DNA of 44,176 nucleotides from a virus (IMGVR_UViG_3300034073_004823:1-44176); one strand, 5' to 3'; positions 1-44,176 are shown, counted from the stretch's first letter. The notes: generated from the sequence alone by a model not told the origin. Translations and numbers: made by a program.

Positions 1-1
1 C

Positions 2-34
2 GAGCTCAACCGCTACACCGAATGGTACTATTAA
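2..34 (+). CDS. C-terminal end of an unidentified protein (partial)
   Basis: An open frame enters from the left edge and ends at TAA 32-34, giving only the last ten residues (ELNRYTEWYY). It lies just before hairpin repeat A, as complete plus-strand genes here precede other copies of that repeat. Too little is present to assign a function. Confidence 0.45.
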   Translation, partial: ELNRYTEWYY

Positions 35-37
35 GTT

Positions 38-77
38 TCGTGAGCGTGAGCGGGTCGTGGTTGACTGCTCACGATCA
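38..77. repeat. Dispersed hairpin repeat, copy A
   Basis: The unit opens with TCGTGAGCGTGAGC and closes with GCTCACGATCA. CGTGAGC (45-51) pairs with GCTCACG (67-73) around a 15-base loop. The same ends, about 40 bases apart, recur at 1107, 3632 and 3709. A second inverted repeat (ATCATCC/GGATGAT) follows directly. Confidence 0.8.
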
Positions 78-139
78 TCCTGGATGATGGCAAGGGCGGC
101 CGGACCCCGATCTGCGTGTTGCGTTTCGCAACAAGCCGG

Positions 140-169
140 GTGCAAGCCTGCCCTGCCAGCTTGTATAAT
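140..169 (+). promoter_or_regulatory. Predicted promoter for the gene at 194
   Basis: A consensus -10 TATAAT lies at 164-169 with GTGCAA 18 bases upstream as a fair -35. It is followed by a leader (GAGGTCC...GGGCTAGACCC) that resembles the leader before the gene at 1262. Promoter activity is inferred from sequence only. Confidence 0.55.
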
Positions 170-193
170 TAAGAGGTCCACAGGGCTAGACCC

Positions 194-349
194 ATGACCC
201 ACCAACGGATCATCCGCGAGCAGCGCCGCCAATTCCAGAAGGCGTTTGCCGCATTTTATGCTGATTCATTTGAATACAGCGAGCAGCATCTGAACTTCTT
301 GCGTAGGCGCCATGAGGCTTATCTGCAGTCCCTCCGTCCTTCTGTTTGA
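194..349 (+). CDS. Small basic protein of unknown function
   Basis: A 51-residue protein starting MTHQRIIREQRR, rich in Arg and Gln and probably helical. The start is set by the promoter and leader directly upstream; the leader ends in GACCC next to the ATG and is shared with the 1262 gene. Its TGA stop lies just upstream of the ATG at 361, so the two are probably cotranscribed. No family recognised. Confidence 0.65.
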   Translation: MTHQRIIREQRRQFQKAFAAFYADSFEYSEQHLNFLRRRHEAYLQSLRPSV

Positions 350-360
350 ACCGTCCTCTC

Positions 361-756
361 ATGGCTAACTACATCGCCTCAGCACGAACAAACAAGTTCC
401 GCGTCAAGGACATCGCCGCCCTTGAAGCCGCTATGCCAGAAGGCATCGAGGTCTACATCGAGTCCTTTCCAGAAAACCTCGTCTGCCTTTTAGTCGACGA
501 TCCCGATGGGGGCGGATGGCCGTCTGCGATTTACGACGAAACCACCGACGATTGGATTGTCTGGGACGTGGAAAACGCTGTTGTCCCGCATCTACTTGAT
601 GGCGAGTGGTGCGTTACCATGGAAGTTGGCGCAGAGAAGCTCCGCTACTTAGTCGGCCACGCCCGAGCTTTCAATAACAAGGGTGAGTCGCATTACGTCA
701 ACCTCGACGACATCTTCAAGCTCCTCCCCAACGGCGTCTCTACCTGCGACTATTGA
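361..756 (+). CDS. Conserved phage protein of unknown function
   Basis: A 131-residue protein beginning MANYIASARTNKFRVKD. This opening (MANY..ART/S N.F.VKD) recalls a family of unknown function found in phages of several hosts, which favours the ATG at 361 over an upstream TTG at 346 that overlaps the previous stop. The body is acidic with several Trp (DDPDGGGW, DWIVWD), looks soluble and has no membrane segment. It is the middle gene of a short operon ending in the terminator at 1074. Confidence 0.75.
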   Translation: MANYIASARTNKFRVKDIAALEAAMPEGIEVYIESFPENLVCLLVDDPDGGGWPSAIYDETTDDWIVWDVENAVVPHLLDGEWCVTMEVGAEKLRYLVGHARAFNNKGESHYVNLDDIFKLLPNGVSTCDY

Positions 757-758
757 TC

Positions 759-1064
759 ATGACTGTCATTTACACCGCTTTTGTTGGATTCAATGGCCCC
801 CATTCAAGCCATTATAGCAATCGAGCTTTGCTGCTTGATCTGCTTGCCTGTAGCAATCTTGACGGCTACACTGTTGCATACGCTGATGGGGTTTACGAAG
901 GGCAGGCCGAGCCCAGCGCCGTGGTTACTGTCATTGGTAACACCGACGAGCAGGCCATGGACTATGGGGAGGCGATAATTGAGGTCTGCCGGCAATACAA
1001 GGAGCAGGCCGGTCAGTCCGAGGTTTGGATCACACGTCGCACCGAGGATCTGTATGTAGTTTGA
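759..1064 (+). CDS. Hypothetical protein
   Basis: A 101-residue soluble protein (MTVIYTAFVGFNG...) whose ATG lies 2 bases after the stop of the preceding gene. A TTG at 753 could extend it by two residues. The alternation of beta-like and acidic helical segments suggests a small alpha/beta fold. It ends just before a rho-independent terminator and so is the last gene of the first operon. No family recognised. Confidence 0.65.
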   Translation: MTVIYTAFVGFNGPHSSHYSNRALLLDLLACSNLDGYTVAYADGVYEGQAEPSAVVTVIGNTDEQAMDYGEAIIEVCRQYKEQAGQSEVWITRRTEDLYVV

Positions 1065-1073
1065 ATAGCCAAT

Positions 1074-1097
1074 GGGGCCCAAGTGGCCCCTTTTTTA
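1074..1097 (+). terminator. Rho-independent terminator
   Basis: The stem GGGGCC (1074-1079) / GGCCCC (1085-1090) has a 5-base loop and is followed by six T. It sits 9 bases after the stop of the 759-1064 gene and immediately before hairpin repeat B. Confidence 0.9.
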
Positions 1098-1106
1098 TGT
1101 TCAAAA

Positions 1107-1146
1107 TCGTGAGCGTGATTAAGGAAAGGCAGCTTAATCACGATCA
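1107..1146. repeat. Dispersed hairpin repeat, copy B
   Basis: TCGTGAG leads into a perfect 10-bp inverted repeat: CGTGATTAAG (1114-1123) and CTTAATCACG (1133-1142) with a 9-base loop. The outer ends match copies A, C and D, while the inner stem differs but stays paired. It directly follows a terminator, as copy C does. Confidence 0.85.
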
Positions 1147-1227
1147 GCCTGGCTGTGCAAGTGCAACCGGGGCCCGTTTTAGATCAGCATTACCAATGAA
1201 TCACGGCCGGGCGCAGGGTGTGGCTGG

Positions 1228-1261
1228 TGATACAATGAGGAGGTCCCATCGGGCAAGACCC
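1228..1261 (+). promoter_or_regulatory. Extended -10 promoter and shared leader
   Basis: TGATACAAT (1228-1236) is an extended -10 element without a clear -35. The following leader GAGGTCCCATCGGGCAAGACCC abuts the ATG at 1262 (written here to its 22 bases as GAGGTCC, CATCGGGC, AAGACCC with the joining C). GGTC and GACC within it can pair. It closely matches the leader of the 194 gene. Confidence 0.5.
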
Positions 1262-1867
1262 ATGAACATCACTCACGGCAACATTCTGGCGGTGTTCTTT
1301 TCTGCCAGCGCTGCTGAAGTTATCGAGGGCGAGGAATGGTATTCTCGCGCCAATCTAATCTGCCGCCAATTAGCGCATCAGTATGATTGCCAACTAGAGC
1401 ATGCCGCAGGTGTTATTGCTGCCCTGTCACCGAACAATCGGTGGGAGCGTAACGTGGCGGACGCGCAACGATTGTTCGCAGTCTATGAGAACTCAGACCT
1501 GAACATCAATGATGTTCGCGTCTGTACCTTCAATAAAAACAAGGAGAAGGCTATTCGCATCTTGGAAGGTGAGCATCCGTTGGATGTATTGAGCGGCAAC
1601 AAAGTCAGGGCTTTCTATGGTTGCATTGCCGGTTACAACGATGTATGCGTGGATGGGCACGCCTACGCTATTTGGGCAGGGCAGCACATCCCCACTACTA
1701 AGACACCTAAGATCAGCGATAAACTGTATGCCAGCATTGCTGAGGATTATCGCAGGGCAGCCCAACAGATCAATCAGATCACCGGCAAGTGCTACACTGG
1801 AGCTCAGGTGCAAGCTATCACCTGGGTTACATGGAGAAATCTGATCAACAATGGAGGTGATCAATGA
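1262..1867 (+). CDS. HhH-GPD-like (DUF7178-like) protein
   Basis: A 201-residue protein. The segment ALSPNNRWERN, then GNKVRAFYGCIAG and VCVDGHAYAIW, follows the order seen in HhH-GPD DNA glycosylases: a helix-hairpin-helix 'GxK..AF...I.G' and then a 'VD.H' carrying the catalytic Asp. It resembles the phage family DUF7178. If the likeness holds it may act on modified or damaged bases, but no activity is shown. The ATG at 1262 is chosen because the promoter and shared leader lie directly upstream; an upstream extension would cross them. The stop overlaps the next gene by ATGA. Confidence 0.75.
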   Translation: MNITHGNILAVFFSASAAEVIEGEEWYSRANLICRQLAHQYDCQLEHAAGVIAALSPNNRWERNVADAQRLFAVYENSDLNINDVRVCTFNKNKEKAIRILEGEHPLDVLSGNKVRAFYGCIAGYNDVCVDGHAYAIWAGQHIPTTKTPKISDKLYASIAEDYRRAAQQINQITGKCYTGAQVQAITWVTWRNLINNGGDQ

Positions 1868-2187
1868 GTCAAGAGCCGGGCAAATTGTGGTGGGTTTACG
1901 ATAGCGAAACGGGGTCATTTTCGACCCTGCCCACCGGGCCATTGTTAATACCAGCCCTGCTGGTCATGGCAATTGGAGCTTTATTTGGCTTCAATGAAAA
2001 CAAAAAAACATTCAGGGATGTCGCTGGCAACATTGCCAGAACACCAGAATGGCAGGCCAAAAATTATCGGTATCAGCAACTTGTTTCCAAATTCGTTGCC
2101 GTCAATGGCGACCTGGAATTAAGCGAATTGGCCGAGCTTGAGCGCCTGGAGTCCTACATGTGCAACCCTAGAGGTATCCGCCGATGA
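1864..2187 (+). CDS. Small membrane-anchored hypothetical protein
   Basis: A 107-residue protein with one hydrophobic stretch at about residues 26-42 (GPLLIPALLVMAIGALFG), flanked by a short N-terminal part and a helical charged C-terminal part. It is probably a single-pass inner-membrane protein. ATGA overlaps with both the preceding HhH-GPD-like gene and the next gene indicate translational coupling. No family recognised. Confidence 0.7.
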   Translation: MSQEPGKLWWVYDSETGSFSTLPTGPLLIPALLVMAIGALFGFNENKKTFRDVAGNIARTPEWQAKNYRYQQLVSKFVAVNGDLELSELAELERLESYMCNPRGIRR

Positions 2188-2396
2188 TCACACTACACTT
2201 TGAATCGGTTGAGCAGGCTGAGGATTATGCCAACGAATTAGAGATTGAATGCCGCGCATTGCGCCATGCATTAGACGGCAAGTTCTTCGAGGACGCTTAC
2301 ACCGAACGCATCATGCGCAAGGAATTGGAATCCAACGAAGAAAAGTTGGAGGAGCTTTATGTGCTGATCAATCAGGTCCGTTTCCCGCTCCTGTAA
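2184..2396 (+). CDS. Small acidic helical protein
   Basis: A 70-residue protein, Glu-rich and almost entirely helical (SVEQAEDYANELEIECRAL...), probably a coiled-coil dimer. It starts inside the preceding stop (ATGA) and ends before a hairpin and promoter at 2408-2440, so it closes the operon that begins at 1262. Function unknown. Confidence 0.65.
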   Translation: MITLHFESVEQAEDYANELEIECRALRHALDGKFFEDAYTERIMRKELESNEEKLEELYVLINQVRFPLL

Positions 2397-2407
2397 CGCT
2401 TTGCGAC

Positions 2408-2440
2408 AGGCCCGGAGACGGGCCGCCCATCGGCTACAAT
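2408..2440 (+). promoter_or_regulatory. Hairpin and predicted promoter
   Basis: GGCCCG/CGGGCC with a 4-base loop (2408-2423) is followed by a -10-like TACAAT at 2435-2440. The hairpin has no T-run, so it is a weak terminator at best. The downstream leader holds another inverted repeat (CCGGG/CCCGG) before the start at 2481. Confidence 0.4.
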
Positions 2441-2480
2441 TAGATCACCGGGGCGAACCCGGCCACCATCGGAGGATTCC

Positions 2481-2837
2481 ATGACCGTCAAGACCTATGA
2501 AGCCGGCTCCAGCATCGGTGACCGCATTCTGAAGGTGCAGGCCCTGAAGGCGCAGATCGATGCGCTGGAGCAGGAGCTGGACAGCCAAAAAGCTTACCTG
2601 CAGGGCCACGCCATCCGGCAGGGCCTGACCAGCCTGAAATGCGAGGCCACCACGCTGACCCTGAGGGAACGTCTGACCTGGTTCTACAGCCAGGGTGTGA
2701 AGGACGCCGAAAAGCGCCTGAAGGCCCGCAAGACCCGCGAGCAGGAAGATGGCACTGCCACCAGCACCGCCAATCAGCACCTGGTGGTGACAATCTCAGC
2801 CAAGGCCATTCTGGCCGCCCAAACCATCGGAGCTTGA
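2481..2837 (+). CDS. Coiled-coil hypothetical protein
   Basis: A 118-residue protein. Residues about 15-45 form a heptad-like helix (ILKVQALKAQIDALEQELDS), followed by a basic helix (KDAEKRLKARKTREQE) and a short hydrophobic tail. It probably oligomerises. A good Shine-Dalgarno (GGAGG) sits 6 bases before the ATG inside the repeated leader ACCATCGGAGGATTCC. The last codons (ACC ATC GGA GCT TGA) form part of the next copy of that leader. Function unknown. Confidence 0.7.
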   Translation: MTVKTYEAGSSIGDRILKVQALKAQIDALEQELDSQKAYLQGHAIRQGLTSLKCEATTLTLRERLTWFYSQGVKDAEKRLKARKTREQEDGTATSTANQHLVVTISAKAILAAQTIGA

Positions 2838-2845
2838 TTCCATGA
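2821..2845 (+). promoter_or_regulatory. Repeated translation-initiation leader
   Basis: AAACCATCGGAGCTTGATTC plus CATGA spans the end of the 2481 gene and the start of the 2842 gene. It is nearly identical to 3042-3066 and similar to the leaders at 2465, 1241 and 175. GGAG provides the ribosome binding site. Confidence 0.55.
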
Positions 2846-3033
2846 ACAAAAAAGAACTTATGCTCGCTATCGAGTCTGGGCTTCAAAGACTATGGGAGCT
2901 GTCCCCTCATTCCGTAGATCACTACAACTCAATAGTTTACGGCAAAAATGACAGGCTTCTCCCCTCTCGCTGCACCGAAAGGATCCTCAAGCAAATCGAG
3001 GACGACGTGATGCAGTTCATTCAAAACTCTTGA
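2842..3033 (+). CDS. Small hypothetical protein
   Basis: A 63-residue, mostly helical protein (MNKKELMLAIESGLQRLWEL...). Its start is set by the repeated GGAG-containing leader, 4 bases after the previous stop. No motif or family was recognised; the position suggests cotranscription with its neighbours at 2481 and 3063. Confidence 0.6.
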   Translation: MNKKELMLAIESGLQRLWELSPHSVDHYNSIVYGKNDRLLPSRCTERILKQIEDDVMQFIQNS

Positions 3034-3041
3034 AATCACAA

Positions 3042-3066
3042 AAACCATCGGAGCTTGATCCCATGA
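3042..3066 (+). promoter_or_regulatory. Repeated translation-initiation leader
   Basis: AAACCATCGGAGCTTGATCC plus CATGA is identical to 2821-2845 at 24 of 25 positions although it lies outside any coding region, so the identity is not due to protein conservation. It supplies GGAG for the ATG at 3063. Confidence 0.55.
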
Positions 3067-3416
3067 CCACTGTAACTGTTACTATTGACTGCACCCTGCC
3101 TGCCGAGGAATACGAGGGTATTCTTGATACTGCCGGCTACGTTATCAGCTATTGGGCCTGCCAGGCATCAATTGAACCCAAGGCTGAGAATAGCGACGAA
3201 GTGATCTACAGGGTCACGGAGGATGAAACGGGCACTGAATACGTGCTCGACAAGTCTAAAGTTGAGCGGGCCATTGCCAAAATTATCATGGATAGACAGT
3301 GGGCATCTGACCCGCTTAAAAATGCCATCCTGGATCAAGAGTATGGCGAAATCGATGGCGACCTCGCCGACATAATCATTCAAACCGCATGCTTCGGGGA
3401 GGTAGTTTATGGCTGA
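3063..3416 (+). CDS. Hypothetical acidic protein
   Basis: A 117-residue acidic protein (MTTVTVTIDCTLPAEEYEG...). The N-terminal third looks beta-rich and the rest alpha. The ATG at 3063 is preferred over an earlier in-frame codon at 3030 because the leader at 3042 places GGAG correctly. It overlaps the next gene by 8 bases. No family recognised. Confidence 0.65.
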   Translation: MTTVTVTIDCTLPAEEYEGILDTAGYVISYWACQASIEPKAENSDEVIYRVTEDETGTEYVLDKSKVERAIAKIIMDRQWASDPLKNAILDQEYGEIDGDLADIIIQTACFGEVVYG

Positions 3417-3585
3417 CATTCACCACGCAATCAGTATTGTCGAAGGCATTGAATCTGCCAGTGTCGAAGAACAACTAGCGGCATGGCAATCGCTGGTTGA
3501 TACAGGCCTGGTGTGGCAGCTTCAGGGCTGGTATGGCCGAACCGCAGATCAATTGATACGGGAGGGCCTGATTTACGAGCGTTGA
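3409..3585 (+). CDS. Conserved small phage protein
   Basis: A 58-residue protein (MADIHHAISIVEG...). Its core AWQSLVDTGLVWQLQGWYGR followed by TADQLIREGLI matches a small uncharacterised phage/bacterial family with the pattern W..L.DTG..W.LQG.(F/Y)GR.A..LI..G.I. GAGG at about 10 bases before the ATG is the probable ribosome binding site. It is the last gene before the terminator at 3597. Function unknown in the whole family as far as I know. Confidence 0.8.
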   Translation: MADIHHAISIVEGIESASVEEQLAAWQSLVDTGLVWQLQGWYGRTADQLIREGLIYER

Positions 3586-3596
3586 ATACATCAACA

Positions 3597-3624
3597 GGGG
3601 GCAAATTAGCCCCCATTTTTATTG
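3597..3624 (+). terminator. Rho-independent terminator
   Basis: GGGGGC (3597-3602) and GCCCCC (3609-3614) enclose AAATTA and are followed by ATTTTTATTG. It closes the plus-strand operon and is followed within 8 bases by hairpin repeat C. Confidence 0.9.
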
Positions 3625-3631
3625 TTAAAAA

Positions 3632-3672
3632 TCGTGACCGTGAGAAACCGCGCAGCGGCATTGCTCACGATC
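3632..3672. repeat. Dispersed hairpin repeat, copy C
   Basis: It begins TCGTGACCGTGAG and ends CTCACGATC. CGTGAG (3639-3644) pairs with CTCACG (3664-3669) with a 19-base loop. The unit length is the same 40-41 bases as the other copies. Confidence 0.8.
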
Positions 3673-3708
3673 GCGCTAGCCGGGGCACCCGAGCCAGATC
3701 CGGGATTT

Positions 3709-3749
3709 TCGTGAGCGTGAATGGCTGCCAGGGGCGTTAATCACGATCA
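3709..3749. repeat. Dispersed hairpin repeat, copy D
   Basis: It begins TCGTGAGCGTGA and ends TCACGATCA, with CGTGA (3716-3720) facing TCACG (3741-3745). Copy D lies 36 bases after copy C in the same gene-free stretch, forming a pair. Confidence 0.8.
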
Positions 3750-3782
3750 GGAGGTGCGGAACCAGCAAGATTTGGTAACCAA

Positions 3783-3817
3783 TCTGGCATGACAGGGTAT
3801 TAGAACGCCATGCCAGA
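3783..3817. repeat. Perfect 9-bp inverted repeat
   Basis: TCTGGCATG (3783-3791) and CATGCCAGA (3809-3817) flank a 17-base loop. It sits between a plus-strand operon and a minus-strand gene that end toward each other. There is no T-run on either side, so a protein-binding or RNA-processing site is as likely as a terminator. Confidence 0.6.
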
Positions 3818-3821
3818 ACGG

Positions 3822-3992
3822 TTACATGCGTGCGAAAAGTAAGTAGGCGGCCAAAATTGAGCCAGTTAATAGTATTCCGAGGGCGGGGTTAATCTCCTCA
3901 GGATCCGCTATTATTATATTCACGCATAATTGTATCGTTATAAGTAAAGTACAGGCCGCCAGGGCCGGATACAGTATCTCATTCATCGTCAT
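3822..3992 (-). CDS. Small two-helix membrane protein
   Basis: A 56-residue protein (MTMNEILYPALAACTLLI...) with two hydrophobic segments at about residues 7-27 and 36-54 separated by ADPEEINPA. The ATG at 3992 overlaps the end of the upstream gene; a longer form would run far into that gene. It is probably an inner-membrane protein, and a holin-like role is possible but unsupported. Confidence 0.65.
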   Translation of the reverse strand: MTMNEILYPALAACTLLITIQLCVNIIIADPEEINPALGILLTGSILAAYLLFARM

Positions 3993-4227
3993 CACCAATC
4001 GGATACGGTTCATGCTGCAGCATATCTTCTTCGTCATCCATTGACTCGTACATCATCATCACCACGTCATGCAACTTATCATCCATTGTGTTCACCACGT
4101 CCACCAGGCGGTACAATGACAGGATTATGCATGCCATTGAGAATATTAAAATATCCTTAAGATCATAATCATTGGCCGCCAGGTACCCGTACCCCAGCAT
4201 ACTAATGATAAAGATTGCTCGTGTCAT
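3979..4227 (-). CDS. Membrane protein with acidic tail
   Basis: An 82-residue protein with two hydrophobic helices (about residues 4-18 and 25-39) and a Met/Asp/Glu-rich C-terminal tail ending GDDDE. It is coupled to the 3822 gene by overlap. Upstream on the minus strand is GCTAGAAT, a -10-like element related to the TGCTAGA(C/G/A)T sites elsewhere in the window. Function unknown. Confidence 0.65.
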   Translation of the reverse strand: MTRAIFIISMLGYGYLAANDYDLKDILIFSMACIILSLYRLVDVVNTMDDKLHDVVMMMYESMDDEEDMLQHEPYPIGDDDE

Positions 4228-4240
4228 TGTGGATTGGCAT

Positions 4241-4462
4241 ATGATTCATTCTAGCGGGTGCGGGCCATCATTCAGCACACTACTGGTGATCCATTTTCCC
4301 CACATCACCACTACCGACATCCGCATTGCGATGGATGTGTTTGTGTCGATGATGTTCATTGAAGGGTTGATAAAGCCAGTTGCCATCAGGGTTGCTAAGT
4401 TGATCATGTACCGTATCGACAAGAAAATTGATGTCGTACCGGATTGGCTGCACGAGAAATAA
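4241..4462 (+). CDS. Small hydrophobic hypothetical protein
   Basis: A 73-residue protein (MIHSSGCGPSFSTLLVIHF...) with a central amphipathic/hydrophobic region (IAMDVFVSMMFIEGLI) and a basic C-terminus. It diverges from the 4227 gene, with only 13 bases between the two start codons. A GTG at 4229 is an alternative start. The opposite-strand frame reads less like a protein. Function unknown. Confidence 0.5.
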   Translation: MIHSSGCGPSFSTLLVIHFPHITTTDIRIAMDVFVSMMFIEGLIKPVAIRVAKLIMYRIDKKIDVVPDWLHEK

Positions 4463-4523
4463 TGCAACAATTTTTGCTGATTAATGATTCCCTAGTACTG
4501 TATGGAACCGGGACATCTTGCAG

Positions 4524-4566
4524 TTTTCCCCAGATTTTCAAACGTTTTCCACAGCCCTGTGAAAAA
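4524..4566. promoter_or_regulatory. Cluster of three DnaA-box-like 9-mers
   Basis: TTTTCCCCA (4524-4532), TTTTCCACA (4545-4553) and, on the other strand, TTTTTCACA (complement of 4558-4566). TTTTCCACA is, to my knowledge, the DnaA-box form reported for Synechococcus. The second and third boxes also form an inverted repeat (TTTTC CACAG / CTGTG AAAAA). Confidence 0.5.
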
Positions 4567-4610
4567 GCACGGGTACCGACTCAGGTTGATTTTTGAGGTA
4601 TTTTTGGGCA

Positions 4611-4628
4611 TATAACGCAAACGTTATA
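4611..4628. repeat. 7-bp inverted repeat
   Basis: TATAACG (4611-4617) and CGTTATA (4622-4628) enclose CAAA. It is a compact perfect hairpin or dyad in the candidate origin region and could be an operator or initiator site. Confidence 0.7.
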
Positions 4629-4653
4629 CGAGTAAACAATGCCGCCAGCATCA

Positions 4654-4682
4654 CCCCCTTTCCCCCATACCCCCTATCCCCC
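4654..4682 (-). other. Perfect G-quadruplex motif (minus strand)
   Basis: On the plus strand there are four CCCCC tracts at 4654, 4662, 4670 and 4678, separated by TTT, ATA and TAT. The minus strand therefore carries four G5 tracts with exactly 3-base loops, a canonical intramolecular G-quadruplex (and an i-motif on the plus strand). The strict 8-base period is hard to ascribe to chance. Confidence 0.85.
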
Positions 4683-4966
4683 AGTACATTTTTCAGAGTG
4701 CTTCATTCGAGCACTGTTGTTGCTGTATTTTTCTCCGCATGCGCGGGCCCACTCGTCGCGTTGCTCCTCGGGACCTGCTCGCTTCGCGGTTCTCGAATTC
4801 CTCCCCTGCGGTCGGCATTCTGCGAGCCTTGACTCAGTAGGTATTGCAATTAAGCCATCGAATGGAAATGCAACCCAGTGATCGCCATGCCATTTTCCGC
4901 ACTTCCCAGTGATACCGGCATCCGGTCCCCGACGGGCCCGAATTCCCACGAAAAACACCTTATATA

Positions 4967-4978
4967 TAATATATATTA
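4967..4978. repeat. AT-rich palindrome
   Basis: TAATATATATTA is a perfect 12-bp palindrome inside an 18-base run of A/T (4960-4979). It is the most easily melted stretch near the candidate origin. Confidence 0.7.
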
Positions 4979-5036
4979 TGCAACCCTGTTGCGTTGCAAT
5001 GGATCTGGGGGAAAATGGCCCCCAAAATGGGCCTTT

Positions 5037-5567
5037 TCAAGTTGCATTAGTCGTTTTTTGACCTTTTTCAAATGGGTCAATGGGCTCTGGATTGGTCAGT
5101 TCATACATGCATTCGGAGCCATCCTCCTCGGTGAAGACGGCATAACCACGGGACCACTCCCGCCAACGGACGGATGCGGGGCGACTGAATAACCGCAAGA
5201 TACTTTGTTGGGCGGGAATGGCGGATGGATGAAACACCCGGTAAATGCGATGGGGGCGACCGTATGTGCTGTCGGTCATGCCGATAACAGTGATGTACCC
5301 GTGATCCAATAATTGGTCGATGGCCTTGTCGACTGTTGGGCGTGATATTCCTAGTTCGTCAGCAATCCCTTTGTGCGTTCTGGTGGTGGTGCCGGCGCAA
5401 TCCTGGCGTTGGTCCCACGGCTTATCCAGCCTATTCCAGTCACGTCGATTGTCCTGCTTGGCGGATGCCCACAGCAACCGATACACCCCTAATGCATTGG
5501 GGCCTAATTTGGCGACTCGGGAGGATGGGATACGAGCTCCCTGCAAGCTAAGTGGGATTCGGGTCAT
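5037..5567 (-). CDS. Winged helix-turn-helix DNA-binding protein
   Basis: A 176-residue protein. Residues about 65-100 (GIADELGISRPTVDKAIDQL then LDHGYITVIG) form a typical wHTH with recognition helix SRPTVDKAIDQL and a following wing. A second wing-like strand (YGRPHRIYRVF) follows, and the C-terminal part is acidic with no known domain. It could be a transcription regulator or replication initiator; it lies beside the candidate origin. The ATG is preceded by CCGGAGG at good spacing and by an extended -10 at 5591, so it is probably transcribed alone. Confidence 0.8.
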   Translation of the reverse strand: MTRIPLSLQGARIPSSRVAKLGPNALGVYRLLWASAKQDNRRDWNRLDKPWDQRQDCAGTTTRTHKGIADELGISRPTVDKAIDQLLDHGYITVIGMTDSTYGRPHRIYRVFHPSAIPAQQSILRLFSRPASVRWREWSRGYAVFTEEDGSECMYELTNPEPIDPFEKGQKTTNAT

Positions 5568-5590
5568 GGATTCCTCCGGTGTGTCTATTG

Positions 5591-5599
5591 ATCATATCA
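5591..5599 (-). promoter_or_regulatory. Extended -10 promoter of the wHTH gene
   Basis: On the minus strand the site reads TGATATGAT, 23 bases before the start at 5567. No convincing -35 is seen. The leader ACACCGGAGGAATCC resembles the repeated leader ACCATCGGAGGATTCC used at 2481. Confidence 0.5.
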
Positions 5600-5696
5600 T
5601 GCCCGTGAAAGGCGTTGAGCACGCTTTTGATGCCGGTATACGGCGTGCGCCCTACAGCGGCCTTCCTGAGGCTCCCAGGGGGCGCTGACGGGCCCG

Positions 5697-5972
5697 TCAC
5701 TCCGATGATCGGGTCATCCGGATGAAATCGGCGAACGAAATGGGATCACCGAACTCCGACTCAATGCGCGGGCACCATCGGGGTGGGTTCTTGAACTCGC
5801 CCAGCCGATCCTTCAAGTAGATAGCCATGTCCCCGAGGCCAGTAACCCGGCATTCGGGATACAGGTGCAACTCGAAGGACTGATCGGGCTTCAGGCACCC
5901 CAGATGCACCACTCCATCACCATGGCCACCATAATCGTCTTCATCAAACCTTAAGAAATAATGAATGTCCAT
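5697..5972 (-). CDS. Hypothetical protein
   Basis: A 91-residue protein (MDIHYFLRFDEDDYGGHG...), acidic, with alternating beta-like stretches. Its ATG overlaps the stop of the upstream gene (TGATG), so it is translationally coupled to the oxygenase-like protein. A 14-bp palindrome TGACGGGCCCGTCA (5686-5699) spans its stop codon. No family recognised. Confidence 0.65.
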   Translation of the reverse strand: MDIHYFLRFDEDDYGGHGDGVVHLGCLKPDQSFELHLYPECRVTGLGDMAIYLKDRLGEFKNPPRWCPRIESEFGDPISFADFIRMTRSSE

Positions 5973-6442
5973 CACGACATCTTCTTCGAGCGCATTTTGG
6001 CCACAGTCATTTGAACCAGCACGCAGCGACTATTCGAGTGCCAAGCATGCCCTTGGTTACCATTGAATACAAACACATGTCCTGGGGCGACATCAATGGC
6101 GCCATTCGGATAGATCAATTGCATATTGTGTCGACACACATCCTGCTTGTGTGGTGTTTCATGTAGCACCCAGTTCAGTATCAGCCCGATACCTTCATCT
6201 TTGTGCCAACCAACACCGCCAGCTAATGGCAAGATGCAGTTATTAGCGAACATTGGTCGATAGACGGGTTTGAAGCCGTTTTCAATGGCAAAATCCCGAA
6301 GAATGCCATAAGACTTTAGGTCTGGACTGATCGTCAGTGGGTCTACATCTCCCATGTAAGCTTGATTTTCGAGCCTGGTGATCTCTTTGGGCGTTAGACC
6401 TGATTCCGTGGGGGCAATGTATCCCAAGATTTCAGCCTTCAT
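5972..6442 (-). CDS. Putative 2-oxoglutarate/Fe(II)-type oxygenase-like protein
   Basis: A 156-residue protein. GWHKDEG supplies a His-x-Asp-like pair. Later, GHVFVFNGNQGHAWHSNSR and VLVQMTV resemble the distal His and the Arg/beta-strand of the double-stranded beta-helix in AlkB/2OG oxygenases. Such enzymes use Fe(II) and 2-oxoglutarate to hydroxylate or demethylate a substrate; the substrate cannot be read here. A cupin-like non-enzyme is the alternative. The start at 6442 is chosen for the ATGA overlap with the 6439 gene. Confidence 0.55.
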   Translation of the reverse strand: MKAEILGYIAPTESGLTPKEITRLENQAYMGDVDPLTISPDLKSYGILRDFAIENGFKPVYRPMFANNCILPLAGGVGWHKDEGIGLILNWVLHETPHKQDVCRHNMQLIYPNGAIDVAPGHVFVFNGNQGHAWHSNSRCVLVQMTVAKMRSKKMS

Positions 6443-6729
6443 TGGCGCCCCCAGCGGGCGAGGACGGCGCGGAACATCTCCCACAAAGCCTCAGCACTTT
6501 CCAAGTTGTCGTAGCTTTCATCTAAGTGAAAACCGAACTCCTCACACAGCTCTGACACGTCATCCAGCGTCGGCCCTTGCGGCTCGGGCTGGGCCAGGGC
6601 GTCGCGGGCGCGAAGAACCAACTCGGCGTCTGCGCCATCTTGTGGTGGAACGCCGCCGTAGTGGTGAGCCATGAGCCAGGTATCGAGCGCATCAGTTAAT
6701 TCAGCGCACAGCGCACGAAAGTCAGTCAT
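6439..6729 (-). CDS. Cyanophage-type small protein with DFRALCAEL opening
   Basis: A 96-residue protein opening MTDFRALCAELTDALD and ending EMFRAVLARWGRQ. Both ends resemble a group of short, variable proteins of unknown function common in cyanophages. Related openings occur in the genes at 9676 and 22106. Acidic and helical. It is coupled by overlaps to the genes on both sides. It is useful mainly as a marker of a cyanophage genome. Confidence 0.75.
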   Translation of the reverse strand: MTDFRALCAELTDALDTWLMAHHYGGVPPQDGADAELVLRARDALAQPEPQGPTLDDVSELCEEFGFHLDESYDNLESAEALWEMFRAVLARWGRQ

Positions 6730-6841
6730 CGTCGTCTCCATCAAAAATCGGGCATTCGTCCCAGCACGGATCAGCCATACAATCGCTGTCCAGCCAGGGC
6801 CAAATTGCGGCCTCTTGGGCCAATTCCTCAACATCAGGCAT
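6722..6841 (-). CDS. Very small acidic protein
   Basis: A 39-residue protein, MPDVEELAQEAAIWPWLDSD..., ending GDDDD with two Cys (DPCWDECPIF). It begins inside the stop region of the 6834 gene and ends inside the start of the 6439 gene, the usual coupling in this cluster. Its strong acidity might suit DNA mimicry or an inhibitory role, but this is speculation. Confidence 0.55.
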   Translation of the reverse strand: MPDVEELAQEAAIWPWLDSDCMADPCWDECPIFDGDDDD

Positions 6842-7187
6842 CACGTTCTTCCATTTTTTGGTAGACAATCTTAAGCAAATCTGAAACCGACATGCTCCAC
6901 GCCGCTTGCAAGCGCTGTTCAAGTTGAACCGCCCCTCGCCCCTGTTCGACCCGTAGCGGGCCATGGGACACAAGTTCCAGGCGAGCCGCTGTCCACCCAG
7001 GCATCAGGAAGTTCGGACCGCCAATAAGATCAACGGCTATCGGATCCTTCTCGACCGAATAACTACAGGCGAAAAAGGACTCCATAACGATCGCCCTGAC
7101 GGGAAGGCCTGTCTGGTCGTATTCAAACAAAACAAGTTCTTTGCCGTTTGCAAAGACTTTGTGATCATTAGAGAAATAGTTCAGCAT
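6834..7187 (-). CDS. Hypothetical protein
   Basis: A 117-residue protein (MLNYFSNDHKVFANGKELV...). The N-terminal two-thirds look beta-rich (VLFEYDQTGLPVRAIVMESF) and the C-terminal third helical. It is the second gene of the minus-strand run starting at 7482 and is coupled to the 6722 gene. No family recognised. Confidence 0.65.
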   Translation of the reverse strand: MLNYFSNDHKVFANGKELVLFEYDQTGLPVRAIVMESFFACSYSVEKDPIAVDLIGGPNFLMPGWTAARLELVSHGPLRVEQGRGAVQLEQRLQAAWSMSVSDLLKIVYQKMEERDA

Positions 7188-7200
7188 GTTTTACGCCAAT

Positions 7201-7482
7201 TCAAAGTAAGGCAATTTCAGACACTTCCTTGTTGAGTAATTTTTGAAGCTCGGCTTCGGCTTTAGCCAGACAGGTCTTCAGGCGCTGCACTTCGCGGATC
7301 CGTTCGACGATAACGCGCTTGGCTTGATCCCGCTCTGAAGTAGTCAGTTCCGCCAGGGCCTCTTCATAGATTCCACGAACCGAGTCAGGCGCAATGATTT
7401 CAGGCGTGATACCGCTGATGCGACCTCCACTACAGCCAGTGTCGACCGGAGCTTCGTTCGCTGTTGATTGATCCAAGGACAT
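7201..7482 (-). CDS. Coiled-coil hypothetical protein
   Basis: A 93-residue protein. The N-terminal 30 residues look disordered (Ser/Gly/Thr-rich); residues about 35-90 form a long helix with heptad-like Leu/Ile spacing (IREVQRLKTCLAKAEAELQK). A Shine-Dalgarno GGGAG lies upstream of the ATG. It is the first gene of this run, reading away from the palindromic promoter at 7508. Confidence 0.65.
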   Translation of the reverse strand: MSLDQSTANEAPVDTGCSGGRISGITPEIIAPDSVRGIYEEALAELTTSERDQAKRVIVERIREVQRLKTCLAKAEAELQKLLNKEVSEIALL

Positions 7483-7507
7483 GGAGGTACTCCCGGTGTG
7501 CCCAGTA

Positions 7508-7517
7508 ATGGTACCAT
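7508..7517. promoter_or_regulatory. Palindromic, possibly bidirectional -10 element
   Basis: ATGGTACCAT is a perfect palindrome that presents TGGTACCAT (an extended -10-like sequence) on both strands. It lies 25 bases before the minus-strand start at 7482 and 22 bases before the plus-strand ATG at 7540. Confidence 0.4.
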
Positions 7518-7539
7518 ACCTGCAACCGCCAGCGCAACC

Positions 7540-7746
7540 ATGGCCTTGATGGACCGCCCCATGGGATTCTCGCTTTGGATCAGCGACGTGCTGCCCAACC
7601 CCAACGCCTCCTGGTCGCTATTGGACACACATGTCGATCGCGGGGTGCTGGAGCGCCGCAAGCAGAGCCTGTTGACGCTGGCCAGTAGCCGCCGCTTTGC
7701 CGTTGTGGAGGGCACTGAGCCGCCGGCCTGGAAGCCGATGCTGTAG
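7540..7746 (+). CDS. Hypothetical protein, short plus-strand gene
   Basis: A 68-residue frame (MALMDRPMGFSLWISDVL...) ending AWKPML and TAG at 7744-7746. The region SLLTLASSRRFAVVEGTEP is protein-like. The minus-strand alternatives here are Arg/Pro/Ala-rich and unconvincing. The same frame stays open after the TAG for about 100 codons, see findings. The start choice is tentative because there is no clear ribosome binding site. Confidence 0.4.
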   Translation: MALMDRPMGFSLWISDVLPNPNASWSLLDTHVDRGVLERRKQSLLTLASSRRFAVVEGTEPPAWKPML

Positions 7747-7951
7747 CCTGGCGGCTATGCACAACAAAGCCACCCAGGGAGCCGAATCACGGCATTCAAA
7801 CCAAGGTCGGCCTTGGTCCCTGAGTGGCAATGTTTGTGGTGCGCCAAAGGCGACAGCCAGAACGACGGGTACTCCGGCCCGACGGGAATCCCGAATGGGA
7901 CAACTCGCTGCCCGGCCGGGTTTCAGCGAGGCATTGGCCAATGCAAATACA
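7747..7951 (+). other. Weakly coding stretch
   Basis: Two overlapping plus-strand frames are possible: ATG 7757 to TAG 7957, 66 residues rich in Arg/Ala/Thr; and the frame of the 7540 gene continuing past its TAG, with a Cys pattern (WQCLWC...TRCPAG...GQCKY). Neither has a good ribosome binding site. I cannot decide which, if either, is translated. Confidence 0.3.
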
Positions 7952-8089
7952 CTATAGCGCCGCCAAATGGATTGCGTGCCACGTGCCAGCCAATAAAATC
8001 ACCCCCAAGATCCCGGAGGCAACAGCCACGCGCATCTCGTGGGCGTGGATTTCCTGGACGATCAATGCTTTGACTTCTTCCGGGGTCAT
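7952..8089 (-). CDS. Small single-pass membrane protein
   Basis: A 45-residue protein: MTPEEVKALIVQEIHAHEMR, then a hydrophobic helix (VAVASGILGVILLAGTWHAI). The N-terminus is an amphipathic helix. Its ATG overlaps the stop of the 8086 gene (ATGA), and the set 8253-8086-7952 forms a coupled trio of small proteins, two of them membrane proteins. Size and topology would suit a spanin, holin or inhibitor-type protein, but nothing specific is recognised. Confidence 0.65.
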   Translation of the reverse strand: MTPEEVKALIVQEIHAHEMRVAVASGILGVILLAGTWHAIHLAAL

Positions 8090-8256
8090 TCTGCTTCCTC
8101 GGGTGCTTCCAAACGGATCCGCTTAACGGTCGGGTACCCCGGCAGTGACTTGACCAGGTTGACAATTTCGTTAAAGGTGGTCCGCCGATCGAACGCAATA
8201 GCGATCTCGACGTAGCCGTAATCCCGGATGGCGTCTTGGTTCTTAATGAAGGTCAT
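8086..8256 (-). CDS. Small hypothetical protein
   Basis: A 56-residue protein (MTFIKNQDAIRDYGYVEIAI...), soluble with a beta-alpha-beta feel and an acidic tail ending PEEAE. ATGA overlaps on both sides couple it to the membrane proteins at 8253 and 7952. No family recognised. Confidence 0.65.
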   Translation of the reverse strand: MTFIKNQDAIRDYGYVEIAIAFDRRTTFNEIVNLVKSLPGYPTVKRIRLEAPEEAE

Positions 8257-8342
8257 TTGTCACCAATGATGATGGACATGGACAGCACGAACATGCACAC
8301 AACGATCAAAAAGATCGCAATCGGCCCAACAAGTTCACTCAT
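8253..8342 (-). CDS. Very small single-pass membrane protein
   Basis: A 29-residue protein, MSELVGPIAIFLIVVCMF and a short remainder ending GDK: essentially one transmembrane helix. It starts inside the stop of the 8339 gene and its stop overlaps the 8086 start (ATGA). The double overlap is the best evidence that it is a real gene. Confidence 0.6.
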   Translation of the reverse strand: MSELVGPIAIFLIVVCMFVLSMSIIIGDK

Positions 8343-8494
8343 TGTTCTTTGGGAAAACTAAGAGATGGTGCGAATTTCGCCAATACCGCTCGCCCATAGA
8401 CTTCCGGCGGCAGATCATAGTCGTGGTCGATAATCCACTCGTCGGACATCCAGTCCCACAGGTCAATTAGGTCCTGGTCGGTCGGCTCAATCAT
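8339..8494 (-). CDS. Small acidic cyanophage-type protein
   Basis: A 51-residue protein (MIEPTDQDLIDLWDWMSDEW...) ending with YGRAVLAKFAPSLS. The tail resembles the AVLARWG ending of the DFRALCAEL-type proteins such as the 6439 gene, so it may be a shortened relative. The ATG at 8494 overlaps the end of the 8487 gene. Function unknown. Confidence 0.6.
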   Translation of the reverse strand: MIEPTDQDLIDLWDWMSDEWIIDHDYDLPPEVYGRAVLAKFAPSLSFPKEQ

Positions 8495-8657
8495 TGATTT
8501 CCTCCGGCAGTTCGGGGAATGGTTGCCATTCCTCCCATGCCACGGGGTGCCTCGGCAGCATGTCAGCCCACCAGGCATCGCCTTGGTCATCAATACAATA
8601 CACGCGGGGCCGAAGTGCCTCTACAGGATACAGTGCGACAATTTTGCGTTTAGCCAC
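8487..8657 (-). CDS. Small hypothetical protein
   Basis: A 56-residue protein reading (V/M)AKRKIVALYPVEALRPRV... and ending FPELPEEIND, rich in Trp and Pro. A GTG start at 8657 is preferred because it overlaps the end of the 8650 gene; a longer form would start deep in that gene. No family recognised. Confidence 0.6.
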   Translation of the reverse strand: MAKRKIVALYPVEALRPRVYCIDDQGDAWWADMLPRHPVAWEEWQPFPELPEEIND

Positions 8658-8910
8658 GGATTTTCTCCTTGTAGGGATATTCCACCAGCATCTTGGCAGC
8701 ACACTCCACCAGCAAACGCCATTCTGCAGTGTCGATCCGGATCTCGTCTTCGCCCTGAATTAAGCAGAAAAATGGGCCACCTCCCTCATCTTTTAGGGAC
8801 AGTTCAGTGGCTTGCGTTCCCAGTGGATCCTCGCCGATGGCGTGGATATTGTATGCGGTTACAATGGCCGCATAGCGGGGCACCATGGCATCCAAGGCGG
8901 CATCAAACAT
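8650..8910 (-). CDS. Hypothetical protein
   Basis: An 86-residue protein (MFDAALDAMVPRYAAIVTAY...) of mixed alpha/beta character, with a beta hairpin around GGGPFFCLIQGEDEIRID and a helix with two Cys. Overlaps with both flanking genes indicate one operon from 9115 to 7952. Function unknown. Confidence 0.65.
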   Translation of the reverse strand: MFDAALDAMVPRYAAIVTAYNIHAIGEDPLGTQATELSLKDEGGGPFFCLIQGEDEIRIDTAEWRLLVECAAKMLVEYPYKEKIRG

Positions 8911-9115
8911 CGGACGAGCGGCGACGGGGTAGTGGGGCCCACAGGCGGCAAATAGCGTCCCAAATCAGGGAAGACGACTCAAAAACGCGCTGAATACCCA
9001 CCAGGATGGCGTCAGCCAGGATGATAGGCACCGCAATAGGAATTGCCCCCAGAATCAGCAAACGCCGAAGATGGGTGTTGCGGCAACGCCCCAGGTACAG
9101 AGGATGATTTGGCAT
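8903..9115 (-). CDS. Small membrane protein
   Basis: A 70-residue protein with a basic N-terminus (RCRNTHLRR), one strong hydrophobic helix (LLILGAIPIAVPIILADAIL) and a basic tail (PRRRSSDV). The positive residues on both sides make the topology unclear. An extended -10 (TGCTAAGAT) lies 21 bases upstream, so it is probably the first gene of the 9115-7952 operon. Confidence 0.6.
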   Translation of the reverse strand: MPNHPLYLGRCRNTHLRRLLILGAIPIAVPIILADAILVGIQRVFESSSLIWDAICRLWAPLPRRRSSDV

Positions 9116-9136
9116 TGGAATGGATGCAATGAATGT

Positions 9137-9145
9137 ATCTTAGCA
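9137..9145 (-). promoter_or_regulatory. Extended -10 promoter
   Basis: The minus strand reads TGCTAAGAT, matching the TGCTA-type elements at 17764, 18267, 22126 and 30866. Here it lies in a true intergenic gap between 9170 and 9115. A short CCCCT/AGGGG hairpin (about 9157-9169) lies just upstream of it. Confidence 0.5.
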
Positions 9146-9169
9146 AGGCCGTCAAGCCCCTCTAAGGGG

Positions 9170-9478
9170 TCAGTCCCGCCTCATCCAGTCGGGCGACTTA
9201 AAGAAATTCGCCAGGTCATCAATTGAACTGGAGGCATCCAGGTGGTTGCTGGGGTCAGGATCGCCGATATTCAAAGAATCGAGCAGTCCGTCTAAGGACT
9301 CGGCTTCTGGCAGGCCATTAACCGCGCGACGACGGGCTTTCTGGACCATTTCGTGGACCGAGCGATTGGACTTGGCCCACTTGGTCAGCCAGGTCATATC
9401 TGCCAATGTAACGGGCTGACCGGCTTCAATACGCTGACACAGAAACTCGACCTTCAGGCGTGTTTGGGTGCTGAGCAT
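9170..9478 (-). CDS. Conserved cyanophage-type hypothetical protein
   Basis: A 102-residue protein. The core LKVEFLCQRIEAGQPVTLAD then MTWLTKWAKSNRSVHEMVQK and ARRRA is helical and resembles a short uncharacterised phage family; the C-terminal part is an acidic linker ending FKSPDWMRRD. It could be a small DNA- or protein-binding adaptor. It is the last gene of the 10581-9170 run, followed by a short hairpin. Confidence 0.7.
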   Translation of the reverse strand: MLSTQTRLKVEFLCQRIEAGQPVTLADMTWLTKWAKSNRSVHEMVQKARRRAVNGLPEAESLDGLLDSLNIGDPDPSNHLDASSSIDDLANFFKSPDWMRRD

Positions 9479-9496
9479 GGTGCTCCAGGAGTTCGC

Positions 9497-9679
9497 TTAG
9501 ATTGCCGTTATGTCGTCAAAGTCGAAGCTTTCAGCAATGGTTATCATGATGCAGTCGACGATAGACTGCACGATGGTTTCTTCGCTTGGATCTTCGATGT
9601 GCTTGAAGGCACGTCCATAGCCACGCCTAACACCTTCCTCGACACAATTTTCCAGTAACGGATAGATCTTCGCCCTCAC
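9497..9679 (-). CDS. Conserved small cyanophage-type protein
   Basis: A 60-residue helical, acidic protein, MRAKIYPLLENCVEEGVRRG and then YGRAFKHIEDPSEETIV. This pattern matches small proteins I associate with cyanophages. The start is GTG at 9679, overlapping the previous stop (GTGA). No function is known. Confidence 0.7.
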   Translation of the reverse strand: MRAKIYPLLENCVEEGVRRGYGRAFKHIEDPSEETIVQSIVDCIMITIAESFDFDDITAI

Positions 9680-10032
9680 AGGTCGTACTCCGGTTGCTGT
9701 GCTTCCCAGGTCAACCAGTCGGCAATGTCCTCATAGATGTGTTGATCGTCAGTGAAATGATCGTTGCAGTTTTCGGTGCGACCAGCGATAACCGTCAACA
9801 CTGCGGCACCTGGATCTTCGTGGTTTTTCTGGGCTTCCTTGATAGCCAGGTTCACCAGTGAGCGCAGGTTAAACTTGGATGGACCTGATTCCTGACGGAA
9901 AGACTCGATGGCTTCTAGTGTGCGCTGTACCAGCGAAGAGGTGTCGCTTGAGTCATCGGCGCCGGTAAAGATCCACAGCCACTCTTCTAGCAAGCCGCAT
10001 GCCTTTTCGGCATGGGTTCGAAAATCAACCAT
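9676..10032 (-). CDS. Hypothetical protein with DFR-type opening
   Basis: A 118-residue protein opening MVDFRTHAEKACGLLEEWLW, loosely like the MTDFRALCAEL opening of the 6439 gene. The rest is helical and acidic, with a segment NLAIKEAQKNHEDPGAAVLT. A second ATG 12 bases upstream (10044) is an equally possible start. Both overlap the end of the 10025 gene. Function unknown. Confidence 0.65.
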   Translation of the reverse strand: MVDFRTHAEKACGLLEEWLWIFTGADDSSDTSSLVQRTLEAIESFRQESGPSKFNLRSLVNLAIKEAQKNHEDPGAAVLTVIAGRTENCNDHFTDDQHIYEDIADWLTWEAQQPEYDL

Positions 10033-10375
10033 CGGTTGAGACATAGAAGGGATGAATGCGAATGAACTCACTGGCGGTTACGGTGACGACCCCGTGGGGC
10101 CCTTTGGAACGCGCCAGTACCATCAGAGCGTAGACCGGATCGATGCGGTCGTCAAGCCTTCTAAAGGACCGATCTGCGGCCTGTGGTAGTCGATTCCAGT
10201 CCAGAGTCGCCTGGGCAGCTCCGACACGTGCCCAGGGCCGCCACGGCCAATCTCGCTTGGCTGAACGAATATCAATCCAGCGCTGACGGCGACAAGCGAC
10301 CTGGTTCTGCTGGTGTACCAGGTACGCCTGACAGGCGGTGACAATATCTTGAGCGGGGAAAACGGCGGAACTCAC
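10025..10375 (-). CDS. Hypothetical basic protein
   Basis: A 116-residue protein starting from GTG (MSSAVFPAQDIVTACQAYLV...). The central part is rich in Arg and Trp (CRRQRWIDIRSAKRDWPWRP), suggesting nucleic-acid contact. It overlaps the following gene. No domain recognised, and confidence in the exact start is low. Confidence 0.55.
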   Translation of the reverse strand: MSSAVFPAQDIVTACQAYLVHQQNQVACRRQRWIDIRSAKRDWPWRPWARVGAAQATLDWNRLPQAADRSFRRLDDRIDPVYALMVLARSKGPHGVVTVTASEFIRIHPFYVSTDG

Positions 10376-10416
10376 AGGCTGCTACGGGTGGCCCCCCAAA
10401 AGGGGACAATCTTCCC

Positions 10417-10581
10417 TTAGGGTAGCGACCACTGTTCCTCCAGCACAACGGCAGAAATACGGACCGTTGGCCAGAGTTCTTTGCAGGTCCAATAGGCCTG
10501 GGTTGGGTTTGGAGCAACAATGTGGCGAACAACGGCCTGGTCATCCAGGGTGCCGCGCACCACGTAGCAATAGGTGGACAT
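10417..10581 (-). CDS. Small hypothetical protein
   Basis: A 54-residue protein, MSTYCYVVRGTLDDQAVVRH and on to VVLEEQWSLP. It looks like a small alpha/beta fold (beta start, helix TQAYWTCKELW, beta end). A canonical promoter (TTGACC, 17 bases, TACGAT) lies upstream, which fixes the ATG at 10581 as the start. Function unknown. Confidence 0.65.
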   Translation of the reverse strand: MSTYCYVVRGTLDDQAVVRHIVAPNPTQAYWTCKELWPTVRISAVVLEEQWSLP

Positions 10582-10606
10582 CGGACTGGGTTCTGGGGAC
10601 TTCCGT

Positions 10607-10635
10607 ATCGTATACGACCGCCCCGCTGGGGTCAA
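10607..10635 (-). promoter_or_regulatory. Canonical sigma-70-type promoter
   Basis: On the minus strand, TTGACC (10635-10630) and TACGAT (10612-10607) are separated by exactly 17 bases. This is the best two-box promoter in the window and may be read by the host RNA polymerase early in infection. The palindrome TCGTATACGA overlaps the -10. Confidence 0.65.
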
Positions 10636-10726
10636 TGTTGCGGTATGCTGACAGTGCTGGACAGGCCTAGATCCGTTGACCCAACAGCGATCTAAGGGGC
10701 CCGGTAAACCGTGGTATGTAGGCAGC

Positions 10727-10757
10727 CCCCAGGAGTGACGCCCTGGGGTTTTTCTTT
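10727..10757 (+). terminator. Rho-independent terminator without an upstream ORF
   Basis: CCCCAGG (10727-10733) and CCTGGGG (10742-10748) enclose an 8-base loop and are followed by TTTTTCTTT. There is no plus-strand gene upstream for several hundred bases, so it may end a small RNA or block antisense transcripts. Confidence 0.85.
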
Positions 10758-10789
10758 GGCAGCCTGAGTGAAAATACTTAATGTATCTC

Positions 10790-10891
10790 ATGGATTACAC
10801 CATGCTGGCCGTGATGTCCGCAGGAATCGCCGGGATCCTGCTGTTCGTGTTGTTTGTGTTAAAATTGGCTGAATACCATTCAGAGCCGTGA
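10790..10891 (+). CDS. Small single-pass membrane protein
   Basis: A 33-residue protein, MDYTMLAVMSAGIAGILLFV then LFVLKLAEYHSEP: one transmembrane helix and a short polar tail. In-frame ATGs occur at 10781, 10790 and 10802, and the start is uncertain. The stop overlaps the GTG of the metallophosphoesterase gene (GTGA), so the two are probably coupled. Confidence 0.5.
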   Translation: MDYTMLAVMSAGIAGILLFVLFVLKLAEYHSEP

Positions 10892-11433
10892 AGCCCAAGA
10901 TCTATTTGATCTCAGACTTGCACTTCGGGCATCGCAAGATGTACGAGCAGCCTTTTACACGCAAGGATGGCTCCCGGCTACGTCCATGGCCAACTGCCGA
11001 ACAGGCCGATCAGGAAATGGTTCGGCGCTGGAATGCTGCCGTCAGACCCGATGACAAGGTATACGTGCTCGGTGACTTGGCGATGACCACCTCGGCCCTG
11101 GAAACAGTGGGTGAGCTAAATGGTACAAAAGTATTAGTGGCAGGTAACCACGAGAGCCTGAATGTCAAAAAATACGTTCCGCACTTCAAGGATATTCGCT
11201 CTTACTGGCGGCTAGACCAGTTCCTGTTGAGCCACATGCCGGTGCATCCAGACTGCCTGGGAAAGAATATTGGCAACATCCACGGGCACTTGCATTACCA
11301 CGTCGTCAGGCTGCCTGGTGGCGCGGTCGACCCCAGGTACCTAAATGTTTCCGTTGAGCACACGGATTACGCTCCGATTGACTTTGAGACGGTCAAGGCA
11401 CGTTTTATGGCTCAGCAGCCCTGGGTAAAATAA
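10888..11433 (+). CDS. Calcineurin-like metallophosphoesterase
   Basis: A 181-residue enzyme with the full set of metallophosphoesterase motifs in order: SDLHFGH (D10, H12), VLGDLA, AGNHE, LSHMPVH and GHLHYH. These bind two metal ions and hydrolyse phosphoesters. Compact phage members of this family may act on nucleotides, RNA ends or signalling nucleotides; the substrate cannot be told here. The start is GTG 10888, which overlaps the previous stop and places DxH near the N-terminus as usual. It probably acts in the cytoplasm because there is no signal peptide. Confidence 0.9.
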   Translation: MKPKIYLISDLHFGHRKMYEQPFTRKDGSRLRPWPTAEQADQEMVRRWNAAVRPDDKVYVLGDLAMTTSALETVGELNGTKVLVAGNHESLNVKKYVPHFKDIRSYWRLDQFLLSHMPVHPDCLGKNIGNIHGHLHYHVVRLPGGAVDPRYLNVSVEHTDYAPIDFETVKARFMAQQPWVK

Positions 11434-11459
11434 GTCCGGGACTAACGCTTGCAGCCAAA

Positions 11460-12365
11460 ATGTCTGTCACAATAAAAGGCGACGACTTCTTGGTTGATGG
11501 CAAGCGTGTCACTTTAGCAGGGAATCATACCTGGAATACGGTGCAAACGATCGGCGGAGAGAAAATAGGCATTGATAAAATCACGGGAAACTTCACCAGG
11601 CTTTGGACTGTTGAAACAAAAGGGGCAGTTTTCTCGCAATCAATCTGGGGAAGCAATACTCCTGGTCTGGTGAGGATTGAAAATGGTCCATGGAAGAAAG
11701 ATGGCAGCCTAAACAGGACTTTTTACAGTAACCTGGAAGAGGCCGTCGCTAAAGCAGAAAAGAAGGATATTGTTACTGGAGTAGTGCTGTTTGAGGGATC
11801 GATTCCTGATATTTTCCCGCAAGGCTGGGAGAACCATCCTTTCAATGGACTTGGCCCTAAGGAGCATTTTGATGTTCACACCAAGGGCAAGTGGAACAAA
11901 TATCAGCGTGCTCATGTCAAAGAAGTGGTGGAAACCTTGGAGCCCTATGGCAATGTGATCTATGAGGTTGGAAATGAATTAATGTCTTCGTCTACGAGGT
12001 GGTTCCAGAAGAAAGTGGTGGAATGGGTTAATAAATGGACAGACAAGCCGGTCGGGGTTTCCTATGCTAGGGGAATCAGGGCTTCGCGAGGCCAGAATGA
12101 GTTTAATTGGATGAAGCGTACTGGGGCTGACTGGGTTGGTCCCACGGCAACGGCCCTGAGTGCTGGTCAATTTTCAGCATTCAAGGGGCCTGTTGTTTTC
12201 GATACAGATCATTCCTGGCCTTTGCGCAGTAATGTTCCCGGCCTGCAGGCATCAAATCGACGAGGCGAATCGATTTGGTTAATGGACGGCTTCAACGGAA
12301 CCATGTTAAGAAATCAGGGCAGCCTGGTTGCGGACCGCAATTACATCAATAGCCTGGTTAGTTGA
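11460..12365 (+). CDS. Glycosidase-like TIM-barrel protein
   Basis: A 301-residue protein resembling clan GH-A cellulase-type hydrolases: FLVDGKRVTLAGNHTWNTVQ near the N-terminus (the usual 'sugar-binding entry' strand), NFTRLWTVET, and GNVIYEVGNEL with N172-E173 as the likely acid/base pair. The nucleophile Glu is not obvious, and the C-terminal part diverges. A role in degrading host surface or capsule polysaccharide, perhaps as a virion depolymerase, is plausible. Bases are less GC-rich than in the neighbours, which suggests separate acquisition. It ends directly against a tRNA gene. Confidence 0.65.
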   Translation: MSVTIKGDDFLVDGKRVTLAGNHTWNTVQTIGGEKIGIDKITGNFTRLWTVETKGAVFSQSIWGSNTPGLVRIENGPWKKDGSLNRTFYSNLEEAVAKAEKKDIVTGVVLFEGSIPDIFPQGWENHPFNGLGPKEHFDVHTKGKWNKYQRAHVKEVVETLEPYGNVIYEVGNELMSSSTRWFQKKVVEWVNKWTDKPVGVSYARGIRASRGQNEFNWMKRTGADWVGPTATALSAGQFSAFKGPVVFDTDHSWPLRSNVPGLQASNRRGESIWLMDGFNGTMLRNQGSLVADRNYINSLVS

Positions 12366-12438
12366 TGCTCGATGTGGGGATCGAACCCACCTATCTCCGA
12401 TTATGAGTCGGGTGCGTTCACCAGAAAGCTAATCGAGC
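12366..12438 (-). tRNA. tRNA with CAU anticodon (Met or Ile2)
   Basis: A 73-base cloverleaf without encoded CCA. The acceptor GCTCGAT/ATCGAGC, anticodon stem CCGA/TCGG with loop CTCATAA (anticodon CAT), 5-base variable loop, and T-arm GTGGG-TTCGATC-CCCAC are all clear; the D-arm is imperfect. Base pair 1-72 is G-C, so it is not a standard initiator. Elongator Met and lysidine-modified Ile2 cannot be told apart by eye. Confidence 0.9.
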
Positions 12439-12440
12439 GA

Positions 12441-12515
12441 TGTCCCGACTCGGATTCGAACCGAGACTGAACGGGGCTTAAACCCGTTGCCTGCTTCCAA
12501 TTGGGCTACCGGGAC
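12441..12515 (-). tRNA. tRNA with UAA anticodon (nominally Leu), short variable loop
   Basis: A 75-base cloverleaf. Acceptor GTCCCGG/TCGGGAC, D-stem GCC/GGC, anticodon stem ACGGG/CCCGT with loop TTTAAGC (anticodon TAA), variable loop TCAGT, T-arm CTCGG-TTCGAAT-CCGAG, discriminator A. The anticodon would read UUA (Leu), yet bacterial tRNA-Leu has a long variable arm and this one has five bases. It lies 2 bases from the CAU tRNA, so the two are probably processed from one transcript. Confidence 0.85.
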
Positions 12516-12518
12516 GGT

Positions 12519-12686
12519 CTACTCAGTATAACGTGCCTCACGCCCGATACAGTAGTCAGCAAACATTTTCTTGGTTTCCGCCCAGCCTGCCTCGGTATTT
12601 CCTAGTCCCAACGCAACTGCCGCCTTTGGTACGTTCCACTTGGCGGTGAATAATTTTTCCATTACAGTTCGCTGATAATCAGGCAT
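12519..12686 (-). CDS. Small hypothetical protein upstream of the tRNAs
   Basis: A 55-residue protein: MPDYQRTVMEKLFTAKWNVP, KAAVALGLGN, TEAGWAETKK and so on. The segment 'W..P.AA..LGL..TE.GW' looks like a helix-turn-helix-like motif, so a small DNA-binding or adaptor role is possible. The stop is 3 bases before the tRNA 5' end, suggesting one transcript for the ORF and both tRNAs. The divergent gap to 12728 contains GCTAGC and TGCTAGCTA, possible -10 elements. Confidence 0.65.
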   Translation of the reverse strand: MPDYQRTVMEKLFTAKWNVPKAAVALGLGNTEAGWAETKKMFADYCIGREARYTE

Positions 12687-12727
12687 TGCTGCGGGAAAAC
12701 TATGCTAGCTAGTCTGCCCGTCCGATT

Positions 12728-13018
12728 TTGGCCGCCAAGAAAGATCCGAGACTGGAGCGTTATGGCCTAAAGGGTTATAACCAGCCCAAGCGTACCCCAG
12801 ATCACCCGACGAAAAAGGGAGTTGTACTGGCCAAGGAAGGTGACACCGTTAAGCTGATTCGCTTTGGCGATCAAACAATGACGACCGCCGGCAAGCCCAG
12901 TAAGTCAGATACCGCTAAGGACAAGGCTCGCCGTGCATCATTCAAGGCTAGGCACGCTAAAAACATTGCCCGAGGAAAGCTATCTGGGAGCTACTGGAGC
13001 TCTCGTGAGTTATGGTGA
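12728..13018 (+). CDS. Conserved small basic phage protein (DUF6321-like)
   Basis: A 96-residue protein: MAAKKDPRLERYGLKGYNQP, KRTPDHPTKKGVVLAKEG, then FKARHAKNIARGKLSGSYW. The pattern K.PK.TP.HPTK...V.AKEGD..K.IRFG...FKARH..NI.KGK is strongly conserved in many phages and matches what I know as DUF6321. It is very basic and probably contacts nucleic acid; the function is unproven. The start appears to be TTG at 12728. It is followed by two more basic conserved genes, a trio often kept together near virion genes. Confidence 0.8.
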   Translation: MAAKKDPRLERYGLKGYNQPKRTPDHPTKKGVVLAKEGDTVKLIRFGDQTMTTAGKPSKSDTAKDKARRASFKARHAKNIARGKLSGSYWSSRELW

Positions 13019-13023
13019 GCAAA

Positions 13024-13185
13024 ATGGCAAAGAAACCATCCGGCTTGTACGAGTCAATCCGAAGGAAAAGGGAACGAATTGCCGCTGGCAGCAACGAACG
13101 CATGCGTAAACCCGGCTCGCCAGGAGCGCCCAGCGCCGCCGACTTCAGGGCCGCCGCAAAAACCGCCAAGAAACGCAAGAAGTAG
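13024..13185 (+). CDS. Conserved small basic phage protein
   Basis: A 53-residue protein, MAKKPSGLYESIRRKRERIA followed by AGSNERMRKPGSPGAPSAAD, ending in a Lys/Arg tail. The 'KK.SGLY..I..KR.RI..GS.E.MRKPGS.GAP....F..AAKTAK' pattern is a common small phage protein of unknown function, often next to the proteins that flank it here. A GTG at 13015 overlapping the previous stop would add three residues. Confidence 0.8.
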   Translation: MAKKPSGLYESIRRKRERIAAGSNERMRKPGSPGAPSAADFRAAAKTAKKRKK

Positions 13186-13187
13186 TC

Positions 13188-13337
13188 ATGCCACTGAAAA
13201 AGGGATCGGGCTCGAAGACAGTTTCCGGCAACATCCGCAAGCTAGTGTCTGAGGGCTACAGCCAACGCCAAGCGACTGCTATCGCGCTTTCGGAAGCCTC
13301 CAAGGGCAGGAAACGCAAGAAGAAAGATGCAAAGTAA
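13188..13337 (+). CDS. Conserved small basic phage protein
   Basis: A 49-residue protein, MPLKKGSGSKTVSGNIRKLV then SEGYSQRQATAIALSEASKG and a Lys/Arg tail. 'PLKKGSS..V.S.NI..L...G....QA.AIAL..A' is a widespread small phage protein, often adjacent to virion or DNA-packaging genes. Function unknown. It begins 2 bases after the previous stop and overlaps the next gene by 11 bases. Confidence 0.8.
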   Translation: MPLKKGSGSKTVSGNIRKLVSEGYSQRQATAIALSEASKGRKRKKKDAK

Positions 13338-13590
13338 CACGTACACAGCATTTGGTGCGCTATATGAAAACAAGCCAAAGTTCATCGTTCACGGGCGCCT
13401 GAAAAATTGCACCAGCGTGCGTGATCTGGTGAGCTTGGCCTCTTCAAAGGGGTTTGACGTGTCGTTCGAACCCAGTGGCTTTGTCAATGACATCAGGCTA
13501 TCCGAGGGATACGATGCCAGCGCACCCCTTAGGCATCACACGATTCGTTCTGCCCGTAGGTTCCTGGAGCAGCATCCGGGGGCCGTTTAG
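13327..13590 (+). CDS. Hypothetical protein
   Basis: An 87-residue protein (MQSNTYTAFGALYENKPKFI...). The first half looks beta-rich, the second contains a basic helix (HHTIRSARRFLEQHP). It overlaps the preceding gene, so it belongs to the plus-strand cluster, and its last 62 bases overlap the end of the convergent 13529 gene. That overlap lowers confidence in one of the two ends. Confidence 0.6.
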   Translation: MQSNTYTAFGALYENKPKFIVHGRLKNCTSVRDLVSLASSKGFDVSFEPSGFVNDIRLSEGYDASAPLRHHTIRSARRFLEQHPGAV

Positions 13591-13783
13591 CCTCGGTCTC
13601 GTGGATCCAAGTCTTCAGGCGATGGGTGTACTCCCGCAGTGCCTGGGCCATTTCCAGGTGCCGGATGTCACCATTCCTCAGATACAGCGCAACGTGTAGG
13701 TCGATTGCCTGCAGGTTGGAATGAATTTTCGGATTCCAGGGGCTGCGCACGGGAGAATTCCAGGTGCGGCGTTCTGGGTTCAC
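13529..13783 (-). CDS. Hypothetical helical protein
   Basis: An 84-residue frame from GTG 13783. The convincing core is DLHVALYLRNGDIRHLEMAQ followed by ALREYTHRLKTWIHETEAKR, an all-helical segment. The C-terminal 20 residues overlap the opposite-strand 13327 gene and look low-complexity. It is the last gene of the long minus-strand arm. Function unknown. Confidence 0.55.
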   Translation of the reverse strand: MNPERRTWNSPVRSPWNPKIHSNLQAIDLHVALYLRNGDIRHLEMAQALREYTHRLKTWIHETEAKRPPDAAPGTYGQNESCDA

Positions 13784-13800
13784 GGGGCTTACCTATTTGC

Positions 13801-13983
13801 CTAGTGTGCCACTGGCTGCTGAGGGTCGGACTGCCAGGTCCTGACGAATACAGGCCATGTTTCGATCTTAGTGGAGACCTGAGCAGTCCAATGTAGGCCA
13901 TCAACGTCAACAGCATCCAGGTAATGGACACCGGTCTTCGGGTCGATGGTTCGCGACACCTGTGTAAATCTCACCTTAGCCAT
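13801..13983 (-). CDS. Small hypothetical protein
   Basis: A 60-residue protein (MAKVRFTQVSRTIDPKTGVH...), mostly beta strands with a repeated Trp pattern (GLHWTAQV, ETWPVFVRTW). The ATG at 13983 overlaps the TGA of the 13983 gene by one base. Probably a small beta barrel or sandwich. No family recognised. Confidence 0.65.
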   Translation of the reverse strand: MAKVRFTQVSRTIDPKTGVHYLDAVDVDGLHWTAQVSTKIETWPVFVRTWQSDPQQPVAH

Positions 13984-14315
13984 TACCAAAACCCCGAATC
14001 CGGTTCAATGTCGCCCAATAGTTGTTGGGCTAATCTTAAGTCCCCACGCCTAAAGGATGCATCGCGGAATTCGTCAGTTGTGCCACGATGCTTGTACCAG
14101 GACAGAACACCATGACCGACGTCGAATCGACTGACGATCTTAACGTACGTGTCATCGCACCAGACTTCTTCGCCGCCCATGTCCCTAAGGGCATTTAGCG
14201 TGGCACAATTCCAGTTGTCTCCTAGAAAATTGCCATCCTCGTCAAAGCCACATTTAGGGTCATCGCCGGACCAATCTTTTGGCCGAGCAGAGCACCGAGG
14301 GCACTTATAACTCAT
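13983..14315 (-). CDS. Zinc-ribbon-containing hypothetical protein
   Basis: A 110-residue protein (MSYKCPRCSARPKDWSGDDP...) with CPRC near the N-terminus and further Cys at KCGF and NCATL, suggesting a zinc-binding knuckle. The rest is mixed alpha/beta. The start at 14315 puts CPRC at residues 5-8 and fits overlap with the 14305 gene; a longer frame adds only seven residues. Function unknown. Confidence 0.65.
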   Translation of the reverse strand: MSYKCPRCSARPKDWSGDDPKCGFDEDGNFLGDNWNCATLNALRDMGGEEVWCDDTYVKIVSRFDVGHGVLSWYKHRGTTDEFRDASFRRGDLRLAQQLLGDIEPDSGFW

Positions 14316-14502
14316 TCCAGTCGTCCTCCGTGTCATAAAGTTCGCTGTACTGCGGATATGGCATTCCAGCCAGGTTATGGCACCAGTCGCAGAAGTTGGT
14401 GGTTTCGACCATGTCGCAATCCCAACCGCAGCACTCGACAGCGACCTTCAGTGTCTCCAGGAATTCTGGTGTCAACAGTTGCTTCAGTTCCTGTTCAGTC
14501 AT
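14305..14502 (-). CDS. Small Cys-rich hypothetical protein
   Basis: A 65-residue protein, MTEQELKQLLTPEFLETLKV then AVECCGWDCDMVETTNFCDW and CHNLAG. Five Cys in about 20 residues (CC..DC.....FC.WC) suggest a zinc or iron site. Start 14502 overlaps the 14495 stop region. No family recognised. Confidence 0.65.
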   Translation of the reverse strand: MTEQELKQLLTPEFLETLKVAVECCGWDCDMVETTNFCDWCHNLAGMPYPQYSELYDTEDDWNEL

Positions 14503-14698
14503 ACATCCCCAAGTCTTCAGATAGTGCAATTAATTCGCTGTAGGCCTGCTCGCCCAGAGCTGAGCTCCAACCGATTGCCCCCCAAAAGTTGTCTTTCAAG
14601 TGCATCCACTCAGGCCAGACATCGCGGGGAATTGTATTACGCCACCGGAGCCGCCCGAATTGCCCTCCTGCAGAGTTCGCATAGAAACGATAGCTCAT
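14495..14698 (-). CDS. Small hypothetical protein
   Basis: A 67-residue protein (MSYRFYANSAGGQFGRLRWR...), with an aromatic-rich middle (EWMHLKDNFWGAIGWSS) and an acidic helix at the end. Coupled by overlap to the 14305 gene. No family recognised. Confidence 0.6.
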   Translation of the reverse strand: MSYRFYANSAGGQFGRLRWRNTIPRDVWPEWMHLKDNFWGAIGWSSALGEQAYSELIALSEDLGMYD

Positions 14699-14700
14699 AG

Positions 14701-14865
14701 CTACACGTCTCCCTTGCCAATCAGCGACCGCGCAAACAGGTCGACATAACGTTCTACTTCGTCGGTCCTCAAGGCGGTCAGATTGTTATTGATTTCGTTA
14801 TGCAGATCCAATAGTTCCTCATGTTCCTCGGGGCTAATCTCAGGATTCTTGCGGGGGCTACTCAC
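14701..14865 (-). CDS. Small acidic helical protein
   Basis: A 54-residue protein reading (V/M)SSPRKNPEISPEEHEELLDL and so on to SLIGKGDV. GTG 14865 is preferred because it overlaps the stop of the nuclease-like gene (GTGAGTAG); an ATG at 14895 would lie 38 bases inside that gene. Mostly helical. Function unknown. Confidence 0.6.
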   Translation of the reverse strand: MSSPRKNPEISPEEHEELLDLHNEINNNLTALRTDEVERYVDLFARSLIGKGDV

Positions 14866-15577
14866 GGATCGGGCGGATGACGCATGTGGACTCATCCATT
14901 ATATCCCATTCCAGGACAGTTCCCACGTCCCAACCCAATGCGCCCGCCAGCGCATCGCAAAAGTGCAATACGAGTTCGCCATCTTGCTCGGTGATCCACA
15001 CCTCGTGGCTCTGTAGCACCCGTTGGGCGGCATTGCCGTGCATGGCAATCAGTAGTGTCTGAGGCGACTCCAAAGCTTTCTGAGGGATAACGTAACAGGG
15101 GCGCCCACGTACTAGTTCACGTATATACTCTTTACGCATAGCATCCTTTCCACGAATCCAACCCCGAATATGGGCGGATTCACCCCCTTCGTGGGTCACC
15201 AACACAAAGATTTTGTTTGGATCGTCTCCGAACTGCACCAGCAGGTCGTAGTTGGCCTTGGGGCGGGTCTTAACCTCGATGTTACCCGGTAGATCACTGG
15301 AGCCACGGATGGGCCCCTGAGCGGCAAATACGCGGCTCTCCATGCCAAGATATTTAGCGACGACTAGTTCGCCAACGCATCCAAGGATATGCAACCTAAG
15401 AGCCTCTTCGCCTGTCGCAGCGGCGCGGTTGCGTCCCTTTAAGTTACGGGCTTGATTGTAGTCTTGCCGGCGCTGTGCTTCGATATAAGCCTTCTCCAGG
15501 TCGCGCTTGGTCAGTTGGATGTGAATCGCCAAGAAAAAAGCCGCCACATGCAACGCAGTGTAGCGGCTACTCCTCAC
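14858..15577 (-). CDS. PD-(D/E)XK nuclease-like protein
   Basis: A frame of up to 239 residues. The core CVGELVVAKYLGM (Glu of the first helix), SSDLPGNIEVKTR (D...EVK), then LLVQFGDDPNKIFVLVT and IRGWIRG matches the layout of restriction-endonuclease-fold proteins, with D-x(n)-E-x-K as the metal-binding triad. It probably cuts DNA; specificity is unknown, and a role in degrading host DNA or in recombination is possible. The N-terminus is uncertain: GTG 15577 gives a hydrophobic start (VAAFFLAIHI), while TTG/GTG codons at 15553-15547 would shorten it. Confidence 0.65.
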   Translation of the reverse strand: MRSSRYTALHVAAFFLAIHIQLTKRDLEKAYIEAQRRQDYNQARNLKGRNRAAATGEEALRLHILGCVGELVVAKYLGMESRVFAAQGPIRGSSDLPGNIEVKTRPKANYDLLVQFGDDPNKIFVLVTHEGGESAHIRGWIRGKDAMRKEYIRELVRGRPCYVIPQKALESPQTLLIAMHGNAAQRVLQSHEVWITEQDGELVLHFCDALAGALGWDVGTVLEWDIMDESTCVIRPIRE

Positions 15578-15590
15578 ACACGGTGATATT

Positions 15591-16061
15591 TTACCGCAAG
15601 ATTTCCAATTTGACGGGCGCGGTCCCCGACGAGATCATACCAATCTTGGCGGCAGCTCCCTGGCTGAGATCAATAACGCGGCCAGGCACGAAGGGGCCAC
15701 GATCCGTGATTTTCAATTCAACCGAACGCCCGTTGTTCAGGTTAGTCACCCGGACGCGAGTACCAAACGGAAGCGACTTGTGGGCGGCACTCAAGCCATA
15801 GGCATTAAAGATTTCGCCCGAGGCGGTGCGGCGACCATGGAAACCATCCGGCACACCATACCAGGATGCAGTACCACGAATTGATGCCACCTTTGCCTGC
15901 AGGGACTCAATACGGTTGACGCTGGACGGGTCCCAGAGTGTGTTATAGGCCCCATCGAAGCTCGATTTGGGCATTTGGACCGCACTAATCCCGGCGGCGT
16001 GGGAAGGGCTTGCCAGGACAGCAATTGTAGCGCCGGCAGCCAGTTGCTTGAAAAGATGCAT
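15591..16061 (-). CDS. Secreted RlpA-like double-psi beta-barrel protein
   Basis: A 156-residue protein. Residues 1-23 (MHLFKQLAAGATIAVLASPS, then HAA) form a signal peptide. From about residue 63 the RlpA/DPBB domain is complete: GTASWYGVPDGFHGRRTASG, AAHKSLPFGTRVRVTN, ITDRGPF and GRVIDLSQGAAAKIGM, with the His and Asp residues of RlpA lytic transglycosylases present. RlpA acts on peptidoglycan in the periplasm. In a phage it is a candidate for host lysis or wall remodelling. It lacks the SPOR domain of bacterial RlpA. A GTG or ATG start elsewhere is unlikely given the signal peptide. Confidence 0.85.
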   Translation of the reverse strand: MHLFKQLAAGATIAVLASPSHAAGISAVQMPKSSFDGAYNTLWDPSSVNRIESLQAKVASIRGTASWYGVPDGFHGRRTASGEIFNAYGLSAAHKSLPFGTRVRVTNLNNGRSVELKITDRGPFVPGRVIDLSQGAAAKIGMISSGTAPVKLEILR

Positions 16062-16121
16062 TTAATCGTTAGAACTCAACGCAACTGAGCCCGCAGTCGC
16101 CACGGCCAGAAATGATTGGAA

Positions 16122-16137
16122 CATCTTTCGAAAGATG
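16122..16137. repeat. Perfect 16-bp palindrome
   Basis: CATCTTTCGAAAGATG lies in the gap upstream of the RlpA-like gene, about 60 bases before its start. It may be an operator or a stem in the leader. TAGACT further upstream (about 16170 on the minus strand) could be a -10. Confidence 0.65.
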
Positions 16138-16189
16138 CCGAGCGGCCACCGAAGCGACCGCGTTTTGCTAGTCTACCACATCTTTGGAC

Positions 16190-16387
16190 TCATGCGTCTT
16201 GAGATGCTGACACACCAGACTTTTCTACCAGGTTCAGAGATTTGATCTGGTGATGTGGCCGCATGTTAGCAGCCACTGCCCAGGCATGCGCAGCCCAGCG
16301 CCCCAGCACTTGCTGGACTTGACCATCCTCGTAGACGACACGGTACGTGTGCAGAACATACTCGTTTGGCACGGTTGCGCGACTCAT
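16190..16387 (-). CDS. Small hypothetical protein
   Basis: A 65-residue protein (MSRATVPNEYVLHTYRVVYE...), beta-alpha with a helix AAHAWAVAANMRPHH. The ATG at 16387 gives ATGA overlap with the 16384 gene. No family recognised. Confidence 0.65.
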   Translation of the reverse strand: MSRATVPNEYVLHTYRVVYEDGQVQQVLGRWAAHAWAVAANMRPHHQIKSLNLVEKSGVSASQDA

Positions 16388-16926
16388 TCCCCTAGGTCCT
16401 CCCACCAGGCCTCGGACTCTTCAAAGACAAACCGAAGGACGACGCCCTCAAGCTTACCATCATCCGTCCATGTCGCTTCAGCTTCAAGGCCACCAGAACC
16501 ATAGCCACGAAGATTTGGGGTGTTGACCAAGCGGACCAAAATATCCTTAGCGGATGCCTTCAGGCGTTCAACGTTCGGCACCTCGAAGCCGCTGTAACGG
16601 GTGTAGTACTGCCAGTTGACGGCCTGCATCATGGCTTTTAGGCGCTCGAAGTCAAAGCCATCCAATACCTGCTGCACCAGTTGTTGCTTGGGCGACTGCC
16701 GGGGTTTAGGCGGCGCAAATGGAATCACTTCTTCCAATTCTGGCGGCCAGCACCGGAAGTGCCCAAAGTCACGCGGTTCAGTGCAGGGAACATCTTTTGC
16801 ACCGCAGCAACCGCACGTGTCCAGGTGATAAGTAGCGCAACGCTTGGAAGAATCATCGAGTCCCTTGCAATAACGGGTGCCACAGTTGAAACAGATCCAT
16901 TGCGGATAGGGTTTGATTTCAGCCAT
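16384..16926 (-). CDS. Zinc-ribbon hypothetical protein
   Basis: A 180-residue protein. The N-terminal 50 residues hold four Cys pairs or singles (ICFNCGTRYC...RCATYHLDTCGCCGAKDVPC), a probable two-zinc module. A Pro-rich linker, a helix (LVQQVLDGFDFERLKAMMQA) and a C-terminal alpha/beta part follow. The zinc module suggests nucleic-acid or protein binding. Coupled by overlaps to both neighbours. Confidence 0.65.
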   Translation of the reverse strand: MAEIKPYPQWICFNCGTRYCKGLDDSSKRCATYHLDTCGCCGAKDVPCTEPRDFGHFRCWPPELEEVIPFAPPKPRQSPKQQLVQQVLDGFDFERLKAMMQAVNWQYYTRYSGFEVPNVERLKASAKDILVRLVNTPNLRGYGSGGLEAEATWTDDGKLEGVVLRFVFEESEAWWEDLGE

Positions 16927-17203
16927 TGTCTCCTCGGAAGTTTTGATCCCACTCGGCAGCGGTGCTCAGGTGCTTAATTTCAACGTCAAACAGACCGCTC
17001 GAACACGGTTTGGTCGACAGTTGATACACATGGCCGGCGTCAAAGATTACGTCACTGACTTCGCCAGCAATTGTTGCCATTTCCCTTAGCAGGATCTGGG
17101 CGCCCACCAGGTTCGACTGGGCTTTGCGGACCCGCATGAACTGACGGAACAGTTGATTACTTGAGATCTTGGTGGGACTGGTTGTTTGTACTTGGTTACT
17201 CAC
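16919..17203 (-). CDS. Hypothetical protein
   Basis: A 94-residue protein starting GTG (MSNQVQTTSPTKISSNQLFR...), with a helix (MRVRKAQSNLVGAQILLREM) and a beta-rich C-terminal half. The start overlaps the stop of the 17200 gene (GTGA). No family recognised. Confidence 0.65.
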   Translation of the reverse strand: MSNQVQTTSPTKISSNQLFRQFMRVRKAQSNLVGAQILLREMATIAGEVSDVIFDAGHVYQLSTKPCSSGLFDVEIKHLSTAAEWDQNFRGDNG

Positions 17204-17739
17204 AGAAGTGCCTCCAGTTTTTCAATGTCATGCTCCACCAGGGAGCCAACGATGTCCAGGCGCTCCGCATTGGGGCGGATGAACACGGATGTAGCATAGT
17301 CTTCGCCGACGGCGATCTTGTCGTCACCACGACCCAGGTACGTGAGCTTGGCGTCGTGGTCGCGGAACACCCGCACGCCGGTCGGAATAGCCTGGTAAGC
17401 ACCCAGGCGATCCAGCAGGGCATTCAAGCGCTCACAGGTCGTCAGCGTGGGCTGGCCATACTTGTCATAGAACGAGGTGAACGATACCCGAACCGACGCG
17501 AACTTCCAGTCATCCATCAGGACGCTGAGCACCTCCTCGTCGAACAGGTACACCTTGAACAGTTGGTTGCGGTCTTCGACTTGATAGACCACGGTGGTGT
17601 TACCCTGGGTGCGCTTGCCAGAGCCCTTGTAGTGGCCAGTGGCAAAGAGCCCTAGGTGCAGGCAGGCGTATTCGCTTAGGGGCTTGTTCGATCGCAGCAA
17701 GGTCCCCTCGCCGCGTTTGATGGGTTTTGTGGGTTGCAT
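17200..17739 (-). CDS. Conserved-looking hypothetical protein
   Basis: A 179-residue soluble protein: MQPTKPIKRGEGTLLRSNKP, then SEYACLHLGLFATGHYKGSG and a beta-rich middle (VVYQVEDRNQLFKVYLF), with a helical region (LTTCERLNALLDRLGAYQA) and a beta end. An extended -10 (TGCTAGAGT) lies 25 bases upstream and overlaps the stop codon of the 17767 gene. No family recognised. Confidence 0.7.
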   Translation of the reverse strand: MQPTKPIKRGEGTLLRSNKPLSEYACLHLGLFATGHYKGSGKRTQGNTTVVYQVEDRNQLFKVYLFDEEVLSVLMDDWKFASVRVSFTSFYDKYGQPTLTTCERLNALLDRLGAYQAIPTGVRVFRDHDAKLTYLGRGDDKIAVGEDYATSVFIRPNAERLDIVGSLVEHDIEKLEALL

Positions 17740-17763
17740 GGGTTCGTCCCGTTGTGCCCCCGA

Positions 17764-17772
17764 ACTCTAGCA
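17764..17772 (-). promoter_or_regulatory. Extended -10 overlapping an upstream stop codon
   Basis: The minus strand reads TGCTAGAGT. TGC TAG are the last Cys codon and stop of the 17767 gene. The element is 25 bases before the start at 17739. Confidence 0.55.
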
Positions 17773-18117
17773 CAGACTGTCGGGGTCCACACAGTCGCAC
17801 GAGAAAATCGGCCCTTGGCACAGCACGGCATTGAGCTCACCGGCCTTGAAGTACACCAGTGACTCCAGGACCTGGCCGTCATGGTGGGCCGTGAAGCGGA
17901 CGACGCCCGACTTGCGGTACGGCTTAACGCGCCCCCTGCCTGCGGGCCTGACGCCCTCGGGGCCCCACTCCAGCGGCACCCGGATCTCGTATAGCTTGCC
18001 GTCAGGCGCCAGCCAAAACTCGTCCATCAGGGACGTCAGTTCCTTTGTTTGCAGGGCCCCCTGGAACTCGGGACCCAGCGGCCTGTAGCAACTCAGGACG
18101 GTGCTGTATAGCCCCAT
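17767..18117 (-). CDS. Hypothetical protein
   Basis: A 116-residue protein (MGLYSTVLSCYRPLGPEFQG...) of mixed beta/alpha type, ending CDCVDPDSLC. The N-terminal segment 'LGPEFQGALQTKELTSLMDEF' would fit a head-tail or structural context (portal lies upstream), but no family is recognised. Its last codons form the promoter element for the next gene. Confidence 0.65.
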   Translation of the reverse strand: MGLYSTVLSCYRPLGPEFQGALQTKELTSLMDEFWLAPDGKLYEIRVPLEWGPEGVRPAGRGRVKPYRKSGVVRFTAHHDGQVLESLVYFKAGELNAVLCQGPIFSCDCVDPDSLC

Positions 18118-18119
18118 TG

Positions 18120-18260
18120 CTATCGATCTTTGTCGGCCTTGATTTTAGCGACCGTCTCGGCGTAGCCAGGCGGCTCCAGATCAGGCCTGCGCTCAAAGAT
18201 CTCGGACCAAGGAATGCCGCGCACGGGACGGCCCTTGGGAGTTAGGGGTTTGCTTGCCAT
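18120..18260 (-). CDS. Small hypothetical protein
   Basis: A 46-residue protein, MASKPLTPKGRPVRGIPWSE, IFERRPDLEPPGYAETVAKI, then KADKDR. 'GIPWSEIFERRPDLEPPGY' recalls short proteins in phages and cyanobacteria. The -10 element ends only 6 bases before the ATG, so the message may be nearly leaderless. Function unknown. Confidence 0.65.
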   Translation of the reverse strand: MASKPLTPKGRPVRGIPWSEIFERRPDLEPPGYAETVAKIKADKDR

Positions 18261-18266
18261 GGACTG

Positions 18267-18275
18267 ACTCTAGCA
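18267..18275 (-). promoter_or_regulatory. Extended -10 overlapping an upstream stop codon
   Basis: The minus strand reads TGCTAGAGT; TGC TAG ends the 18270 gene. CAGTCC then ATG follow directly, so a transcript starting 6-7 bases downstream would begin at or next to the start codon. Confidence 0.55.
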
Positions 18276-18485
18276 GGCAGACGGGTCCAGGCCTGAAATG
18301 TTCCTTAGATCCAGGACCTTGTTGCCCACCCAAGCCGTGCAATTGACAATATCGTCCTCAAGCTCGCGCATGGTAGTGATCAGCGCCTCGGGGCTCTCGA
18401 AGCGCATCTCAACAACTTCCTGGGATTCTCCCGGACAAAAGTAACCGGCCACTCCGGGCTTAAATTGGATGCGGGCGACTACCAT
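18270..18485 (-). CDS. Small hypothetical protein
   Basis: A 71-residue protein (MVVARIQFKPGVAGYFCPGE...) with a beta start, a helix (ALITTMRELEDDIVNCTAWV) and the end SGLDPSAC. It lies directly downstream of the portal gene. No family recognised. Confidence 0.65.
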   Translation of the reverse strand: MVVARIQFKPGVAGYFCPGESQEVVEMRFESPEALITTMRELEDDIVNCTAWVGNKVLDLRNISGLDPSAC

Positions 18486-18508
18486 TGCTATGGTTCAACC
18501 GTTACATA

Positions 18509-19972
18509 CTAACCGCCAAAGTCGCCCATTGGGTCTTCGGTGACTGGACCCACCACTGGGGGAGGGGCTTCTGTAGCCTGTTCGGCCTCGATGCGCTCCA
18601 GTTCATCAGCAATCTTCAGGTCGGGATCGAGTACGGATCCCCTGGCGAGCTCATCGAGTACCGTGCGCTTACTGAGCAGGCCATTTTTGTACAGGTTGGT
18701 CAGTTGCGCAATCTCAGAGGCCTCCAAGGGGCGATTGATTAGACTGGTGTTCATCGCAATCCCGGACTCAGGTGTCAGCGATCCAGTCTCGCCGGAGTAC
18801 ATTGCCCACAGGCGCATGATTGTCGTGAAGGCCGAGGTCTTGTTGCGTACCAGCGAACTGACCTGCGAGGATACCTGGGAGGCCCGCAGCGCGGCTTCGG
18901 TGGCCGTCTTGACAGTTGTGCCTCGCAAGAACGCCAACCCAGAGCGATCAATCAGTTCCTCTAGGTGGTTGATCTCAGCCTGGTGGCGCTCCAGGGACCG
19001 GCCGGTGGGCTCGGCAAAGTCAAATGATCCCGTCTCGGGCAGATCCACGGCAGTGTTAGGTCCCAGCACCAGCGGAGCAGGTCGACCATCAGTGCCAACC
19101 GGGCCACCCTTGCGCACAGGTACCGGCATGGCACAACGATGCAATAGCTCCTGTAGGTCAGAGCGCATCTGGTAGTGCGCAATCGTTAGCTCCGCAACGC
19201 CATTCAACGGCAGGTCGCCCTGGGCGAATTTACTGGAAGTGGCCCCATACCACACCATCGGCACCACGGGCATGGTGGTCGGAATCACGCCCTCCGAGAT
19301 CTGCGTCCACTTGTTGTCGCGCTTCTCCAGGCGAATTGTCTCGACGGAGCCAGGCTTCAGCACCAGGTAGACCGGTTCGACAATGCTGCCATAGCCAATT
19401 GGATTGGGCCTGGAGCGGATCTGGCGTACGGTTGCATGCCGTACAAACTCGCGGCCACGGACGTATTCAACACTCCAGTTAACGACATCCTTACGCTCAA
19501 CCATGATTAAGTATGGCGAGCGACCATCGCGTTGTTCATCCAAGTAGTTGGTTTCACCGGATGCGGGCGGCATGTCAACCATGACGAATACACCGCCATC
19601 ACGAATTGCCAGTTCGTCGCAGTGATTCCAAAAAGAATGAACCGAAGAACCCTGCAGGTCGATATTTTGTTCGGCAGCGGCCATTGTCGGCGGCGCATCC
19701 ACCAGGTAAAACCGACTCAGCAGGCCCGCATAAGCTCGGATGCTGTCCCTAAAAATGGGCGCATAGGTCGACCTGCTCAAACGTGCTTTATAGGCAGGAG
19801 CAGGCTCGGCAACTTCCTTTGGCAGATATTTCGCCTTTTCAGATCCCTGGCCGTTGGTACTGAGCAGCGACCAGCAATCGAGTGCCAGTTCCAGACTGGA
19901 CAGCAATGCCACAAGCTCGGGACGGTGATAACTTGCCAGCGACTCGTCGTTGGTCGGGTGAATGATATTCAT
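18509..19972 (-). CDS. DUF4055 phage protein, putative portal
   Basis: A 487-residue protein. The early segment AYKARLSRSTYAPIFRDSIR followed by AYAGLLSRFYLVDAP is characteristic of DUF4055, a family I regard as portal or portal-like in siphoviruses and podoviruses. The rest fits: a wing-like beta region (residues about 130-250), a long helical stretch with many Ser/Thr (TEAALRASQVSSQVSSLVRN), and an acidic Pro/Glu-rich tail. The portal forms the dodecameric DNA gate at one head vertex. Usual members are 450-500 residues. The start MNIIHPTND is chosen for its typical opening. TerL lies 11 kb away, unusually far for a portal. Confidence 0.85.
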   Translation of the reverse strand: MNIIHPTNDESLASYHRPELVALLSSLELALDCWSLLSTNGQGSEKAKYLPKEVAEPAPAYKARLSRSTYAPIFRDSIRAYAGLLSRFYLVDAPPTMAAAEQNIDLQGSSVHSFWNHCDELAIRDGGVFVMVDMPPASGETNYLDEQRDGRSPYLIMVERKDVVNWSVEYVRGREFVRHATVRQIRSRPNPIGYGSIVEPVYLVLKPGSVETIRLEKRDNKWTQISEGVIPTTMPVVPMVWYGATSSKFAQGDLPLNGVAELTIAHYQMRSDLQELLHRCAMPVPVRKGGPVGTDGRPAPLVLGPNTAVDLPETGSFDFAEPTGRSLERHQAEINHLEELIDRSGLAFLRGTTVKTATEAALRASQVSSQVSSLVRNKTSAFTTIMRLWAMYSGETGSLTPESGIAMNTSLINRPLEASEIAQLTNLYKNGLLSKRTVLDELARGSVLDPDLKIADELERIEAEQATEAPPPVVGPVTEDPMGDFGG

Positions 19973-20023
19973 CGGATACTTGGGGCCGTTGCGCACCGGC
20001 CTAGGATAGTTTGCCGGTCTTCC

Positions 20024-20200
20024 CTAGGGGTGGATGTCGAACCACCCACGGTTTAACTGAAACCAGAAATCCTCGCCGTAATGACGGCCACCAAATGACA
20101 GCACACCAGGTGAAGCCAGTACGAAACGTTTCCAATAAAATAGCGGGCTGCGGCGATACAGTTTTGCCGGCAGGCCATCCAGTGCGTTGCGACTATTCAT
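20024..20200 (-). CDS. Small hypothetical protein
   Basis: A 58-residue protein, MNSRNALDGLPAKLYRRSPL, FYWKRFVLASPGVLSFGGRH and on to WFDIHP; basic and aromatic-rich. Its ATG overlaps the stop of the dCTP deaminase gene (ATGA), the main reason to accept it. No family recognised. Confidence 0.6.
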   Translation of the reverse strand: MNSRNALDGLPAKLYRRSPLFYWKRFVLASPGVLSFGGRHYGEDFWFQLNRGWFDIHP

Positions 20201-20709
20201 GGCCGTGCAATCGTCGGACCATTTTGGGCATTGTAGCGCCCAGTTACACTGTAATCGTTTTCAGGTTCGCCCAGCAACTTGGCAAAACGGATCTGGCCAA
20301 TGCGCATACCGGCAGTTAACGTCAATGACGTGTAGCGATTGGCATTCTTTAGCTCCAAAGTAACCTGTCCCCGGAATCCACAGTCCAGATAAGCCGCCAA
20401 AGCATGATCATAGCCTTCGCGACCCCTGGTGGATTTCAAACAAAAAATGCCTTCAATATCGATTGGAATAATCAGCCTCTCGACAGTGCTGGCCAGCACA
20501 AATTCGCCAGGTGCCAATTCGTACGGGGCTTGCTCCAGATCGATCTTTTTCCACACCCGCAGCGACGAGTCAGGCTGGCGCTCCGCCAGGATCTGGGGGC
20601 CCAATAGCACGTCGTAGCTAGCGGGATTCAGTTGCTGTTCGTCATATGGCTGAATCAAGTTGATCTCGTTCACCAGGTTCCTGATCTGCCAATCCACCAG
20701 TGTTGCCAT
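20197..20709 (-). CDS. dcd: dCTP deaminase
   Basis: A 170-residue enzyme of the dCTP deaminase/dUTPase superfamily. LNPASYDVLLG (residues 27-37), LKSTRGREG (91-99, Ser/Arg that contact phosphates), QVTLELKN (115-122, catalytic Glu119) and TAGMRIGQIRF (132-142) are the expected motifs, and GRYNAQNGP closes the active site. It converts dCTP to dUTP, which the neighbouring dUTPase then hydrolyses to dUMP for ThyX. Length matches bacterial Dcd (about 190) minus a short N-terminal part. Bifunctional dCTP deaminase/dUTPase activity cannot be excluded. Confidence 0.88.
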   Translation of the reverse strand: MATLVDWQIRNLVNEINLIQPYDEQQLNPASYDVLLGPQILAERQPDSSLRVWKKIDLEQAPYELAPGEFVLASTVERLIIPIDIEGIFCLKSTRGREGYDHALAAYLDCGFRGQVTLELKNANRYTSLTLTAGMRIGQIRFAKLLGEPENDYSVTGRYNAQNGPTIARP

Positions 20710-21001
20710 TGGTTTTTACTGCGTGTTCTTGGGGTGTTAAGTAATATGCTACGCCCGTTTCGGCCACACGAGCCTTCACCAGGACATTCCATAGCTTTTC
20801 CACTTGCATGCGCCGTTTGATGCTGTCCATGGCATCCTTGCGCCCCAGGGCCCTCCAGTACGAGTAACACGACTGGAATTCCCTGAGAGCAGTTTGCACG
20901 GCGGGACCATAATGGGGCTGGTTCACGTAGCCCCACTTTTCGATCTCCCTTAGGCGCTCAGGGGTGATGGCAATGTTTGGGTCTTCGCTGACGAATGACA
21001 T
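20642..21001 (-). CDS. Hypothetical protein
   Basis: A 119-residue helical protein (MSFVSEDPNIAITPERLREI...), with an EKWGYVNQPHYGPAVQTALR segment that suggests a winged-helix-like or small enzyme-associated fold. Its 3' end overlaps the dCTP deaminase gene by 68 bases, an unusually long overlap for this genome, so either its real stop or the Dcd start may need review. Confidence 0.55.
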   Translation of the reverse strand: MSFVSEDPNIAITPERLREIEKWGYVNQPHYGPAVQTALREFQSCYSYWRALGRKDAMDSIKRRMQVEKLWNVLVKARVAETGVAYYLTPQEHAVKTNGNTGGLADQEPGERDQLDSAI

Positions 21002-21003
21002 TC

Positions 21004-21282
21004 CTACGAGAGCAATAAACGGAAGAAGCCTGTCACGAATTCCCAGAACGAGGGAGAATTGTCCGGTTCAGGACCACGATGGTCATAGCCCTTTCCTTCG
21101 GGGCCGCACAGGCGCTCATCGTCCCTGGCGAAGGTGCATAACCGTGGCTCCTCCCAGGTTTTGCCAGTAACGTAATCCACCTTGGAGATTGTGTACTTAT
21201 CACAAAAGTCAAGCCAATCACCTTCTGAGTGATGATACATGCATTGATCGCATGCCTTAACAGGGTTGATTGATTCAGTCAT
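21004..21282 (-). CDS. Conserved Cys-containing phage protein
   Basis: A 92-residue protein: ACDQCMYHHSEGDWLDFCDK, then RLCTFARDDERLCGPEGKGY. The six Cys (C..C...C....C.......CGP.G) match a small uncharacterised phage family with a 'CGP.G' signature and probably bind zinc. A hydrophobic C-terminal helix (FWEFVTGFFRLLLS) may anchor it. It lies between dut and dcd. Confidence 0.75.
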   Translation of the reverse strand: MTESINPVKACDQCMYHHSEGDWLDFCDKYTISKVDYVTGKTWEEPRLCTFARDDERLCGPEGKGYDHRGPEPDNSPSFWEFVTGFFRLLLS

Positions 21283-21461
21283 GACTCGATGATTTTCCAG
21301 AAAAACTGATGGTTGCTTGGGTCGCCAAAGCCGGCACTACCAGGCCGCCAAACGTAATGTAGTGACCCGTTGTACGCGGCACTGTGCAACTCGATTTTGC
21401 TGGTGACGGCATTGACCCACCAAAAGGAACCAACTCGGCCACCGTCAGAATCAATGTACAT
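21279..21461 (-). CDS. Small hypothetical protein
   Basis: A 60-residue protein (MYIDSDGGRVGSFWWVNAVT...), beta-rich with several Trp/Tyr. ATG 21461 overlaps the dut stop by one base (TGATG), and its stop overlaps the next gene (ATGA). Function unknown; its place in the dut-dcd block suggests shared expression only. Confidence 0.6.
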   Translation of the reverse strand: MYIDSDGGRVGSFWWVNAVTSKIELHSAAYNGSLHYVWRPGSAGFGDPSNHQFFWKIIES

Positions 21462-22102
21462 CACAGTGCCGTTGAACCGAAGCCGCCTTCGCCGCGCTGG
21501 GACTCATCAACCGCCTCTTCGCTAGTGGTCACCTGGTTGCTGGTCTGATCAATCACCAGGCTGTACAGCCCCTGGGCAATGCGGGCACCGTGACTGAAAG
21601 CATGATAATTCTTGCCGTTGTTGGTTAGCGACACCTTAACCCAGTCGCGATACCCGGAATCAATGATCCCTGGCGAGTTGGTCACGACAATGTTATGCTT
21701 ACAGGCCAGGCCAGAGCGCGGAACGATCTGGTAGACCGGCACAAAGCCCTTGAAAGGCGTCTTCAGCTCAGACGGCTTAGGTAGCAGCAACTTGAAGCCA
21801 GAGTCGATTAGGACCGTTTCACCGGGCTTAATTAGCACAGCCCCGCCGGCAGTCTCCAGAATCCGCAGGAATGTTCCCAGGTCTTGGGTGAACTTGCGGC
21901 CATCCAAGTACAGGTGGGCCTTCAGGGACACCGATGCCACGGGCGGCAGGCGATGATAGCCCATGTAAAAAGCACGGATCTCTTCGGGGTTGAACTGAGA
22001 GACATACGCCTTGATGTCAGCCCCAGCATCTTCATGTGGGTGGGCGACTTCGGGGACGAACTGCTCGTCTCCGGGTTTGACGTAAAAAGTAGGTGCCAGC
22101 AT
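21461..22102 (-). CDS. dut: dUTPase with an insert
   Basis: A 213-residue protein with all five trimeric dUTPase motifs: EDAGADIKA (24-32), PRSGLA (128-133), GIIDSGYRDWVKV (145-157), GARIAQG (172-178) and RGEGGFGST (203-211). The enzyme hydrolyses dUTP to dUMP and keeps uracil out of DNA. Typical dUTPases are about 150 residues; the extra length lies between motifs I and II (about residues 33-85), where an inserted segment occurs. An extended -10 (TGCTAGAAT) 24 bases upstream probably drives dut and the genes through dcd. Confidence 0.92.
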   Translation of the reverse strand: MLAPTFYVKPGDEQFVPEVAHPHEDAGADIKAYVSQFNPEEIRAFYMGYHRLPPVASVSLKAHLYLDGRKFTQDLGTFLRILETAGGAVLIKPGETVLIDSGFKLLLPKPSELKTPFKGFVPVYQIVPRSGLACKHNIVVTNSPGIIDSGYRDWVKVSLTNNGKNYHAFSHGARIAQGLYSLVIDQTSNQVTTSEEAVDESQRGEGGFGSTAL

Positions 22103-22105
22103 GTC

Positions 22106-22642
22106 TTAGGTGGAGGCTTCAGTGGATTCTAGCATGGTCCAAGGTGCTGGCAAAGCCCAGTGAGGCAACCAGTGGGACCAGAAATCAATGCAAGGAGACT
22201 CCAGGATCTTAGATGCATAGCCCAGTTCCCAGGCTCCATCCTTGTTCCAGAACCAACAAGTCCCGGCGTAATCGCAATCATCTTCGGTCGGGTGCTTATC
22301 CCTTAGTGCAATAGGAACCATCAGGGCGCGACTAGAGACCCTTGGGTCGGTGGCACACTGAACCTCCCATTCAATGATGTCATTCAATGCCTGCCGGGGG
22401 TCGTTCTCGTTCTTTTCATTCAGAATAAAGCGGCATACCAGGGCATCATCTAGAATCTCGTGCCAGGGGTTTCCTGGACTTTCAGGCTCGACTAAAGCAG
22501 TCTTTATGCGTTGACGAATGTCTTGCCATGCATCAAAACTAGCATTTTCCCTGTCGTACGACTTAAGACTGGAAAAGTCATACTTGCCTTCTCCATGGTG
22601 ATACGCAAGGACTTCAGCGCATAATTCGCGAAAATCAGGCAT
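22106..22642 (-). CDS. DFRELCAE-type hypothetical protein
   Basis: A 178-residue protein opening MPDFRELCAEVLAYHHGEGK. The opening resembles that of the 6439 gene (MTDFRALCAEL). The C-terminal part (CWFWNKDGAWELGYASKILE, then FWSHWLPHWALPAP) is Trp-rich and loosely like the tail of DUF551 proteins. Function unknown. ATG 22642 is preferred over ATGs up to 51 bases upstream by homology of the opening. The dut promoter lies within its last codons. Confidence 0.65.
   Translation of the reverse strand: MPDFRELCAEVLAYHHGEGKYDFSSLKSYDRENASFDAWQDIRQRIKTALVEPESPGNPWHEILDDALVCRFILNEKNENDPRQALNDIIEWEVQCATDPRVSSRALMVPIALRDKHPTEDDCDYAGTCWFWNKDGAWELGYASKILESPCIDFWSHWLPHWALPAPWTMLESTEAST
22126..22134 (-). 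promoter_or_regulatory. Extended -10 upstream of dut
   Basis: The minus strand reads TGCTAGAAT, inside the last codons of the 22106 gene, 23 bases before the dut start. It matches the TGCTA-type elements at 17764, 18267 and 30866. Confidence 0.5.
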
Positions 22643-22646
22643 CGTT

Positions 22647-22952
22647 TTAATCATCCGAGCGGTAGTTCGGTGTAAGCTGACCTTGTGCGTCAATGATGCC
22701 AGCCTCCATCAGGAACTGTCTGGCTGCGGCCTTGTCGCCAGCCAGAGCACGATCCAACAAGGAAGGGGCCGTTAGCTCGTCAACTAGATCCTCCAGTGTT
22801 GAACAACGGACACCAACCAGGGTGCCATCATCACTGTAGCTATCCCAGGCGCACGCCAAGTGCTGTAGCACATTTGCTAAGCCATGACGCACGTCTTGAC
22901 CCTCTTCGAATTCTTCAATTAAGCGCTGAGCGCGAGTTGTCAGGTGGTCCAT
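22647..22952 (-). CDS. Hypothetical helical protein
   Basis: A 101-residue protein (MDHLTTRAQRLIEEFEEGQD...), acidic and almost all helical, with the short repeat-like segment SLLDRALAGDKAAARQFLME. It could be a small adaptor. Its ATG overlaps the stop of the 22952 gene. No family recognised. Confidence 0.65.
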   Translation of the reverse strand: MDHLTTRAQRLIEEFEEGQDVRHGLANVLQHLACAWDSYSDDGTLVGVRCSTLEDLVDELTAPSLLDRALAGDKAAARQFLMEAGIIDAQGQLTPNYRSDD

Positions 22953-23167
22953 TAGCCGTCTAGCTCTTTGATCAGTTTCTTCAGGGCTTTGTACTGGCCC
23001 CAGGTCAGATTAAAGTGTTGTTCGCCGTTGGCGCTCAGGGTAACGTCGAAACCTTCATCGTTGTGCCAGATTGACACTTCCATGAAGTTATCGCCTTTGC
23101 CGGCGATATCGTAGTCCTTCAGGGGGATGAATGCTCCCTCTAGTTTGTAGCGCTTGATGTCACTCAT
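22952..23167 (-). CDS. Small hypothetical protein
   Basis: A 71-residue protein (MSDIKRYKLEGAFIPLKDYD...): beta strands, then a helix (TWGQYKALKKLIKELDG). ATG and stop overlap the neighbours by one base each, so it is translationally coupled. Function unknown. Confidence 0.65.
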   Translation of the reverse strand: MSDIKRYKLEGAFIPLKDYDIAGKGDNFMEVSIWHNDEGFDVTLSANGEQHFNLTWGQYKALKKLIKELDG

Positions 23168-23490
23168 TAGGTAAGTCCCTCCAGTTCGGCGGCGATAGCG
23201 CGAATCTCTCCGGCCAGCATGTATCGCTTAGCGTAGTTTCCATGAACACCCTTAGGCGTTACGTGTAAGCACTGTGATGCTAAAGCTCGCAGGGCGGCGG
23301 CGACGTTTTCACGAAGATCATCCATCTGCAATCCTGAGTCCTCGCAGTCGCCGAGAAACGCATCCAATACTGACTGCGCGGCAGGTGATAGCACTTTCGC
23401 CGGACCGGTTGCGTGGTAGCCCTGTGGGGCTAGGGTGTTGAACTCTTCGTCGGTGAGGTGGCTCAGGTCGTTGGGGGTGAGATCAGTCAT
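23167..23490 (-). CDS. Cyanophage-type hypothetical protein
   Basis: A 107-residue protein. The segments VLSPAAQSVLDAFLGD and NVAAALRALASQ closely recall a large group of short cyanophage and Synechococcus proteins with 'LSPAAQAVLDA ... AALRA.A'. Function unknown. It is one of the strongest pointers to a cyanobacterial host. The start overlaps the end of the 23483 gene. Confidence 0.75.
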   Translation of the reverse strand: MTDLTPNDLSHLTDEEFNTLAPQGYHATGPAKVLSPAAQSVLDAFLGDCEDSGLQMDDLRENVAAALRALASQCLHVTPKGVHGNYAKRYMLAGEIRAIAAELEGLT

Positions 23491-23830
23491 CAGATAAAGA
23501 CTCTAGAGCTTGAAGGATTCGCTTAGACCGTGTATCAGCTTCTGGATTGCCTACTGTGCGTCCGATCAACCACTTGAAATCAGCGATTGCTTGCTTTTTG
23601 AGACTCGGCGGCCTAGGGCGTCTGGCGGCGCGGAGTTCTTTGGCAGCGCGGTTGCCGTAAAGCAATGCTTGACGGTGAGCGCACGCCTCTAGCTCCTGGT
23701 CGGCGCCCCATTGGGCGGCGCGGGTGGCAAGGTCAGTGAGCATCCACGCTGGAGCAATGCTGTAGTCGTGGGTTGAGGCCCACTGCTGCACCAGCTCCGG
23801 CGGTGGGGTGATTGAGTGTTGATCAGTCAT
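23483..23830 (-). CDS. Cyanophage-type hypothetical protein
   Basis: A 115-residue protein: MTDQHSITPPPELVQQWAST, then TRAAQWGADQELEACAH and LRAARRPRPPSLKKQAIADF. This exact order (ITPPPELVQQW, AAQWGADQELEAC, LRAARRP.PPSLK) is familiar from many Synechococcus genomes and cyanophages. Function unknown. The fast-changing middle and conserved ends suggest modular shuffling. Confidence 0.8.
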   Translation of the reverse strand: MTDQHSITPPPELVQQWASTHDYSIAPAWMLTDLATRAAQWGADQELEACAHRQALLYGNRAAKELRAARRPRPPSLKKQAIADFKWLIGRTVGNPEADTRSKRILQALESLSDD

Positions 23831-23857
23831 TGAAGTTCAGGCGTCTTGATGAGCTAA

Positions 23858-24112
23858 TTAGGCATTGTCTGCAGTGCCCTCAAGTCCGTCTTTAATCAAT
23901 TCAAGGAACAGGTCACGAAGCTCGTTGTCAGGGGCCGCAAGGAGTTGATATTGATACTCCACAGGAAGGGTTGTGAGTATCTTGCTGGTAACTGCTGTGA
24001 CAAGGTCCATCAGTGCATGCATAGGCATGGTCATCACCATGGCATAGGCCGTGGCATCAAGGATTTCTTGCTGCTTTTCGGGGGGTGAGCTGGTGTATTC
24101 TTGAAGGTTCAT
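23858..24112 (-). CDS. Small hypothetical protein
   Basis: An 84-residue, Met-rich helical protein (MNLQEYTSSPPEKQQEILDA...), with a hydrophobic middle (YAMVMTMPMHALMDLVTAVT) that is amphipathic rather than clearly membrane-spanning. It follows the nrdAB genes on the same strand. Function unknown. Confidence 0.6.
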   Translation of the reverse strand: MNLQEYTSSPPEKQQEILDATAYAMVMTMPMHALMDLVTAVTSKILTTLPVEYQYQLLAAPDNELRDLFLELIKDGLEGTADNA

Positions 24113-24160
24113 AGGGAAGCGAGTTGTTTGTGATCAATCCAAATAGAACGTGAAGGCGCG

Positions 24161-27139
24161 TCAGCCTTGACACGCCAGGCACTCAGCATAGTCGCCTTCG
24201 CCAGAATCCGCAACCCCCATCCCCAAATGCTGCTCCAGGCCCTGGTACCCCCCTGGAATGTGCTGGCCATTCAGCCAGATCTGGGGCACGGTGTCCCACT
24301 TCCATTCGTCATCCGCAAACAGCGAACGGTCTTGCTCTTGGATCACGTAGCCGTGGCTTGCCAGCAACTCCTTCGCCTTGACGCACCACGGGCACCCAGA
24401 CTTGGTGACCACCAACGCAGTCTTTGCGGGGGCGCTGGCACGTGATGCTGATCCTTGCTGTTTGGCGTGCAGTGACGAGGACTTCAGGTAATACAGCCCC
24501 AGGCAGCCATTTTTCCATGCCGCCAAATGCAGGCGCATCAGGTACTCGGCAGAGGCTTCCGGGTCCACAAACAGATTCAACGACTGGCCCTGGTCGATGA
24601 ATTGTTGGCGATCTGCGGCTTGTTTGACAAGCTCAAATTGATCAATCTCGCGAGCCGTCTTAAAGACTTCCCTCGCCGTATCACTCAGGCACTCCAGGTG
24701 CTGGACGCTGCCACGCCGCTCCAGGATCGAGTCCCACACTTCCTGGGTGTTCTGGCCGATGGCTTCCAGGTGGGCCTCCAGATACGGATTGCGGCGCACG
24801 AAGGTGCCCTTGGCGTTGCCGGCAACAAACAGGTTCGCCACCAGGGGCTCGATGCCCTCGGAGACCGCCCCACAGATCACACTGTTGGTCTTGGTGGGCG
24901 CAATGGCCGTGCGGGTTGTATGGCGAACACCATTACCCTCACACCACTCTGGCTCGCCGTACTCGCGGGCCATGTCCTGGGAGGCCTGCAAGGCAAGCTT
25001 TTCGATGTTCTTATGGACCTCGATGTTCAGTTCGCGAGCAGCCTTGGACGCAAACGGCAGCCCACGGGACTGATACAGCGCATGCAGGCCCATAGTCCCC
25101 ATTCCCAGGGCGCGTGACTTGCGGGCAAAACGCACGGAGCGACCCATTGACGGCAGGCGCTCTGCCTTATGGATGAACTCTTCGACAACTGCATCCAGGA
25201 AGTACACGCACAACTCGGGAACAGTCTTGCCGGTCCGAGCGCCCTTCCAGCCCTTCCACTCGTCGTACTTCGCCAGATTCAGCGAAGACAGGACGCAAAC
25301 AAAAGTATGGTTTTCATCCGTCGGCAGGAAGATTTCAGAACAGTTATGGACTAGAAGGCCCGAGCAGAAATCCTTTTCCTCTTTGGTAATGATGAAGAAA
25401 TTGTGGTTATCTTCAACTGTTAGGTCGTAAACTTCTTCGACACCTACTGAGCGTACGCTAACAACCTTGAGGCCGGTCTTACGGAGCCGCTTTACCCGCT
25501 CTTTCAAGGCATTCTTTTCTACGAGCCGAGGGTTGATTGGCAGCTCTTTCTCAATTTCACACTCGCCCTGGTACTCTTTTTCGCCCTTTACATAAGCAAC
25601 ATAATCCTTAAAGCTTTCGTTGAAACGATATTTCGAGAAATGCTGGGGGACATTATAGCCCTCGTCGAGCAGACTCAAGTAATCCGCCTTCGTGAAGGTT
25701 CCGCGACGTTCATACACTGTGCGCCCAAGCGCAATCAACTGATAGTTGTCAATACCATTGAAGCGGCCGTTCTTCTTGCCACTGCTGGTCGCTGAGGTGA
25801 TATTGGCGCGAAACACCTTGTCAACCTTATGAATAGGATTATTGGCGCCCATGCGCTCGGCGGCAGTCTTAGCAAAATGCTTTTCCTTGGTCAGCAACTG
25901 CAGGTTTTCAATCGAGTCGTCGTCTCCCGACTGAATGTGATCAACATGAAAGCCTGCGCTGCTACGCCCGTTGTAATACTCCCAAATCATGCGGGCTTGA
26001 CGACGATGACCATCGCAATGGGTGTTAGTCATTAAATGACCAAACTCATTACGGAAGGAGGTAAATGGCTCAATCGTGCAGCCAACCGAGTCGGCGGCTT
26101 CCACCCATTTCACATCACGGGTCGCAAGAAGGTGATCAGGAGTACAGCGGAACGTGCTGCCGTCATCAAGTTCAACCTCAACAACCTCGCGAGTTCCGGT
26201 CTTGAACGCTTTTGCTGGCTTAATTTCGGTCACCCATCTGTCATGGGTTTTTGATTTGCGAGCAGAATACACTGGAAATTCCGTGCCTTCCAGATCAGCA
26301 ATTGCCACCGAGTTGCGGCCATCGGCAACTGCAACCAGAGTGTCGCCCGTAAAACAGAGATTGGATGTTGAAATCTTCAGGTTGCGCTGCTTGAAGCAAT
26401 CAGGAGCCTGGTTATTTGCGTTATCAATGTAGACAATGTACGGCGATCCAGTCATCATCCGGCACTTCAGCACTTCGCCGAAGATGGCCTGCTTGTCCTT
26501 GTCGCCAGCCAACATGGATTCAATCCATTCATCGGTAACAGTTACCGCCAGGTTGCTGTCGATGAAGTTGCGCGGGTCGCCCTGCGTGTGGTCTTTACAG
26601 CGCAGCGCCTCCATTAAATCAGGGTGGTCAATCGGCAGATACAGCGCGAAGGACCCGCGACGGGTGTTGCCCTGGGAGACGACACTTGCTGCCAGGTCGT
26701 ACTGACGCATCCAGGGAACCACTCCGGTCGACTTGCCACCACTGGCAATAGGAGCTCCGCTAGGGCGAATGTCACCAAAGTAGATACCAACACCGCCACC
26801 GTTCTTACTCAGGGCAGCAACCTCCTTTAGGTGGCTGTAAATACTGGAGACGGAGTCTGAAGAATGGACGCTATAGCATGAGATAGCGAGTCCACGGTTG
26901 GTCCCAAAGTTGCTCAGAACGGGTGTTGCACCTCCCAGGTAGCCACGCCAAAACATCTCCAGGATGTCATCACCAATGCCATCGATCTTGAGGTGCTTTT
27001 CTGCGGTAGACGCGCAGCGCTTCCACATATCACGAGGCGTCTCACCGGGCAGCAGGTAGCCCTTACCCAGAACCTGTTGGGCTTCTTCGGTCAGCCACTC
27101 GGGATGGGTGGGCAGGTTATTGGGATCGAAGGCAGTCAT
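24161..27139 (-). CDS. nrdA: Class I ribonucleotide reductase large subunit with intein and glutaredoxin domain
   Basis: 992 residues before splicing; numbering here counts an extra TTG-coded residue upstream as 1. The barrel holds C89 (ISCYSV, redox Cys), N261-L262 joined by splicing to C601-S-E603 (active-site Cys and Glu), C616 (redox partner) and Y884-Y885 (radical path). There is no ATP cone at the N-terminus. Residues 263-600 are an intein, and 906-973 a glutaredoxin domain with CPWC (917-920). The C-terminal tail ECLACQG carries the shuttle Cys pair. The enzyme reduces ribonucleotides to deoxyribonucleotides with NrdB. Its start overlaps the nrdB stop (TGATG). Confidence 0.93.
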   Translation of the reverse strand: MTAFDPNNLPTHPEWLTEEAQQVLGKGYLLPGETPRDMWKRCASTAEKHLKIDGIGDDILEMFWRGYLGGATPVLSNFGTNRGLAISCYSVHSSDSVSSIYSHLKEVAALSKNGGGVGIYFGDIRPSGAPIASGGKSTGVVPWMRQYDLAASVVSQGNTRRGSFALYLPIDHPDLMEALRCKDHTQGDPRNFIDSNLAVTVTDEWIESMLAGDKDKQAIFGEVLKCRMMTGSPYIVYIDNANNQAPDCFKQRNLKISTSNLCFTGDTLVAVADGRNSVAIADLEGTEFPVYSARKSKTHDRWVTEIKPAKAFKTGTREVVEVELDDGSTFRCTPDHLLATRDVKWVEAADSVGCTIEPFTSFRNEFGHLMTNTHCDGHRRQARMIWEYYNGRSSAGFHVDHIQSGDDDSIENLQLLTKEKHFAKTAAERMGANNPIHKVDKVFRANITSATSSGKKNGRFNGIDNYQLIALGRTVYERRGTFTKADYLSLLDEGYNVPQHFSKYRFNESFKDYVAYVKGEKEYQGECEIEKELPINPRLVEKNALKERVKRLRKTGLKVVSVRSVGVEEVYDLTVEDNHNFFIITKEEKDFCSGLLVHNCSEIFLPTDENHTFVCVLSSLNLAKYDEWKGWKGARTGKTVPELCVYFLDAVVEEFIHKAERLPSMGRSVRFARKSRALGMGTMGLHALYQSRGLPFASKAARELNIEVHKNIEKLALQASQDMAREYGEPEWCEGNGVRHTTRTAIAPTKTNSVICGAVSEGIEPLVANLFVAGNAKGTFVRRNPYLEAHLEAIGQNTQEVWDSILERRGSVQHLECLSDTAREVFKTAREIDQFELVKQAADRQQFIDQGQSLNLFVDPEASAEYLMRLHLAAWKNGCLGLYYLKSSSLHAKQQGSASRASAPAKTALVVTKSGCPWCVKAKELLASHGYVIQEQDRSLFADDEWKWDTVPQIWLNGQHIPGGYQGLEQHLGMGVADSGEGDYAECLACQG
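25343..26356 (-). mobile_element. Intein with HNH homing endonuclease in nrdA
   Basis: 338 residues. It starts CFTGDTLVAVADG (Cys1, block A), has GTREVVEVELDDGSTFRCTP and DHLL (block B, T..H), an HNH-type endonuclease (FHVDHIQ...SIENLQLLTKEKH), block F-like VYDLTVEDNHNFF, and ends LLVHN before Cys+1. All residues for self-splicing are present. Cys+1 is the catalytic Cys of NrdA, so the reductase cannot work until the intein leaves. The HNH would spread the element into intein-free nrdA genes. Confidence 0.93.
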
Positions 27140-28146
27140 CAAACGAGCTCCAGGGTCAGAGTGGACAGGTCAACGGCTTCGTAGTTCTGGGTGGGCTTGG
27201 CGACATAGTTATCACCGGCCTTGGCACGAGCAAAGAAATCATGACTGACTTGTCCTTTCGCCATCGGCTCAAACCAATCAGCCACACGACGAGCCAGAAT
27301 AGCTTCTTGACTGGTCATTTCGATACGGTATTCCAGCCCCAGATTCTTCAGGCGATCATTGGCGCGGTATTTAATGTACGCTTTAACTTCATCAAGTTCA
27401 ATTGGTAAAGCGCCGGCTTGCGGGCTGACGAAGATGTTCTCCAGGAAGGAAAATTCATTCTCTATTATTACCTGAAAGCCTGCGTAAATGTCAGCTAGCT
27501 CAATATTGTTGATCCCAACTTCCGCAACCAGATCACGGAACAATTGAGAGCCGCCATCGCTATGTTGGCCTTCATCTAAGATGGACCATGAAATAATTTG
27601 CTGCAGTCCCTTAAAGCGTCCGTCCTTGCAAAATGCCAGTAAGATGGCAAATGACCCGAAAAGCGACACCCCTTCTGCGCAACCACTAAACACTGCCAGG
27701 CTAACTTTTTCTGAGCTACATTCGGTGAAGAACCGCTCAACTTTTTGCTTGGCGATTGGATCTGAGATGAACTCCTCGAACTCATTCAACCCCAGCGTAT
27801 CGCTGAGATAATTATAGGCTTGTGCATGAATCTGCTCAAAAGCGCTGAACATCCGCGCCATTGCATGCACTTCTGGCTTGGGGAAAATGCGCGTCACGAC
27901 GTCACCCCAGTAGCATCCGATTCCCAGTTCCGCCGAGGTGAAGCCCCGCAGCACACCGGCAATTAAGTCCCGTTCGGCCTGGGTAGTGTTGTGCTGCCAG
28001 TCGCGCAAATCAGACTCCAAAGCAACCTCCTCGGGCCGCCAAATTGACGCTACAGCACGCCTGTAGAAGTCGAAATACAGAGGGTAGTCAAACCCATGGT
28101 CAAATTTATATACCATGTGTGGATGCTGAAGCAACGAACGCGCCAT
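27139..28146 (-). CDS. nrdB: Class I ribonucleotide reductase small subunit
   Basis: A 335-residue ferritin-like radical protein. Metal ligands by alignment to E. coli NrdB: E73 (in FTSAE, where E. coli has Asp84), E104 and H107 (FEQIH), E158 (CAEGV), E192 and H195 (DEGQH). The radical Tyr is Y111 (AQAYNYL). It therefore looks like an active, tyrosyl-radical type subunit with Glu instead of the first Asp. It generates the radical that NrdA uses. Stop and start of nrdB/nrdA overlap, so the subunits are coupled. Confidence 0.93.
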   Translation of the reverse strand: MARSLLQHPHMVYKFDHGFDYPLYFDFYRRAVASIWRPEEVALESDLRDWQHNTTQAERDLIAGVLRGFTSAELGIGCYWGDVVTRIFPKPEVHAMARMFSAFEQIHAQAYNYLSDTLGLNEFEEFISDPIAKQKVERFFTECSSEKVSLAVFSGCAEGVSLFGSFAILLAFCKDGRFKGLQQIISWSILDEGQHSDGGSQLFRDLVAEVGINNIELADIYAGFQVIIENEFSFLENIFVSPQAGALPIELDEVKAYIKYRANDRLKNLGLEYRIEMTSQEAILARRVADWFEPMAKGQVSHDFFARAKAGDNYVAKPTQNYEAVDLSTLTLELV

Positions 28147-28203
28147 GAAAGTCGCAAAAATTTGGACGGTGAAGTTAGACTGCCCTGACGGAATTGGTAC
28201 CGT

Positions 28204-28506
28204 TCAATCCAGTAGCTCGGGATTGGTGCCACTGGCGGTGTACTGTGACAGCCCCGGTACCAGCGCATTACAGGCCGAGAGATCGGCACCCGCAGAGCAC
28301 TTGATAACGGTGGCTGTCATTCCCAGAACCGACCGGTCAACCCGCTTCAGCAGTTCATCTTGAACATACTGCCACTCTTCGGGATGCCACTTGTTCAAAT
28401 GAAACAGCATCACAGCAGCCTCGTCAAAACGAAACTGCCTGACCATTTCCAAGGCAGTCTGGATCGACTGTTGAACGTGCGGACCAAAGCCGGTCGGACT
28501 GGACAT
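28204..28506 (-). CDS. Hypothetical protein
   Basis: A 100-residue helical protein (MSSPTGFGPHVQQSIQTALE...), with FRFDEAAVMLFHLNKWHPEE that resembles a TPR-like helix pair. It lies between nrdB and small genes on the same strand, and its ATG overlaps the previous stop (TAATG). No family recognised. Confidence 0.65.
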   Translation of the reverse strand: MSSPTGFGPHVQQSIQTALEMVRQFRFDEAAVMLFHLNKWHPEEWQYVQDELLKRVDRSVLGMTATVIKCSAGADLSACNALVPGLSQYTASGTNPELLD

Positions 28507-28643
28507 TAACGACCTTGACCGCGATATTTCTTGGCCCCACGCTTGGGCTTGGAGCGCAGACCATTGCCTTGGCGGGTTACTTTGCCGCGACGTTCCAGTT
28601 GGACGGTGCTGCCACTCAGGGTTTTCTTGGTGCCGCTTTTCAT
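28506..28643 (-). CDS. Small very basic protein
   Basis: A 45-residue protein, MKSGTKKTLSGSTVQLERRG and then KVTRQGNGLRSKPKRGAKKY. With 16 Lys/Arg in 45 residues it should bind nucleic acid or act as a packaged basic protein. Overlaps on both sides (TAATG after; the upstream stop is within 4 bases) support it. Not recognised. Confidence 0.6.
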   Translation of the reverse strand: MKSGTKKTLSGSTVQLERRGKVTRQGNGLRSKPKRGAKKYRGQGR

Positions 28644-28864
28644 GGGGTGGGAATGTCCTCAGGGGCTACTTTAGCGGGTTGCTGGCCTGCCTGGAGGGCC
28701 TGCTTCATAATCCATTGCGTGGCGGCACGCTGGGTATACCAGCCCTCAAGGAGCACTGTGGCGATCTTCCTGAGCTCTTCGGGATCCCTGGACTCAGTGA
28801 TGGCCCGCTTAAAGCGTTCCTTGTCGAAGGCCTGGGATGCGGATAGCTCGAATGGCGCAAACAT
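28640..28864 (-). CDS. Small helical protein, distantly NblA-like
   Basis: A 74-residue protein, MFAPFELSASQAFDKERFKR, AITESRDPEELRKIATVLLE and GWYTQRAATQWIMKQAL. It should form two helices. The order FELS..Q.F....F....., then ...L..L...W..QR.....I.K, resembles NblA, the small adaptor that starts phycobilisome breakdown and is carried by some freshwater cyanophages. The match is weak, and an unrelated family of small cyanobacterial/phage helical proteins is equally possible. Confidence 0.6.
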   Translation of the reverse strand: MFAPFELSASQAFDKERFKRAITESRDPEELRKIATVLLEGWYTQRAATQWIMKQALQAGQQPAKVAPEDIPTP

Positions 28865-28910
28865 GATCAAGGGTGAGGCTTAGCTACACTACAGGATTTA
28901 GCGCTCATCG

Positions 28911-29081
28911 TCAAGTTCCTGGTTCGTGCAGGCCGACATTCCCTTCCAGGGCCATGACGTACTCTTCGATGGCTTTTATCACACTTTTCCACTCCGGGTG
29001 TAGCATCGAATACAGACGGATAGCATCCAGAGCGTCCTCGTAGCGCTCAGAGCTAACCCTCAGGGCCGATCTCAATCTCAC
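28911..29081 (-). CDS. Small helical hypothetical protein
   Basis: A frame of 56-62 residues ending HEPGT; the core is SERYEDALDAIRLYSMLHPE then WKSVIKAIEEYVMALEG, two helices. GTG 29081 and GTG 29099 are possible starts, both overlapping the glutaredoxin gene. Function unknown. Confidence 0.5.
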   Translation of the reverse strand: MRLRSALRVSSERYEDALDAIRLYSMLHPEWKSVIKAIEEYVMALEGNVGLHEPGT

Positions 29082-29286
29082 AGAGCTCGCTATATCCACC
29101 GATCAACTCCTGGGTGCCATCGGAGGTAATACCATATACTGCCGGCCAGGTGGGCCAGACCGGACAGGGCTCATCAGTAGTCGAGTAACTGGCGCCGTAG
29201 TGTTCAAGCAACGCCTTTGCATGCAAGCAATATGGGCATCCCTCTTTAACGTGCAGACGAAACGCCTTGTACTTCGAATTTGGCAT
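29053..29286 (-). CDS. Glutaredoxin-like protein
   Basis: A 77-residue thioredoxin-fold protein. GCPYC with YCLHAKALLEHYG and the later cis-Pro region (WPTWPAVYG), then LIGGYSELCE, match the glutaredoxin layout (CPYC, TVP-like, GG-motif). It would reduce disulfides with glutathione, most likely for the phage ribonucleotide reductase. It is a second redox module besides the domain inside NrdA. The ATG overlaps the end of the primase gene by 41 bases. Confidence 0.8.
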   Translation of the reverse strand: MPNSKYKAFRLHVKEGCPYCLHAKALLEHYGASYSTTDEPCPVWPTWPAVYGITSDGTQELIGGYSELCEIEIGPEG

Positions 29287-30844
29287 TTCCCAGGACATTT
29301 TCCACATGTTCCAGGATACCGTCCTGGCTGTGCAACTGAATCGTTGGCATTACCAAGGGCCGCAAGGCTCTCAAATAGTGCGGCTCAGCCACGACCAACA
29401 ACGCCTTAACCATTTCAGGTTGAATCGTGCCAGCACACTGCTCAAGCTCCATTAGACGATTCCACAGCCAGATATGACTGGGAGACTGCAATAGGTCGCC
29501 CAGGGGTTTCAGGCGACCCCGTGACTCTGGAAAATGCACATAGCAACGCAATAAGCGGCGCTCAGCCTGATTCCGCACCCAGTCGGGGCTGGGCTTGGAC
29601 CACTTTGCATTGGTCCGTGAACGCCCAACAGACTGCATCCACGACTGGGCCAGTTTTGCCGCAGCCTTGGGGTCCGCTGCCAGCACCTTGGCAGATTTAT
29701 CTACGTAATACTGCCGAAGGGCTGGTGATTTGATAGATTGCACCAGGTCCCTAATTGCCTGTTCCACTTGGGAAAATCGGAAAACATCCGATCTATCCAG
29801 TCCAGCCAGCCAACAGTCAATCTGCCAATCCAACCACTGGGGGGCAGACTCGATGATCGAATACAGATCAACACCTGAACGGATACAGTCATCCGGGTCC
29901 TTCCCCGAAGGCATTTGCGCAACCGTCAGCGTCATTTCCCCGGCACATGCCAGTGGACCCGCAACCTTGATGAAGTGCTCAATCGCCTTCAGACCGCCAT
30001 CATCCCCGTCGTAGCACAGCACAAAGCGCCGGCATTGCCTGAGCAAGCGCCTGATGGCCTCCAAGGACGGGCCTGCAGTGCCCTGAGTGGCGACCACATT
30101 TTGCATGCCGTACTGGTGCATGCTGATGACATCAAAGTGGCCCTCCACGAAGACCACGTAGCCAGCACTGCGGGCAGCCTGTATGGCCCGGTGCTCGTTG
30201 AATAACAGGGCACCCTTGTCGAAGATGTCACTAGAGGCCGAATTCTTATACTTTTGGGGGTCGGCATCTGGTCCATCTTGTACGCGGCGACCAGTAAATC
30301 CAACTAAGGTGCCGCGATGGTTGTGGATTGGCACGGTGACGCGCCCGCCAAAGTAGCCATTGGTGGCATAGCCCAGCTCAAACTCCCGCGAGGTTTCCGG
30401 CTTGATGCCACGCCCCCTTAGCCAGTCACGCCCCAGTACGCCCGCATCGCCCCTCAGGGCCTGTCTGAAGGCGTCTTGCTGGCGTTGGACGGCACCCAGT
30501 GCCCGTTTGCGCTCGGCGGCCAGTCTCAGGGCTTCTTCGGGGTCCAGGTTGTCATACTCGACCTGGATGCTATGCTTGTCGGCAATCCGATTGACCGCAT
30601 CAACAAAGCCCAGCCCGAACTTTTGCTGCACGTAGTCGATGGCATCCTTACCGCCACCGCACGCAAAGCAGAAGCACAGGTTCTTGTCGTCGTTAATCGT
30701 TAGCGACGGATTCGTGTCAGCGTGCCAGGGGCACAGCGTGACGGCCTCGCGCCCAATCTTCTTGTAGGCAATGCCCTCGGCCTGTAAGACCTCTGTCAGT
30801 GGCACGCTGCGCACAGCCTTGATTGTGCTGTCCTTTAGACCCAT
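29246..30844 (-). CDS. DnaG-type primase
   Basis: A 532-residue protein. The N-terminal CHC2 zinc ribbon is C38PWH41 with C59FAC62; the catalytic core holds EGHFDV (234-239) and the TOPRIM DGDD (279-282) that bind Mg2+. The C-terminal part (about 380-530) is helical and may bind a helicase. It makes RNA primers for lagging-strand synthesis. Length is slightly below bacterial DnaG (about 600). No helicase domain is fused, so a separate helicase (phage or host) is needed. Promoter TGCTAGACT lies upstream. Confidence 0.92.
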   Translation of the reverse strand: MGLKDSTIKAVRSVPLTEVLQAEGIAYKKIGREAVTLCPWHADTNPSLTINDDKNLCFCFACGGGKDAIDYVQQKFGLGFVDAVNRIADKHSIQVEYDNLDPEEALRLAAERKRALGAVQRQQDAFRQALRGDAGVLGRDWLRGRGIKPETSREFELGYATNGYFGGRVTVPIHNHRGTLVGFTGRRVQDGPDADPQKYKNSASSDIFDKGALLFNEHRAIQAARSAGYVVFVEGHFDVISMHQYGMQNVVATQGTAGPSLEAIRRLLRQCRRFVLCYDGDDGGLKAIEHFIKVAGPLACAGEMTLTVAQMPSGKDPDDCIRSGVDLYSIIESAPQWLDWQIDCWLAGLDRSDVFRFSQVEQAIRDLVQSIKSPALRQYYVDKSAKVLAADPKAAAKLAQSWMQSVGRSRTNAKWSKPSPDWVRNQAERRLLRCYVHFPESRGRLKPLGDLLQSPSHIWLWNRLMELEQCAGTIQPEMVKALLVVAEPHYLRALRPLVMPTIQLHSQDGILEHVENVLGNAKFEVQGVSSAR

Positions 30845-30865
30845 CCAAGACCTGTCAACTGGCCC

Positions 30866-30874
30866 AGTCTAGCA
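30866..30874 (-). promoter_or_regulatory. Extended -10 overlapping an upstream stop codon
   Basis: The minus strand reads TGCTAGACT, 21 bases before the primase start. TGC TAG forms the last Cys codon and stop of the sigma-factor gene at 30869. Confidence 0.55.
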
Positions 30875-31510
30875 CACTCCCAGGTGCTCTTCCAAATCCT
30901 TGGCGATCACGGGTGGTACATCAATGGACCGACTAAGGGCGTAGCGCTCCAGGCGTTTTCTGAAGGAGTCTGGCAGCCGAGAAATGGTCTCCGAGGCCTC
31001 TTCGCGGAACTGGGTCAGGTGGTCAACTTCATCGGGCTCCAGGCCGTCAATAGGCTTGGCCTGGTCTTTCAGCTCCAGAGGTGGCCCCGAGCAGGCCGAT
31101 TTGGTATCCTGCCACTCGCCCAAAGAGATCCCTAATTCATTGGCGATTTCAATGTCACTGAATCCCAGGTTTAACTTCTTGCGACCTTTGACCCACAGTT
31201 CACGCATCCGGTGCGTCAGGCGCATCGAGTAGGTCCGATCGCGAATGTAGTGCAAAATACTGCCACGGATGTATGGCACCGCCAGCGAAGAGAACTTCAA
31301 GGACTTACCGGTTTCCTTGTGGAGCACGCCAGCATCATATTTTGCTGCAGCCTGGCATAGGCCCTCAAAGGCCGCTGACTCCAAGATCGAGTACTCAATA
31401 CTAGTGGAACGATGATACTTCCAGGCGATGTTCCTGGCCAAGTTCAGATTGGCCGCAGCCAGCACCTGCTGATCAGGTGTTAACTTCAGTTCCAGATTTC
31501 TTTTCGCCAC
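30869..31510 (-). CDS. Sigma-70-family protein lacking a clear region 4
   Basis: A 213-residue protein. Region 2 is clear: LTPDQQVLAAANLNLARNIA, ESAAFEGLCQAAAKYD, FSSLAVPYIRGSILHYIRDR (DNA melting and -10 binding). A region-3-like segment (RMRELWVKGRKKLNLGFSDI, EIANELGIS) follows. After residue 150 there is no convincing helix-turn-helix of region 4, so -35 recognition may be absent or degenerate. The 'IRG.I.HYIRD' form is closest to group 3 / SigF-like sigmas. It would steer RNA polymerase to extended -10 promoters. It directly follows TerL; stop and start overlap by one base. Confidence 0.8.
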   Translation of the reverse strand: MAKRNLELKLTPDQQVLAAANLNLARNIAWKYHRSTSIEYSILESAAFEGLCQAAAKYDAGVLHKETGKSLKFSSLAVPYIRGSILHYIRDRTYSMRLTHRMRELWVKGRKKLNLGFSDIEIANELGISLGEWQDTKSACSGPPLELKDQAKPIDGLEPDEVDHLTQFREEASETISRLPDSFRKRLERYALSRSIDVPPVIAKDLEEHLGVC

Positions 31511-33036
31511 TAGAATCCACCTAAGGTACTGGGTTGTCCCGGCAGGAACGCAGAACGTCCCCAGTGTACTTCAGTTAACTGCGCAATGGATCGTTGATTC
31601 AGATAATTAATACACTGAGCAACGCTGTCGCAAATGTCATCATTTTTGGCCGCCGGAAACAGACTGAATTCATTGATAAAGGTATCCAGCCAGGGCTCAT
31701 ATTTAGGCAGGAACACATTACCGGCTTCAACAACGGGCACGATACCCGCCAATCTGGCCTGTTTTGAGCGATCACCAGGCTTATAGCCAATTAAGCCAGG
31801 AACTTTACTGCTAAGGGTCTGATAGACTGCATGGCCGTTGGCTGCAAGTTCAATGATGATGCCATCCAGTTGGTGTTTGTTTCGCATCCTTAGCATCATT
31901 GCAATCGTACCGCCAATATCTAGCTTGTCCCGCGCCATGTCCAGCACATAGTACGAACTACCATGCTGGCCAATCACCGTGCCGACAACATAGTCAGAAC
32001 TGGCACTGGCCGTAAAGGCACAGTCCACACTCAGCATCACCCGATCCATGGTTGGCAGCTCCTTGGGTGACTCATAGAACTGCCACCAGTTCGGGTTGAA
32101 CATATTACCGCTTTCTGGTGCAGGACGCTGCTGATACAGCGCTGCCCATTCCCTGGGGCCAACGATCTGACGGATCCTTTCCAGATCGTCAATATCGTAA
32201 CGTTGGGGACACAGCGCAACCCCCGGCTCCTCACGCCAATCAGGAATCACCTCGCAGTTATCTGGATATGGCGGCCTGGAATTCGGATCTTCGCTGATGG
32301 CCGGCAGATCAATGATCGTCCAGTTTTCACGCTTGTCGGGTGGTGAGTTGGCCTCTAGTTCCAACAGACGGCCCGTCAGGTCGGCTTCACCCCACCTGGT
32401 GGCGACAACCACGATGGCGCTGTGGCCAGGCTCCAGACGGGTGTATAGCGAGCCCTGGTAGAAGCTCCACAGTTTTTCCATCGTCTTGGGGCTGTCGGCC
32501 TCTTCGCGGCCCTTGACTGTATCGTCAGCAATAATCAGGTTGGCTGATCGACCAGTCACTGAACCGCCGATACCTGTTGCCCAGCAACCGCCACCGCCGG
32601 CTGTACCCCAGTTATTCACTGAGGTGTTCGTCGGATCCAGCATCCCGCCTGCAGCCTTGTAGTATTCGCGGGCCTCCCTGGAGAATGTCTCAGCCAGTTC
32701 TGCGCTATAGGAACAGATTGCGACGTAGCGATCTGGGTGGGCCAGTAAATAAGCGGCCGGTAACAAGCGGGATGATAGCTCACTTTTGCCCAATCTGGGA
32801 CTCGTCGAGACAATCAATCTGGTGCATTCGCCATCGATGACCTTTTGGAATTGCTTGACCATGGTGGCGTGAGCACGAAAAAACTTGTAGTTCGGCTTCA
32901 CTTGCTTGATCATCTTATGGAAGATGACCTGCTCACCCTGGGACTGAGCTTTTGTCTTGGCACGCCGCAGTTCCTTGACCAGATCGGCCTGGGCAGCAAC
33001 GTGATTCAGGTAGCGATCACCAACTGACTTTGGCAT
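31510..33036 (-). CDS. Terminase large subunit
   Basis: A 508-residue packaging motor. ATPase: Walker A STSPRLGKSE (77-86), Walker B LIIADD (167-172) and coupling motif VVVATRW (about 209-215). Nuclease: SVDCAF (336-341) with D348, and later Asp residues (NDDICDS near 470) for an RNase H-like site. It translocates DNA into the procapsid and cuts concatemers. The length is typical for TerL. It follows TerS with one small gene between, and its start overlaps the 33036 gene by one base. Confidence 0.95.
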   Translation of the reverse strand: MPKSVGDRYLNHVAAQADLVKELRRAKTKAQSQGEQVIFHKMIKQVKPNYKFFRAHATMVKQFQKVIDGECTRLIVSTSPRLGKSELSSRLLPAAYLLAHPDRYVAICSYSAELAETFSREAREYYKAAGGMLDPTNTSVNNWGTAGGGGCWATGIGGSVTGRSANLIIADDTVKGREEADSPKTMEKLWSFYQGSLYTRLEPGHSAIVVVATRWGEADLTGRLLELEANSPPDKRENWTIIDLPAISEDPNSRPPYPDNCEVIPDWREEPGVALCPQRYDIDDLERIRQIVGPREWAALYQQRPAPESGNMFNPNWWQFYESPKELPTMDRVMLSVDCAFTASASSDYVVGTVIGQHGSSYYVLDMARDKLDIGGTIAMMLRMRNKHQLDGIIIELAANGHAVYQTLSSKVPGLIGYKPGDRSKQARLAGIVPVVEAGNVFLPKYEPWLDTFINEFSLFPAAKNDDICDSVAQCINYLNQRSIAQLTEVHWGRSAFLPGQPSTLGGF

Positions 33037-33284
33037 TATTGAGCTTCGCTTTCGTCGAATTCAGCCAACTTTTCCTTGGCGGCCTGGATTAACATATCCG
33101 AAAAGTCCTGCTCGGTCCAGGTATTGAACACAGAAGTTGTGGGATGTTCTGAATCCCAGTAAAACGTCATAGAGTGGTCGTCTTCATCTTCAACGACATA
33201 GAACGGGAAGTCATCCCGGACCTCAATGCCCAACTCCAGGGCCTTCGCATCCCACGGCTCATTGGGATCCATTTCTTTAGTCAT
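33036..33284 (-). CDS. Small acidic protein between TerS and TerL
   Basis: An 82-residue acidic protein (MTKEMDPNEPWDAKALELGI...), with FYVVEDEDDHSMTFYWDSEH. Strong acidity and position inside the terminase block suggest a packaging-associated or DNA-mimic role, but no family is known to me. It overlaps both flanking genes. Confidence 0.6.
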   Translation of the reverse strand: MTKEMDPNEPWDAKALELGIEVRDDFPFYVVEDEDDHSMTFYWDSEHPTTSVFNTWTEQDFSDMLIQAAKEKLAEFDESEAQ

Positions 33285-33897
33285 CAATCTCGAATTCGTA
33301 GGGGTCCGACGACTCGTTCAACTCTTCAATTCTAACTTTCTCGACCTCGGTGTCGACCACCTCCAATAGCTCATTGACACCCAATGCATGGCCCCATGCC
33401 TGGCGTGATTGCTCATTGATACCTGCAGCGGCGCGAAGCAGACCACCAACCAGGTGCATCGGAATCTCTTCGCCCTGCTCTTCGGCCTGAGCGATGCGTT
33501 TTCCCAGCACCCTGACCAGATCCTCCGAAACCCTGGACATGATCCTGGCCTGGCGCTCAGAAGACTCCCTGAAGTCGATAATGGCCTGACGGTGAGCTTC
33601 GCGCTTCATGCGGTCGGCTTCCCTGTAGGTGATCGCAACCTGGTCCTTGTGCCAGGCGGCAGCACGCTTTTCCCAGTTGAATTTACGACGCCAATTCGCC
33701 AGCGTTTGCACCATATGACCTGTCATGCGCGACAGATCACTGATGCTTTTGGGGGCCGGCAATCTAAGGTACTCCTGGAAGGCGGCGAACTGCGCGGGAT
33801 TCTCGTGGATCTTTGCTTCCTTGACTCGATAACCCCTGCGAAATTCGTATATTGGGCCAGGCGTCATCGGCGCTGGCTTTGCTTCCTTCCATTCCAT
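33277..33897 (-). CDS. Putative terminase small subunit
   Basis: A 206-residue protein. FQEYLRLPAPKSISDLSRMT and GHMVQTLANWRRKFNWEKRA (about 37-80) form an HTH typical of phage terminase small subunits, with the frequent 'W..K..W..RAAAW' ending. Residues about 90-160 form a coiled oligomerisation region. TerS binds pac/cos DNA and feeds TerL. An ATG at residue 11 (MTPGP) is an alternative start. It sits directly before TerL as usual. Confidence 0.8.
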   Translation of the reverse strand: MEWKEAKPAPMTPGPIYEFRRGYRVKEAKIHENPAQFAAFQEYLRLPAPKSISDLSRMTGHMVQTLANWRRKFNWEKRAAAWHKDQVAITYREADRMKREAHRQAIIDFRESSERQARIMSRVSEDLVRVLGKRIAQAEEQGEEIPMHLVGGLLRAAAGINEQSRQAWGHALGVNELLEVVDTEVEKVRIEELNESSDPYEFEIDD

Positions 33898-33905
33898 TGA
33901 GTTTA

Positions 33906-34133
33906 TCAGAGCCGATCACCGGCATCCGCTTGTGCTCTATTGTTCCTGCCAGACAGCGCTAGCCGGATGTCTTTCTGGAACTGTTTGATACCTCTACGGG
34001 AATCAGATGGACTGGCAGGGCAGACAACAATCGGGCCGTCCGGGTGCTTAAAGACAATGTGCTTTTTGACACGAACGACCACGAAGCCTGCCTCGTTGGC
34101 GACGGCAATGTAGTCTTTGGTTCTTTTGTTCAA
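33906..34133 (-). CDS. HicA-like small protein
   Basis: A 75-residue protein, MNKRTKDYIAVANEAGFVVV, RVKKHIVFKHPDG, then GIKQFQKDIRLAL. It has the layout of HicA-type dsRBD-like folds: helix, GF..VR..KHI...HPDG with a His, then a helix. HicA proteins are mRNA interferases paired with HicB, but no HicB is seen here, so it may be an orphan or serve another RNA-binding role. The start is TTG 34133, overlapping the previous stop (TTGA). Confidence 0.6.
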   Translation of the reverse strand: MNKRTKDYIAVANEAGFVVVRVKKHIVFKHPDGPIVVCPASPSDSRRGIKQFQKDIRLALSGRNNRAQADAGDRL

Positions 34134-34720
34134 AATGGACTTGGGGTTCCGTTGATCCAGTCCAGGGCGATACGCTTGATGGACTGGTGGTACCCCTCAA
34201 TTGTAGCATCATTACTGACGGACACGGTGGCCACTCCATCTAGTTCGATGTACGACCGAGAATCGCCAGCAAAAGAGGTGCCTTCCCGGTAAACCCGCAC
34301 CAGTAGCACGTTTTTGCGGCCAAAGACCTCGATGACCGGTTCGGCTTCTGCGGTAAAGCCGCTGTCGGAGCACACGAACAGCGAACGCTCCGGATCCTGG
34401 GTGATGGCGTTCCTGAGGTGCCTGGCCGCCAGTTTGCCGAAAATCTCTTGGCCAAAGAATGGTTTGGCCCAGTCTTCACTGAAAGAGATCTGGGTGGCCC
34501 GATAGCTGTTTCCGTAAAACAGAATACTGGGTTCACCTTTGATCGATTCGGCGTACTGGACCTCGTCGTCGTGCAACTCAAACGCAGCACGGATAGCCGC
34601 CTTAATGGGTGCGCTGAACTTGAAGGCATAGGCGCCTAGTTCGGCTACCAAGTAGTCGGTTGCTGTGTCTTTTCCACAGCGTGGTGGCCCCGAAATTAGA
34701 ATCAACTTGCGAGCGGTCAT
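34130..34720 (-). CDS. Deoxynucleoside monophosphate kinase-like protein
   Basis: A 196-residue P-loop protein. GPPRCGKDTATD (11-22) is the Walker A motif; a LID-like Arg cluster and SDSGFTAEAEPV with LLVRVYREG fit dNMP kinases of the T4 gp1/adenylate-kinase type. It would phosphorylate dNMPs (perhaps dTMP or dGMP) for replication. It sits upstream of the terminase block and downstream of thyX, in line with dTMP made by ThyX being its substrate. Substrate range cannot be read. Confidence 0.75.
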   Translation of the reverse strand: MTARKLILISGPPRCGKDTATDYLVAELGAYAFKFSAPIKAAIRAAFELHDDEVQYAESIKGEPSILFYGNSYRATQISFSEDWAKPFFGQEIFGKLAARHLRNAITQDPERSLFVCSDSGFTAEAEPVIEVFGRKNVLLVRVYREGTSFAGDSRSYIELDGVATVSVSNDATIEGYHQSIKRIALDWINGTPSPF

Positions 34721-35103
34721 TTTTCAATACCAAGAGTAGGAACGGGCAGGCCTCCCTCAGTAGGCACGTAAATCGTGCGATTACCTTTTTCGCTTCCTTC
34801 CTGGAGACCAGTAATATACAGGTACTGAAGATAGCGAGGATTGTTCTCCAGGGACTTGCCGATGATTTTGTTCGCTTCGGCGACACCCTTGGCGCGTTCG
34901 ACTTCGGCTTCGGCCTCTAAAGTGGCCGACTCGCGTTTCGCTTTCGCTTCTAGAACACGAACCTGGCGTGTTGACTCGGCCTCCATCAAGGCTGCCTTGC
35001 CGGCCAATGTGCGATTGTAGACCCCCAGTTGAGGTAATCCCCAAAGCACAAAGGCAATTAGGGCTACAGAACTGATGCTAATCAAGACAGTGTTGCGATT
35101 CAT
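34717..35103 (-). CDS. Membrane-anchored SPFH/prohibitin-type tail fragment
   Basis: A 128-residue protein. Residues about 6-26 form one transmembrane helix; residues 35-85 a Glu/Ala-rich coiled coil (ESTRQVRVLEAKAKRESATL, EAEAEVERAKGVAEANKII); then NPRYLQYLYITGLQEG and a beta end (TIYVPTEGGLPVP). The coiled coil and C-terminus match the tail of band 7/prohibitin proteins, but the SPFH head domain is missing. It probably assembles at the host membrane. It overlaps the kinase gene. Confidence 0.7.
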   Translation of the reverse strand: MNRNTVLISISSVALIAFVLWGLPQLGVYNRTLAGKAALMEAESTRQVRVLEAKAKRESATLEAEAEVERAKGVAEANKIIGKSLENNPRYLQYLYITGLQEGSEKGNRTIYVPTEGGLPVPTLGIEK

Positions 35104-35106
35104 GGC

Positions 35107-35832
35107 TTAAGGAGCGAGGCGGGCTTTGTGAAGACGATTTTCGGAGTACCATGCAGCGATTTCAGGGGCCCAGTCTTTCAGATGGGGCCACATCAAATCA
35201 CACAGGGCACGGATTTCCTCCTGGGCATCCAGTTTAGCCCGCAGATCCAGGAAGTGCAGGAAGGCCCGTAAGGAAAAGCTGACGACAAAATGCTGCCGGT
35301 AGTCAAAGGGCAGGATCCCCCGAGCGTGCTCTTCGGCGAAACCCTGATCCAGCAGATCGCGGTAACGCTCGGCAGCGACACGGACATGCTGCCAGTCAAT
35401 CTCGCGCTGATCAGCGCTGTAGGTGTATTTCTTGCCCTGGCGGTCGCTGTAGTTCCCCACCGGCCGGAGGTAGAACACCTCCTCCAACTCCAGCTCCCCG
35501 CTGGCTGCCTTGCAGATGCGATTGCCCGTGTAGCGCATCGATTGCACGTCAAAGCTCACGCCCACCCGGTGGGTGCGGGCCTGCTGCATCACCGAATGAG
35601 GAAATCCACCAACAGCAAAAGTGATACTGGGGTGCTCCAGGGGGCCATAGTGCCCACGACCGCCAGCCAGCAAACGTTTTACACAAATTTCGCCGGCTCG
35701 CGTTTCTGTAGGGGCAGGCTCTTCTGCGACAAAATTCTCGGAGTAGTCTTGATGCATTGCTTGCCAGATCACCGTTTGAGGATTGTCGGTACGGGCAAGA
35801 GTCTTTACGCGAAAACAAAAGTCAAGCTTCAC
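35107..35832 (-). CDS. thyX: FAD-dependent thymidylate synthase
   Basis: A 241-residue protein with the ThyX signature region ARTHRVGVSFDVQSMRYTG (variant of RHR..S.N..S.RY). HYGPLEHPSITFAV, SFSLRAFLHFLDLR and AQEEIRALCDLMWPHLKDWA are the FAD and dUMP-binding helices. It converts dUMP to dTMP using CH2-THF, FAD and NADPH. Start GTG 35832 is chosen because GTGA overlaps the previous stop and GGAG lies 8 bases upstream; a longer frame adds 38 unlikely residues. Confidence 0.95.
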   Translation of the reverse strand: MKLDFCFRVKTLARTDNPQTVIWQAMHQDYSENFVAEEPAPTETRAGEICVKRLLAGGRGHYGPLEHPSITFAVGGFPHSVMQQARTHRVGVSFDVQSMRYTGNRICKAASGELELEEVFYLRPVGNYSDRQGKKYTYSADQREIDWQHVRVAAERYRDLLDQGFAEEHARGILPFDYRQHFVVSFSLRAFLHFLDLRAKLDAQEEIRALCDLMWPHLKDWAPEIAAWYSENRLHKARLAP

Positions 35833-36044
35833 TTCCAGTTCTCCAAAATTTTTGCAAGTACCCAAAAGAATCCGGCGGTCAGCAGCAATGTTAGCACAAT
35901 TGCTAGGGGGATCCAGAAAGGCGATAGCACCCACACCCAGGGCCACTGGATGTATCCGGTTAACTTTAGCCCAACAAATAGTACGCCCAGCAGGCTAGAG
36001 GTGCTCAGGCCGGAACCAACTTGGACTTGATTGGGATTACTCAT
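35829..36044 (-). CDS. Two-helix phage membrane protein
   Basis: A 71-residue protein. After a polar start (MSNPNQVQVGSG), SSLLGVLFVGLKLTGYI QWPWVW and VLSPFWIPLAIVLTLL are two membrane segments. 'LLGVLF..LKLTG.I.W.W.WVLSP.WI' is the common 'transmembrane Fragile-X-F' phage protein; its function is unknown. Its stop overlaps the thyX start (GTGA), and its start overlaps the RecE-like gene. Confidence 0.8.
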   Translation of the reverse strand: MSNPNQVQVGSGLSTSSLLGVLFVGLKLTGYIQWPWVWVLSPFWIPLAIVLTLLLTAGFFWVLAKILENWK

Positions 36045-36919
36045 GCTGTTACCTCAAAGGCGTCGTCCAGGTCATTACTGGCATCCAGTGTATCATACTT
36101 GATGGGCGAATTGTACCACGGCGGCAGCTCCAAGACTTCATGTTCAATCGGCGGTGCCGCCCAGCTCTTGGTGCGCAGACAGTCAACCAACAAGCGGCGA
36201 GCAGTGCGGGTCTGTTCCATGCCCTCGGCGATCATGTCGTCAGACACGTAGAACACCTTGGTCTGGTAAGGTGGCTGCCGCTCAACTCCAATAAAGACGA
36301 AGATGGCCGGCACCTTGAATGCGGCCTGGGCGGCTTCCGCGTACCACGCAGCCTGGAACATGTAATTCAGACCCCCAATGACCTTTTTTAAGAAGTCCTT
36401 AGAATCAACGCTGTCGGTGGTCTTCAGGTCCAACACTAGCGCCCGGTCATCCTCGAACACCAGGCGATCCAGGCGTGCCTTGCAGTCCAGTCCTTGGGCG
36501 GTCCAATACAGGCTGAGCTCGTTGAACTTACGATAATCGGTCTGGTCTGGATCGAACCACTTCAGGCGCCGCAGTGACTCGGCCATGCCATGAACACAGT
36601 CCCAAGAGGCATACTGGTCAGACTTGGAAAGGATTGTCTTCTTGCCGGCGGCGGCCTTCCAGTCTTTCCCCTCTTTTGTCGTTAATGACAGTCCTTCGGG
36701 TTTCAGAATAAAGTCCCGGTCAAACTGCTCCTGGCCCTCAAGCACCAAACAATGCAGGGCTGAACCGATCTGCATCGTCAGACTGGGTGCAAACTTGCGC
36801 TGCTTGGCCGCCAGGTAGTGCTGGGGGCTTTTCAAAATATGCTTCACATAACTTTGGGCGTGGCCGGGATCTGCCCTATAGGACGGATCTGCCTGCTCAT
36901 AGCTGATTGCTGTTGGCAC
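36041..36919 (-). CDS. RecE/DUF3799-like PD-(D/E)XK exonuclease
   Basis: About 292 residues. AQSYVKHILKSPQHYLAAKQ then IGSALHCLVLEG is the opening of exonuclease VIII (RecE C-terminal)/DUF3799 proteins. The catalytic set is CKARLDRL (D of the D...), ALVLDLKTTDS (D-x-K) and YMFQAAWYAEA (Q-x3-Y). It should degrade one strand of dsDNA to give 3' ends for the annealing protein at 41706. GTG 36919 is preferred since the extended -10 at 36944 leaves no leader for GTG 36943. Confidence 0.85.
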   Translation of the reverse strand: MPTAISYEQADPSYRADPGHAQSYVKHILKSPQHYLAAKQRKFAPSLTMQIGSALHCLVLEGQEQFDRDFILKPEGLSLTTKEGKDWKAAAGKKTILSKSDQYASWDCVHGMAESLRRLKWFDPDQTDYRKFNELSLYWTAQGLDCKARLDRLVFEDDRALVLDLKTTDSVDSKDFLKKVIGGLNYMFQAAWYAEAAQAAFKVPAIFVFIGVERQPPYQTKVFYVSDDMIAEGMEQTRTARRLLVDCLRTKSWAAPPIEHEVLELPPWYNSPIKYDTLDASNDLDDAFEVTA

Positions 36920-36943
36920 TGGGGATTCCGATGCAGTCCCCAC

Positions 36944-36952
36944 AGTATATCA
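36944..36952 (-). promoter_or_regulatory. Extended -10 overlapping the RusA-like stop codon
   Basis: The minus strand reads TGATATACT; TGA is the stop codon of the RusA-like gene. It precedes the RecE-like gene. This is the fourth case of an extended -10 built on a stop codon. Confidence 0.55.
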
Positions 36953-37339
36953 CAACTTGGCGATTTGGATGACCCAGCGCGACTCGGCCTTAGGGGCCTT
37001 GTGCCATTCGGACAGCAAAACGGGGATCACCGAGACTCGGTCGTCTTTCCAAATCAAGTCATTACCGCAGTCCAAGGCCGCCCCTGCGCCGTTATCCGCG
37101 TCCAAACGACCTTCTCCGTACATAATTACACGAACCCCAATAGGTCCCTGCAAGGGCTCCTCAGGCCACTGTAGGCGCATTTGCCGCCGCATCTCAGCCT
37201 GGGAATCCTTATAGGCTTGTGGCATGAATACGTGTCCCGACCTGGTCATCCTGGGGCGAGCCTTCGAGAATAGCGGCATCCGTATTTCAATCACGTAATC
37301 AGGTGAACCGATAACACGATAAACTGCAGAAGTGGTCAT
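36950..37339 (-). CDS. RusA-like Holliday junction resolvase
   Basis: A 129-residue protein. PLFSKARPRMTRSG, GPIGVRVIMYG, then RLDADNGAGAALDCGN and LIWKDDRVS carry the acidic residues (D-x-D...D...DD) of the RusA active site, which cuts four-way junctions with Mg2+. It resolves recombination intermediates or debranches DNA before packaging. ATG 37339 lies just after the HNH gene's stop, with GAGGAGG upstream as ribosome binding site inside that gene. Length matches RusA (about 120). Confidence 0.88.
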   Translation of the reverse strand: MTTSAVYRVIGSPDYVIEIRMPLFSKARPRMTRSGHVFMPQAYKDSQAEMRRQMRLQWPEEPLQGPIGVRVIMYGEGRLDADNGAGAALDCGNDLIWKDDRVSVIPVLLSEWHKAPKAESRWVIQIAKL

Positions 37340-37344
37340 CACAA

Positions 37345-38235
37345 CTACGTCCTCCTCAAGCGTCCAACGTTGAAACCTTCTGGACATTCGGGGGCTAGCA
37401 ATTCGACCACTCCGTTGTTGTACCAATGCTTGCCCCAGCAATGAGATTTCTCTCCTGTCCGCCCATCGCTAAGTTTTTTCTTTGTCTCTGAGGACAGCAC
37501 TTTTCCTTTGTGGGCTTGGCTTATTTTTTTTCGCGCTTCTTCGGTGACTTTTCTCCCAAATACTGGAGAGTCCGGCCCTTTTTTGCCGTACTGGTGATTC
37601 CTTTCTCCAGCCATCAAGACGCTAAGTTTTTCTCTTTGGGATTCCGACATCTTGAAACCTTTCTTGGATGCACTTACTTTCTTGCCAAGTGAGCCAGGCC
37701 TGCCAGGCACAAAGCCTTCTGGACAGATTTCGCTTTTAATCGAAATTTCTCCGTTGTGGAACCAGTGCTTACCTCGTTTCCCGTCTCCCATTCGTTTTCT
37801 TGCTTCAGCAGAGTGCTTTTTTCCTGTTAAGCCTTCTGATATTTTTCTCCTTGACTCAAGCGAATGCTTTTTACCGTAATTCCTATTGTTTTTGCCTTTC
37901 ATTAATTCGCTCTGAAGAGCGCAATTTTCCCGCTTAATTTGCTCGTAAAGCCTTGAATTTATGCACCTCTTTTCCTGGTTAAAATTCGCATTACCTAAAA
38001 GAATTACTGCTGCAAGCATTTTTATAGTTTTCTTGTCTTTACGCCCATACCTATTCTTGAAAGCGCGATACAAGAGTACATGTGCAACATAATGCTCCCT
38101 TGGAGTCAAGGCTACAATTCTTTTGTTTGGTCCGTAAATAGATATCGGAAAGACATGGTGCCGCTCTTTTAATTTTGGCGGCCTACGTTTTTCGGCTTTT
38201 TTGACCAAAAAGATGTAGTGTTTTAAGTAGTTCAA
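37345..38235 (-). CDS. Free-standing HNH homing endonuclease with NUMOD repeats
   Basis: A 296-residue basic protein. RHHVFPISIYGPNKRIVALT and PREHYVAHVLLYRA form the HNH-type nuclease. Then come NUMOD3-type repeats (KHSLESRRKISEGLTGKKHS, AEARKRMG) and two copies of KHW.(H/N)NG....(S/A)PECPEGF..GR. These bind the DNA target. The gene is distinctly more AT-rich than its neighbours, a sign of recent arrival, and lies directly before the RusA-like gene, whose ribosome binding site it supplies. Confidence 0.9.
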   Translation of the reverse strand: MNYLKHYIFLVKKAEKRRPPKLKERHHVFPISIYGPNKRIVALTPREHYVAHVLLYRAFKNRYGRKDKKTIKMLAAVILLGNANFNQEKRCINSRLYEQIKRENCALQSELMKGKNNRNYGKKHSLESRRKISEGLTGKKHSAEARKRMGDGKRGKHWFHNGEISIKSEICPEGFVPGRPGSLGKKVSASKKGFKMSESQREKLSVLMAGERNHQYGKKGPDSPVFGRKVTEEARKKISQAHKGKVLSSETKKKLSDGRTGEKSHCWGKHWYNNGVVELLAPECPEGFNVGRLRRT

Positions 38236-38278
38236 GGTCTAAAGGTGCAGATCTGAAGTGTGCAAGGCCGGAATCCAA

Positions 38279-39001
38279 TTAGCCCAGTGTTCCAGCGCTG
38301 AAGTATCCACCAGGCTTGAATTCAGTAGCGGTGTTCACAGATTTCGATGCCGTGGGATAATACAGATCTGCAATCGCCAACCTGAAGTCGAATGACGCCA
38401 TTGTCACGTCATTTGGATTTGGATTGCTACCGTGCAAACAGTCGATGTGATCAAAGCTAAAGACTTCCCCGTAGGGGCACTCCAGCGTCGTGAACTGGTC
38501 GGAATCTGCACTGATCTGAGTCCGTAGCCCCGCCTCACCCTCGTATCCAACCAGCCCCAGGTTAAAATTTACCTCGTAGGACTGATGGCCGTAGTTGCTG
38601 TCCTTGTGGTACTCGCCGACAAAGCAGTTACCCGGCAGACCAATACGAAAAGTCGGGATGGCCTGGTAGTAAAACGGTACGTCGATGATTGGGGCGATAA
38701 ACTCCTTCAGGAAGTCGACATACAGGTTCTGGATAGTGCCCTCATAGTTCGTGTAGAACACCTTGTGAGCTAGCGTCGACTGGTCGTTGCTGCGAATGAA
38801 CTTACCGTAGTCGCCCAGGTACTTGTGCAGTTCACCTAAAGGGCAGCCCATCACGTCCTGGATGCATTGGCGGAATGGGAACACCGTCGTGTCGTATTCA
38901 AACGAGTGGCCGTGCAACCGCTTGCGGATGGTGTTTTCGATCCTAGAGGGATGCGCCTGGGGCTCGATATCTGTGCCGTCCCATTGCTCGCGTATCTTCA
39001 T
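38279..39001 (-). CDS. Putative StrG-like 2-oxoglutarate/Fe(II) oxygenase
   Basis: A 240-residue protein. FYYQAIPTFRIGLPGNCFVG, EYHKDSNYGHQSYEVNFNLG (H-x-D metal motif), and CPYGEVFSFDHIDCLHGSNP with MASFDFRLAI (distal His and Arg) fit the double-stranded beta-helix fold, and closely the phage proteins annotated StrG-like or 2OG-Fe oxygenase. It may hydroxylate a sugar, peptide or nucleotide; the substrate is unknown. Its neighbour HNH gene seems to be an insertion between it and RusA. Confidence 0.75.
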   Translation of the reverse strand: MKIREQWDGTDIEPQAHPSRIENTIRKRLHGHSFEYDTTVFPFRQCIQDVMGCPLGELHKYLGDYGKFIRSNDQSTLAHKVFYTNYEGTIQNLYVDFLKEFIAPIIDVPFYYQAIPTFRIGLPGNCFVGEYHKDSNYGHQSYEVNFNLGLVGYEGEAGLRTQISADSDQFTTLECPYGEVFSFDHIDCLHGSNPNPNDVTMASFDFRLAIADLYYPTASKSVNTATEFKPGGYFSAGTLG

Positions 39002-39252
39002 TTTTCGACGGGTGTTCTCAGGTTACGGTTGTCGCTGCAGGTAACAGATCGTTGCTCCTTGGCCAGCATCAGACTGCACTGCGTAGTTGAACTATAGGTC
39101 ACGTAGCCAGTTTGCCAACCACCGCCCATATAAACCTGCAGACGAGTGCCCATTGGATAGGTCCTGAGAGGGATCGGCTTGCCAGACAACCGCTCGACCT
39201 CCTTCAGAGCCGAAGGCTTGAACTTAATCTCGCCGCTCTTCAGGCGCCTCAT
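38998..39252 (-). CDS. Hypothetical protein
   Basis: An 84-residue basic protein (MRRLKSGEIKFKPSALKEVE...). Its beta-rich middle (YPMGTRLQVYMGGGWQTGYV) resembles a small SH3/Tudor-like barrel. It overlaps the oxygenase gene (ATGA) and the 39249 gene. Function unknown. Confidence 0.65.
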   Translation of the reverse strand: MRRLKSGEIKFKPSALKEVERLSGKPIPLRTYPMGTRLQVYMGGGWQTGYVTYSSTTQCSLMLAKEQRSVTCSDNRNLRTPVEK

Positions 39253-39434
39253 AGCCTGTTGCGGTTTCCGTAGTGCCGAAATACAGCACGGTTCCAGGCG
39301 GAAATAAATGCACCTCTCAGAGCCCTGACGGCAATTTCATCACCGCGTTGTTCAGCACAGCGAATAGCGCTATCGTATTGCGGAAGGATATATTCGGGCT
39401 TCCAGGTCGCCTCGGAGTCTTCAGGTCTCAGCAT
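39249..39434 (-). CDS. Small hypothetical protein
   Basis: A 61-residue protein (MLRPEDSEATWKPEYILPQY...), with basic helices at the end (FISAWNRAVFRHYGN). ATG 39434 is chosen because it overlaps the 39421 gene's end. Function unknown. Confidence 0.6.
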   Translation of the reverse strand: MLRPEDSEATWKPEYILPQYDSAIRCAEQRGDEIAVRALRGAFISAWNRAVFRHYGNRNRL

Positions 39435-39834
39435 GACACTCGTGCAGTGCATCTCGGACGTATACCTTGATGGAGTCCGGTAATTCACAATTTAACGCCG
39501 CACCCCACTTCACAAAAGCGCCTAATTTGGCCGAATTAGGCACCCAGGCGACCAGCGGCTCGGAGTACACCAGTAATCCGTTCGATTCGAACTCCATCGT
39601 CAGTTGATCAATCAACTTTTCCAGCCTGGTGCCATCATATTCTTGGCCATCGAATGGGTCGATCCCACCCACCTTCAGGTCGTCGATGCAACACTGGCCA
39701 ACCACAGTTGATACCAGTTCGTGTTCCTTGAGGTGGCCCTTGTGCATGATCAACGCGATGGCATACCCTCTCAGGGCCGCCAAAGTTATTCGCGGTGTTG
39801 TGTCCACGTATTGACCGGGTGGCAGTTCATTCAC
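39421..39834 (-). CDS. Hypothetical protein
   Basis: A 137-residue protein reading (V/M)NELPPGQYVDTTPRITLAAL. It has a helical N-terminal half with two adjacent Cys (VGQCCIDD), and beta-helix later. GTG 39834 overlaps the stop of the small membrane gene (GTGA). No family recognised. Confidence 0.65.
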   Translation of the reverse strand: MNELPPGQYVDTTPRITLAALRGYAIALIMHKGHLKEHELVSTVVGQCCIDDLKVGGIDPFDGQEYDGTRLEKLIDQLTMEFESNGLLVYSEPLVAWVPNSAKLGAFVKWGAALNCELPDSIKVYVRDALHECHAET

Positions 39835-39947
39835 AGCAACAGGATCACGAATGGTGAGATAATAGAGGCGGCACCAATAGCAGCACCGCCCAGTTTTTGA
39901 ATGAGCTCCCAAAACGGGGTGAACTCGTCTAGTCGTTCGTCCGGCAA
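39831..39947 (-). CDS. Very small membrane protein
   Basis: 38 residues from a TTG start: (M)PDERLDEFTPFWELIQKLGG then AAIGAASIISPFVILLL. One amphipathic helix and one transmembrane segment. Its ends overlap both neighbours in the manner usual here (stop GTGA; start inside the previous gene). A rare TTG start lowers certainty. Confidence 0.5.
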   Translation of the reverse strand: MPDERLDEFTPFWELIQKLGGAAIGAASIISPFVILLL

Positions 39948-40228
39948 TTAAGTTCAATGTCGCTAGTAGAAACCCGCGAGCAACGCGCCACTGCCTTCAC
40001 TAGGGTCGGCTCTTCGCTACGGTTCCAGGTCACACGAAAGTTCAGGGAAAACACCCCGTCCTTCTCGGTTGCCTCGGCCGCAGCAAAGTTCTTGCCCAGC
40101 ACAAAGGCCAGCGCTTGTAGAGCGGTTGATTTTTCGATTGCACGCTGCTCGGAATCGTCATCCCGGTCGGCAAACGCCTCCAGCAGTTCCGCAGCGCCTT
40201 GGTCGACAATCACGTCGTAGTCTGCCAT
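39929..40228 (-). CDS. Hypothetical protein
   Basis: A 99-residue protein (MADYDVIVDQGAAELLEAFA...), helical N-terminus and a beta-rich end (VFSLNFRVTWNRS). A -10 TATAAT (40258-40253) lies 24 bases upstream, after the ssb terminator, so it begins its own transcript. Function unknown. Confidence 0.65.
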   Translation of the reverse strand: MADYDVIVDQGAAELLEAFADRDDDSEQRAIEKSTALQALAFVLGKNFAAAEATEKDGVFSLNFRVTWNRSEEPTLVKAVARCSRVSTSDIELNCRTND

Positions 40229-40252
40229 TTTGTTCGTATACCTGCAAGTTTC

Positions 40253-40258
40253 ATTATA
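40253..40258 (-). promoter_or_regulatory. Predicted promoter -10
   Basis: The minus strand reads CGCTATAATG with a consensus -10 TATAAT, downstream of the ssb terminator and 24 bases before the 40228 start. No strong -35 at 17 bases. Confidence 0.5.
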
Positions 40259-40269
40259 GCGGTAAACAC

Positions 40270-40296
40270 GGGAAAGCCCCACCACTAGGGCGGGGC
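40270..40296 (-). terminator. Terminator after ssb
   Basis: GCCCC.CC (40296-40289 on the minus strand) pairs with GG.GGGGC (40283-40276) and is followed by TTTCCC. The T-run is short, so efficiency is uncertain, but the position between ssb and the next promoter fits. Confidence 0.65.
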
Positions 40297-40320
40297 AATC
40301 CGTACCGTGTTACAGCAATG

Positions 40321-40746
40321 TCAGAAAGGGATTTCCTGGTTGCTGTAGCCACGACCGCCACCACGGGAAGAGGTGGAGCGACCACCACCAGAACGGGCAG
40401 TTGGTACAGCACCACCACCATCGTCGCGACGTGGCTCTTGATGAGTCACACGTGCGTTTTTAATGGTCGGGTAGATCTTGTCTTGGTACTGACGAAGCAC
40501 CAACTGGCCATGGATGCCGACGCGGTCGCCGCGTTGCAGGCGATCAGCGTAGATCTCGGCGGACTTGCCATACAGTTCCACTGAGTAGAACTGACCGGGA
40601 CGATCCTGGCCTTCAGGGACGCTGAAGTACTCCAGATCGACAACAGAAAAATTGGCTACCTGATTACCGTTATCAAACGTTTTCAGGTTGACAGGAGCGG
40701 TCCCTTCCTTGCAGGTGACCTTCCCAACAATTGAAATTGAAGCCAT
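40321..40746 (-). CDS. ssb: Single-stranded DNA-binding protein
   Basis: A 141-residue OB-fold protein. VGKVTCKEGTAPVNLKTFDN, FYSVELYGKSAEIYADRLQR and GDRVGIHGQLVLRQY are SSB core strands. A Gly/Arg/Ser-rich linker and the tip QEIPF (variant of DDDIPF) follow; the tip recruits partner proteins. It coats ssDNA during replication and recombination. It has its own extended -10 promoter at 40777 and a terminator, so it can be expressed independently and highly. Confidence 0.93.
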   Translation of the reverse strand: MASISIVGKVTCKEGTAPVNLKTFDNGNQVANFSVVDLEYFSVPEGQDRPGQFYSVELYGKSAEIYADRLQRGDRVGIHGQLVLRQYQDKIYPTIKNARVTHQEPRRDDGGGAVPTARSGGGRSTSSRGGGRGYSNQEIPF

Positions 40747-40772
40747 CGGTTCCCCAGTGGGGCAGTGTACGT

Positions 40773-41615
40773 TTAAAGTATACCACCCCGGAAGGCTTCT
40801 GCGTTGTTGTGCACCAGGGCGACTGCCTTCTTTTTGGCCCGCAGGATGGTGTACTTCGAGATCCCCATGGTCCGGCCGATCTCAGCCAGTGACAGTCCGT
40901 CAATGTAGTGGGCCACCAGGACACGCCGACCCAATGCACTGACGCCTGCAGCATCCATGGCGGCATCGATCTTGTTTTCGCAAGAGATGGGGTCCCAGCC
41001 CTCCCGGTCGTCTGCCAGCAGGTCCGCATGCGAGTTACCAGAAGGCAGCGTGGCATCCAGCGACAGATAACGATATGCCGAGCTCACAGATTCCAAAACG
41101 TTGCGAGTCTCCCGGTCGTTCATCTTGCGACCATTGGCCTTGGTCTTCATGAAGCCATTACGCTTACAAAAAACAACCTGGCGAGAGGTGGACTCGCTGA
41201 CATGAACAGGCGTCAACGTTTTCATGTTGTAGCGACTGACGGCGCTGCGAATCCAGTGGTTGGCGTACGTCGAAAAAGCATAGCCCTTGCAGGGGTCATA
41301 CTTTTCTGCGGCACGCATCAGGCCCATCGCGCCAACCTGCAAGTAGTCAACGGTTTCAGGTGAACCCCACTTGTGGTGGCTGGTCTTCATGAATGACTTC
41401 ACGAAGCGCGTCACTAGCCTCAGGTTATGCTTTACCAGTTTGTTTACTAGCCTGGTGCGAGTGGGGTCTCCCTCAGGGAGGTCCTGGATACACTTGGCAA
41501 TTTCCAGGACAGCATCCGTCGCCAACAACGGATAGCGGCCAGCATTGTCCAGCCACTTGGAGATCGTCGAGTCAGGGCGTTTCCCATTCGGGGTTGTAAT
41601 CACCAATCGCTCCAT
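40773..41615 (-). CDS. Sigma-70-family RNA polymerase sigma factor
   Basis: A 280-residue sigma factor. Region 1.2: DNAGRYPLLATDAVLEIAKC. Region 2: KLVKHNLRLVTRFVKSFM, VDYLQVGAMGLMRAAEKYDP, GYAFSTYANHWIRSAVSRY (-10 binding and melting). Region 4: LVAHYIDGLSLAEIGRTMGI then SKYTILRAKKKA, a helix-turn-helix for -35. It is a complete group 1/2-like factor, unlike the 30869 protein. It would redirect host RNA polymerase to phage genes. ATG 41615 (MERLVITTP) is chosen; an upstream frame adds 22 poor residues. Confidence 0.92.
   Translation of the reverse strand: MERLVITTPNGKRPDSTISKWLDNAGRYPLLATDAVLEIAKCIQDLPEGDPTRTRLVNKLVKHNLRLVTRFVKSFMKTSHHKWGSPETVDYLQVGAMGLMRAAEKYDPCKGYAFSTYANHWIRSAVSRYNMKTLTPVHVSESTSRQVVFCKRNGFMKTKANGRKMNDRETRNVLESVSSAYRYLSLDATLPSGNSHADLLADDREGWDPISCENKIDAAMDAAGVSALGRRVLVAHYIDGLSLAEIGRTMGISKYTILRAKKKAVALVHNNAEAFRGGIL
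40777..40785 (-). promoter_or_regulatory. Extended -10 promoter of ssb
   Basis: The minus strand reads TGGTATACT, spanning the end of the sigma-factor gene, 30 bases upstream of the ssb ATG. Confidence 0.55.
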
Positions 41616-41705
41616 TGAAGAATTGCGCGAAGCAGATCGTAGCAGATTCCAAGAAAGATGTCGAGCCCAGATCGGGGCCATAAGGCCCCAGGTCCGGGTA
41701 CTCCG

Positions 41706-42362
41706 TCACCACTGCTTCGCGTCGTCCTTTGGGTCTGGCTGGGGCTCACAGGTCGCGTTGAACTCACGCACCCAGGCAGCATCCTTTTCGGCCAGGCGAT
41801 CCAGCCCACCAGCGTAGTTGCCCTTCAGTTTGGCCGCCAGAGCCTCAGCAGCATGCGTGGTCAACCCCTTTTCAAGTGCAGCCTCCAGGAACTGCTCCTT
41901 GGTGCCTTGCGGACCTGCAGGGGCAGACTGCGGGGCAGGGTCGCTGGGGCCAGCGTAGCCGCTTTCAAGCTCCTGCTTGGCCCAGAGTTCATAGGCCAGG
42001 CCAAAGGTCATCGCTGCGGCCAGACAGGCGCCACGGCGATGAGTGTCGGTCACGTCGCGAGCGGTGATCTTCTCATAGGGGATCGCCGAGTTTTTATGGT
42101 CCATGATCGCCTGAGGAACCTCGGGCGTCACTGCCCCGTCTGCATGACAGAAACGGATCAACAGGTAGCCACCAACCGGAGCGCGATGAACAAGTGAACC
42201 GTCGGCGGCGGGAACCGTCTCAACGCACCAGCCAGGAGCGTGCTGACGAAGTAGATGAAGCGTCCGGCTCCAGTTGATAAATGAGGCACTGAACCGACCG
42301 GTGCCGATTGTTTCAACCAGGTCCTGGGTAGCAACGCCAGCCAGATTGGGAATGCTTGCCAT
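41706..42362 (-). CDS. DUF1071/Sak-like single-strand annealing protein
   Basis: A 218-residue protein. FINWSRTLHLLRQHAPGWCV, GGYLLIRF, and ITARDVTDTHRRGACLAAAM with TFGLAYELW match DUF1071 (Sak-type) annealing proteins of phages. It should anneal complementary ssDNA with the RecE-like exonuclease and SSB. The C-terminus (about 140-218) is a helical UBA-like module (KEQFLEAALEKGLTTHAAEA). ATG 42362 (MASIPNL) is preferred; the earlier in-frame part is the repeat-bearing leader. Confidence 0.82.
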   Translation of the reverse strand: MASIPNLAGVATQDLVETIGTGRFSASFINWSRTLHLLRQHAPGWCVETVPAADGSLVHRAPVGGYLLIRFCHADGAVTPEVPQAIMDHKNSAIPYEKITARDVTDTHRRGACLAAAMTFGLAYELWAKQELESGYAGPSDPAPQSAPAGPQGTKEQFLEAALEKGLTTHAAEALAAKLKGNYAGGLDRLAEKDAAWVREFNATCEPQPDPKDDAKQW

Positions 42363-42717
42363 TGTGATTCTAAGTGGAATTGAACTTGATGTGATGTGTT
42401 TTGGGTTTGCCAGGCGCTTGGCGGGCATTTCCGGGATGACCGGCATTCAGCAAGTTTGGTTGATGTTTCCGGAGTGACCGGCATTCAGCGTGTTGGGATT
42501 ATGTTCCTGGCCAGAGCCAGCGTTCAGCGAGTTAGTTGGTTCGGTGTTTCCGGTTGTCCGGCGTTTAGCGTGTTAGGAGTTTTGATTGGGTCGTGGTTCG
42601 GGTTTGGACTCGGAATAGTGACCAAGTGTCTAGGGAGACCGTGTTGGGTGCCCATTGGTCGAGGCGTTCTGCCCCACGAATCAAACATAACACCACCAGG
42701 TCGGTTGCGGTGTACGG
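42363..42717. other. Gene-free region upstream of the annealing-protein gene
   Basis: 355 bases without a convincing gene. The left half holds the four tandem repeats. The right half (42585-42717) is G/T-rich on the plus strand with no further structure that I can defend, except a short -10-like TAGAAT on the minus strand near 42368. Confidence 0.6.
42428..42584. repeat. Four tandem 38-base structured repeats
   Basis: Units start at 42428, 42466, 42504 and 42547; three are 38 bases and one is 43. Each starts TTTCCGG (TTCCTGG in unit 3), followed by CCGG (CCAG in unit 3), a CAGCG-type core and a GTTnG-like end. CCGG...CCGG can pair in units 1, 2 and 4; unit 3 has CTGG...CCAG, still paired. 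They lie in the leader region of the annealing-protein gene. Confidence 0.8.
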
Positions 42718-43038
42718 TTAACCGTCCGTTTTGCTAGAACCCCTGTAGCGGCGGGTCTTTTGGCGATCCTCCAGGTCCTGGACGGCGGCCTTCAAGCGGT
42801 CGATCTTGGCCTGGTGGCGGGCCATCTTGCGCTGGATGCGTGCAATTCGCTTGCCGTGCAAGTGTTCATACCAGGCCAGCCATGCCTTCAGGGTGCTCCG
42901 GTTGTAGCCCAGTAGGCCGGCGATGGATGCTGCCCAGTTCTGACTTTGGGAGCCCTCTAGGACTGCGCTGGCCAGGGTCTCACCGATCTCGTCGTAGCCC
43001 GCTGGCGGCTCGGTTGGCTGCTTGCGGGGCCTGGGCAT
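42718..43038 (-). CDS. Small HTH/coiled-coil DNA-binding-like protein
   Basis: A 106-residue protein (MPRPRKQPTEPPAGYDEIGE...). WAASIAGLLGYNRSTLKAWL (about 37-56) is a helix-turn-helix, and HGKRIARIQRKMARHQAKID with LKAAVQDLEDRQ is a basic coiled coil. Probably a dimeric DNA-binding regulator or a terminase-small-like protein. It is the first gene of the minus-strand arm next to the direct-repeat region at 43148. No family recognised. Confidence 0.7.
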   Translation of the reverse strand: MPRPRKQPTEPPAGYDEIGETLASAVLEGSQSQNWAASIAGLLGYNRSTLKAWLAWYEHLHGKRIARIQRKMARHQAKIDRLKAAVQDLEDRQKTRRYRGSSKTDG

Positions 43039-43147
43039 CGGTCGGGGCTGGCTGTTCGGCTTGCCAGATCTTAGCACCCCGACTGCTGGAACGGTTGGTG
43101 CGGAGCACTTGGCTGCTGGCGCGTTTCGCGCCCGCGTCTGAGTTACT

Positions 43148-43273
43148 GAAGCTTAGTTTCTGAAGTTTAGTAAGAGTTTAGAATAAAACCATTAAACCAA
43201 GATAAATATCTTAGATACTATAGAAGCTTAGTATGCGGCCGGTTTCTGCAACACGCCCCATGGCCGGTTTCTG
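43148..43273. repeat. Iteron-like direct repeats
   Basis: GAAGCTTAG (43148-43156), GAAGTTTAG (43162-43170), GAGTTTAG (43174-43181) and GAAGCTTAG (43223-43231) share one orientation. GGCCGGTTTCTG occurs at 43237-43248 and 43262-43273. The first two iterons start 14 bases apart. Confidence 0.6.
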
Positions 43274-43390
43274 AGAAAACAACGCCGCATTAGCTTTTCG
43301 AAATGTTGCGGGCAAATGACGCAAAAACTGGCAGATAGCCGTAAAACGCAACCAACCCACGGTCTGAGTCGGAACATTTCCGCCCAGGGC

Positions 43391-43419
43391 TTGCAACAGG
43401 CCATGATGCCTGGTATGGT
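43391..43419 (+). promoter_or_regulatory. Predicted promoter with extended -10
   Basis: TTGCAA (43391-43396), 17 bases, then TATGGT (43414-43419) preceded by TGG, giving an extended -10. A GGTGT/ACACC inverted repeat follows in the leader, before the ATG at 43449. Confidence 0.6.
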
Positions 43420-43448
43420 GTCCGAGTACACCCGTTCCTGGGCACCCC

Positions 43449-44176
43449 ATGGCGTTTGTTGTTTCCAAAGGCACGAATTGGCAACCCAATTCCTATGTCA
43501 AGGTTCCTTTTCACTTGATTTGTTGTGAATACCTGACTTCAAGCTCTAAGTTGCTGCTTATGACTTTGTACAACCAAGTCGGCTTCCATCCTGTTAACTA
43601 CAGTACGCTTGATCGCCTGCTTGGCATTCATCGCTCAACACGTTTGCGCTGCTTAGCTGAACTTCGCGAGCTTGGATTTATCAATGGTTCGGATAACCAT
43701 TTAGTCTTGGCCGACCCGATGCCGATATTGACTAAGTTGTTCAAAAATGGTCGCGAGGACAAAGTGAAGGTCGAGACAATTTTGAGCTACGATGATTATA
43801 TCAAGAAAATGTTGACTCCTGGTGAAGTGGGAGACGAGCCGGTTACGCTAACTAAGCGTGACTACATGCTGGAGGCGACTGAGGCCTGGAATCGCTATCG
43901 TCCTAAAAACTATAAACGTATTCGCCGCATTAGCGCACCCGTAATTAAGGCGCTGGACATTCACATGCGTGACCTGGGTGTACCAGCCCACAACTATGAC
44001 GAGTTCTTTTCGATCCTGAAGGCCGGCATTGAGAAGTCCGAGTTCTGGTCGCTGCACAACTCCAGTAAGACCCTGCAGTCGATCACCGGCATCGGCACAC
44101 CAACCGATAAGAAGCGCTCAAACGTGTATGCCTTGTTTAACGAGGGCGCTGACAAGCCAGCCCAGCCCACCACCGA
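43449..44176 (+). CDS. Winged-helix replication-initiator-like protein (partial)
   Basis: The first 242 residues of a gene cut by the right edge. Residues about 30-80 (SSKLLLMTLYNQVGFHPVNY, STLDRLLGIHRSTRLRCLAE, LRELGFING) form a winged helix. The C-terminal part (YKRIRRISAPVIKALDIHMR, YDEFFSILKAGIEKSEFWSL, KTLQSITGIG) has the style of phage replication-initiator (O/DnaD-like) C-domains that load a helicase. Its own promoter and upstream iterons support an initiator role. A transcription regulator is the alternative. No clear Shine-Dalgarno is seen. Confidence 0.7.
   Translation, partial: MAFVVSKGTNWQPNSYVKVPFHLICCEYLTSSSKLLLMTLYNQVGFHPVNYSTLDRLLGIHRSTRLRCLAELRELGFINGSDNHLVLADPMPILTKLFKNGREDKVKVETILSYDDYIKKMLTPGEVGDEPVTLTKRDYMLEATEAWNRYRPKNYKRIRRISAPVIKALDIHMRDLGVPAHNYDEFFSILKAGIEKSEFWSLHNSSKTLQSITGIGTPTDKKRSNVYALFNEGADKPAQPTT

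Follow-up and report, generated by a model that had tools for sequence, protein, structure and literature searches.

The four hairpin repeats near the start of the virus sequence analysed here belong to a family of short near-palindromes that very probably serve as the borders of gene cassettes. The fuller explanation, which we favour and consider probable, is that they delimit exchangeable cassettes in one clade of siphoviruses infecting the photosynthetic bacterium Synechococcus and that these cassettes are joined by the phages' own annealing recombination. Sequence comparison between related phages placed the elements at gene borders and revealed their fusion to stop codons, their uniform polarity, the similarity of neighbouring copies and changes in gene order and direction; from this we infer that exchange takes place at the elements and is carried out by the phages' recombination set.

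Elements and genes in the window

The window, i.e. the whole linear 44,176-base virus record, carries four elements, all on the plus strand and all measured here from TCG to ATC. Element 1 (38-76; 39 nt) has an extended left arm and a right arm of the GATC type. Element 2 (1107-1145; 39 nt, with the stem GTGATTAAG/CTTAATCAC), element 3 (3632-3672; 41 nt) and element 4 (3709-3748; 40 nt, starting 36 nt past element 3) represent a terminator-side class, and the same element as element 2 is found in a relative (L106, 11244-11281). The 12-base head TCGTGASCGTGA, with at most one mismatch, occurs four times in the window against 0.38 occurrences expected, and none of 100 shuffled sequences reached four. 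The exact ends that an earlier note on this DNA gave for the copies at 38, 1107, 3632 and 3709 were confirmed, and its fixed length of 40-41 nt came close but has to be widened to 39-41 nt. The same note placed two copies after terminators and, indeed, intrinsic terminators at 1074-1090 and 3597-3614 (both plus strand) precede elements 2 and 3, respectively. The element itself was rejected as an intrinsic terminator, as it is followed by ATC or STCA with no T run and the two terminators are separate features just upstream. The only Rfam matches at or above the gathering score in the window were two tRNAs, none of them at the elements, and there were no further element copies elsewhere in the 44,176-base record.

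All genes around the elements lie on the plus strand. The 3' end of a small gene (1-34, ending in ..TEWYY and a stop codon) precedes element 1; this gene is complete in the related record G003 and has a relative in G002. Element 1 is followed by small genes of 51 aa (194-349; 98% identical in G003), 131 aa (361-756; an unrelated gene takes its place in G003) and 101 aa (759-1064; phrog_16022, unknown). Between elements 2 and 3 lies a multigene block that opens with a member of the phrog_3842 family (1265-1867), which is widespread in phages and has no known function, and continues with seven small genes (1864-3585), two of which have relatives in separate element-bounded blocks of G005 and G013.

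The terminase encoded in the window is 58-60% identical to those of the Synechococcus siphoviruses S-CRES1, S-CRES2, S-CRES3 and S-CBS2, and its primase is 44-48% identical to Synechococcus siphovirus proteins. Because the genomes of these four phages are ∼ 71-74 kb in size, the window is a fragment, namely a piece of an S-CBS2/S-CRES-like Synechococcus siphovirus. It opens inside a gene, and G003 (L034/L106) has nine more elements upstream of the complete relative of that gene. Element 1 is the last of a cassette array whose remainder lies beyond the window start, and the four hairpins of the window are the truncated edge of that longer array.

Form and distribution of the elements

The general element is a near-palindrome of 36-38 nt, GATCGTGA-NCGG...TTGN-TCACGATC, with the fuller consensus GATCGTGA-N-CGG-YCC-nnn-GGYC-(A)ATTG-N-TCACGATC. 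The arm may be extended at either end (CGTGAS-CGTGA, or GTGATCGCGA), and the form that was noted first, in the window, is a special case of the general element with one arm extended. Two elements of L034 had been suspected of carrying inverted interiors; this was rejected, as they merely have the long and the short arm on opposite sides.

A blastn search of the window start against named phages gave no match and the relatives of the window were identified through protein searches. The covariance model built from the four window copies, which had been proposed as a check, was significant and found dozens of new intergenic copies in the relatives, within a single gene-rich stretch per genome; in the rest of the window and in the relatives' genomes outside the arrays it found nothing at E < 0.9. 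The repeat family proposed in the earlier note, with dyad symmetry and strictly intergenic, is real and exists in relatives. Multi-copy records were located by an exact-pattern scan of viral contigs followed by reading of the sequences; most single matches in the first viral scan resembled chance matches in coding frames. The relatives carry 4-15 elements per record, all in one small-gene block: 15 in G002, 11 each in G003 and G005, nine in G004, seven each in G001, G011 and G013 (nine in the latter if two further variants are included) and four in G012. Among cultured phages, S-CRES1 and S-CRES2 each carry a pair of elements that flanks gp61 and gp62, and S-CRES3 and S-CBS2 have none.

Judged by their terminase, portal, capsid and replication genes, all element carriers that have core genes fall in the Synechococcus siphovirus clade. 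When 84,980 species genomes of bacteria and archaea were scanned, 102 matches were returned; these were scattered, lay mostly within coding-like sequence and included none with the canonical core among those that were read, so that no bacterial reservoir is seen. A few palindromes with similar ends in Acidobacteria were set aside. No papers on S-CRES1 or on such elements were found in the literature searched, which covered sources other than subscription journals.

Array anatomy

Across the arrays of eight phage records, a single element occupies almost every small-gene gap, whether the gap is tandem, convergent or divergent. The polarity of the elements is constant along each array and relative to the shared backbone genes, whatever the direction of the genes between them; once arrays are oriented by element, G003 and G012 align in one direction, as do G002 and G011. 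In 31 of the 90 called genes, in both gene directions, the TGA stop codon consists of a T followed by the GA of an element arm. The leader between an element and the next start codon measures 22-79 nt in most cases and has no fixed length. Strand counts are approximate because some automatic gene calls chose the wrong strand in a cassette (for example, that of the KSTK gene in G003 and G013), and claims of inversion were based on homology, not on the strand of the gene call. None of the ten cassette proteins tested had a known function; one of them has a match in Kyano_Gp96, a protein family known from a different group of cyanophages.

As a folded single strand, the element has an outer stem and a short inner stem-loop, often with a bulge on the 3' side. 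The earlier note had read the paired changes in the stems as covariation. This holds for the terminator-side class, in which 83 of 100 cells at stem positions 6-10 are paired versus 62.5 +/- 3.3 in shuffled sets, and fails for the commoner array class, which displays no covariation (265 vs 263.5). Elements of the array class instead share an invariant G.T at one pair (70/70), so that what is conserved seems to be an asymmetry and not the pairing of the stem itself.

The interiors of adjacent elements are more alike than expected by chance (0 of 5000 permutations, combined). Identical interiors were found in 15 of 64 adjacent pairs versus 10 of 260 non-adjacent pairs; the mean number of edits is 2.3 between the two elements flanking one cassette, 6.3 between an element and its counterpart beside a homologous cassette of another array and 8.3 between elements of different arrays generally. 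Element interiors thus track the place in the array, not the gene. To judge from these comparisons, unrelated genes that sit between identical elements look as if their insertion had doubled a resident element.

Gene order and direction at the elements

The clearest rearrangements involve G003 and G012, in which three cassettes of 90-93% identity begin at elements and occur in different order next to a backbone that is 79% identical. These cassettes also end at elements, with two exceptions, one ending ∼ 40 nt beyond an element and the other at a contig end. The same pair provides a site in two states: the arrangement KSTK-element-AYAV in G003, with one element, corresponds in G012 to KSTK-element-AIRS-element-MIWL-element-AYAV, with three elements and the same outer flanks. 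Members of the KSTK family occur in nine arrays at varying positions, being duplicated in G001 and inverted in G011. Two multigene blocks have swapped order between G005 and G013, and five families are found in opposite directions at element borders; besides KSTK, inverted relatives are seen in the pairs G005/G011, G005/G004, G002/G004 and G004/G013. Gene replacement between the window and G003 was also observed at a place that has no element.

Blocks of homology ended within 5 nt of an element in 26 of 66 unique cases, as against 9.6% of positions expected, a statistic that is partly built in because mutually similar elements tend to stop local alignments and because selection permits breaks between genes in any mosaic phage. 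A stronger observation is that every changed junction examined retains one intact element. The data are mostly metagenome contigs, in which repeats of 36 nt could have yielded some misjoins. Several other contigs also terminate near an element, as would be expected if the neighbours of an element differ within populations, although repeats by themselves can also break assemblies.

A proposed recombination set for cassette exchange

A typical cassette comprises a single small gene, which has its own ribosome-binding leader behind one element and a stop codon welded to the next. Comparison shows that such cassettes have been gained, lost, reordered and inverted, with the breaks at the elements. 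Most probably, the short shared near-palindrome is used during co-infection by the phage exonuclease, a Rad52-like annealing protein, the single-strand DNA-binding protein (SSB) and RusA, and the hairpin may help by leaving the DNA there exposed or broken. The incoming gene would finish with the resident element on both sides. The palindromic arms restore a TGA stop in either gene orientation.

The candidate machinery is encoded on the minus strand of the window: an Exonuclease VIII / Cas4-like exonuclease (36041-36943; phrog_412), a RusA-like Holliday junction resolvase (36950-37441; phrog_140), an SSB (40321-40746; phrog_44) and a Rad52-like single-strand annealing protein (41706-42446). The latter is 57% identical to a recombinase of S-CRES1 annotated as Rad52 and weakly matches phrog_3290, a family of single strand annealing proteins. 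All four proteins are encoded by every element carrier that is complete enough. It is known that Rad52-like recombinases of phages can join homologous stretches that are short and diverged (PMC3945230). Against this full explanation, selection would lead one to expect breaks between genes in every mosaic phage, gene replacement has also occurred away from elements, and neither the invariant G.T nor the fixed polarity is necessary for plain homologous recombination.

The boundary sequences of the lambda nin region exemplify the gene-border homology that underlies phage mosaicism. The arrays resemble such systems in having short shared border sequences as the likely places of exchange and in the presence of phage annealing proteins (PMC3945230), but differ from ordinary gene-border homology in having one recognisable, structured, polar repeat at nearly every gap and in allowing inversion and reordering, not just replacement in place.

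Alternative explanations

We give about one chance in four to a separate cyanophage cassette system in which the polar 36-nt hairpin would be cut or recombined by a dedicated, putative phage or host enzyme that duplicates the site at each insertion and hands the incoming gene a stop codon, without any relation to integrons. Integron cassette arrays and CALINs, i.e. attC clusters lacking an integrase, have been reported in phages (PMC9892861), and the likeness is considerable: rows of small, mostly same-direction genes are split by short imperfect palindromes with conserved ends, a variable middle and a single polarity, the unit is a gene plus its border, and no integrase lies beside the array, which is true of CALINs by definition. 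The arrays also agree with integrons in that single genes form exchangeable cassettes, each gap having one site. However, the elements, with their 36-41 nt and GATCGTGA/TCACGATC ends, are shorter than attC and, unlike integrons, are confined to one cyanophage clade and have interiors homogenised within each array. As the attC boxes RYYYAAC ... GTTRRRY were absent at all 77 elements (and present in one of 600 control stretches), we do not class the arrays as integrons.

Somewhat less credible than a separate cassette system is the view that the elements act in regulation or at the RNA level (as a stoperator-like repressor site, an ESAS-like translation element, an insulator, or a hairpin that is cut by RNase III or stabilises mRNA) and that the gene shuffling nearby is ordinary phage mosaicism at gene borders. 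The strong RNA folds with their asymmetric 3' bulge fit this view, as do the covariation and adjoining terminators of the terminator-side class, the single polarity, which is a trait of stoperators and SAS sites, and the greater stability of the strand with G.U pairs in 55 of 77 elements, which is partly due to how polarity was set. A transcript-level side role of the elements may exist. Yet polarity does not change in convergent or divergent gaps or beside inverted genes, there is no fixed distance to start codons, the element makes stop codons, and its interior follows the array neighbours instead of the gene.

Stoperators and SAS/ESAS are likewise intergenic and point one way, but differ from the elements in where they lie and how they are built. 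Stoperators of Cluster A mycobacteriophages are asymmetric 13-bp repressor sites that share one polarity in many intergenic copies (PMC9283540, PMC6550527); the elements are likewise intergenic, numerous and of one polarity but are 36-41 nt near-palindromes, not asymmetric 13-bp sites, and they lie at shuffled genes in phages that mostly have no integrase. The SAS/ESAS of Cluster K mycobacteriophages are short inverted repeats, mostly in one orientation, whose spacer varies and which lie in the half of siphovirus genomes that holds the small genes; ESAS accompanies a 13-bp site placed 3-7 bp ahead of start codons and goes with the gene family (PMC3203893). The elements are similar in their inverted repeats, variable spacer, single orientation and location among small genes, but they touch the stop codon, keep no set distance from the start and have interiors that follow the array; mostly 22-79 nt away from the start codon, they do not fit a site lying a few nt ahead of it with an AGGAG-bearing 13-bp repeat. 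Given the presence of the elements in all gap types, their single polarity, their stop codons and the altered gene order and direction at them, the operator, RNase III site or insulator put forward in the earlier note is not supported as the main reading.

It is less likely still that the elements are acted on by a dedicated but unrecognised enzyme, either a single-strand recombinase resembling that of integrons or a nuclease nicking the element at its two outer ends, after which repair would copy the 36 nt to either side of the insert. Identical interiors around unrelated genes do resemble a target duplication, genes end flush at the arms, and the palindromic ends, free interior, invariant asymmetry and fixed polarity are reminiscent of attC and other strand-selective sites; moreover, this idea keeps some of its appeal because the invariant asymmetry is left unexplained by plain homologous exchange. 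Against it, attC boxes are lacking, no gene has been shown to follow the distribution of the element, and the group has no common integrase, no serine recombinase and no Y1 transposase. Tyrosine recombinases (PF00589) were absent in 12 of 13 records, which are fragments, and gave a single match in G006. Serine recombinases of the resolvase/invertase type (PF00239) were found in 0 of 13 records and the elements were accordingly rejected as serine-recombinase inversion sites. The Y1 transposase (PF01797) was likewise found in 0 of 13 records, with a control search being positive in five genomes.

REP sequences with their RAYT transposases are small hairpins between genes that have additional conserved bases at the 5' foot, features that the elements share. 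It is nevertheless very improbable that the element is a small selfish REP/MITE-like repeat spread into gene gaps with no gene-moving role: short, dispersed intergenic palindromes in families of near-identical copies would fit, but the elements form one block per genome with one copy per gap instead of being scattered genome-wide, have no partner transposase (the lack of PF01797 led us to reject a REP/RAYT identity), are fused to genes through stop codons, and their canonical core was not found among the scattered matches read from the scanned genome collection.

Implications

How tailed phages exchange small accessory genes without damage to the genome is a long-standing question, to which the usual answer is random breaks followed by selection. 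In these phages the joints are marked by one border element that can be recognised. Exchange is directly testable here, because the states before and after it are seen between relatives and copies of the element exist in cultured phages. Looking between the elements would also offer a handle for finding the accessory genes of cyanophages, nearly all of which are of unknown function.

Repeats and element-like palindromes

The gene leaders that lie downstream of elements 1 and 2 (window 160-196 and 1230-1265) have in common a TATAATT or GATACAATG box, as well as the start region GAGGTCC...AGACCCATG. The same GATCGTGA/TCACGATC ends as in the elements are found on palindromes of Acidobacteria contigs (sequence stretches L129, L134, L130 and L139). 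These palindromes have good stems, e.g. GATCGTGAATGG...CCATTCACGATC, and two of them are located on a single contig.

Other repeats include a tandem repeat of two 38-nt copies (82% identical) at window 42428-42503, which falls at the start of the gene for the Rad52-like single-strand annealing protein, either inside the gene or immediately upstream of it. The cultured Synechococcus phage S-CRES1 carries clusters of TTGTCCACTAAA/TGGACA repeats (31500-31650 and 3228-3360 of stretch L222), possibly representing replication or repressor sites.

Gene content and exchange

In the window gene for the large subunit of ribonucleotide reductase (24161-27142, minus strand), a segment with a match to HNH endonucleases breaks up the reductase sequence at about residues 369-450 of the product; this segment is probably an intein. 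Between elements 1 and 2, the window gene at 361-756 is replaced in the closest relative, G003, by an unrelated gene (10342-10557) and the joint is devoid of any element. Thus, exchange occurs without the elements too. In the related phage record G011, a cassette gene (1486-1899; L224) with a relative in the phage record G005 (L115) is a member of the Kyano_Gp96 family, whose name comes from T4-like cyanophages; thus, some cassette genes are common to unrelated cyanophages.
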